Positions 1 to 40,030 of a stretch of DNA of 40,030 nucleotides are shown in pieces. A program made the translations under genes and the position numbers. Each line of letters starts with the position of its first letter. Position 1 is the stretch's first letter. The notes under the pieces are model-generated. The model did not search any database. It saw only the letters and a program-made list of their open reading frames with translations, and was not told the DNA's origin. The stretch covers positions 1 to 40,030 of the forward strand of contig JACUUH010000020.1 of NCBI GenBank assembly GCA_014859375.1, written 5' to 3'. Source of the stretch: Gammaproteobacteria bacterium (GTDB lineage Bacteria; Pseudomonadota; Gammaproteobacteria; Nitrosococcales; Methylophagaceae).

Positions 1-24
1 TTCAAGTTCTGGTTCAAGTTCTGG
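1..24. repeat. Tandem 12-bp repeat encoding a Glu-Leu-Glu-Pro motif
   Basis: Two perfect copies of TTCAAGTTCTGG stand head to tail at the window edge, and a further copy with degenerate derivatives lies at about 266-301. On the minus strand they encode ELEP/PELE repeats in the acidic tail of the partial gene. The in-frame 12-bp unit suggests expansion by replication slippage within a disordered region. Confidence 0.7.
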
Positions 25-1254
25 TTCAATAGTGGTGGATTTACCATAAACATCAGGAATAGTGTTAACCCACTGTGACGTAACATAATCCGCCAGAACA
101 TTACTTAGATGTTCGGAATTTATGTCTTGTTGTTCAGAAACAGCGTCGTTACCAACTGAAGATGACAAAGTGTCAATATTCTCTGGTTCTAATGCTTGAG
201 TTTCGACATTAGCTGAGCTACCCAATGAATCGACATCATCGACATCGTCCATTGTAAGCGTGGTTTCAAGTTCTGGTTCGACCTGAAGTTCTGGTTCTGG
301 TTCTGTTTCTGCTGAATCAGCGGAAACAGCCACTAATTCAGCTTCAGTCTTTTTTAGTTCAGATTCATCCTCATCCGTCGCTGATAAATCTATGCCATCT
401 GATATAAATTCATCGTCTGGTGCAATTTCATCATTTGTAATATCAACATCTAGTCCTTCTAATAAAGCATCGACATCATCGGCTGAAATGATGTCTTCTT
501 GTGGTTCTATTTGTTCAGTATCTTCAGCATCAATTACAGGTTCTTGATCGTCTGCCACCTCAATTTCATCGACATCTATTTCTGCTTCATCGGTTTCGTT
601 AGCTGATTCATTTTCGTCCGGAGAAGTCATGACTTCATCATTTACTTCATCAGTTGTCCCTTCAGAAGGGACATCACTCTCTTGTTGATCTGTTTCCTCG
701 TCAATAAAGTCATCATCCTCAGCAAAACTAGTATCTACTTCTTCAGTATCTTGCTCTGAACTTGGATTCAACGATTGAAATTGAGCTGTTAATTCGGCCA
801 ACTTGAGTGATGTTTGTGCTACTTGTTGTTTAAGCTCACTCACTTCATCATGTTGTTGCGAAGTCTGCTGTTTATCATGACCTACAGGTAATAGTTCCAG
901 CGCTGCATTAACTGCTTGTTCAAGCTGATCGGGAAACGCTGTTAATTTGGCTGAATCCTGTTGAACATAGAGTGACAATACGGTTTTATAAAGCTGTTGT
1001 TCATGCTCTTGTAACGTCTGTGCCGATTGAGTGAGAGCTGCATCAGCTAGGCCATATTTATCAGCAAGTAAGGTCGATAGACTGTCTAAACGTAGCTCTT
1101 TGCGACGCTTGAGTTTCTTAACAGCCTTATCTGCATCAAGACGTAGACGCTTATTGGTCTTACTGGCTCGCCAAATCATCCATAAGCTTAATAGCGCAAA
1201 CAGTGCGGCTAACTCATAGGCCAGCATTTGTAGGATTGGGTCTGTCATATCCAT
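1..1254 (-). CDS. Membrane-anchored acidic coiled-coil protein, partial (C-terminus outside window)
   Basis: I do not recognise this protein. The frame is open from an ATG at 1254 to the window edge, giving 418 codons without a stop. An N-terminal hydrophobic helix (about residues 7-26) is followed by a strongly basic stretch (RASKTNKRLR... KKLKRRKELR), so the positive-inside rule predicts the rest lies in the cytoplasm. Residues about 30-180 are Gln/Leu/Glu-rich and could form a coiled coil. After that the chain is low-complexity and very acidic, with many Glu/Asp plus Pro-Glu-Leu-Glu repeats near the edge. Its start codon directly abuts the stop of the upstream vWA gene, so the two are co-transcribed and probably translationally coupled. 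It is probably a scaffold or regulatory partner of that protein; this is inference. Confidence 0.75.
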   Translation of the reverse strand, partial: MDMTDPILQMLAYELAALFALLSLWMIWRASKTNKRLRLDADKAVKKLKRRKELRLDSLSTLLADKYGLADAALTQSAQTLQEHEQQLYKTVLSLYVQQDSAKLTAFPDQLEQAVNAALELLPVGHDKQQTSQQHDEVSELKQQVAQTSLKLAELTAQFQSLNPSSEQDTEEVDTSFAEDDDFIDEETDQQESDVPSEGTTDEVNDEVMTSPDENESANETDEAEIDVDEIEVADDQEPVIDAEDTEQIEPQEDIISADDVDALLEGLDVDITNDEIAPDDEFISDGIDLSATDEDESELKKTEAELVAVSADSAETEPEPELQVEPELETTLTMDDVDDVDSLGSSANVETQALEPENIDTLSSSVGNDAVSEQQDINSEHLSNVLADYVTSQWVNTIPDVYGKSTTIEPELEPELE

Positions 1255-3138
1255 CTATAATGTATCCCCAGGATTAATGTTATTTAACGTGCGTTGACGC
1301 CGCCACATAAGCAAGCTTAGCCCGATAAGCAATACGATCAAAACATTACCTATTACAAGCTTGCTTGTTGGTGACATTGCACTGCGCTCATCACCTTGGT
1401 CATCAATCATCAATTCGGGTTCAAGTTCGGTAGTTGGTAGCGCTATTTCAACACTGGTCGCCATTTCATCAATAACTTCCGGTTGAGAGTCTGTTGGTTC
1501 TGGCTCAACCGATTCTGGTTCAGGCTGTTCTTGCTCTGCATTTTCCTCAGCGTCGGGTAAGGCTAACTGTTGTTGTTGAGTTTGCTCAGGCATAACTTCA
1601 AGTTGTTCAATCAATTTGATTGGTTCTGGTTGCAAAAATAAACTGCGACCTTTTAATGTTTCACCTCGTATTTGCAACGCTACGGAATAGTCTTCACCTG
1701 CTTGCAAATCAGCCAATGTGAGTTGCCATGTAGTGTTATCTTGCTTCATAACATCATATGACCACTCACTGCCATCACGTGCTGTTAACATGGCGGCAAT
1801 AGATAAGTTGTCTGATTTAATTAAACTGGTATCAGGCACAAGTGTAATGCGATGGGTACGAGTCACTTCATCTTTAAGCTGTTCAACCGTTATCTTCAAG
1901 GGTGTCGCAACCACATTAATACTCTGGCGACGTTGCCGTTCAAATGTTGGACTAGTCATTGTGATAACAATATCGTTACGACCCGGTTGGAATGTTTCTC
2001 CAACATGGCTACGATAAATACCTTTGTTTTGATTTGGATTGAGATCGGTGTCGATAGGATCGGCAACTTCCGACTCTTCACGCATTGTTGCATTAACTAA
2101 TGTCAAAAAATCCTGTCTTTTGATGATTTTATTTTTTTCGGTAAGGCTTGCGTCAACATCAAATGACTCACCGATTAAAATATTATTTGGCAAATCAGTC
2201 GTTTGCAATTTGAGATCGGTGATAACCATAACCCGATTATCCGGATCAAGATCAGCATCAATGTACCAGGCACCCGCCATAGGTTTATCGATGGTGATCA
2301 AATCATAACTACCTTCACTATGCCAACGCACACCACTTATTGATTTAACTTGAGTAAGACGTGATTGATCAGGTTGTACCAGTTCTGTTGGCTTTAATGT
2401 TGAACGAAACACCAATAAGGTCATTTGGTTGATACTGCTATCTATTTTAAAATGATTATCGGTTAATGGCACCGTGTCCCGCTGTGCTGCTTTTTCAAAT
2501 AAATGTAAAAAAACGCGCTGTAATTGTTCAGCACTATCAACCTGTTCATACCAGCCATCGGTTGCCAAGGCAATTGAGCGGAGTAAGTCATGATCAGATG
2601 TCTCCGCCAGAGCAATGGTATGAACAGCAATGTTTGCTTTTTTCAAACGGGGAACGAGTGAGTCTAAGATACGTTGGCGTGATGCCTGTGAAGCCTTATC
2701 ATCGGTCGATATATCAACCAGACCATCCGATAACAAAATAACACTGCGACGATAGTGTGGATCGGCCTTTTTAATATCTAGCGTTGCTTTATTAAGCGCC
2801 TGCTCAATATTGGTAAACAAGCCATAAGAATGAATTTTGTTTGATTGTTTTTCAGCTTCCATCCGCCAGGCATCATTAACCTCACGATAAGGCACTAACA
2901 TATTGACATACTTGGCAAAAGTCCAAACCCCTGCCTTTTCACCTTCAGGTAATAAACCCACTAACATACGAACAGCAGGCGAGCGTAAATTATTCGGATC
3001 ATTTTTTTTCATACTACCTGAAACATCAATGATAATTCGAACATCACTCACCGCTTCAGACATGGCGAAAACCTGCCGAATGGGCAATAACAATGCCAAC
3101 AGCATTAAGAACAAGACAGATTTTTGAATCGACAACAT
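1255..3138 (-). CDS. von Willebrand factor A domain protein, periplasmic, single C-terminal membrane anchor
   Basis: The 627-residue product begins with a signal peptide (about residues 1-25, ending VFA). A vWA domain spans about 31-215. It carries a canonical MIDAS motif, DVSGS at residues 38-42, so divalent-metal-dependent ligand binding is likely. The middle (about 220-520) looks like beta-rich domains. A Pro/Glu/Gln-rich linker (about 525-595) leads to one transmembrane helix near residues 599-617 and a short basic tail. The topology is therefore periplasmic vWA, C-terminus inside. The gene ends with TAG immediately before the ATG of the acidic membrane protein, so both form one transcription unit. 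No MoxR-type ATPase is visible here, although many vWA proteins work with one. The function is unknown; it could be a periplasmic adhesion, assembly or sensing module. Confidence 0.85.
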   Translation of the reverse strand: MLSIQKSVLFLMLLALLLPIRQVFAMSEAVSDVRIIIDVSGSMKKNDPNNLRSPAVRMLVGLLPEGEKAGVWTFAKYVNMLVPYREVNDAWRMEAEKQSNKIHSYGLFTNIEQALNKATLDIKKADPHYRRSVILLSDGLVDISTDDKASQASRQRILDSLVPRLKKANIAVHTIALAETSDHDLLRSIALATDGWYEQVDSAEQLQRVFLHLFEKAAQRDTVPLTDNHFKIDSSINQMTLLVFRSTLKPTELVQPDQSRLTQVKSISGVRWHSEGSYDLITIDKPMAGAWYIDADLDPDNRVMVITDLKLQTTDLPNNILIGESFDVDASLTEKNKIIKRQDFLTLVNATMREESEVADPIDTDLNPNQNKGIYRSHVGETFQPGRNDIVITMTSPTFERQRRQSINVVATPLKITVEQLKDEVTRTHRITLVPDTSLIKSDNLSIAAMLTARDGSEWSYDVMKQDNTTWQLTLADLQAGEDYSVALQIRGETLKGRSLFLQPEPIKLIEQLEVMPEQTQQQQLALPDAEENAEQEQPEPESVEPEPTDSQPEVIDEMATSVEIALPTTELEPELMIDDQGDERSAMSPTSKLVIGNVLIVLLIGLSLLMWRRQRTLNNINPGDTL

Positions 3139-3241
3139 AAATCATAACCTATTGTTTTTATTAACATCACTCGCTAACCGACTGAAAATATAGACGGTTT
3201 TATGACGTTATCGTATTAAGTTGTGATGATTTATGCAGGTT

Positions 3242-3266
3242 TTGTGCCGTTATTAAAACGGCACAA
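3242..3266. terminator. Hairpin downstream of metZ, possible terminator
   Basis: A perfect 10-bp inverted repeat (TTGTGCCGTT / AACGGCACAA) with a 5-nt loop sits about 35 bp beyond the metZ stop and 100 bp upstream of the vWA gene, both on the minus strand. No clear T-run follows on either strand, so it may be a weak terminator or an mRNA 3'-end stabiliser. Confidence 0.45.
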
Positions 3267-3300
3267 CGCTACAAGACAGTTGTTTTTTAAAAAGTGACAC

Positions 3301-4488
3301 TTAAAGTAAATCTAATCCGTGTTGTAAGTCTGCTTTAATATCTTCAATATCTTCCAGACCAACAGATAATCTAATCAGTCCATCAGTGATACCAGATGCC
3401 GCTCGAGCTTCAACTGATAAGCGGCCATGCGTTGTTGTTGCTGGATGGGTAATTGTGGTTTTAGCATCACCTAAGTTTGCAGTGATTGATAACCATTGTG
3501 TCGAATTAATAAGTTTCCAAGCACCCTCTTTGCCACCTTTAACTTCAAAAGCAATAATACCGCCGAATGCTGATTGTTGGCGTTTGGCCAGTTCATGTTG
3601 CGGATGACTCGATAGTCCCGCATAAAATACCTTAGTTACTTGTGGCTGTTGTTCTAACCAGGCTGCTATTGTTAAGGCAGAAGCTGAATGGGCTTTCATC
3701 CGTATATCCAGAGTTTCCAAACCTTTCAAAAACGTCCACGCATTAAACGGACTCATTGTTGGTCCCGCGGTTCTTAAAAAGCCATACACCTCCTCTCCAA
3801 CCCGTTTGCTATCGCCAACGACAGCGCCACCAACACAACGACCCTGACCGTCAATGTATTTGGTTGCTGAATGAATGACGATATCAGCACCTAATAACAA
3901 CGGTTGTTGTAATGCAGGCGTACAAAAACAATTATCAACGATTAATAAACAATCATGGGCTTTTGCAAGTGTTGATAATGCCGCTAAATCGGCAACGTCA
4001 TTAAGTGGATTTGATGGTGTTTCTAAAAATAATGCTTTGGTGTTGGGTTTGATCGCAGCTTGCCAATCAGCAAGATCAGTCAACGATACATAATCAACTT
4101 CCAAGCCAAATTTCAGTAGATATTTATCGATTAATACACGGGTTGTGCCAAAGACACTGCGTGAACACACAATATGATCGCCTGCGGACAATAATGCCAT
4201 AAAGGTCGATAAAATCGCTGACATGCCAGAAGATGTGGCAACAGCAGATTCGGCACATTCAAGTGCGGCTAAGCGTTGCTCAAAGGTGCGAACAGTTGGA
4301 TTGGTAAAACGTGAATAAATATTGCCAGCTTCATCACCCGAAAAACGAGCTGCAGCTTGCTCTGCACTATCAAAAACATAGCTTGAAGTAACAAAGATAG
4401 GCTCAGCATGTTCCTGCTCATTGGTACGCTGTTGCCCTGCTCGCACCGCCCGTGTTGCAAACCCTTTATCGTGATTATGTGTTGTCAT
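3301..4488 (-). CDS. metZ: O-succinylhomoserine sulfhydrylase
   Basis: This PLP enzyme of the Cys/Met-metabolism family makes homocysteine from O-succinylhomoserine and sulfide in methionine synthesis, in the cytoplasm. The 395-residue length is usual for MetZ. The PLP lysine is K210 in the motif HSATKYIDGQGR. Other family blocks are YSRFTNPTV (about 58-66), SSGMSAI (about 86-92), and FLRTAGPTMSPFNAW in the C-terminal half. The sequence follows the MetZ pattern more closely than MetB or MetY. The gene stands alone, with metabolic links to the sulfate import operon at 32791-37577. I see no riboswitch or T-box in its short leader. Confidence 0.93.
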   Translation of the reverse strand: MTTHNHDKGFATRAVRAGQQRTNEQEHAEPIFVTSSYVFDSAEQAAARFSGDEAGNIYSRFTNPTVRTFEQRLAALECAESAVATSSGMSAILSTFMALLSAGDHIVCSRSVFGTTRVLIDKYLLKFGLEVDYVSLTDLADWQAAIKPNTKALFLETPSNPLNDVADLAALSTLAKAHDCLLIVDNCFCTPALQQPLLLGADIVIHSATKYIDGQGRCVGGAVVGDSKRVGEEVYGFLRTAGPTMSPFNAWTFLKGLETLDIRMKAHSASALTIAAWLEQQPQVTKVFYAGLSSHPQHELAKRQQSAFGGIIAFEVKGGKEGAWKLINSTQWLSITANLGDAKTTITHPATTTHGRLSVEARAASGITDGLIRLSVGLEDIEDIKADLQHGLDLL

Positions 4489-4634
4489 TTAAATCTGTAG
4501 CTCTCAAGCCAAAGCATAGAATTTTAAGTTAATACCAGTCACCGTTACTAGCATTTTTTTAAATCTATCAATGAAATAGCACGATCATTAAAATCCCCTG
4601 ATCAATTCTGAATCGTAGTTTCTCATCTAAGGCT

Positions 4635-4769
4635 ATGATCTTATGTTTTCGCTTAATACTCGCATTACTGGTGGTATTTGCTTTAAGTAACCCCTACTCT
4701 CAAAGTTCGGATGATGATGTATTTTATATCTGTCAGTCTCAAACCTGCCAAATGCAGTCATTGGTTTAA
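4635..4769 (+). CDS. Possible small secreted peptide, 44 aa
   Basis: This small open frame occupies the gap between two minus-strand genes. It encodes a peptide that starts with a basic residue and a hydrophobic core (ILCFRLILALLVVFALS), resembling a signal peptide or signal anchor. A short polar tail follows, with DDD and two cysteines in a YICQSQTC arrangement. An AAGG lies just upstream, but its spacing to the ATG is only about 2 nt, which is poor. I know of no family for it. It may be a real secreted or membrane micro-protein, or a chance frame. Confidence 0.3.
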   Translation: MILCFRLILALLVVFALSNPYSQSSDDDVFYICQSQTCQMQSLV

Positions 4770-4783
4770 CGACGGTTTTATCC

Positions 4784-5908
4784 TTAAGCCATTTGGCTAA
4801 TACTTTTACGAAAATGTGCTAAAGCGGCAGTAAAAAAAACTAACCCAATAATCGTAAGGGCTATGATTTGCGACCAGATCACATCGAGACCAGCACCGCG
4901 ATAAAGAACTGCTTGCGTAGCAGCAACAAAATGTGTTGAAGGCACTATCTCCATTAGGTTGCGAGCCAGCATAGGCATACTTTCACGTGGTGTAACGCCA
5001 CCAGATAGCATCAACATTGGCAATAAGATCAGCATCATTAACAAACCGAACTGGGGCATGCTACGTGTGAGTGTTGCGATGAAAATGCCTAATGAGGTCG
5101 TCGAAAATAAATAGAGCCCGGTTAACATGATAAATAGTAATATCGAGCCCTCAATTGGCACCTGAAGCAATCCTTGCACAACAACTAATACTGAAAATGT
5201 TGACGCTATTAAAACGACTAGCCCCATAGACCAGATTTTACCTAACATAATTTCACCAGGAGTAACTGGCATCACCAGCAGGTGCTCGATAGTGCCGTGT
5301 TCACGTTCGCGAATCAACGCTGCTCCTGACAGAATAATTGACAGCATAGTGACCATATTCATGATCTCCATAACTGAGCCAAACCATGCTTGGGTTAAGT
5401 TGGGATTGAATCGAGCACGTATCAGCAATTCTACAGCTGGCGTAACGTTTTCTCGGTAGCCTTTAACAAATTCATCAACCTCACCCAGAACAATTTGTTG
5501 TACATACCCTGTGCCAGTAAATGCTTGTGTCATTCTGGTAGCGTCGACATTAAGCTGTATAGCTGGTGAATGCCCAGCTAATACATCACGTTGGAAATTG
5601 GAGGGAATATCAAGTGAAAAAGTGAAAAGACCTGCATCTAAACCCGCATCAACTTCGGCCAACGATACCTGTATAGGCACAAGAAATTGAGGAGGTTGAA
5701 AGGCTGAGGCTATGCGTTTTGATAAAGGGGAACGATCTTCATCAACAATAGCTATAGGAGTTTTACTAAGCGATTCGGGCATTGCCGTTGCTGCAACATA
5801 AATCATAACGGTAAAACCATAGATGATCAGCACCAACATGATTGGGTCACGCAATAGGCTCCACAGCTCTTTAATACCTAGATGATAGATGTTGGCAACG
5901 CTGCTCAT
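4784..5908 (-). CDS. yhhJ: ABC-2 type transporter permease (YhhJ-like)
   Basis: This 374-residue integral membrane subunit has the usual ABC-2 layout. One N-terminal helix (about 20-42) leads to a large periplasmic domain with the IVDEDRSPLSKRI block, followed by five C-terminal helices starting near residue 180. The motif IREREHGTIEHLLVMPVTPGEI, typical of the family's coupling region, lies near 199-220. It is the last gene of the operon, 6 bp after the fused ATPase-permease gene. It probably pairs with that protein's permease half to form an inner-membrane pump linked to the HlyD-type adaptor. The substrate cannot be read from sequence. Confidence 0.88.
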   Translation of the reverse strand: MSSVANIYHLGIKELWSLLRDPIMLVLIIYGFTVMIYVAATAMPESLSKTPIAIVDEDRSPLSKRIASAFQPPQFLVPIQVSLAEVDAGLDAGLFTFSLDIPSNFQRDVLAGHSPAIQLNVDATRMTQAFTGTGYVQQIVLGEVDEFVKGYRENVTPAVELLIRARFNPNLTQAWFGSVMEIMNMVTMLSIILSGAALIREREHGTIEHLLVMPVTPGEIMLGKIWSMGLVVLIASTFSVLVVVQGLLQVPIEGSILLFIMLTGLYLFSTTSLGIFIATLTRSMPQFGLLMMLILLPMLMLSGGVTPRESMPMLARNLMEIVPSTHFVAATQAVLYRGAGLDVIWSQIIALTIIGLVFFTAALAHFRKSISQMA

Positions 5909-5914
5909 AATTGA

Positions 5915-8683
5915 TTAACGTTCCTGCTTTTTCAATAACGCAATCGAGACGCCCACTATGACAAGAGCGCCTAGTAGTATTGGTATAAAATAACTACTCA
6001 AATCCGTCATTGCCAATCCCTTGCTAAAAACACCTCGACTGATAATGATGTAGTAGGTCGTTGGATTAATCTCACCGATAAACCTACCAAAGCCTTCAAG
6101 CGAAGAAACTGGATTTATCATGCCTGCAAACTGAATAGTGGGTAGCATTGATCCCATGGCGGCAAAAAACATAGCGGCAATTTGACTACGAGTGAAAATG
6201 GAGGCAAACAATCCAAATCCAGTGGCATAGGTAACGTAAAATAAGCTGGCGAGTGCTAATGTAAAAAAACTACCTTTAATTGGTACGTCAAATAGCGTTA
6301 CAGCAATCAAACTCATCAATAGAAAATTAATCATGGCAAGTCCTATATAAGGCAATTGCTTACCAATCATAAACTCAGTACGGGTGACAGGCGTAACATA
6401 AAGATTAGTAATCGAACCGAGTTCCTTTTCACGTACAACTGACAGTGCAGCCAAGATCGCTGGGATCATTAATAACAACATAGGGATAACTGCTGGCAGC
6501 ATAGCTGGCAGACTTTTTACATCCGGATTATAGCGAAAGCGAGTTTCTATGATCGCTGCAGTTATGCCACTATCTACGCCAAAACGAATTTTGGTCGTCT
6601 CAATTAACCAACTTTGATGTATCCCCTGTACATAGCCCTTAATTGTTTCAGCTCGTTGCGGCATGGCACCATCAATCCAAGCGCCAATCTGTACCGATGC
6701 ACCTCGTTGTAGATTACGGGCAAAACCTGATGGGATCTCAATAGCCAAGGACAGCTCGCCACTACGCATCCGTCGATCAAGCTCAGCGTAATCGCTGATA
6801 GGTTGATGTTCAATAAAATAAGGTGAACCAGAGAGGTTCAATACATAATTTTGACTGAGACCAGTTTGGTCACGGTCAAGCACTGCATAACTGAGCTCAT
6901 TAACATCCATAGTGATGCCATAGCCCATAATTAGCATAAGTAACACGCTACCTAAAAATGCCATTGTCATCCGAACTCTGTCTTTTCTGAGTTCTTGTGT
7001 CTCTCGCACAGTATAACTGAATGCGCGGGTCCAACTAAATTTGCGTAGTTGGGCATAATCAGGCTTAGTAGCCTGATTATTGTCTACAGATAGCATGTCT
7101 ATCTCAGCGTTTGTCTGTAGAGTATCTTCATGATTATTTTGCGAATTAGCATCTTTTAGGTAAGCAATAAAAGCCTGTTCTAATGTCTTTGCGTGACGTT
7201 TTTTAATTAATTCAGCAGGTGCATCGCTGGCTAGCACTTTGCCAGAATTCATTAAGGAAATACGGTCACAACGTTCAGCTTCATTCATAAAATGGGTCGA
7301 GATAAAAATCGTTACTTTATCGTCACGAGATAAGCTTATCAGTAACTGCCAGAAAGAATCACGAGCTACGGGATCAACGCCTGAGGTCGGCTCATCTAAA
7401 ATAAGCAACTCAGGCTCATGCACGATCGCAACGGCAAGTGACAAACGCTGGCGCATGCCAAGAGGTAAATTATTTGGCAAGGCATCGGGCGCATCACACA
7501 AGCCAAAACGAATCATCAGATATTCAACTCGTGCTTGAATCTTGGCCTTAGGTACATTAAAAAGACGCGCATGTAATACTAAGTTTTGCACCACACTTAA
7601 TTCACTGTACAAGGAAAAGCCTTGTGTCATGTACCCCACTCGCCGCCGTGTAGCAATGTCTTTGGCTCTAACCTGCTGTCCAAATAACCAGGCTTCGCCG
7701 TCACTGGGTGACAATAGTCCGGTTAACATCTTCATAGTGGTCGTTTTACCGCAACCATTCGATCCTATAAAACCAAATATTTCACCACGATAAATTTTAA
7801 AATTAACATGATCGACCGCCGTAAAATCATTAAAGCGCATCGTCAGATCGTGGGCTTCAATGGCAATCTCATCGCTATCTTCAAACGGCGGCACTTTCAC
7901 CATCTGATGATGTTGTCTTTTTTCTTCTGGTAGTAAGGCTATAAACACTTGCTCAAGCGTGTGGCTTGATGTGCGTTGATGCAATTCTTGCGGTGAACCC
8001 GTGGCCAGTATTCGCCCCCCATCCATCACGATCAACCAATCGAAACGTTCGGCTTCTTCCATATATGCTGTCGTCACCAGCACACTCATGCTAGAACGTT
8101 GTTGTCGAATTCGAGCAATTAGTTTCCAAAATTGATTCCGTGCCAACGGATCAACCCCAGTAGTGGGTTCGTCTAAGATCAGGAGATCGGGATCGTGAAT
8201 TAATGCGCAGCAGAGTCCCAGTTTTTGCTTCATGCCACCTGATAATTTACTTACCTGACGACTCAAAAAATGATGAAGCCCCGTAGCCTTGGTTAAATCA
8301 TCTATTCGTTTTCGACGTTCAATAGTATTATGGCCGAACAGGCGACCAAAAAATTGTAGGTTCTCTTCCACAGATAAACTTGGGTAAAGGTTTTTGCCCA
8401 AGCCTTGTGGCATATAGGCAATGGAAGGGCATACCTGTTGGCGGTGAGATGATGACCGCATATCACCGCCCAGTACTTCAACTTGCCCTTGTTGTAAAGC
8501 ACGCGCTCCCGATATTAAAGCTAGTAAGCTAGATTTACCAACACCATCTGGACCAATGATTCCTACCATGCAGCCTGCTGGAATAGTTACGCTAATATCA
8601 TCCAGTGCTTGCGTTTTACCATAGCGCAAACTAACGCCACTCAGCCGGGCAACGATATTAGCGTCTAGGCTTGATTGTTTCAT
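5915..8683 (-). CDS. rbbA: RbbA-like fusion: two ABC ATPase domains plus ABC-2 permease
   Basis: The 922-residue protein fuses two nucleotide-binding domains (about 10-240 and 270-500) to an ABC-2 permease domain (about 550-922). The first ATPase has Walker A GPDGVGKS (44-51), signature LSGGMKQ and Walker [14 protein letters not shown]. The second has GSNGCGKT and [13 protein letters not shown], but a degenerate signature, LPLGMRQ, as in E. coli RbbA. RbbA was described as a ribosome-bound ATPase, yet the genetic setting here (HlyD adaptor upstream, permease downstream) points to an export pump. The start overlaps the upstream gene by 4 bp (ATGA), indicating translational coupling. The full length matches the family. 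Confidence 0.92.
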
Positions 8684-9747
8684 TCAGGTATTTTTAGCAT
8701 CATTTTTTGCGGCCATTCAACCTCAGAATTTAACTTGAGTGTGGCAACGCCTGGCAGCCCCGTTTTAACTTGTTTGATATGTTTTTTTAGTAACGCGGGA
8801 TCGATACGCGCCTTTACACGAAACATAAGCTTCTGACGCTCAACAGCAGTTTCCACTGTTTTTGGTGTAAATTGAGCAACACTGGCAACGTATGATACTT
8901 TGGCAGGAATAACATAGTTGGGTAGCGCATCAAGTACAATATGTACATCATTACCCAGTGCCACTTTTCCAACAATCGTTTCTGGCAGAAAAAAAGTCAT
9001 GTAAACATCACTTAAATCAACCATATTAAGCACCTTTCTGCCTCCACCGATTACTTCACCAGGTTCTGCAATACGATATTGCACTCTACCATCACGAGGC
9101 GCCTTTAACTCGCTATCTACAATATCAGCATTAATTCTATCAATAGTCGCATTTGCGGCTGTCACCATTGAATTGGCACCATTTACCTCTGACTTTGCAG
9201 CTATGACAGCAGCTTGTGCCGCTTTAACTTGGGCTTTTGCTGCCGTTAATGTCGCTTCAGCACTACGAACAGCTGCTTTATCGTCATCGAGTTGCTGAAT
9301 TGAGGCCGCACCTTTTTGGGTCAAATTTAGTACACGTTTCATTCGCCTCCTTGTATTATCAAGTTCGCTCTCACGCTGTACCACCACGGCCTGTGCTGCT
9401 GCGACATCACTCTCACGAACCGCCACTTGGGCCTCAGCGCTAGCAACGGCATTGATTGCCTGCTGTAGATGTGCCCGTGCCTCATCAATCTGTGCATTAA
9501 GTACGTCAATTTGCATTTGTGCAACAACCTGACCGGTTGTTACAAAGTCACCTTCACCTACAAAAATTTCAACTACACGACCCGAATATTTGGTTGCAAT
9601 ATCTATCTCAGTAGCTTCAATACGGCCGTTACCACTAACAAAATCACCTGTTATTTCATCTGTTTTTAGAGTCAACCATAGTTGCCACCCCACAATTAAA
9701 AGCAACATCATTACAATTATTGGAGTAAATATTTTTTTAATTAGCAT
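8680..9747 (-). CDS. yhiI: HlyD-family periplasmic adaptor (YhiI-like)
   Basis: This membrane fusion protein bridges the inner-membrane ABC pump to the outer membrane or periplasm. The 355 residues comprise an N-terminal membrane anchor (about 8-27), a biotinyl-lipoyl-like segment ([21 protein letters not shown], about 56-76), a long Ala-rich alpha-helical hairpin (about 80-205), the second lipoyl half ([20 protein letters not shown]), and a beta-barrel domain. It is the first gene of the operon and overlaps rbbA by 4 bp. The intergenic region upstream also carries, on the other strand, the B12 promoter. No regulator is adjacent. Confidence 0.9.
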
Positions 9748-9897
9748 ATTCGTTTTGAGCTCCGTCCGTTTCTATGCTTAATCACAAAAAAACCAATATT
9801 TTATTTTGTCACTTTCCACTATTGATTTTTCCTAATATGCATCATTCATCAAACCCGAATTAATCGTAACAGTCAACAAAATTTGATGCCATCTGAA

Positions 9898-9926
9898 TTG
9901 ACAGCTTAGCTATACCGGTCTATTCT
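9898..9926 (+). promoter_or_regulatory. Sigma70-type promoter of the btuB riboswitch transcript
   Basis: A perfect -35 box TTGACA (9898-9903) is followed, after exactly 17 bp, by TATTCT (9921-9926; 4 of 6 matches to TATAAT). The predicted transcription start, near 9932-9934, lies a few bases before the cobalamin aptamer, as expected for a riboswitch leader. Confidence 0.75.
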
Positions 9927-9938
9927 TGCTGGCTGCTT

Positions 9939-10116
9939 CAGGTGCCCTCTTATAGCGTTATACTTGGGATAATCGGGAAGTTGGTGCGTAACGAATTGTT
10001 ATCAAAGCCAACACTGCCCCCGCAACGGTAAGCGAGTTAAATGGTTCAGATGCCACTGTGTTTTTCATGGGAAGACGAACAATTTAAGCACTCGCAAGTC
10101 CGGAGACCGGCCTGCT
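9939..10116 (+). promoter_or_regulatory. Cobalamin riboswitch (AdoCbl-type aptamer)
   Basis: The leader contains the conserved order of cobalamin aptamer blocks. These are a GATAATCGGGAAG-like block (about 9968-9980), then AGCCAACACTGCCCCCGCAA and CGGTAAG (about 10006-10034), then GCCACTG and a GGGAAG (about 10051-10073). The 3' B12 box is AAGTCCGGAGACCGGCC (about 10096-10112). CAGG at the 5' end can pair with CCTG after the B12 box to close P1. It stands directly upstream of a btuB-like gene, so expression of B12 uptake is expected to fall when cobalamin is abundant. Coordinates of the aptamer edges are approximate. Confidence 0.93.
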
Positions 10117-10242
10117 GCTGTTACGACCATATTGCGGCGGGCTTTATAGGGCAATAATAGACTTTTGTCTTATGCCTCTGCACATGGTGTTTTTAATCGC
10201 AAGATCCCGGGTGGGAATCTTACATTATATTTGGGCTAAACC
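10117..10242 (+). promoter_or_regulatory. Expression platform of the cobalamin riboswitch
   Basis: Between aptamer and start codon lie about 125 nt. The last element is a hairpin at 10201-10221 (AAGATCCC / GGGAATCTT, with one bulge) only 21 nt before the ATG. No T-run follows it, so intrinsic termination is unlikely. A translational mechanism or accessory folding near the initiation region is more plausible. No good Shine-Dalgarno is visible outside this hairpin, and its GGG/GGGA strand may itself contribute. Confidence 0.45.
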
Positions 10243-12066
10243 ATGTCACGTCAGATTAAATTTTTACCTTTAGCTTTAGTTGCTATTACATCAACCTCCA
10301 CTTTTGCAGAAACAGATCTTGAAACTGTTGTAGTTACCGCATCCAGAACCGAACAGTCACTTGATAACGTTTTATCATCAGTTTCAGTCATTACTCGTGA
10401 TGATATTGAAAAATACAATTATCAAACCTTAGCTGAAGCTATTAGTTCATTGCCCGGTGTAACCATTGCTAATACAGGCGGCATTGGCAAACAAACATCA
10501 CTTTTTTTGCGTGGTACCGAATCAAATCACACACAGATAATTTTAAACGGTGTCAAATTGGCAACCAACGAATTTGGTGCCCCCCAATTAGAGCATATTC
10601 CTCTCAATCAAATTGAACGAATTGAGTTGGTACGTGGCCCACAATCAGCACTATACGGCTCAGAATCAATTGGTGGCACCATTCAAATTTTCACTAAAAA
10701 AGGGGCTGATACACTCACACCACGTTTTTCTGTTGCTTACGGAACGCATAATACCAAGCAAACAAATGCTGGTTTAGCGGGTGGCAGTGATAATAGCTGG
10801 TTTAATATTGGACTTGGCTTTAATCAAACCGATGGCTTTAATGCCTGTGATGGAAGAAGCGCAACTTTATTTATTGGTTGCTTTGCCAATGAACCCGATA
10901 AGGATGGTTACCTAAATCGAAACTCGTCCATACGAGCCGGCTACCGTTTTGATAACGATGCTGAGATTGATGTATTCAGTCTTTATAGTGAAGGTAATGT
11001 TCACTACGATGGATATTTTAATAAAACCGAATTTGTCCAACATACCTATGGTGCAAATGTCGACTTTAATGTCACTGCTAATTGGTCAATTAAAACCACA
11101 TTAAGTCAAGGTCGGATGGAAGCAGACAATACTGGTGCAACGGCTGCTAGTTTTGCTGACAACAAACAAAACAACTTCAGCATCCAAAATAATTTCAACA
11201 TTGCTGATAATCACACATTCACGCTTGGTTATGACTTCGAGGATGACAAAATAAAAGAGTCATCAGGCTTTAGTCAAACTGAACGTGATAACCATGCCGT
11301 TTTTGCCCAATTGTTAGGTGAAACCGGTGCTCACGATTATCGCGTAGCCATTCGTAATGATGATAATGAACAGTTTGGTGGACACACCACAGGTAATGCC
11401 GCATGGGGAATCAGTTTAAATAATAATTTACGCACTTATGTGTCTTATGGCACGGCTTTTGTTGCGCCGGCTTTAATTGATCTCTATTACCCCTATGGCT
11501 ATGGTAACCCCGATCTAAAACCTGAGAAATCAAAATCGTTTGAGATCGGGTTTACAGGACAATATTCCACTATTTCCTGGTCGGCAAATATCTACAATAC
11601 AAAAATTAAGGATCTAATCGCACTAGATACTTTTTTTGTGCCACAAAATATTTCAGAAGCAGAGATACGTGGTGTCGAGTTTGACGTTTCAACACAACTC
11701 TCAGGCATTGATTTAAATAGCCAAATTTCGGTAATGAATGCTGAAGATAAAAGCGGTGGTGTTAATGATGGTAATGTCTTGCCACGACGAGCAGAACAGA
11801 CATTTACATTGAATGCCTCTAAATCATTCGGTAAATTTAGTTTGGCCAGTAAATTATTTGTCTCTGGAAAACGCTATGACGATGCCGCTAACACACGACG
11901 TTTAGGTGGCTTCGCCACTGTTGATGTGGTCGGTGCTTATCAGGCGACAAGCGATACATCATTACAACTTAAACTAGCAAACGTATTTGATAAACAGTAT
12001 GAAACTGTGTCTGGCTATAATACTGATGGCGCCAACGTACTACTTTCTATAAATTACCAACCTTAA
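10243..12066 (+). CDS. btuB: TonB-dependent vitamin B12 (corrinoid) receptor, BtuB-like
   Basis: This outer-membrane receptor imports cobalamin, driven by TonB-ExbBD. The 607-residue product has a signal peptide (about 1-22, ending TFA) and a TonB box (ETVVVTA, about 26-32). A plug domain follows (about 35-150), with LRGTESNHTQIILNGVKL and VRGPQSALYGSESIGGTIQI, then a beta-barrel to the end. The length is close to that of E. coli BtuB. The C-terminus is ...SINYQP and does not end in the aromatic residue usual for barrel assembly signals. The riboswitch upstream and the adenosyltransferase downstream make corrinoid the likely substrate. Confidence 0.93.
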   Translation: MSRQIKFLPLALVAITSTSTFAETDLETVVVTASRTEQSLDNVLSSVSVITRDDIEKYNYQTLAEAISSLPGVTIANTGGIGKQTSLFLRGTESNHTQIILNGVKLATNEFGAPQLEHIPLNQIERIELVRGPQSALYGSESIGGTIQIFTKKGADTLTPRFSVAYGTHNTKQTNAGLAGGSDNSWFNIGLGFNQTDGFNACDGRSATLFIGCFANEPDKDGYLNRNSSIRAGYRFDNDAEIDVFSLYSEGNVHYDGYFNKTEFVQHTYGANVDFNVTANWSIKTTLSQGRMEADNTGATAASFADNKQNNFSIQNNFNIADNHTFTLGYDFEDDKIKESSGFSQTERDNHAVFAQLLGETGAHDYRVAIRNDDNEQFGGHTTGNAAWGISLNNNLRTYVSYGTAFVAPALIDLYYPYGYGNPDLKPEKSKSFEIGFTGQYSTISWSANIYNTKIKDLIALDTFFVPQNISEAEIRGVEFDVSTQLSGIDLNSQISVMNAEDKSGGVNDGNVLPRRAEQTFTLNASKSFGKFSLASKLFVSGKRYDDAANTRRLGGFATVDVVGAYQATSDTSLQLKLANVFDKQYETVSGYNTDGANVLLSINYQP

Positions 12067-12079
12067 TTATTTTTAAAAT

Positions 12080-12109
12080 GCTATGGTGGTGAGTCATCAC
12101 CATCGTAGC
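12080..12109 (+). other. Strong intercistronic hairpin between btuB and btuR
   Basis: A 13-bp RNA stem (GCTATGGTGGTGA pairing with TCACCATCGTAGC, two G-U pairs) with a GTCA loop lies between the btuB stop and the btuR start. No T-tract follows, so it is more likely a processing or 3'-stabilising element that sets different levels of the two products than a full terminator. Confidence 0.6.
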
Positions 12110-12123
12110 CATTTATAATTATC

Positions 12124-12729
12124 ATGACTCAAACTAAATCCCAACAACATCAAAAACGCATGCAACGCCAAAAGGCGGTTGTTGACAATAGCATTCAACA
12201 AGCTGATAAAGATAAAGGCCTGTTGTTGTGTATTACCGGCAATGGCAAAGGCAAGAGTTCGTCAGGCTTTGGTATGGTGGCACGAGCCCTTGGTCATAAT
12301 ATGCGTGTTGGCGTTGTCCAATTCATAAAAGGTGCTTTTAGTACTGGCGAAGAAGCTTTTTTCAGACGTTTTCCAGAACAAGTTGAATATCATGTTATGG
12401 GTGATGGCTTTACATGGGATACCCAAAATCTGGAAAAGGATATTGAATCTGCACAGGCTGGATGGCAAGTATGCAAACAACTGCTGACTGATCCAGCAAT
12501 TGATGTGGTGTTATTTGATGAACTTAACATCGTATTAAAAATGCATTATCTCGATACGGATACTGTACTAGCTGATATTGCCGATAGACCACCGATGAAA
12601 CATGTCATTATTACCGGTCGTGGCGCACCAGAAAAAGTCATTAATGCGGCTGATACGGTAAGTCGAATTGAAGATGTTAAACATGCTTTTCGTGATGGCA
12701 TTAGAGCTCAAAAAGGCATTGAACTTTAA
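12124..12729 (+). CDS. btuR: Corrinoid adenosyltransferase (CobA/BtuR type)
   Basis: This enzyme transfers the 5'-deoxyadenosyl group of ATP to cob(I)alamin, making adenosylcobalamin in the cytoplasm. The 201 residues carry the atypical P-loop GNGKGKSSS (39-47) of the CobA family, the block GVVQFIKGAFSTGEE, and VVLFDELNIVLK, all diagnostic. The length matches E. coli BtuR (196). The gene lies 57 bp after btuB on the same strand, so both are probably under the upstream riboswitch. No clear Shine-Dalgarno precedes the ATG. Confidence 0.95.
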   Translation: MTQTKSQQHQKRMQRQKAVVDNSIQQADKDKGLLLCITGNGKGKSSSGFGMVARALGHNMRVGVVQFIKGAFSTGEEAFFRRFPEQVEYHVMGDGFTWDTQNLEKDIESAQAGWQVCKQLLTDPAIDVVLFDELNIVLKMHYLDTDTVLADIADRPPMKHVIITGRGAPEKVINAADTVSRIEDVKHAFRDGIRAQKGIEL

Positions 12730-13024
12730 TAGATAAAATGCACTGTTTTGGGGCTGTCACTAAACTGTAATAGTTACCCACATTTTCTGTGGATAACTCT
12801 GTGACTAACTTGAGTTTAAATCGATTTTAGCCTCATCTGTCAGCAACTTGCTCAGATTGGTTAAAAATTAACCACATCATCAATCATATAAATATCAATA
12901 ACTTAGAGTGTTATCATTGATGATCAATAGCTTAGCGCTGCATTGTAATAAGCAGTTTGAGACCCCAACTTAAATGATGAATAACTTTTTTCTATAAGTG
13001 AATAATTATAAAGACGCTTTTGCT
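12730..13024. other. Gene-free region with several hairpins (btuR-clpA convergent gap)
   Basis: No convincing gene lies here. Structures seen are: an 11-bp stem with one mismatch, AGTTACCCACA / TGTGGATAACT (12772-12798), flanked by GTCAC (12756) and GTGAC (12801) that could extend it; a perfect GGTTAA-AAA-TTAACC (12859-12873); and an imperfect ATCAAT...ATTGAT stem around 12894-12924. The first probably ends the btuR transcript, although it lacks a clean T-tract. Confidence 0.45.
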
Positions 13025-13025
13025 G

Positions 13026-13061
13026 TTTCTTGCCCGATAGTGAGCACTCTCGGGCAAGAAA
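13026..13061 (-). terminator. Strong hairpin just after clpA
   Basis: A perfect 12-bp inverted repeat (TTTCTTGCCCGA / TCGGGCAAGAAA) encloses a smaller AGTG/CACT stem. It begins 5 bp beyond the clpA stop. A continuous T-run is missing on both sides, so it may be a terminator assisted by other factors or a 3'-end stabiliser for the clpA message. Confidence 0.6.
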
Positions 13062-13066
13062 TAGTT

Positions 13067-15319
13067 CTAAACGTTTGTGGTTTCTTTTACAAATTCTAAG
13101 GCTAGTTCATTATCTTTAAGCACAACGTTAACATGACCACCCTCGCTCAACTGACCAAACAATAATTCATCAGCCAAAGGACGTTTCACTTTTTCTTGAA
13201 CTAAACGTGCCATCGGTCTTGCTCCCATTGCGACATCATAGCCATGTTCGGCCAACCATTGTCGTGCATCATCATCAATTTCAAGTGTGACGTTTTTATC
13301 TTGAAGCAGCATTTCCAATTCAAGAATAGCTTTATCAGCAACACGCAAAATAGCGTCTGCTGCTAACGGTTTGAACTGAATAATACCGTCTAAACGATTT
13401 CTAAACTCAGGGCTAAATGAACGTTTAATGACTTCCATACCATCTGTTTGGTGATTTTGTTGGGTAAAGCCCATAGAAGCGCGACCCATTTCTTGGGCAC
13501 CGGCATTACTGGTCATAACCAATACCACATGACGGAAATCAGCTTTACGACCATTATTGTCAGTTAATGTACCGTGATCCATTACTTGCAGTAACAAGTT
13601 AAATACATCGGGATGTGCTTTTTCAATTTCATCAAGCAATAACACAGCATGAGGCTGTTTGGTAATAGCTTCTGTCAACAAGCCGCCTTGGTCATACCCA
13701 ACATAACCTGGTGGTGCACCAATCAACCTTGATACAGTATGACTTTCCATATATTCAGACATATCAAATCGAATCAGCTCAACACCCAAATTAAGTGCTA
13801 ACTGCCGTGTAACTTCAGTTTTACCGACACCGGTTGGGCCTGCAAATAAGAAAGCACCGGTTGGTTTTTCTGGATGGCCCAAACCTGAACGAGCCATTTT
13901 AATTGCAGAAGATAAGGTGGCTATCGCTTCATCCTGACCAAAAATAACGTGTTTAAGATTTTTCTCTAAATTACGTAAATTATCTTTATCCGCATTATTA
14001 ACTGTTTTAGCCGGAATTCTGGCAATCTTGGCAACAATATTTTGGATATCGGTCACACCAATCAATTTTTTACGTTTTGACTTTGGCAAAATACGTTGAG
14101 CAGCACCGACTTCATCCAACACATCTATCGCTTTATCTGGTAAAAAACGATCATTAATATGTCGGTTTGCTAATTCCGCAGCCTGCTCAAGGGCTGCATT
14201 GCTATAACGTACATGGTGATGTGATTCCAGGTTTGGTTTTAAACCTTTTAAGATCAATACCGTTTCTTGAACTGAAGGTTCTGGCACATCAATTTTTTGG
14301 AATCGACGTGTCAACGCATGGTCATGTTCAAAAATACCACGGTATTCTTTAAAGGTAGTTGAACCTATGCATTTTATTTCGCCGGTAGCTAATAATGGTT
14401 TGAGCAAGTTTGCTGCATCCATTGCACTATTTCCGGCCGAACCTGCACCAATTAGGGTATGAATTTCATCGATAAACAGAATTGCATCGGGTTGTTTTTG
14501 AATTTCACGCAATAAAGCTTTCAAACGTTTTTCAAAATCACCACGGTATTTTGTACCGGCAACTAAAGCGCCCATATCAAGTGAGTAAATAACAGCTGTT
14601 TCTAAAATTTCAGGTACGTCACCCAAGACGATACGTCTTGCTAGTCCTTCGGCCAGAGCCGTTTTTCCTACGCCAGCTTCACCAACAAACAGTGGATTAT
14701 TTTTACGTCTACGGCACAGAATTTGTAAGGTTCGCTCTATTTCGTGCTCGCGACCAATCAATGGATCGATTTTTCCAGCTTCAGCAAGCTTATTAAGATT
14801 AGTTGCATAGATCGACAGTGGACTTTTGGCGTCATCCGCCATCGATTTTTCAGCCATATCGTGTTCATCAGTCTCAATATCTAACACATCCTCATTGGCG
14901 CTGTGGGTGATCGCATTGACTACATCAAGACGTGTGACATCTTGTTTTTGAAGCAAATAAACCGCTTGCGATTGCTGTTCTGAGAAAATTGATACCAACA
15001 CATTTGCACCGGTCACTTCTTTGCCGCCCGATGACTGCACATGCATCACCGCGCGCTGTAAAATCCGTTGAAAAGCAAGTGTTGGCTGTGTTTCACGTTC
15101 GCTGTCTTCTGCCAGTGTTGCAACATTATCTGCGAGAAAATCACTCAATTCTTGCCTTAAGTCTGTGATGTTGACATCACAGGCCTTCAAAACGGCCAAG
15201 GCTTGTCCATTTTCCAACAAAGCTAACATTAAATGCTCTACGGTCAGAAACTCATGAGATCGTTTTCGAGCATAACTAAACGCTTGGCTTAAAGTTTGTT
15301 CGAGCTCTTTACTTAGCAT
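13067..15319 (-). CDS. clpA: ATP-dependent Clp protease ATP-binding subunit ClpA
   Basis: This AAA+ unfoldase feeds substrates, including N-degron proteins delivered by ClpS, into ClpP in the cytoplasm. The 750 residues show the Clp N-domain (about 1-145), a first AAA+ module with Walker A GEAGVGKT (213-220) and Walker B ILFIDEIHT, and a second module with GPTGVGKT and VLLLDEIEKAHPDVFN. The C-terminal D2 small domain ends the protein. The absence of a ClpB-type middle coiled coil supports ClpA. The adaptor gene clpS lies upstream on the same strand, separated by a REP-like element. Confidence 0.96.
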   Translation of the reverse strand: MLSKELEQTLSQAFSYARKRSHEFLTVEHLMLALLENGQALAVLKACDVNITDLRQELSDFLADNVATLAEDSERETQPTLAFQRILQRAVMHVQSSGGKEVTGANVLVSIFSEQQSQAVYLLQKQDVTRLDVVNAITHSANEDVLDIETDEHDMAEKSMADDAKSPLSIYATNLNKLAEAGKIDPLIGREHEIERTLQILCRRRKNNPLFVGEAGVGKTALAEGLARRIVLGDVPEILETAVIYSLDMGALVAGTKYRGDFEKRLKALLREIQKQPDAILFIDEIHTLIGAGSAGNSAMDAANLLKPLLATGEIKCIGSTTFKEYRGIFEHDHALTRRFQKIDVPEPSVQETVLILKGLKPNLESHHHVRYSNAALEQAAELANRHINDRFLPDKAIDVLDEVGAAQRILPKSKRKKLIGVTDIQNIVAKIARIPAKTVNNADKDNLRNLEKNLKHVIFGQDEAIATLSSAIKMARSGLGHPEKPTGAFLFAGPTGVGKTEVTRQLALNLGVELIRFDMSEYMESHTVSRLIGAPPGYVGYDQGGLLTEAITKQPHAVLLLDEIEKAHPDVFNLLLQVMDHGTLTDNNGRKADFRHVVLVMTSNAGAQEMGRASMGFTQQNHQTDGMEVIKRSFSPEFRNRLDGIIQFKPLAADAILRVADKAILELEMLLQDKNVTLEIDDDARQWLAEHGYDVAMGARPMARLVQEKVKRPLADELLFGQLSEGGHVNVVLKDNELALEFVKETTNV

Positions 15320-15399
15320 GGTGTTTGCCTCTTTTGTCTGTCTAATGGCAGCTGTAATATACCTGTGGTCATTAATTTGCTGTTAAATTACTCAATCTG

Positions 15400-15477
15400 G
15401 TCATTGCCGTAACAGCGGCAATCCAACGATAGCGATGAGTTTCACGTCCTATGGTTCCCCGCATTGGCGAGGATGAC
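15400..15477. repeat. Inverted pair of GTCAT-headed REP-like hairpins (BIME-like)
   Basis: The plus strand begins GTCATTGCCG and forms the stem ATTGCCG / CGGCAAT (15403-15422). The minus strand, read from 15477, begins GTCATCCTCGCC and forms CCTCGC / GCGGGG with a G-U pair (about 15456-15472). Two REP-type units in head-to-head orientation, each led by GTCAT, is the layout of bacterial interspersed mosaic elements. It occupies the clpS-clpA gap and could modulate clpA levels. Confidence 0.6.
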
Positions 15478-15520
15478 AAAAGATGCGTTTGTGCAAATTG
15501 AACTGTCATGGCTGTTATAT

Positions 15521-15841
15521 TTACTCTTGTTCCATCGTACATTGCAACGGATGCCCATGGTGCTGGGCGTAACTATTGGCCTGTTCAACTTTAGCCTCAG
15601 CAATTTCAAACGTGAACAATCCACATGGTGCCTTACCTTCAGTATGCACTTGTAGCATCGTCTTGGTAGCGCCTTCTCTGCCCATATTAAATAAGCTTTC
15701 TAGTACTTCAACCACAAAATCCATCGGTGTGTAGTCGTCGTTAAGCATCAACACCCTATACTTAGGCGGTTGTTTTAATTCAGGTTTTGCAGGTGACATT
15801 GTCAGCTGATGTTCACCATGCCAATCGTGTTCATTGCTCAT
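15521..15841 (-). CDS. clpS: ClpS, adaptor of the ClpAP protease
   Basis: ClpS binds N-degron substrates and the ClpA N-domain. The 106 residues contain the core PPKYRVLMLNDDYTPMDFVVEVL (about 25-47), with the NDDYTPMDFV binding motif, and the C-terminal signature AEAKVEQANSYAQHHGHPL. The length is normal. It lies 5 bp downstream of grxD and 201 bp upstream of clpA, the usual clpS-clpA pairing. Confidence 0.95.
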   Translation of the reverse strand: MSNEHDWHGEHQLTMSPAKPELKQPPKYRVLMLNDDYTPMDFVVEVLESLFNMGREGATKTMLQVHTEGKAPCGLFTFEIAEAKVEQANSYAQHHGHPLQCTMEQE

Positions 15842-15846
15842 AGTTT

Positions 15847-16164
15847 TTAATTACTCGCTTGTTTGACCATAGTCTGTAAATCACCACTTTCGTACAGTTG
15901 CATTATGATGTCGCAGCCACCAATCAGCTCGCCTTTAATATAAAGCTGTGGAAACGTAGGCCAATCGGCATAACGATGTAAATTTTCACGTACCTCAGGT
16001 TCTGCTAATACATTTATATAAGCATATTCCGCGCCACAAGCAGATAAGGCTTGTGATGAGCGACTTGAAAAGCCACATTGCGGAAATTCAGGTGTGCCTT
16101 TCATAAACAAGATCACCGAATTTGATTCTATTGCTTGTTTGATTCTATCCATTACATCCATCAT
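15847..16164 (-). CDS. grxD: Monothiol glutaredoxin, Grx4/GrxD type
   Basis: This CGFS glutaredoxin binds and transfers [2Fe-2S] clusters with glutathione. The active motif CGFS is at residues 30-33, preceded by the conserved K22 in FMKGTPEFPQ. The WPTFPQLYIKGELIGGCDI block completes the glutathione and cluster site. The 105-residue length fits. Several methionines lie near the N-terminus (M1, M2, M5), so the exact start is uncertain. It is followed after 5 bp by clpS, so both share a transcript. Confidence 0.94.
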   Translation of the reverse strand: MMDVMDRIKQAIESNSVILFMKGTPEFPQCGFSSRSSQALSACGAEYAYINVLAEPEVRENLHRYADWPTFPQLYIKGELIGGCDIIMQLYESGDLQTMVKQASN

Positions 16165-16239
16165 AAAACCCTATTTTAAGATTAATAAATTTATTCAAAT
16201 CATTAGGTGGAGCTTCGCTTGGTTAAATTCAAGGTTATG

Positions 16240-17082
16240 CTAGTTGTAATTATGTTGCAATAACCCCAACACACCTTCTAAGCCACAATAATTTAATGCT
16301 GTTTTTGCCTGTTGCTGTACTTTTGGTTTGGCATGATAGGCCACGCTCAATCCAGCCTGATCCATCATTAACAAATCATTGGCGCCATCACCGATAGCGA
16401 CAACCTGCTTCGGTAATATCCCAAGTTTGTCACAATGTTCTAATAAAAAATCTGCTTTTGCTTTAGCCCCACACACCTCACCAACAACTTCACCAGTCAA
16501 TTTACCGTTATCCTCAGCCAAGACATTTGCCATAGTGAAATCTAAGCCTAAACGTTGTTTTAGTCGTTGCGTAAAGAAGGTAAAACCACCTGAAACCAGT
16601 GCCGTTTTAATGCCATGTTGTTGCAGACTTTTCAACATTACTTCAGCACCTGGGTTCAATTGTAATCGCTGCTGATAAACTGCTTCTAATGCTGTTACAT
16701 CTAGCCCTTTTAACAAAGACACGCGTTGTCTCAATGAAGTTTCAAAATCAATTTCGCCTCGCATCGCAGCCTCCGTTATGTCAGCAACTTGCGGTTTAAC
16801 ATTGATAAAGTCAGCAATCTCATCGACACATTCAATGTTTATTAATGTTGAATCCATATCGGTAACGAAAAAGCGAGTTTGCTCGACATCAAAATCGGCA
16901 GGAATAATATTAATATCAACGTTATACTGATTTCGTAACACATCTAATTCAATCAGATCAGCTTTATCTGTATCAATAATGGCATAAGCCGAATCTCGGC
17001 TTATTTTTCCATCAACTTTGATTGAAATTTGTTCAACAACATCTCTATTAAGATGTGATCCCTGCAAAATTAATCGCGACAT
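16240..17082 (-). CDS. serB: Phosphoserine phosphatase
   Basis: The enzyme makes L-serine from O-phosphoserine, the last step of the phosphorylated pathway. The HAD nucleophile motif DMDST is at residues 75-79. Motif II is in TALVSGGFTFFTQRL, and the C-terminal motif VAIGDGANDLLMM completes the Mg2+ site. At 280 residues it is shorter than E. coli SerB (322). The N-terminal about 65 residues form a reduced regulatory-like domain. It sits between grxD and ppa on the same strand with its own gaps. Confidence 0.95.
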   Translation of the reverse strand: MSRLILQGSHLNRDVVEQISIKVDGKISRDSAYAIIDTDKADLIELDVLRNQYNVDINIIPADFDVEQTRFFVTDMDSTLINIECVDEIADFINVKPQVADITEAAMRGEIDFETSLRQRVSLLKGLDVTALEAVYQQRLQLNPGAEVMLKSLQQHGIKTALVSGGFTFFTQRLKQRLGLDFTMANVLAEDNGKLTGEVVGEVCGAKAKADFLLEHCDKLGILPKQVVAIGDGANDLLMMDQAGLSVAYHAKPKVQQQAKTALNYCGLEGVLGLLQHNYN

Positions 17083-17093
17083 GATTCACCCTG

Positions 17094-17121
17094 GATCTAT
17101 AAAAAAAGATCTATAAAAAAA
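17094..17121. repeat. 14-bp tandem duplication
   Basis: Two perfect adjacent copies of GATCTATAAAAAAA lie between serB and the ppa terminator. On the minus strand they supply two T-runs after the terminator stem. This is probably a slippage product. Confidence 0.8.
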
Positions 17122-17155
17122 TCGGCGAGACTGATCGCTAAACCAGCTCGCCGAT
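17108..17155 (-). terminator. Rho-independent terminator of ppa
   Basis: On the minus strand a 9-bp stem (ATCGGCGAG / CTCGCCGAT, 17121-17155) is followed directly by a run of Ts, 23 bp after the ppa stop. It separates ppa from serB, so serB needs its own promoter or read-through. Confidence 0.88.
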
Positions 17156-17177
17156 ATCATTAGTTCTTACTTTTAGC

Positions 17178-17717
17178 TTAAAAGTGTGGTTTAACTTTGG
17201 CTGAGTTGAAGTTTTCTAAACTTGACATGATTTCAGCTTTGGCTTGTTCAATCCCTAGCCAGCCGTCGATCTTAACCCATTTGTTTTTTTCAAGATCTTT
17301 GTAGTGCTCAAAGAAATGCGCTAGTTTTGCCAACTTGCGTGGTGACACGTCACCGATATCGTTAATATCGTCATACATTGGATCATGTGGTACAGCTAAT
17401 ATTTTGGCATCTTCACCTGATTCATCCGTCATTTTCAACATGCCTACTGGACGACATTCCACGACAGAACCACTAATCAATGCGTAAGGACTCATTACCA
17501 ACACATCCACTGGGTCACCATCATCAGACAAGGTATGAGGGATGTAACCATAGTTACATGGGTAGAACATCGCGGTATTCATAAAGCGATCAACAAATAA
17601 TGCCCCGGTTTCTTTATCTACTTCGTATTTGACAGGATCTGAATGTGATGGAATTTCAATAATCACATTAATATCATCCGGTAAATTTTTGCCCGAACTA
17701 ACCAAGTTAAGACTCAT
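17178..17717 (-). CDS. ppa: Soluble inorganic pyrophosphatase, family I
   Basis: This cytoplasmic enzyme hydrolyses pyrophosphate to phosphate and so pulls biosynthetic reactions forward. The 179 residues include the family I signature [10 protein letters not shown] (about 66-75), with its metal-binding aspartates, [16 protein letters not shown], and [21 protein letters not shown] lies 10 nt before the ATG. A membrane pyrophosphatase gene lies 1.1 kb away on the opposite strand, so the cell has both ways of handling pyrophosphate. Confidence 0.96.
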
Positions 17718-17755
17718 AACAACATTACTCCAATAAGCGTAAATTAAATCGCAAC

Positions 17756-17804
17756 ATTATATACTTAAACAAGTCATGATTAAACGTTGGTAACGTTGCC
17801 AACG
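17756..17804 (-). promoter_or_regulatory. ppa promoter with an upstream palindrome
   Basis: The minus strand carries a perfect -10 TATAAT (17756-17761) and, 17 bp upstream, a weak -35 TTTAAT (17779-17784). Next to the -35 is a 20-bp near-perfect palindrome, CGTTGG-N8-CCAACG (17785-17804). Its centre AACGTT is also symmetric. The position suits an activator site, but the protein is unknown. Confidence 0.5.
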
Positions 17805-17854
17805 GCTTTGATTTAATTTTAGGCTAGTTTAGTCATTTCGATTTAACACCTTTC

Positions 17855-18655
17855 TTATACTGTTGTCTCAAACCACATTTTTACAGCCACCAGTAGTAAT
17901 ACAATAGAAAAGATGCGTTGCAGTGTATCAACAGGTAAGCGTTTGGCAATACTTGCTCCTAGTCGTGCAAATATAATGCTGGTGCTGACTATACCTAAAA
18001 AGGCTTTCCAATCTACAAAACCGGTTTGCCAAGCATTATCTGAAACAGAGATCTCGCTGCCTAAATAAATAAAGCCGACAACAGCAGCCAAAGAAATAGG
18101 AAATCCACAGGCAGCAGAGCTACCAATTGCCTGCTTAATTGATTGTTTTGCTGTGACTAAATAGGGCACGATTAAGGTGCCGCCTCCAATTCCCAACAGC
18201 GCTGAAATAGTTCCCGTTAACAGACCAAATCCTAATAATGATTTTGTTTTTATTAATGATGTAGATCGTATAGAAAACGACGGAAGCCAGTCTCTCACTG
18301 CCATGATAAACATAAATATCGCAAAGATTTGTTGTAACACCCTACTCGATATACTTACAGCAAAATAAGTACCTGCCAAGGCACCTAGAAGTAAAGCTGG
18401 AGCTAATATTCTGACTAAATACCAGTTGATATGGTGATAGCGATAGTGCCAATAGGCAGATGACAATGATGTCACAACAATCGTCATTAATGATGTACCT
18501 ACGGCAAAATGCATAATAAAGTCATTATTCATTCCTTGCCATTGATAGACCATAACCAAGGCTGGCACCACAATAATACCGCCACCTAAACCGAATAAGC
18601 CAGCGCTTGTACCAGCCAATACGCCTATGCTGAGATAGATTATCCATTCAATCAT
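17855..18655 (-). CDS. TauE/SafE-family membrane permease
   Basis: This 266-residue protein with about eight transmembrane helices belongs to the TauE/SafE (DUF81) family, thought to move sulfite, sulfonates or related anions across the inner membrane. Two repeated glycine-rich motifs typical of the family are visible: GLFGLGGGIIVVPAL (about 20-34) and ALLGIGGGTLIVPYL in the second half. It is divergent from hppA and has no sulfur gene next to it, so the substrate is unassigned. Confidence 0.85.
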   Translation of the reverse strand: MIEWIIYLSIGVLAGTSAGLFGLGGGIIVVPALVMVYQWQGMNNDFIMHFAVGTSLMTIVVTSLSSAYWHYRYHHINWYLVRILAPALLLGALAGTYFAVSISSRVLQQIFAIFMFIMAVRDWLPSFSIRSTSLIKTKSLLGFGLLTGTISALLGIGGGTLIVPYLVTAKQSIKQAIGSSAACGFPISLAAVVGFIYLGSEISVSDNAWQTGFVDWKAFLGIVSTSIIFARLGASIAKRLPVDTLQRIFSIVLLLVAVKMWFETTV

Positions 18656-18695
18656 AATATATCCAACGTCCTTTCCTTCATCACTAGCTAAGACC

Positions 18696-18724
18696 TTTAC
18701 AGGGTAGAGTAATACAGGTATAAA
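18696..18724 (+). promoter_or_regulatory. Promoter of hppA
   Basis: TTTACA (18696-18701) and TATAAA (18719-18724) are 17 bp apart, each one base off consensus. The start would lie near 18731, leaving a leader of about 75 nt before the hppA ATG. Confidence 0.6.
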
Positions 18725-18804
18725 AAACAGTGCACATCTAAGTGAAGTTTGGGAGTTACACCGTACACATCATAATTAACCAATAATTGAGTGAGGTTTG
18801 GCCT

Positions 18805-20817
18805 ATGTCGTTCATTAACTATGTTCCAATGGGATTAGGAATATTTGGTCTTTTTTGTGGCTATCTTGTCTACAGAAAGGTAATTGCCGCACCAGCCGGA
18901 AGCGGTAAAGTCGTCGATATTGGTGACCAAATACACTTGGGTGCGATGGTGTTTATGAAAGCAGAGTATAGCCGCCTCGCCCTTTTTTGTTTGGTGTGTA
19001 TTGCTGCATTAGGATTCTCTGACTTGGGCTGGCAATCTGCTTTTGCCTTTTTCTTGGGCGCAGCATGTTCTGGTGGTGCTGGTTACATAGGCATGTATTC
19101 TGCTACACAAGCTAATGTCAGAACGGCAGTAGCCGCAAATCAAAAGGGTGCGTCTGAAGCACTGACCGTTGCTTTTTTCGGTGGATCAATCATGGGATTG
19201 ACCGTCGCATCAATGGGACTTTTAGGCCTTGGCATTTTATATCTGGCCTTTGGTGGTGACCCAAAGACCGCACATATTATTCATGGCTTTGGAATGGGAG
19301 CCTCGTCAGTCGCCCTCTTCTCTCGTGTTGGCGGTGGTATTTTTACTAAAAGTGCTGATGTTGGTGCTGATCTGGTCGGAAAAATAGAAGCTGGTATTCC
19401 GGAAGATGATCCTCGCAATCCTGGTGTTATTGCCGACAATGTCGGTGACAATGTCGGTGATGTTGCCGGCATGGGCAGCGATATTTTCGAATCCTATTGC
19501 GGTGCCATGATTGCCAGTATTGCGATTGCATCAACCATGACTTTAGCGAGTATCAGCAATCTTGCTGACAATCAGCAAACATTACTGTTTATGCCTTTAG
19601 CATTATCTTCTATCGGACTACTTTGTTCTATCGCAGGTATTTTTGCGGTTAAATATTTTTCGAGTAAAAGTCCAGAAGTTGCCTTACGAATTGGCACAAT
19701 GGGCGCATCACTTTTATTTATTGCCGTCGCCTACTTTTTGATTACACAATTAGGTGGCTCAATTAATATCTGGATTGCTGTTTTAACCGGTGCAATTGGT
19801 GGCATTGTTATTGGACTTGTCACTGAATATTACACTGGCGGTGCGCCTGTTCGTAAATTAGCAAAAGATGGTGAAACCGGTCCTGCCACTGTATTGATTG
19901 GAGGTTTAGCCTTGGGTATGCAATCTGTCGCAATTCCTGTAATCACAATTGCAGCAATCATTTTTACGGCAAGCCACTTTGCCGGTTTATATGGCGTGGG
20001 CATTGCTGCTGTTGGCATGTTAGCAACTGTTGGTATCACCATGGCAATAGATGCCTACGGTCCCGTCGCCGACAATGCAGGCGGTATTGCAGAAATGGCT
20101 GGCATGGGTAAAGCTACGCGTGACATCACCGATTCACTTGATGAATTAGGTAATACGACTGCCGCTATTGGTAAAGGCTTTGCCATTGGGGCAGCAGCAT
20201 TGGCTGCCTTAGCGTTGATTAGTGCCTTTATTGAAACGATTCATCACCATAATCCTGACTTTCAATTACTTATCAATAACCCTACCGTATTAGTAGGAAT
20301 GTTTCTGGGTGGTATTTTTCCATTCTTGGTCAGCGCCTTAACGATGACGGCTGTTGGCGATGCTGCCTTTGATATGATCCATGAAATTCGTCGTCAATTT
20401 CACGAAATTCCAGGCTTATTGGAAGGTACCGCAAAGCCTGACACTGCACGTTGTGTTGATATCGCAACTAAAGCGGCACTAAATAAAATGATCTTGCCTG
20501 GCACATTAGCTGTGCTTGCACCTGTCGTTGTTGGCTTTGGCTTAGGACCTGAAGCATTGGGCGGCATGTTAGGTGGCGCTTTAATCACCGGTGTTATGAT
20601 GGCGTTAATGATGGCAAATGCCGGTGGTGCCTGGGATAATGCCAAAAAATTCGTTGAGAAAGGTAATTTGGGTGGTAAGGGTTCTGATGTTCATAAAGCT
20701 GTCGTTGTCGGTGATACCGTTGGCGATCCATTGAAAGACACATCAGGACCTGCGATGAATATCTTGATTAATGTGATGGCGATTGTGAGCTTAGTCATTG
20801 CGCCACTACTTGCATAA
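18805..20817 (+). CDS. hppA: Membrane-bound ion-translocating pyrophosphatase, K+-dependent type
   Basis: The protein pumps H+ (or Na+) across the inner membrane using pyrophosphate hydrolysis. I chose the ATG at 18805 because GTGAGG lies 8 nt upstream. An upstream in-frame TTG at 18787 would put that ribosome site inside the gene. The 670 residues form about 16 helices. The catalytic segment [35 protein letters not shown] (given only as the family signature; codons about 19357-19461) is complete, and so is [14 protein letters not shown] near the C-terminus. At G449-N-T-T-A453-A the key residue is Ala, whereas K+-independent enzymes have Lys, so K+ activation is expected. H+ versus Na+ specificity was not resolved. 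Confidence 0.95.
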
Positions 20818-20839
20818 TTTAGGTCGCATAATTTAGGTC
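20812..20839. repeat. 14-bp tandem duplication at the hppA stop codon
   Basis: GCATAATTTAGGTC occurs twice in tandem; the first copy contains the hppA stop codon (20815-20817). It has the same unit length as the duplication after ppa but an unrelated sequence. Confidence 0.8.
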
Positions 20840-20857
20840 TTATCCATTTTGTATCTC

Positions 20858-20886
20858 AAGGCCACGTAAATGCGTGGCCTTTTTTA
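20858..20886 (+). terminator. Rho-independent terminator of hppA
   Basis: A 9-bp stem (AAGGCCACG / CGTGGCCTT, loop TAAATG) is followed by a T-run on the plus strand, 40 bp after the hppA stop. Confidence 0.92.
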
Positions 20887-20903
20887 TTTATGAGTTTATT
20901 TGA

Positions 20904-22223
20904 TTGACACGCATAGACAACACCGTGGTTAACCATCGCACCATCTGGCGGCTTGCTCTGCCCATGATCCTCGCCAATATTTCTGTCCCATTGTTAGGTC
21001 TAGTCGACACGGCGGTTATGGGACACCTTGCTTCGGCAGACTATCTCGCTGCCGTGGCGCTTGGCAGCCTTATTTTCACATTCTTATTCTGGGGTTTTGG
21101 TTTTCTTAGAATGGCGACCACTGGTTTAACGGCACAAGCCAGTGGCAAACAAGATACAAATTTAACACGAGGTGTAATTCAACAAGGCGTGATGTTTGCA
21201 TTTGCAATCGCATTACTCTTATTACTGTTGCAAATACCAATTAAACACTTTGCCTTTAGTATGTTAGACAGTACGCCATCTGTTATTAAACATGCCAAAA
21301 ATTACTTTGACATACGGATCTGGAGTTCACCCGCTATTTTGATAAATTACGTCATTTTAGGCTGGTTGATCGGTACTGAAAAAACCAAAAAAGCACTCTA
21401 TCTGGTGTTAATAGTCAACATTAGTAATATGCTTTTCGATCTGCTATTTGTTAATGTCTTAGATATGACTGTCGACGGTGTTGCTCTGGCATCTGTGATT
21501 GCTGAGTATCTAGGACTGCTGACAGGCTTATTCCTACTCAAATCTGAGTACTTGGCGCTTCGTTCATTGATTCCTGGCTATGCGGATATCAAAGGGCTTA
21601 CCAATAAAAAATGGCTCACTTTAAATAGCAATATCTTTATACGCACCTTATGTTTGATGTTTAGTTTTGCCTTTTTTACAGCTCAAGCTGCAAAACAAGG
21701 GCAAACCATTCTGGCAGCAAATGCACTGCTACTCAATTTTATAACGTTTATGGCGTTTGTATTAGATGGTTTTGCCAATGCCATTGAAATTATTTCAGGT
21801 AAGGCCATAGGCGCTAACGATCGCATACTGCTACGTCGTGGTTTTTTATTAGCTAGTTTGTGGGCAATAATATTAGCATCACTGTTTAGTCTTGGTTATT
21901 ACCTGTTTGGCACAGACATTATTTCTAGTCTGACATCGATTTCACAGGTCATTTCGACTGCAAATGACTATTTAATTTGGTTGATATTCATTCCTATTAT
22001 TGCCGTCTGGTCCTATCTGTTTGATGGCTTGTTTATTGGCACAACACATAGCAAAGAAATGCGAAACACCATGGTATTTTCAACTGTATGTTGCTATTTA
22101 CCTGTTTGGTATAGCACACAATTTTTAGCCAATCATGGTTTATGGCTATCCCTTACGATATTCCTGGCAGCAAGGGGTATCACCCAAGCTTTTTATTTAC
22201 CCAAAATTCTAACAATGAAATAA
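20904..22223 (+). CDS. MATE-family efflux transporter, DinF-like
   Basis: This 12-helix cation-coupled exporter, 439 residues from the TTG, resembles DinF. The family start block WRLALPMILANISVPLLGLVDTAVMGHL is at about residues 14-41. The second half repeats the fold (ILAANALLLNFITFMAFVLDGFANAIE). No in-frame ATG precedes the conserved region. The start is either the TTG at 20904 or a GTG at 20925, and neither has a convincing ribosome site. The hppA terminator lies just upstream, so a promoter must overlap or follow it. The substrate is unknown. Confidence 0.88.
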   Translation: MTRIDNTVVNHRTIWRLALPMILANISVPLLGLVDTAVMGHLASADYLAAVALGSLIFTFLFWGFGFLRMATTGLTAQASGKQDTNLTRGVIQQGVMFAFAIALLLLLLQIPIKHFAFSMLDSTPSVIKHAKNYFDIRIWSSPAILINYVILGWLIGTEKTKKALYLVLIVNISNMLFDLLFVNVLDMTVDGVALASVIAEYLGLLTGLFLLKSEYLALRSLIPGYADIKGLTNKKWLTLNSNIFIRTLCLMFSFAFFTAQAAKQGQTILAANALLLNFITFMAFVLDGFANAIEIISGKAIGANDRILLRRGFLLASLWAIILASLFSLGYYLFGTDIISSLTSISQVISTANDYLIWLIFIPIIAVWSYLFDGLFIGTTHSKEMRNTMVFSTVCCYLPVWYSTQFLANHGLWLSLTIFLAARGITQAFYLPKILTMK

Positions 22224-22235
22224 CCGTATAATCAC

Positions 22236-22280
22236 TTGTGTTAATTCTTTTTAAACTATATGATAATCATTATCATTTAG
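22236..22280 (+). promoter_or_regulatory. feoAB promoter with Fur box
   Basis: A -10 TATGAT (22259-22264) lies 17 bp from a TTGTGT (22236-22241). The -10 overlaps GATAATCATTATC (22262-22274), and GATAATCATTATCATTTAG matches the 19-bp Fur consensus in reverse orientation at 15 positions. Fe2+-Fur would cover the -10 and repress, so the operon should be induced by iron shortage. Confidence 0.8.
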
Positions 22281-22296
22281 ATTTGAGCCTAAGATT

Positions 22297-22536
22297 ATGA
22301 AACTGACAGACATTCAAACATTATCAGCACTTAAAGTTGGACAATCAGCGACTGTTCATGCTTTACATGTCGATTCGGGGTTTATGTATCGATTGAATGC
22401 AATGGGATTTCGAATAGGTAAACCGTTAGAGCTGATTCGTATTGCGCCCTTTAATGGACCATTTCACATCAAATTGGGTAATACCGAAGTTATGTTACGC
22501 CAACAAGATGCAGCTAACATTGAGGTATTGATGTGA
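22297..22536 (+). CDS. feoA: Ferrous iron transport accessory protein FeoA
   Basis: This small SH3-like protein supports FeoB in Fe2+ uptake. The 79 residues include L-x-x-L-K-V-G-Q near the N-terminus, FMYRLNAMGFRIGKPLELI and the terminal GNTEVMLRQQDAANIEV, all typical of FeoA. Its last codons overlap feoB by 4 bp (ATGTGA), indicating translational coupling. The ribosome site is weak. A Fur box lies directly upstream. Confidence 0.95.
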   Translation: MKLTDIQTLSALKVGQSATVHALHVDSGFMYRLNAMGFRIGKPLELIRIAPFNGPFHIKLGNTEVMLRQQDAANIEVLM

Positions 22537-24320
22537 AGCGGATCGCTCTGATCGGCATGCCAAATGCCGGCAAATCTACCTTATTCAATCGTATGAGTGG
22601 TGCCAGCGCTAAAGTTGCAAATTGGCCAGGCGTTACCGTTGATTTAATGAGTGCCAAATTATTACTCGCTGGTAATATAGCCGAAATCATCGATTTACCG
22701 GGTATTTATGACTTACATGGTTTTTCTGATGATGAACAAGTTGTTCGCCATTTTTTGTGTAACAATACTGTCGATTTGATTTTAATTGTTGCAAATGCTA
22801 GTCAAATAGATCGTCAACTGACCTTGGCATTGCAACTTAAAGCCTTGGGTTTACCTGCTGTTTTATTGCTAAATATGGCAGATGAGGCTAAAAAACTGGG
22901 TATTTCTATTAATGCTGATCTGCTCGCAAAAGAGCTTGGCTATCCAAGCGTTCTGCTCAGTGCAAAATATGGTCAAGGTTACAGTGATGCCTATCAGTTA
23001 ATCGAAACTGAACTGCAAAAAAACCACGCTGTTCCCACAGTAAGCTTGGAAGAAAATTTTGCAGTTGATCAGGATGTCGAGAAAAAACTCGAACATATTA
23101 TCGACCATAGTGTCGATTTTCCTATCCAAACCAGTCATAGCTTGACCCAAAAACTAGATCGGGTGTTATTACATCCGTGGTTAGGTTTACCTTTATTTTT
23201 CGGCTTTATGTATCTTATGTTTGAAGCAGTCTATACTCTGGGGGCACCGTTACAAGATGGTGTCGCCTGGATATTAGATCACCTGCGCGAACTGGTATTG
23301 GCCCCCTTATTGTCTTTCCTGCCGCCACTGTTAAACAGCTTTTTATTAAATGGTGTGTATGACGGTATTGCAACTGTGGCCTCATTTGTGCCAGTCATTA
23401 TCTTGTTTTTCTTATTTATGGCAATTATTGAAGATAGTGGCTACTTATCGCGCTCTGCCTTCTTGATGGATGCCTTAATGACAAAGATGGGTCTGGATGG
23501 TCGCAGTTTTGTCATGTTACTGATGGGGTTTGGTTGCAACGTTCCGGCCTTGATGGGAACACGCACCATGCGTAGTCGCGGCTTACGTTTATTAACGATG
23601 CTGGTTATTCCTTTTTCATTATGTAGTGCCCGTCTGCAAGTATTTGTTTTTATGACAACGGCACTATTTGCTCCTGAGCAGGCACCTCTCGTTATTTTCA
23701 GTCTTTATGTGATGACTTTTGTCGTTGTGCTACTGACAAGTCTTTTATTTAAAGGTCAATTTAATAGCAGTGAACCTTTTGCATTAGAATTACCACCCTA
23801 TCGTTTTCCGACAATGCGTCAAATGATATTACGCGGCTGGCATGAAGTCCGTCACTTTCTACATCGGGCAACAAAATTTATTACTATTGGTGTCGTTTTA
23901 GTCTGGTTTTTAACCAATATGCCCTATGGTGTTGAACCGGCAAGTGCTGCCAGTTGGTCGGGTTGGATTGGTGAGTTCATGTCACCCATATTATCGCCTG
24001 CGGGCATTAACCCGGAACTGACCATTGCCCTTATTTTTGGTTTTGTTGCCAAAGAAATCGTGATTGGTGCGTTGGCAGTTATCTATGGTGTCGAAGGTAC
24101 TGCCTTAATGCAAGGTATTGCTCAGGAGATTGACTGGGTGCAAGCATATAGTTTTATGCTGTTTACTTTAATTTACACGCCGTGTTTATCGACTATTGCA
24201 ACGATTCGGGCTGAAGCTAAATCGGCCTGGTTTACCGCACTATCGTTAATATGGCCTATGACGCTAGCCTGGATAATCAGTGCCAGCTTTTATCAAATCG
24301 CTCGCTATTTAGGCTATTAA
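22533..24320 (+). CDS. feoB: Ferrous iron transporter FeoB (short form)
   Basis: The inner-membrane Fe2+ permease has an N-terminal G-protein domain: G1 GMPNAGKST (8-16), NWPGVTVD switch, G3 DLPG, and G4 NMAD. A helical spacer and the gate-repeat membrane domains follow. Gate motifs GFGCNVPALMGTRTM, IPFSLCSARLQVF and LIYTPCLSTIATI retain their cysteines. The 595 residues are well short of E. coli FeoB (773), but both gates and the catalytic domain are present, so it appears to be a naturally compact form and not a truncated gene. No feoC follows. It is translationally coupled to feoA. Confidence 0.95.
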   Translation: MKRIALIGMPNAGKSTLFNRMSGASAKVANWPGVTVDLMSAKLLLAGNIAEIIDLPGIYDLHGFSDDEQVVRHFLCNNTVDLILIVANASQIDRQLTLALQLKALGLPAVLLLNMADEAKKLGISINADLLAKELGYPSVLLSAKYGQGYSDAYQLIETELQKNHAVPTVSLEENFAVDQDVEKKLEHIIDHSVDFPIQTSHSLTQKLDRVLLHPWLGLPLFFGFMYLMFEAVYTLGAPLQDGVAWILDHLRELVLAPLLSFLPPLLNSFLLNGVYDGIATVASFVPVIILFFLFMAIIEDSGYLSRSAFLMDALMTKMGLDGRSFVMLLMGFGCNVPALMGTRTMRSRGLRLLTMLVIPFSLCSARLQVFVFMTTALFAPEQAPLVIFSLYVMTFVVVLLTSLLFKGQFNSSEPFALELPPYRFPTMRQMILRGWHEVRHFLHRATKFITIGVVLVWFLTNMPYGVEPASAASWSGWIGEFMSPILSPAGINPELTIALIFGFVAKEIVIGALAVIYGVEGTALMQGIAQEIDWVQAYSFMLFTLIYTPCLSTIATIRAEAKSAWFTALSLIWPMTLAWIISASFYQIARYLGY

Positions 24321-24327
24321 CTGACTC

Positions 24328-24358
24328 AGGCTAGTGCTTTGAATAACAGCACTAGCCT
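24328..24358. terminator. Hairpin between convergent feoB and the small charged gene
   Basis: A perfect 11-bp stem (AGGCTAGTGCT / AGCACTAGCCT) with a 9-nt loop lies between the two convergent stops. T-runs are weak on both sides, so it is probably a modest bidirectional terminator. Confidence 0.6.
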
Positions 24359-24370
24359 CATTATTAAGTA

Positions 24371-24571
24371 TTAGATTGGATCGTCACTGCCCCACGAAAT
24401 AGCCGAACCACGACGATCTTTACCCGATCTGCGATCGTCTTTATCAAGCTCAAAACGAATCATTTCCCGCTGATCTTTGCCAGTACGCCGTTGTTTCTTA
24501 CGGCGATCCTGTTCACCGGTATGATGCCAATGGCCTTCTTCACTCATCAAGTCATGCTTCGAATCAGTCAT
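24371..24571 (-). CDS. Small highly charged protein with RSGKDRR motif, unknown function
   Basis: The 66-residue product is rich in Arg, Lys, Asp and His, with no hydrophobic segment. Two related blocks, DRRKKQRRTGKDQRE and DRRSGKDRRG, flank MIRFELDKD. Short proteins with RR-SGKDRR motifs occur widely in gammaproteobacteria, without a known role that I can name. An AAGGAG lies 9 nt before the ATG, an excellent ribosome site that supports a real gene. It could bind nucleic acid or be a disordered interaction peptide; that is speculation. Confidence 0.7.
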   Translation of the reverse strand: MTDSKHDLMSEEGHWHHTGEQDRRKKQRRTGKDQREMIRFELDKDDRRSGKDRRGSAISWGSDDPI

Positions 24572-24640
24572 ATACTTAGTCTCCTTAACGTTTTATCGTT
24601 ACGTTATGTAATCAAAACTACTCTTTTGATCTGTTTACTG

Positions 24641-25483
24641 TCAACGTTCAACCAATAAATTAAATTGCCTTTTAATGTGCTGGTACGGACATTCAAACGC
24701 AAGGTAATAGGCTGTTAAATGTAAGTTTTCTTTATCGCCTTCTTTACCATGCATCCGATCACCTACAACCGGAAATCCCAGTTCGGCACTATGGCGACGA
24801 ATTTGATGTTTACGACCCGTTTCAATATCGACGTCCACAATCGATCTGTCTTGGTCAGCATCATACTGTACCAATGAAAAATGACTGACTGCGCTACGAC
24901 CATCAATATCACTAGCAACTCGAACGCAATGATCGTTATCTAATCTTTTCGACAAGTCGCCATGAACAACGATGCGATAACGTTTTTCTACTTGGCGTTG
25001 CTGAAATAGATGCGATAAGGCTGCAGCGGCCGTCTTCTCATGTGCAATAACAATCAGGCCATTTGCCGCACGATCAAGTCGATGTACAACAAAGCCATTA
25101 CGTTGTGGCGATAAATGCTGTTCGGCCCAACGTGTAATCGTACAGTGATCCCCCCATTTCGAGCCTTGTGATAACAGACCATAAGGTTTATTCCAGACGC
25201 TGTAATGGCCAGCATCAAATAACAACGTTGGTTCAGGCGGATTTCGGGTCAATACTGCGCTGTCATAATAAATATGAATAATTTCGCCACGCTTGAGTGC
25301 TCTCTTGGCGCGTCTTAAACGTTGTGTATGTTTACCCTTTGATAGCCAAACCGCGCCTTTTAACATCACTTGTTTAACAGTTTGTTTTGACAATTGAGTT
25401 TGCTGGGCTATCAGATCGACAGCTATAGCACCGTTAGTAGGCACTTCTATATGTTTTTCGAATCGCGATGAGGTATCAGACAT
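24641..25483 (-). CDS. RluA-family pseudouridine synthase
   Basis: The enzyme isomerises uridine to pseudouridine in rRNA or tRNA. An S4-like RNA-binding domain (about residues 25-75) precedes the catalytic domain. The RluA signature VHRLDRAANGLIVIA, with its catalytic Asp, lies near the middle, and TGRKHQIRRHSAELGFPVVGD is the conserved C-terminal block. I chose the ATG at 25483 (280 residues); a GTG four codons upstream at 25495 is possible. Neither start shows a good Shine-Dalgarno. The RNA target site cannot be deduced. Confidence 0.9.
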   Translation of the reverse strand: MSDTSSRFEKHIEVPTNGAIAVDLIAQQTQLSKQTVKQVMLKGAVWLSKGKHTQRLRRAKRALKRGEIIHIYYDSAVLTRNPPEPTLLFDAGHYSVWNKPYGLLSQGSKWGDHCTITRWAEQHLSPQRNGFVVHRLDRAANGLIVIAHEKTAAAALSHLFQQRQVEKRYRIVVHGDLSKRLDNDHCVRVASDIDGRSAVSHFSLVQYDADQDRSIVDVDIETGRKHQIRRHSAELGFPVVGDRMHGKEGDKENLHLTAYYLAFECPYQHIKRQFNLLVER

Positions 25484-25545
25484 TTTATGATTCACAGGTT
25501 TAGCGTAAAATTTAAGCCTATTATAATCAATGTGGACAAGGAACT

Positions 25546-26001
25546 ATGTTTAAACCTTATCTTAGTCTGTTCAATCTGTGTTTGATACTTGCTATGTTTA
25601 GCACCAATACAGTTGCTGATATCTATAAATGGGTCGATGAAAATGGTCAAACCCACTATTCACAACAAGCGCCAGCGCAACAAAAGGCTGAACTGCTAAA
25701 AACACCACCGCCACCAGCCTTTAATCCTGATGCCCAACAAAAGGTAGATGACTTAATTGAACAGCAACAAGCTGATAGACAAGCGCGCATCAAACAGCAG
25801 CAACAACAGCAACACGCTGCTGAGCAACTTGCTATCAAACAACAAAACTGCACAACAGCAAAAAACAACTTGCAACAGTATCAGGATAACCCCGGCAGAC
25901 GTGTTGCTGATGCTGAAGGCAATGTAACCAGATTAAAAGAAGAAGATCGTCAACAACGTATTCAGGAATTTCAACAACAAGTACAACAGTACTGTAATTA
26001 A
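25546..26001 (+). CDS. DUF4124-domain secreted protein, Gln-rich
   Basis: The 151-residue product has a signal peptide (about 1-24, ending TVA), then the DUF4124 signature DIYKWVDENGQTHYSQQAP (about 25-43). A long Gln-rich, coiled-coil-like tail follows (about 60-151), with runs of Gln and a pair of cysteines at its two ends. It is probably periplasmic. The role of DUF4124 proteins is unknown; many sit at cell-envelope loci. The next gene begins 13 bp downstream with a good AGGAG, so the two are co-transcribed. Confidence 0.85.
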   Translation: MFKPYLSLFNLCLILAMFSTNTVADIYKWVDENGQTHYSQQAPAQQKAELLKTPPPPAFNPDAQQKVDDLIEQQQADRQARIKQQQQQQHAAEQLAIKQQNCTTAKNNLQQYQDNPGRRVADAEGNVTRLKEEDRQQRIQEFQQQVQQYCN

Positions 26002-26014
26002 AGGAGCAATCGTT

Positions 26015-26350
26015 ATGCCTTATCTTAATATTGTGACCAATCAAACAGTCAGTGATGAACAAGCGCTACTCAAAGCGGCAAGTCAAACCGTCTCATCTGC
26101 TGCAGGCAAACCAGAAAATTATGTCATGGTTGCTGTTGAAGCCAAAGCCAATATGCTTATGGGTGGTAGCAATGCTCCAGCAGCATTCCTTGACTATCGT
26201 GCCTTAGGCCTGCCGCGAGATAGAACCGCTTTTTCAGATGCTTTATGCAGTTTAATTCATGAACAACTAGGCATTGCTGGAGATCGTATCTATATCAGCA
26301 TGACTGATTCTGAACGACAAAATTGGGGTTGGAACTACGATACGTTCTAA
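26015..26350 (+). CDS. Tautomerase / MIF-like protein
   Basis: The 111-residue product resembles macrophage migration inhibitory factor and phenylpyruvate tautomerases. Pro2, which becomes the N-terminal catalytic base after Met removal, is present (MPYLNI). Other family marks are the PENYVMVAVEA strand with a conserved Lys region before it, and the C-terminal DRIYISMTDSERQNWGWNYDTF with NWGWN. The physiological substrate in bacteria is not known. AAGGAG lies about 9 nt before the ATG. A terminator follows. Confidence 0.88.
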   Translation: MPYLNIVTNQTVSDEQALLKAASQTVSSAAGKPENYVMVAVEAKANMLMGGSNAPAAFLDYRALGLPRDRTAFSDALCSLIHEQLGIAGDRIYISMTDSERQNWGWNYDTF

Positions 26351-26367
26351 CTATCATTGAGCACAAC

Positions 26368-26404
26368 ACTGGCTCCTTTAACCAAGCCTAAGGCAGCCAG
26401 TTTT
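26368..26404 (+). terminator. Rho-independent terminator after the tautomerase gene
   Basis: A stem of about 11 bp with one bulge (ACTGGCTCCTT / AAGG-C-AGCCAGT) is followed by TTTT, 18 bp after the tautomerase stop. It separates this two-gene unit from proS. Confidence 0.75.
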
Positions 26405-26444
26405 AACATTTAGCCCAACATAACTACAGGATTTAATCCCGCAC

Positions 26445-28160
26445 ATGCGTACCTCTCAATTATTAATATCGACGTTAAAAGAAACCCCTGCTGATGCTGA
26501 AGTAGTCAGCCACCAACTTATGCTCCGTGCTGGATTAATCCGCCGCTTAGCATCAGGTTTATATACCTGGTTGCCTATGGGCTTAAGAGTATTACGTAAA
26601 GTCGAAGCGATTGTTCGGGATGAGATGTCTCGTGCTGGCGCACAGGAATTATTAATGCCATCGATTCAACCAGCAGAATTATGGCAAGAAAGTGAACGCT
26701 GGCAAAAATATGGCCCAGAATTACTTCGTATAACTGATCGTCATAATCGCGAGTTTTGTTATGGTCCAACCCATGAAGAAGTAATCACTGATTTGGTTCG
26801 CCAAGAAATTCGCAGCTACAAACAACTTCCAATCACGTTTTATCAAATCCAAACAAAGTTTCGAGATGAAGTACGTCCTCGTTTTGGTGTGATGCGTGCA
26901 CGTGAGTTCTTGATGAAAGATGCCTACTCGTTCCACTTGGATCAAGCGTCACTTCAACAAACCTATGATGATATGTTCAGAGCTTATTCCAACATTTTCA
27001 GTCGCATTGGCCTTGATTTCAGACCAGTGCAAGCCGATACAGGCAGCATCGGTGGTAATGCATCACATGAATTTCATGTTTTAGCCAGTTCTGGTGAAGA
27101 TGCCATTGCATTCAGTGATAGTAGCGATTATGCAGCTAACGTTGAATTAGCTGAAGCGTTAGCACCGACAGGCGCTCGCACTGCAGCCACTGAAACGATG
27201 ACGGTTATTGATACCCCCAAACAACATACCATCGATGATCTGTGTCGTTTTCTTAATACAACAGCAGAACAATGCCTAAAAACGTTAATTGTTGAGGGTG
27301 CAGAACAAGGTAGTGTCGTAGCCTTAGTCTTACGTGGCGACCACGATTTAAATGAAATAAAAGCAGAAAAACACCCTGCTGTCGCATCACCGTTAACTTT
27401 TGCAACACCAGAACAAGTCTTAACCGCGTGTGGTGCTAGTATTGGCTCCATTGGTCCAATAGGATTGACTATTCCAGTATTAGTTGACCGTGCTGCCGCC
27501 CATGCCGCTAACTTTGTCTGCGGTGCTAATCAGGATGATAAACATCTAACAGGTGTAAACTGGGGTCGTGATTTACCAGAGCCTGAAACAGCAGATTTAC
27601 GTAATGTCGTCGTCGGCGATCCTAGTCCAGATGGTCAAGGCACATTAGATGTCGCTCGTGGCATCGAAGTCGGTCATATCTTCCAATTAGGTGACAACTA
27701 CAGTAAAAAGCTCAACGCTAATGTGTTAGCTGAAACCGGTAAATCTCACATTTTAACAATGGGGTGTTACGGTATTGGGGTATCTCGTGTCGTTGCTGCT
27801 ACTATTGAACAAAATCATGATGATCGTGGCATTATCTGGCCTATTGCCATAGCGCCATTTGAAGTAGTGCTTGTACCGGTCAATGCTCACAAATCTGTTC
27901 GCGTTCGTGAAGCAGCAGACGCGTTATATCAACAATTGCTTGATGCCGGCTTTGATGTTTTGTTAGATGACCGAGGTCTAAGACCTGGTGTTGCCTTTGC
28001 TGATATGGAATTAATTGGTATTCCTCACCGACTAATTTTAGGTGAACGTGGTCTGGATAACGGTATGATTGAATATAAATGTCGTGCCGATGGCGAAGGT
28101 GCTGAATTTGCTTTAGCGGATACTATTGTCGAACTCAAACAACGTCTATCAGCCAAATAA
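26445..28160 (+). CDS. proS: Prolyl-tRNA synthetase, bacterial type with editing insert
   Basis: This class II synthetase charges tRNA-Pro. The 571 residues show the N-terminal catalytic core ([47 protein letters not shown]; motif 2 around [28 protein letters not shown]). An INS/YbaK-type editing domain (about 225-400) clears mischarged alanine. Motif 3 lies in [17 protein letters not shown], and the C-terminal anticodon-binding domain is complete. The length matches E. coli ProS (572). Confidence 0.97.
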
Positions 28161-28183
28161 ATTGAATCTGAGACACTAAATCT

Positions 28184-29707
28184 ATGACTGTTATATCAGA
28201 ACAAGACTTTATTGATAGTATTGCCGATGCCTTGCAATTTATTGCTAATTATCATCCTAAAGACTTTATTCAAGCCATGGCTGATGCTTATGACAAAGAG
28301 CAGTCTCCTGCTGCCAAAGATGCAATTGCTCAAATCTTAATTAACTCACGTATGTGTGCTCAAGATAAACGCCCTATTTGCCAAGATACCGGTATCGTCA
28401 ATGTCTTTATCAAAGTAGGTATGCAAGTTCAGTGGAATACAAGCAAGTCCTTGGATGACATGGTTAATGAAGGTGTACGTCGTGCTTATTTGCATCCAGA
28501 TAATATCCTAAGATCATCAATAGTCAGTGATCCACTGGGCACACGAACCAATACCAAAGATAACACACCAGCGGTGATTCACACTCAGCTGGTTACTGGT
28601 GATAAAGTTGAAATTGACATTGCAGCTAAAGGCGGTGGTAGTGAAAATAAAGCTAAATTCACCATCCTAAATCCTAGTGATAGTCTCGTTGATTGGGTAC
28701 TGGAAACAGTCCCTAAAATGGGTGCGGGTTGGTGTCCTCCTGGTATGCTGGGCATTGGCGTCGGCGGTACTGCTGAAAAAGCGATGTTGATGGCAAAACA
28801 ATCGTTAATGGCACCAATTGACATACAAGAGTTGATTGAACGTGGGCCTGAAACTACTACCGAAAAACTCCGTGTTGAGTTGTATCACAAGGTTAATGAT
28901 CTAGGCATTGGTGCTCAAGGCCTAGGTGGATTAACAACCGTACTCGATGTCAAAATTAATGACTATCCAACACATGCTGCTTCGTTGCCTGTGGCAATAA
29001 TTCCTAACTGTGCTGCCACCCGCCATACCCATTTTATTTTGGATGGCACAGGCCCTGCCCAATTCGAACCACCCGCATTAAGTGATTGGCCAGAGATTAC
29101 ATGGCAGGCAGCACAAAACACGCGCCATGTTAATCTGGATACACTCACTCAAGCAGATATTGAGCAATGGCTTCCGGGTGAAACCTTATTGCTCAGTGGT
29201 CATTTATTAACCGGTCGCGATGCTGCACATAAAAAAATTGCCGACTTATTTACAAGCGGTTTACCCCTTCCAGATGGTTTAGATTTTAACAATCGTTTCA
29301 TCTACTATGTAGGTCCTGTCGATCCAGTAAAAAATGAAATTGTTGGCCCAGCAGGACCGACTACTGCTACACGTATGGATAAATTTACCGACATGATGCT
29401 GGATAAAACCGGTTTGCTTGGCATGATCGGTAAAGCTGAACGTGGACCAGAGACCATCGCATCGATCAAACATCATAAATCTGTTTATCTGATTGCCGTT
29501 GGTGGTTCAGCTTATCTGGTATCAAAAGCAATCAAAGCATCACGCATTATTGCCTTTGAACAATTAGGCATGGAAGCAATACGCGAGTTTACTATTGAAA
29601 ACATGCCTGTTACTGTTGCAGTAGATAGCCGCGGACAATCTGTTCATCACTCTGGTCCGATAGAATGGAAACAGAACATTGCCGATATCAAACTGTCTCA
29701 ACATTAA
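28184..29707 (+). CDS. fumA: Fumarate hydratase, class I (iron-sulfur)
   Basis: This [4Fe-4S]-dependent fumarase interconverts fumarate and malate in the TCA cycle. The 507 residues include the alpha-type half (RPICQDTGIVNVFIKVG, GGGSENKAKF, GTAEKAMLMAKQSL) and the beta-type half (HLLTGRDAAHKKIADL, YYVGPVDPVKNEIVGPAGPTTATRMDKFT). The two halves are fused as in FumA/FumB. The cluster cysteines are the ones in RPICQDTG, GAGWCPPG and IPNCAATRH. The oxygen-labile cluster usually makes this class sensitive to superoxide. It starts 24 bp after proS. Confidence 0.94.
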   Translation: MTVISEQDFIDSIADALQFIANYHPKDFIQAMADAYDKEQSPAAKDAIAQILINSRMCAQDKRPICQDTGIVNVFIKVGMQVQWNTSKSLDDMVNEGVRRAYLHPDNILRSSIVSDPLGTRTNTKDNTPAVIHTQLVTGDKVEIDIAAKGGGSENKAKFTILNPSDSLVDWVLETVPKMGAGWCPPGMLGIGVGGTAEKAMLMAKQSLMAPIDIQELIERGPETTTEKLRVELYHKVNDLGIGAQGLGGLTTVLDVKINDYPTHAASLPVAIIPNCAATRHTHFILDGTGPAQFEPPALSDWPEITWQAAQNTRHVNLDTLTQADIEQWLPGETLLLSGHLLTGRDAAHKKIADLFTSGLPLPDGLDFNNRFIYYVGPVDPVKNEIVGPAGPTTATRMDKFTDMMLDKTGLLGMIGKAERGPETIASIKHHKSVYLIAVGGSAYLVSKAIKASRIIAFEQLGMEAIREFTIENMPVTVAVDSRGQSVHHSGPIEWKQNIADIKLSQH

Positions 29708-29731
29708 ATGCACAAATAGGAGCGCCATGTC

Positions 29732-30190
29732 ATGACTATTGCAATTGCTCTACACCTTTTAGCTGCTGTAATTTGGGTGGGTGGTATGTTTTTCGCCTAC
29801 GTCATAGTAAGACCAACAGCTGCGCAACAATTTGAACCCTCAGTAAAATTAACCTTATGGTCCGCTATTTTCGGACGCTTCTTTCCCTGGGTAATGCTGT
29901 CGATAATAACGCTGTTAATAACCGGAATTTGGATGACTGTTGCGTTAGGAGGAATGTCTGCCGCTGCGACCGGACTCCATGTTCATATTATGCTGTTGCT
30001 CGGCATTATTATGATGCTGATATTTTTACATGTGAACTTCAATTTGTTCAAAAAACTCAAGTTAGCAATTGCTGACCATGATTGGATTGCCGGTGATTTT
30101 ATATTGACTCAAATTCGAAAAGCTATTGCGATGAATTTAGCATTAGGTCTAATTGTCGTTATCGTTGCCTCTAGCGGACGATTTTTTTAG
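29732..30190 (+). CDS. CopD-like four-helix membrane protein
   Basis: The 152-residue product has four transmembrane helices with conserved histidines (H8 in helix 1; HVHIMLLLG and LHVNFNLF in helix 3), which is the CopD/YozB pattern. CopD proteins have been linked to copper uptake or, in some forms, haem binding; the role here is unassigned. An AGGAG lies 9 nt before the ATG at 29732. A nearer ATG at 29726 runs into a stop after two codons. The 3' end overlaps the long version of the next frame, which is one reason to place that start downstream. Confidence 0.75.
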   Translation: MTIAIALHLLAAVIWVGGMFFAYVIVRPTAAQQFEPSVKLTLWSAIFGRFFPWVMLSIITLLITGIWMTVALGGMSAAATGLHVHIMLLLGIIMMLIFLHVNFNLFKKLKLAIADHDWIAGDFILTQIRKAIAMNLALGLIVVIVASSGRFF

Positions 30191-30203
30191 TCGTATTGAT
30201 TCG

Positions 30204-30884
30204 ATGAATAAAGTAGTTATTATCTGTTTATTAACCATGACATCCAGCATGCTGATGGCTGATCAAATCAAGCAAATAATCAATGATGATGGAACAGTAA
30301 CATTCACAAACGTAGCCGCGACTAAATCAGCTAAAAACCAGAGCGTTATCTATCGTTATCCTGCTGCAGGTGATGTTACGGTTTTTACCGATCAAAAACC
30401 TACTCATATAACGACTTTTGATGTATTAAAATTTGATTGTTATGCCTGTAATCCAGATTCAACCATAGATTGGAATACTGTCGCGCTCAATCATAGTGCG
30501 TTTGCTGAAACAGTTAATAATGCAGCAAAGTCCAACCATATTGAGCCGGCATTGGTTCGCGCCCTAATTCATGCCGAATCAGCGTTTAATCCCAATGCAC
30601 GGTCACAAAAAGGTGCCAGTGGTTTAATGCAGCTTATGCCTGCCACGGCTAAAGAGCTTGGTGTGAGCAATATATTTAATGCCAAGCAAAACATTGAGGG
30701 CGGTGTACGTTATCTGGCGCAATTACTAAAAGTGTTTAATGGCAATATTAGCTTGGCAACGGCAGCCTATAACGCTGGCCCCAATGCTGTAAAAAAATAT
30801 AATGGCATTCCGCCCTATCAAGAAACCAAAGTCTATGTTGAACGTGTTAGCATTCTGCATAAGCGTTATAAAAATGAAAGTTGA
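30204..30884 (+). CDS. Lytic transglycosylase (SLT domain) with DUF4124-like N-terminus
   Basis: The predicted periplasmic enzyme cleaves peptidoglycan glycan strands. From the ATG at 30204 the 226 residues begin with a signal peptide (MNKVVIICLLTMTSSMLMA). A DUF4124-like stretch follows (IKQIINDDGTVTFTNV), then an SLT domain (about 115-225). The catalytic Glu is in HAESAFNP, and GASGLMQLMPATAKELGV, GGVRYLAQLL and AAYNAGPNAVKKY are canonical. I rejected an upstream ATG at 30153 because it lies inside the previous gene and would bury the signal peptide. Confidence 0.9.
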   Translation: MNKVVIICLLTMTSSMLMADQIKQIINDDGTVTFTNVAATKSAKNQSVIYRYPAAGDVTVFTDQKPTHITTFDVLKFDCYACNPDSTIDWNTVALNHSAFAETVNNAAKSNHIEPALVRALIHAESAFNPNARSQKGASGLMQLMPATAKELGVSNIFNAKQNIEGGVRYLAQLLKVFNGNISLATAAYNAGPNAVKKYNGIPPYQETKVYVERVSILHKRYKNES

Positions 30885-30892
30885 TTTAAACC

Positions 30893-31165
30893 ATGGCTAA
30901 TCTCAAGAAATTTCTTGCAGAAAATGAACAATTGATTCATTCCAAAATGAAAAAAGTTGAATCACACGTCCAGCGACAGATCGATAATTGGGTGCAAAAT
31001 ACCATTTTAATTGAAGAGTGTGATATTCCATTTAAATACAAACGCCAAAAAAAATATAAATCGCTACAGGGCGCGCGAGTCGATATCATTTATTACCCCA
31101 GTCATGAAGACATAGCAGGTATCTCCTTTGATTATATGAAAGTGATAAAAATCAATTTATCCTAA
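30893..31165 (+). CDS. Small soluble protein of unknown function, 90 aa
   Basis: I do not recognise this family. The 90-residue product starts 8 bp after the lytic transglycosylase stop. It has an amphipathic, Lys-rich N-terminal helix (about 1-40), then aromatic-rich strands ([25 protein letters not shown]), with no signal or membrane segment. Tight spacing before and after supports a translated gene in the same operon. Confidence 0.65.
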
Positions 31166-31181
31166 ACCAAGATTAGAAAAA

Positions 31182-31403
31182 ATGAACAATTTTCAACACA
31201 ATAACCCACTGCATGGTCATACATTAGAAAGCATATTAGTCGCATTGGTCGAGTTCTATGGCTGGGAAGGTCTCGGACGCCATATTGACATTCGCTGCTT
31301 TAATCAAAACCCATCAATCAAATCGAGCCTTAAATTTCTACGTAAAACGGAATGGGCAAGAAGAAAAGTTGAAGATTTGTTTATTGATATGCAAAAGCCC
31401 TAA
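31182..31403 (+). CDS. VF530-family (DUF2132) small protein
   Basis: The 73-residue product matches the VF530/DUF2132 pattern: [33 protein letters not shown] (about 8-40), then [24 protein letters not shown]. The family has a compact helical fold and was named a DNA-binding protein, but its role is not settled. It lies 16 bp after the preceding gene and 17 bp before the AUU-started epimerase-like gene. Confidence 0.88.
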
Positions 31404-31420
31404 CACATCGGGAGTAGACT

Positions 31421-32215
31421 ATTAGAAAAATTAGCATTTTAGGTAGCGGCTGGCTAGGTAAGCCGCTTGCCCAACATTTTGCCAATAGCGGTTTTATAAC
31501 CGCTCTATCAACGCGATCTCCAGACAAAATTGAGTCATTAACATCTGACAACATCACGCCCTATCTTGTTGATATCGATAATATCACTGCTGAATGTGAT
31601 GATTTTTTCAATTCCGACACACTGATTATCGCTATTACCTCCAAGAATATTGAAGCCTATCAAAACCTGATTGCTTATATTGAACAATCACCGATAAAAC
31701 AGCTTATTTTTATCAGCTCATCTTCTGTTTACAAAACAACCAATGACATTGTGACTGAACAGTCAAATGATGAAAACGCAGACAGCGAATTACTGCACAT
31801 AGAAACCTTGTTTAGAGCTAATCCCAATTTCGCAACAACTATCCTGCGATTGAGTGGTCTAGTTGGTTATAGTCGACATCCGGGAAATTTCTTTGCTAAT
31901 GGCAAGCTGGTTCAACATGCTGATGCGCCAGTTAATTTAATCCATCGTGATGACTGTATTGGCATCATCGACGCAATTATTGACCAACATAAGTGGAATG
32001 AAATATTCAATGCTTGTGCCGACACCCATCCCACCAAACGTATCTTTTATAGTCATGCCAGAACCTTGCTTGGCTCGGCTACAACTGGTTTACGTTTTGC
32101 TGACAGCAATGAATTAGAATTTAAAATCGTCAGCAATGATAAAGTCAAACAACAGTTAAATTATCAGTTTAGCTATCCTGATGTTATGACCATTCCGTTT
32201 GGTAATGGTGCATGA
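31421..32215 (+). CDS. NAD(P)-dependent epimerase/dehydratase-like (SDR) protein with an apparent AUU start
   Basis: The frame from 31421 encodes 264 residues, with a Rossmann motif ISILGSGWLGKPLAQHF at the very N-terminus. The nucleotide-binding site, a TLIIAITSKN strand and IFISSSSVY are all intact. The C-terminal NLIHRDDCIGIIDAI and EIFNACADTHPTKR blocks are typical of YeeZ-like extended-SDR proteins. An in-frame TAG stands at 31415-31417. No ATG, GTG or TTG precedes the Rossmann fold, and the first in-frame ATG (31751) would delete it. ATT at 31421 lies 6 nt after GGGAG, an ideal ribosome site. Its stop overlaps the next gene by 4 bp. The substrate is unknown. Confidence 0.8.
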   Translation: MRKISILGSGWLGKPLAQHFANSGFITALSTRSPDKIESLTSDNITPYLVDIDNITAECDDFFNSDTLIIAITSKNIEAYQNLIAYIEQSPIKQLIFISSSSVYKTTNDIVTEQSNDENADSELLHIETLFRANPNFATTILRLSGLVGYSRHPGNFFANGKLVQHADAPVNLIHRDDCIGIIDAIIDQHKWNEIFNACADTHPTKRIFYSHARTLLGSATTGLRFADSNELEFKIVSNDKVKQQLNYQFSYPDVMTIPFGNGA

Positions 32216-32691
32216 CAATGCAAAACAGCACCAATGAGCGATGTCCATGTAGCAGTGGCAGCAGTTATTCAAGCTGTTGTCAGCCATTACATGATGGCAT
32301 AGTGACCGCGGCCAGTGCTGAACAATTAATGCGCTCGCGTTACAGTGCATTTTGTTTAAAAAAGGCACCCTACCTAATTGCGACCTTACACCCTGATTAC
32401 CGTAGTGCCGATGATGAACAAAGCCTCGCAGAACTGTTTGAACAAACACAGTGGTTAGGTTTAAAAGTCATTTCACATAAATCTAAAAATAACACTGCCA
32501 CAGTTGAATTTTCAGCGTTTTATCAAGATGCAAATCAGGTAGCTCAGCTGCACGAACGGTCACGATTTGTCAAAATTGATAACTGCTGGTTCTATCAAGA
32601 TGGTGACATACTTCCACCCATCACATTAGCTCGTAATGACAGCTGTTTTTGTGGCAGTGGCAATAAATACAAAAAATGCCACGGTCGCTAG
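32212..32691 (+). CDS. ychJ: YchJ family protein with two SEC-C motifs
   Basis: The 159-residue product has zinc-binding SEC-C motifs at both ends: CPCSSGSSYSSCC near residues 11-23 and CFCGSGNKYKKCH at the C-terminus. Between them is the UPF0225/YchJ core, including LMRSRYSAFCLKKAPYLIATLHP and FVKIDNCWFYQDGD. The function is unknown; SEC-C motifs bind zinc and often mediate protein contacts. A 4-bp overlap with the epimerase-like gene indicates coupling. Confidence 0.9.
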   Translation: MTMQNSTNERCPCSSGSSYSSCCQPLHDGIVTAASAEQLMRSRYSAFCLKKAPYLIATLHPDYRSADDEQSLAELFEQTQWLGLKVISHKSKNNTATVEFSAFYQDANQVAQLHERSRFVKIDNCWFYQDGDILPPITLARNDSCFCGSGNKYKKCHGR

Positions 32692-32790
32692 TTTTTCATC
32701 GCCAGCCCTTTGCCAATTGAAAAAACTTCATCATTGAAAACACTGCAAAGTTCTGAAAACCAGTATATCCAACTAACTTGGTCCTCGGCA

Positions 32791-33711
32791 CTATAACGCC
32801 AGTTTGCTCTCAATATCAGCTTTATCCAATTCAGGTATACATAATGCGATAAAGTCATAACCAAACGTTCTAAGATAATGGCCTTTTCTGACTGCTAATT
32901 TCGTTTGGTTTTCGCCAAACAGGTGACTGCTATCGATCAATGCAAGACCTGTATCACGTTTGGCATCAAATGCCATAGCAGCGACAATACCAACACCCAT
33001 ATCCAATTCGACATACGATTTAATAACATCGGCATCTAATGCAGACATCGCTATATCAGGAAAAATACCGACATCAGCAAACGCTTTATCAATCGTTGCG
33101 CGTCCGGTGAAGCCTTCGTGATAGGTCACAATCGGATAAGCAGCAATATTATCGAGTTGTATTGTTTCTATCTGTGTCAGAGGGTGAGCTTTTGGAACGA
33201 GGACGGCATGTTGCCAACGATAATAAGGAAAACTCACCAGCTCATTAATGCCACCAATGGCTTCAGTTGCAACCCCAATATCAGCTTCACCATTTAGCAA
33301 CATTTGTGAAATTTCATCAGGGCTAGCCTGATGAAGTTTTAAATGAACTTTAGGATAATGCTGCTTAAATTTTTTAATGACCTCGGGCAAAACATAGCGT
33401 GCCTGGGTATGGGTGGTAACAATGGTTAATTTACCTGTGTCCTGTTGGCTGTATTGATCCGCAAGATTTTTTAGATTTTTAGCATCAAGAAGCATCCGCT
33501 CCACAATCTGTTGCATCTCTTTACCCGGTTCGGTTAAACCAATTAAACGTTTACCTTTTCTGATATAAAGATCAACGCCAAGCTCATCCTCCAAGTCTTT
33601 AATGTGCTTGGACACACCCGACTGCGAGGTGAACAAATGATTGGCGACCTCGGTCAGATTGAAATCATGTCGCACCGTCTCGCGGATAATCCGTAGTTGT
33701 TGAAAGTTCAT
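32791..33711 (-). CDS. cysB: CysB-type LysR regulator of sulfur assimilation
   Basis: The 306-residue LysR protein has an N-terminal winged helix (about 1-60: [46 protein letters not shown]). Its effector domain resembles CysB/Cbl ([40 protein letters not shown]). CysB activates sulfate-assimilation genes when N-acetylserine signals sulfur shortage. It is the last gene of the sulfate-import operon, overlapping cysA by 4 bp, so the regulator and its target transporter are co-expressed. Cbl is an alternative name. Confidence 0.88.
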
Positions 33712-34799
33712 GCAAGGCTATCCTTATTGATGCTATCTCTATGAAACAACTTTAGTTTCGACGGCACTAGCTTAACGATTTGACCACTGGTTAATGATAA
33801 CTCATCGACACGTTGTGGACTCAGCTCCACTTCAAAATGCTGACCAGCAGCGCTATTGATACCATCGAGTTCGACCCGTGAATTCAAACCAAATGACAGA
33901 ACACGATTGACTTTGGCTGATAAGCCATTGACTTGCTGGTTATCTGTAACGATCTCTAATTCATGCGGACGAGCAAAAGCATAGACTTCCGAACCATGCT
34001 CATAATTTTCACCCTGATTATGAATAACATCATCTCCAATATGCAGATGGCCATCATCAACGCGACCGTGAAACAGATTGACCGAACCTAAAAAGCCATA
34101 GACAAATGGGGTTTCCGGATGATTATATACTTCATCAGGGGTACCAACCTGTTCCACTTTACCGTGATCCATCATCACTACTCTGTCAGCGACTTCCAAT
34201 GCTTCTTCCTGATCATGCGTTACAAAAATGGATGTAATATGCAACTCATCATGCAATTTACGCAACCAACGACGTAACTCCTTACGCACCTTGGCATCCA
34301 ATGCCCCAAACGGCTCATCTAACAATAACACCCGTGGCTCTACTGCCAAGGCTCTTGCCAACGCAATTCGTTGTCGCTGGCCACCCGATAGTTGTGATGG
34401 AAAACGATCCGCCAGCCAATCCAATTGCACCAATTCGAGTAGGCGGTGGACTTTTTCAGCAATGACCTTTTCAGACGGTCTTGTTTTGCGAGGCTTCATT
34501 CTTAAACCAAATGCCACATTATCAAATACAGTCATATGCTTGAATAAAGCATAATGTTGAAAAACAAAGCCAACTTGACGTTCGCGCACATGAGTAGCTG
34601 AGGCATCATCCCCTTCAAGAATCACTGAACCGGAATCAGCTTGGTCCAACCCCGCAATAATTCTTAATAAAGTCGTTTTTCCACAGCCAGATGGACCTAA
34701 CAATGCTACCAGCTCACCTGATGGAAAGTTGAGCGAAATATCGTCCAATGCGGTAAAACTGCCAAATTGTTTATGTAAATTTTTAACTTCTATGCTCAT
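33708..34799 (-). CDS. cysA: Sulfate/thiosulfate ABC transporter ATP-binding protein
   Basis: This ATPase drives the CysTW permease. The 363 residues show Walker A GPSGCGKT (35-42), Q-loop [21 protein letters not shown], signature [16 protein letters not shown], Walker [13 protein letters not shown], and switch His in [11 protein letters not shown]-terminal TOBE-like regulatory domain follows (about 240-355). It lies 17 bp after cysW and overlaps cysB. Confidence 0.96.
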
Positions 34800-34816
34800 G
34801 TTAATCGTCTCTTAAA

Positions 34817-35731
34817 TTAATGTGCCGAGGCATTAGTGTCAGCGCGGTGTTCGACCCAGGTTTTTAATACCAGCGTCACTAAGGCCAATAGTGCCAGCAA
34901 TGATGCTACTGCAAAGGCTGCGGCAAAGTTGTATTCGTTATAAAGAATTTCAACGTGTAAAGGCAGGGTATTGGTTTGTCCACGTATATGCCCAGATACC
35001 ACGGACACCGCACCAAACTCACCCATCGCTCTGGCATTACACAAAATCACCCCGTACAGCAGTCCCCATTTAATATTGGGCAAAGTCACATACCAAAAGG
35101 TTTGCCAGCCACCAGCACCTAATACAACAGCCGCCTCTTCCTCTTCCTTGCCTTGTGCCTGCATCAATGGAATTAGCTCGCGCGCAACAAACGGGAAGGT
35201 AACAAATATAGTGGCAAGCACAATGCCCGGAACCGCAAAAATAATCTTGACATCGTTAGCGACAAGCCATTCACCAAACCAACCATTGACACCAAATACC
35301 AGCACATAGACTAGACCGACAATGACCGGTGAAACAGAAAAAGGCAGATCGATGAAGGTAATTAACAACTGCTTGCCTTTAAATTCAAACTTGGCAATTG
35401 CCCAAGCAGCAGCCACCCCAAACACCAAATTTAATGGCACTGCAATTGAGGCTGCCAACAGTGTCAACCGCACCGCTGATAAGGCATCAGCATCAGTCAA
35501 TGCAAGCCAGTAAACGCCAAAGCCTTTGCGTAGTGCTTCTGAAAATACCGCTATCAGTGGCAGCAACAAAAATAAAGCAAAAAAACTCAAGCCCATGCTA
35601 ATGACAGCAATTTTTATCCATTTATTCTCTCGGGTTGCGACATTGTGTTCAAATTTAGTCGGCTCAACCCACTTAAATAGTCGATCTGATGGTTTAGCCT
35701 TTAAAGACGTATCGGTTATTGCAGTACTCAT
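34817..35731 (-). CDS. cysW: Sulfate ABC transporter permease CysW
   Basis: This inner-membrane permease of the sulfate/thiosulfate importer has 304 residues and about six helices. The coupling EAA loop, EEEEAAVVLGAGGWQTFWYVTLPNIKWGLLYG, lies in the second half, and MGEFGAVSVVSGHIRGQTNTLPLHVEILYNEY is typical of CysW. It overlaps cysT by 4 bp. The N-terminal about 40 residues are hydrophilic and longer than the core. Confidence 0.95.
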   Translation of the reverse strand: MSTAITDTSLKAKPSDRLFKWVEPTKFEHNVATRENKWIKIAVISMGLSFFALFLLLPLIAVFSEALRKGFGVYWLALTDADALSAVRLTLLAASIAVPLNLVFGVAAAWAIAKFEFKGKQLLITFIDLPFSVSPVIVGLVYVLVFGVNGWFGEWLVANDVKIIFAVPGIVLATIFVTFPFVARELIPLMQAQGKEEEEAAVVLGAGGWQTFWYVTLPNIKWGLLYGVILCNARAMGEFGAVSVVSGHIRGQTNTLPLHVEILYNEYNFAAAFAVASLLALLALVTLVLKTWVEHRADTNASAH

Positions 35732-36567
35732 TTATTTCTTCCTGTGCGTTTGCCAGCCCATGATTGCAAGGCATTAATAATCAACAACATCACAAACGAC
35801 ACCACCAACATAACGGCTGCAATTGCGGTCGCTCCGGTATAGTCATATTGCTCGAGTTTGGTAATAATCATTAATGGGGTAATTTCTGACACCATCGGAA
35901 TATTGCCGGCGATAAAAATAACCGAGCCATATTCGCCAACTGCCCGAGCAAACGCCAATGCAAAACCAGTCATCAAAGCAGGCAACAGGATTGGCATCAG
36001 CACATAGCGAAACGTCTGCCAGCGATTTGCACCCAAACTGGATGCCGCTTCTTCAAGCTCTGTTTCCAAATCCTGAAGTACGGGTTGCACTGTTCGCACT
36101 ACAAACGGCAAACCGATAAATACTAATGCCACCAGAACACCCAGCGGTGCAAAAGCCACTTTTATGCCTAACGATCCCTGAATAAACTGACCCAACCAGC
36201 CATTTGGAGCATATATCGCTGTTAATGCAATACCCGCCACCGCAGTCGGCAAGGCAAAAGGTAAGTCAATCAAAGCATCGACAATTTTCTTACCCGGAAA
36301 GGAATACCTAACCAACACCCATGCCAGCATTAAGCCAAAGACAGAATTAATAGCTGCCGCGCCTAACGAAGCACCAAAAGATAATTTATAGGATGCGACG
36401 ACTCGAGGCGCGGTTACGACTGCCCAAAATTCAGTCCAAGTTAATGCGCTGGTAAAAACAAACACTGCACTCAATGGAATCAGAATAATCAATGACAGGT
36501 AAACCAGAGTAAAGCCCATCGACAGGCCAAACCCTGGTAATACCGAAAATGATTTAACAGAAGACAT
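35728..36567 (-). CDS. cysT: Sulfate ABC transporter permease CysT (CysU)
   Basis: The partner permease to CysW has 279 residues and six helices. Its EAA loop is EEAASSLGANRWQTFRYVLMPILLPALMTG, and AVGEYGSVIFIAGNIPMVSEITPLMIITKLEQYDY follows, the CysT signature. The start codon overlaps the end of the binding-protein gene by one base, and the stop overlaps cysW by four, so the order binding protein, permease, permease, ATPase is tightly coupled. Confidence 0.95.
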   Translation of the reverse strand: MSSVKSFSVLPGFGLSMGFTLVYLSLIILIPLSAVFVFTSALTWTEFWAVVTAPRVVASYKLSFGASLGAAAINSVFGLMLAWVLVRYSFPGKKIVDALIDLPFALPTAVAGIALTAIYAPNGWLGQFIQGSLGIKVAFAPLGVLVALVFIGLPFVVRTVQPVLQDLETELEEAASSLGANRWQTFRYVLMPILLPALMTGFALAFARAVGEYGSVIFIAGNIPMVSEITPLMIITKLEQYDYTGATAIAAVMLVVSFVMLLIINALQSWAGKRTGRNK

Positions 36568-37577
36568 TAGCGATTCACCATGATTTGATCAAACAATGCA
36601 CCATCAGCGAAATGCTGTGCTTTAACAGCAGCCCAGCCACCGAGCTTTTCTTCAACCGTAAAGGTTTTAATAGTCGGATATTGGTGCTGAAAGTTAGCTA
36701 ACACTGTTTGATTTCGTGGTCGAAAGTTTTGCTTGGCAATAATTTCCTGACCTTGTTCACTGTACAGAAAATTCAGATATTCTCTGGCTAATTCGGTGGT
36801 GCCACGCTTTTCTGTCACCGACTTAATAATGGCAACCGGTGCCGATGCATCAATAGAAAGCGATGGATAGACCACATCAAATTTATCCTTACCCAACTCA
36901 CCTGCAATTAATATAGCTTCATTTTCAAAGGTCACCAACACATCGCCAACATCACGCTGGGTAAATGTCGTTGTTGCCCCGCGACCACCACCATCCAAAA
37001 CCGGCACATTGGCAAATAATTTAGTCACAAAGTCTTTTGCGCCCTGCTCGCTGCCAGTCGTTTCAAGCGCATAGCCCCATGCTGCAAGATAGGTGTAACG
37101 GCCATTGCCTGATGTTTTAGGATTCGGCACGATAACTTCCAGTCCAGAACGCGTCAAATCTGACCAGTCCTGAATGTTTTCAGGATTACCTTTGCGGACT
37201 AAGAAAACGGTGGTGGTTGAATACGGTGTAGCGTTATGCGGAAACTGCTCTTGCCAATTGGCAGCAATCAAGCCTTTATCAGCCAGCATTTGAATATCTG
37301 GCGACTGATTCATAGTAATAACATCAGCTTCTAAACCAGCGGCAACCGCCATTGCCTGTTTGCTTGAGCCGCCATGAGACTGATTGATAGTGACCTTACG
37401 GTTTTGCTGTTTTTGAATAAATGTTTCAAAAGCTGGGTTGATGCTCTTATATAGCTCTCTCGATACGTCATAAGACACATTGAGCAAACTGTCTGCCGCC
37501 CAGACACTATTAGTTAGTGCTAAGCCAAAGCTTGTTGCAATTGCTACTTTTTTAAAGATTGATTTGTTGATTTTCAT
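36567..37577 (-). CDS. sbp: Periplasmic sulfate-binding protein
   Basis: The sulfate receptor delivers anion to CysTWA. I placed the start at 37577 because GGAG stands 7 nt upstream and a signal peptide begins immediately (MKINKSIFKKVAIATSFGLALTNSVWA). An ATG six codons upstream, at 37595, is possible. The mature protein starts near ADSLLNVSYDVSRELYKSINPAF. Other family blocks are NQSHGGSSKQAMAV and NPKTSGNGRYTYLAAWGYAL, which contain sulfate-contacting residues. It could be Sbp (sulfate) or CysP (thiosulfate); the YDVSRELY and QSHGGS motifs fit Sbp. Confidence 0.93.
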   Translation of the reverse strand: MKINKSIFKKVAIATSFGLALTNSVWAADSLLNVSYDVSRELYKSINPAFETFIQKQQNRKVTINQSHGGSSKQAMAVAAGLEADVITMNQSPDIQMLADKGLIAANWQEQFPHNATPYSTTTVFLVRKGNPENIQDWSDLTRSGLEVIVPNPKTSGNGRYTYLAAWGYALETTGSEQGAKDFVTKLFANVPVLDGGGRGATTTFTQRDVGDVLVTFENEAILIAGELGKDKFDVVYPSLSIDASAPVAIIKSVTEKRGTTELAREYLNFLYSEQGQEIIAKQNFRPRNQTVLANFQHQYPTIKTFTVEEKLGGWAAVKAQHFADGALFDQIMVNR

Positions 37578-37595
37578 TGAACGCTCCACGGTCAT

Positions 37596-37828
37596 ATATT
37601 TATGTACGGGGCAGAGTTTAAACAGACACCTTATTCAAAAGAACCAATAAAAAACGCAAAGCTTATGAATTTTTCTGCTAAGAAATTGTTATCAGCCACT
37701 CACATAAGAACCTATTCAGCCTAATGAATAAGCATAGAAGATATTGTTATTTGGCTTTTGTCTCGTCAAGCATTATTGTTTGCATGAATAAAAAACACCT
37801 AACATAAACAACACTTAAGGAAATGAAC
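37596..37828. other. Divergent intergenic region between sbp and the fadL-like gene
   Basis: This 230-bp gene-free region must hold the promoters of both the cys operon (minus) and the fadL-tusA-dsrE2 set (plus). Apart from the palindrome at 37714-37731 and the AAGG before fadL, I see no strong promoter hexamers. It is AT-rich, like the upstream genome and unlike the cassette itself, which suggests the join lies close to the fadL start. Confidence 0.4.
37714..37731. promoter_or_regulatory. Candidate LysR (CysB) box in the sbp/fadL divergent region
   Basis: A perfect palindrome, TATTCA-N6-TGAATA, lies about 137 bp upstream of the sbp start and 98 bp upstream of the fadL start. It has the inverted-repeat shape of LysR-type boxes, and the operon encodes CysB. 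Binding is inferred, not shown. Confidence 0.4.
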
Positions 37829-39090
37829 ATGGCGACCAACACACATTTTGTGTCGATATCAACTGGACTGCTGATTGCTTCGCTGGCAATGCCAGCATTT
37901 GCCACCAACGGCTATCTGCCTCATGGCTACAGTATTCGTTCACAGGGTATGGGCGTGTCGGAATTGCCTTGCCACAGGACGCGATCGCAGCTGCCAGCAA
38001 TCCAGCCGGAATGGTCTTGATCGGTGATCGCACTGATCTTGGCTTGAGCTGGTTTCGTCCACAACGCGATTCTACGATCTCAGGTAGCCCAGACCCAACA
38101 GTGAACGGCAACTATGATGCCGATAAGACCGAGAACTTCTTGGTTCCAGAGTTTGGTTATAATCGTAAAGTCAGATCCGATCTCAGTCTCGGTGTCAGTG
38201 TGTATGGTCATGGCGGTATGAACACCGACTATGACCGACCAATCCCGCTGCTTGGCACCTCACGTCCCGGTATCGATCTGGCACAGCTATTTATCGCACC
38301 GACCATTGCCTGGCAAGTCACGCCCAAACACAGTCTGGGACTTTCAGTGAACCTAGCCTATCAGCGTTTTGAAGCCAAGGGACTACAAAATTTCGACCAG
38401 CCAGGTTTCACCAAACACCTAGGCAAGGTCACCAACAACGGTTATGACTCAGCCGTAGGTGCGGGCATTCATCTGGGCTGGATTGGTCAGATAAGTGATG
38501 ATGTCAATGTCGGAGCCACATATCAAAGCAAGACCTATATGAGCGAGTTTGATGATTATAAAGGGCTGTTTGCAGATGGTGGTGATTTTGATATTCCGGC
38601 ACACTATGGGGTCGGCATTGCGATTAAGGCGACACCCAAACTCACCGTCGCTGCTGATGTGGAACGTATTTTCTACAGCGATGTCAACTCAGTCGGTAAT
38701 GACTCTGTAGGCAAACTGCTGACCGGACAGCAACTAGGTGCTAATAACGGCCCCGGTTTCGGCTGGCGCGATATCAACGTCTATAAGCTTGGTGTCAGTT
38801 ATGCCTACAACCAAGATCTGACCCTGCGTACCGGTTATAACCACAGCACCCAACCGGTTCGCGACCATGATGCCTTGTTTAATATTCTCGCACCAGGTGT
38901 GGTGCAAGACCAGCTCACTCTGGGCGCAAGCTGGAAGCTGGGCAAGGGCGAACTGTCCGTGAGCTATATGCATGCGTTTGAGGATAGCGTCAAAGCAAGT
39001 AATGCCATTCCCAACGCATTTGGCGGTGGCGATGTCAAGCTCAAAATGCATCAGGATTCCTTCGGTATCACCTATGGCTGGAAACTATAA
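37829..39090 (+). pseudogene. OmpP1/FadL-family outer membrane protein, frameshifted
   Basis: FadL-type barrels let hydrophobic compounds cross the outer membrane. The start ATG at 37829 lies 8 nt after AAGG. It gives a signal peptide (to ...AMPAFA) and a FadL-like mature start (TNGYLPHGYSIRSQGMG). Near 37955, within ATG GGC GTG TCG GAA, the frame is lost. Adding one G restores GGC-GGT-GTC-GGA and continues into IALPQDAIAAASNPAGM, open to 39090 with a normal barrel end (GITYGWKL). A single-base deletion thus splits an otherwise intact gene of about 420 codons. It may be a recent mutation or a sequencing error. Codon use is GC-richer than in the neighbours upstream. Two bases separate it from tusA. 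Confidence 0.85.
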
Positions 39091-39092
39091 TT

Positions 39093-39338
39093 ATGACCAC
39101 TCAATACCATGCAGACATCGACCTAGACGTGCGCGGACTGTCTTGTCCGTTACCAGTGATTCGAACCAGAAAGGCAGTGGATGAGCTTGGCTCTGGCAAA
39201 ATACTCAACGTGATCACATCCGACCTGACTTCGACTAATGAATACCATGCACTTGCCAACAGCCTTGGTCTGGAGTTGCTTGATTCAAATATAAATAAAG
39301 ATGAGGGTGTTCTCGCAATCTGGCTAAGGAAACCATGA
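39093..39338 (+). CDS. tusA: TusA-family sulfur carrier protein
   Basis: TusA-type proteins carry persulfide sulfur on a single cysteine. The 81 residues contain the motif DVRGLSCPLPVIRTRKAVDEL with the CPLP active cysteine (residue about 18-21), then the two-layer fold through ITSDLTSTNEYHALANSLGLELL. The frame is intact, unlike both neighbours. Placed before a DsrE2 gene, it fits the rhd-tusA-dsrE2 type of sulfur-trafficking set in sulfur oxidisers, here without a rhodanese. It could still be functional if expressed. Confidence 0.9.
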   Translation: MTTQYHADIDLDVRGLSCPLPVIRTRKAVDELGSGKILNVITSDLTSTNEYHALANSLGLELLDSNINKDEGVLAIWLRKP

Positions 39339-39339
39339 C

Positions 39340-39805
39340 ATGACCAAAAAACTTGCCCTGATCGCCTCCAAAGGCACGCTGGACTGAGCCTATCCACCCT
39401 TCATTCTGGCTTCCACAGTTGCCGCACTCGGTTACGATGTGTCGATATTCTTCACTTTTTACAGCTTGACTCTGCTGAAAAAAGGCATCAGCGACTTGAA
39501 AGTGTCACCCTTAGCTAATCCGGCGATGTCAATGCCGGTGCCAATCCCTTCGATTGTGCAGGTCTTGCCAAGACTCGAAAGCGCGGCAACTAATGATGCC
39601 GCGCAAACTCAAGACTAAGGGCGTGGCCAGCATCGAACAATTGCGATCCATCTGTCTGGAATCTGCTGTCAAGTTAATCGCCCGCCAGATGACCCTTGAT
39701 TTGTTCGATTTTAAACAGCAAGACTTCATTGACGGCATTGATTATCGCGCTGCGGCCACTTTTTTCGAGTTTGCCGGTGAAGCCGATGTCAGCTTGTTCA
39801 TTTGA
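39340..39805 (+). pseudogene. DsrE2-type sulfur-relay protein, degraded
   Basis: The gene starts one base after tusA. The remains read MTKKLALIASKGTLD-stop-AYPPFILASTVAALGYDVSIFFTFY, typical of the DsrE2 (DrsE_2) family. A TGA at 39385-39387 replaces a sense codon. A second lesion near 39588-39597 (ATTAATGATG region) shifts the frame, giving TAA at 39616-39618. The other frame continues as KTKGVASIEQLRSICLESAVKLIARQMTLDLFDF to the natural end SLFI. Where family members usually have a Cys before QM, this copy has Arg, so the reactive cysteine also seems lost. Three independent lesions make a true pseudogene likely. Confidence 0.85.
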
Positions 39806-40030
39806 TTTTTATATTCACAAGAAATCTGGATGATGAGTTTTGAGGAATCGCTCGATATATACCCAATCAACTTGAAGATGCTTGCTACTTTTACCGTTCG
39901 TGGTCGACTGCATGGATGCAGTAGGTAGAGCAATGCAGGACAGCAAACGTTCCTACGTTTCTTCTGCACACCTCATCCATGTCGATAAGCAGTTGCCGAG
40001 AAGTTATCGAATACCGTTGGTGGTGAGCTT
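39806..40030. other. Palindromic extragenic sequence, possible MITE or REP-like element
   Basis: No gene is visible. TATATACCCAATCAACTTG (from about 39857) resembles ends of extragenic repeats I associate with marine gammaproteobacteria. It is followed by hairpins CTGCAT-GG-ATGCAG (about 39909-39922) and AAACG-N6-CGTTT (about 39946-39961), with GTAGAGCAATGCAGGA between them. The family assignment is from memory of pattern only. The element may continue past the window. Confidence 0.35.

Follow-up and report, generated by a model that had tools for sequence, protein, structure and literature searches.

Gene content and lesions of the cassette

The final 2.2 kb of the contig analysed here (the window, 40,030 nucleotides in full) carry three genes, which lie head to tail on the plus strand and are preceded by sulfate transport genes on the minus strand:

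37823..39090, plus strand: TodX/FadL-type outer-membrane barrel, pseudogene (PF03349, 108 bits; sister copy open)
39093..39338, plus strand: tusA, open (PF01206, 58.6 bits; sister copy open too)
39340..39805, plus strand: dsrE2, pseudogene (PF13686 in two pieces; sister copy split by an apparent insertion element)
36567..37595, minus strand: cysP-like gene for a sulfate/thiosulfate-binding protein, divergent neighbour of the barrel gene (TIGR00971, 408 bits)
33708..36567, minus strand: cysA, cysW and cysT, sulfate ABC transporter (profile matches)
32791..33711, minus strand: CysB-family LysR regulator (NF009327, 438 bits)

The three plus-strand genes are tightly packed, with gaps of 2 bp between the barrel gene and tusA and 1 bp between tusA and dsrE2, as described in a first-pass annotation made from the sequence alone; the start was placed there at 37829, which a further in-frame ATG at 37823 precedes. 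The barrel gene, whose stop codon lies at 39088-39090, contains the single frameshift that had been noticed: an N-terminal ORF (37823-38020) and the main ORF (37969-39090) part near 37951-37968, and the signal peptide is thus out of frame with the barrel. The family assignment rests on PF03349 (Toluene_X), which is matched with 108 bits by the window ORF and with 108.7 bits by the copy of the sister species (cut-off 29.7); against the NCBIfam FadL equivalog, the barrel scores 24 bits, far under the cut-off of 585. When its profile is compared with solved structures, the nearest is TodX (3e-26), followed by TbuX and CymD and then FadL. TodX, TbuX and CymD are channels for aromatic hydrocarbons.

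TusA had been called intact, and its reading frame is indeed open; it contains the CPxP motif (SCPLP in the translation) and exceeds the PF01206 cut-off of 28.6, and neither the sister TusA (40.1 bits) nor the native TusA of the host (55.1 bits) reaches the NCBIfam equivalog of E. coli-type TusA (cut-off 78). The dsrE2 gene starts with an ATG at 39340 and has all three defects attributed to it, namely an in-frame TGA at 39385-39387, a frame break near 39589-39592 and the replacement of the conserved Cys of the LIACQ motif by Arg. Cys occupies this position in the other rows of the alignment (a rounded 100% of 63 comparison rows, L138 left out). In a search with single pieces, the C-terminal piece reaches 71.1 bits for PF13686 and the N-terminal piece 19.2 bits, below the cut-off of 25; a separate profile search of the genome again split dsrE2 and returned two matches above the cut-off, one of which contains the TGA. 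According to the accessible text of PMC4175335, DsrE2A has two strictly conserved cysteines, of which the window copy retains one, the other being the Arg; the two pieces of the sister protein hold both.

A phase-variable or programmed frameshift of the barrel gene was considered and rejected on the sole ground that no repeat tract was seen by eye at the break. A stretch at 31.4-32.2 kb looked like a second, truncated pseudogene, but it is an open frame in both species. Between the cassette and the contig end (39858-40011) lies a dispersed hairpin-forming repeat, which is matched in part or in full at 23 further places in this genome and at about 15 in the sister species, often as a 47-bp unit; it has no match in Rfam, and the search of 37500-40030 against this database gave 0 matches.

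A second inactivation in the sister species

The cassette also occurs in a sister species (G021), whose DNA is about 90% identical to that of the genome of the window (G000); the left flank is common to both, and identity is 92.4% across the fetched stretch that matches window positions 20979-39659. In G021, the barrel gene is open over 422 amino acids in one frame, tusA is open, and the sequence is open at the barrel break, at the dsrE2 stop and at the second dsrE2 break of the window. Its DsrE2 scores 102.4 bits for PF13686. The gene is split beyond the lesion sites of the window by a sequence with 16 matches in G021 and 0 in G000; eight of the 16 lie no more than 200 bases from a contig start, and the matches on contig C7 and at the far end of contig C93 no more than 80 bases from a contig end. 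The remainder of dsrE2, including the Cys, begins on contig C13, where the opposite end of the element precedes it, and a 6-bp direct repeat, seen by eye, flanks both junctions. We read this sequence as a multicopy insertion sequence, presumably IS21-like, of which the ends and the copy number alone were seen. Since G021 is open at the window lesions and split by the element instead, dsrE2 was broken twice and independently, and two sister species that break the same extra set in different ways constitute a natural experiment.

The cassette of G021 ends about 290 bp from a tRNA-Cys gene. An island at a tRNA site is nevertheless not supported, as the tRNA-Cys site of G000 is found on another contig (L186) beside other genes, and the right flank differs. 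On L186 (G000:C93), genes that by eye resemble a nucleotidyltransferase/HEPN pair lie to the right of tRNA-Cys, where G021 has the cassette.

Substitutions at conserved sites were counted with L138 left out. At dsrE2 columns that are at least 70% conserved, 11 departures are found in the window copy alone and one in the sister copy alone (p 0.006). A window site at the frame break, which belongs to both column lists, is perhaps misaligned; without it, 10 versus 1 would be left. At columns with 90% conservation, seven departures are specific to the window and one to the sister (p 0.07). For the barrel, the corresponding numbers are 7 versus 2 (60% columns) and 3 versus 0 (80% columns), which is not significant. 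Pairwise dN/dS between the window and G021 amounts to 0.136 in the part of the barrel gene behind the break, 0.265 in tusA and 0.131 in dsrE2; seven of eight flanking genes lie at 0.03-0.10 and the eighth, a YchJ-like gene, at 0.307. Given the cassette values of 0.13-0.27, constraint persisted until recently. The decay that the first-pass annotation had proposed is well supported as real, and it recurs in the sister, whose dsrE2 is split by the element.

Composition, distribution and phylogeny

Among the 40 one-kb windows of the stretch, the two highest GC contents are those of 38001-39000 (0.509) and 39001-40000 (0.474). GC3 is 0.523 for the barrel gene, 0.469 for tusA and 0.601 for dsrE2, and all three exceed the 30 other window genes chosen for comparison (mean 0.349, standard deviation 0.045, maximum 0.436); native dsrE2 has a GC3 of 0.416, and six barrel genes of the genus have 0.307-0.369. 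The cassette is thus richer in GC than the preceding DNA, as had been claimed, by both one-kb GC and per-gene GC3.

The cassette barrel is present in two of 57 family genomes, this one and G021, and barrels at 43-49% identity occur in 11 other genomes of the genus and in a single genome from a different one. Of the 29 genus genomes, 24 have a PF13686 match, with a barrel-linked copy solely in G000 and G021; G004 has two near-identical matches, both of the native type. Rather than being present and intact in all close relatives, which the first-pass annotation would have taken as evidence against its reading, the cassette barrel is restricted to these two of the 57 genomes, and dsrE2 is broken in both.

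Two quick trees, one of 95 barrels and one of 123 (with row L135 dropped from the latter), separate the cassette pair from the barrels of the genus. Forcing cassette and genus barrels into one clade costs 98 log-likelihood units (p-AU 0.000943; 48 rows, hand-chosen from 124, with a taxonomic group that was selected after the earlier trees had been seen). By path length, the nearest barrel in the 95- and 123-row trees is that of the Methylophilaceae locus L071, which is 61% identical to the sister barrel; the 48-row tree puts other rows closest. As the nearest rows differ between the larger trees and the 48-row tree, no donor is named, and the barrel trees revealed no donor lineage for the cassette. 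In the DsrE2 tree, the cassette copies group with 24 native rows of the genus (98*), apart from 37 others; as these come almost wholly from barrel loci, the sampling of DsrE2 is narrow. Since cassette DsrE2 is nearest to native genus DsrE2, the cassette dsrE2 may be a diverged paralogue or may stem from a near relative.

Transfer of the cassette, which had been regarded as probable, is likely: distribution, composition and the barrel trees including the AU test argue for it, whereas the DsrE2 tree, which points nowhere outside the genus, and the absent donor argue against it.

Linkage of the barrel family to sulfur genes

The association of barrel, tusA and dsrE2 is widespread. Of at least 592 stretches found in named genomes, at least 575 were confirmed as relatives of the barrel, and the loci of the best 80 were surveyed, so that the counts given here describe the nearest barrels. 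When flanks of up to 6 kb are considered, dsrE2 is present on the same strand at 36 of the best 80 of at least 575 loci, tusA at 34 and both at 32; relative to the barrel gene, dsrE2 is upstream at 29 and downstream, as in the window, at seven. Another 33 of these 80 have no dsrE2 despite at least 2.5 kb on each side, and 11 are too short to judge. On the tree of the best 80 of at least 575 barrels, the dsrE2-linked state changes at least 12 times. All three genes are open at 32 of the 36 linked loci, which are thus intact triplets of the kind for which a search had been recommended. Hosts of the linked loci in this set include Thiobacillus, Sulfuritalea and Sideroxydans; an open set is carried, for example, by the cultured sulfur oxidiser Thiobacillus thioparus DSM 505 (L125).

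Further recurrent neighbours at these best 80 of at least 575 loci, with each cluster named from one representative, are rhodanese (10 loci), SoxY (nine), SoxZ (seven), cytochrome c (eight), a DmsC-like subunit (11), molybdopterin subunits (nine), iron-sulfur subunits (six) and YeeE/YedE-type genes (10); we read the molybdopterin and iron-sulfur subunits as soe-like. As a weak control, neither tusA nor dsrE2 was found in the flanks, just 1.5 kb long, of 13 loci (L026-L038) that encode FadL paralogues more distant from the barrel, and the barrels of the genus have neither gene within 1.5 kb.

Two other features were noticed in the survey. A protein of about 300 amino acids with a signal-like N-terminus follows the barrel at 18 of the best 80 of at least 575 loci (for instance L073:4688-5620); its cluster representative has no Pfam match at 1e-5. 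At L096, L097, L109, L118, L120, L121, L124 and L134, the main barrel is accompanied on the other strand by a second ORF of the barrel cluster, which could be a gene or an antisense ORF.

Sulfur genes of the host

The host possesses a native, open tusA-dsrE2 pair (G000:C74), which adjoins soxZ, soxY and an M48 peptidase gene and which, like the rarity of cysP and the wide association of the cassette genes, lay outside the view of the first-pass annotation. Because of this pair beside soxYZ, the extra copy looks redundant. No SoxB was found in this genome or in G021; it is present in nine of 29 genus genomes. SoxB and the barrel family (13 of 29, including this genome and G021) never co-occur in a genome of the genus, in raw counts that are open to effects of kinship and of incomplete genomes.

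The cysP gene next to the cassette is as rare as the cassette itself, being found in two of 29 genus genomes, this one and G021; cysT is found in nine of 57 family genomes. The cysPTWA genes may have been transferred together with the cassette. At L071, the barrel gene is collinear with cysT, cysW, cysA and two YeeE/YedE-type genes (L071:3048-8118), and the window barrel adjoins cysPTWA too, although divergently oriented, unlike L071. CysT occurs at 94% in four family genomes that belong to a different genus; in the two of these compared beyond the operon, L278 and L279, the upstream genes differ.

Interpretation and alternative explanations

We lean slightly towards the following account as a whole. 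The common ancestor of the window species and G021 would have held an extra barrel-tusA-dsrE2 set, of which at least the barrel came from outside the genus. The intact barrel probably passed a poorly soluble reduced-sulfur compound across the outer membrane; this compound would have entered the cytoplasm through another carrier, and its sulfane sulfur would then have been bound by TusA and DsrE2 and handed on to oxidation or biosynthesis. As the host already had an open tusA-dsrE2 pair beside soxYZ, the extra set was presumably dispensable, and dsrE2 was inactivated separately, here by a stop, a frame break and loss of the conserved Cys, and in the sister by the insertion element; in the window species, the barrel has additionally lost the frame of its signal peptide. 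The anatomy, the lesions, the two inactivations, the shift in composition, the rarity within the genus, the barrel phylogeny and the repeated linkage in other bacteria are observed, and the direction of transfer, the redundancy, the substrate and the flow of sulfur are inferred from them. The window thus contains an extra, probably acquired sulfur-trafficking set in decay, much as first proposed. The DsrE2 tree, the absence of a donor, the lack of SoxB, the 33 of the best 80 of at least 575 loci without dsrE2, the TodX-like kin of the barrel and the recent constraint count against this account.

Sequencing or assembly errors in a functional set would fit with the position of every lesion in the last 2.1 kb of the contig, which ends at 40030 and closes in a dispersed repeat, and with dN/dS values that indicate constraint until recently. 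It is, however, very unlikely that errors explain the lesions: base-call errors would hardly fall on so many conserved sites of dsrE2, the Cys included, and the same gene is broken by a different route in the sister. The set could also be long established in the genus and have disappeared from the other species, with its composition being a property of the genes rather than a trace of transfer, as the proximity of its DsrE2 to native DsrE2 and the relatives of the barrel in 11 other genus members might suggest. We consider this unlikely, since the genus barrels form a separate clade with ordinary GC3 (six measured) away from dsrE2, a single clade is rejected by the AU test, and 27 of the 29 genus genomes would have to have lost the set.

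It is quite possible that the barrel simply serves as a channel for hydrocarbons or fatty acids and lies beside tusA-dsrE2 by chance. Its nearest solved relatives would agree with this, as would the 33 of the best 80 of at least 575 loci that lack dsrE2 nearby and the 23 of these 80 without any scored sulfur-linked gene; chance would not readily explain, however, why linkage to dsrE2 occurs in two gene orders at 36 of the 80, with at least 12 changes on the tree, or why other neighbours are sulfur genes as well. Gene neighbourhoods thus support the sulfur role that the first-pass annotation assigned to the set; elemental or organic sulfur as the substrate, which it also suggested, goes a step beyond them and is something we infer. 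Because of the recurrent neighbourhood of dsrE2 and other sulfur genes, the barrel family is a candidate for an outer-membrane entry route for poorly soluble sulfur. Cellular uptake of externally supplied elemental sulfur is poorly understood, and a barrel family found repeatedly next to tusA-dsrE2 and to sox and soe-like genes is a concrete and testable candidate. It is tempting to speculate that this TodX/FadL subfamily is the missing route by which elemental sulfur, polysulfides or hydrophobic organosulfur compounds cross the outer membrane of sulfur-oxidising beta- and gammaproteobacteria, acting upstream of TusA-DsrE2, with the window holding an acquired copy that is being lost; in this broad form, the proposal is rather doubtful.

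Comparison with known systems

A literature search gave no description of a barrel beside tusA-dsrE2, which is a weak absence, as most subscription journals were outside its coverage. The TodX, TbuX, CymD and FadL channels share with the window barrel the profile match and the Pfam family Toluene_X; however, the cassette-type barrel has sulfur genes as neighbours and misses the FadL equivalog cut-off. The accessible sections of PMC7315123 describe the yeeE-yedE-pdo2 operon of Acinetobacter, in which YeeE/YedE genes take part in sulfur detoxification. YeeE-type and ArsR-type genes also occur at some barrel loci; however, these sections name no barrel, and none of the genes of the operon is next to the cassette. 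In the available parts of PMC11582611, the YeeE-like sulfur importers SoxT and TsuA work with TusA-like proteins. Import that feeds TusA-like carriers would be common to both, and YeeE/YedE-type genes adjoin some of the nearest barrels, for instance at L071; YeeE-type carriers, however, belong to the inner membrane, and none was seen beside the cassette in the ORF lists. Related arrangements are the tusA-dsrE2 and rhd-tusA-dsrE2 clusters, which occur in many sulfur oxidisers according to the accessible text of PMC4175335. As in these clusters, tusA is directly followed by dsrE2 and the pair is tied to sulfur-oxidation genes; the cassette differs in that it is led by a barrel gene, lacks an adjoining rhodanese gene (none was seen by eye among the ORFs on the left, and 0.2 kb of contig remain on the right) and is broken. 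While tusA-dsrE2 pairs as such are known, the recurrent linkage to a barrel appears to go beyond the ordinary and provides a lead that can be tested.
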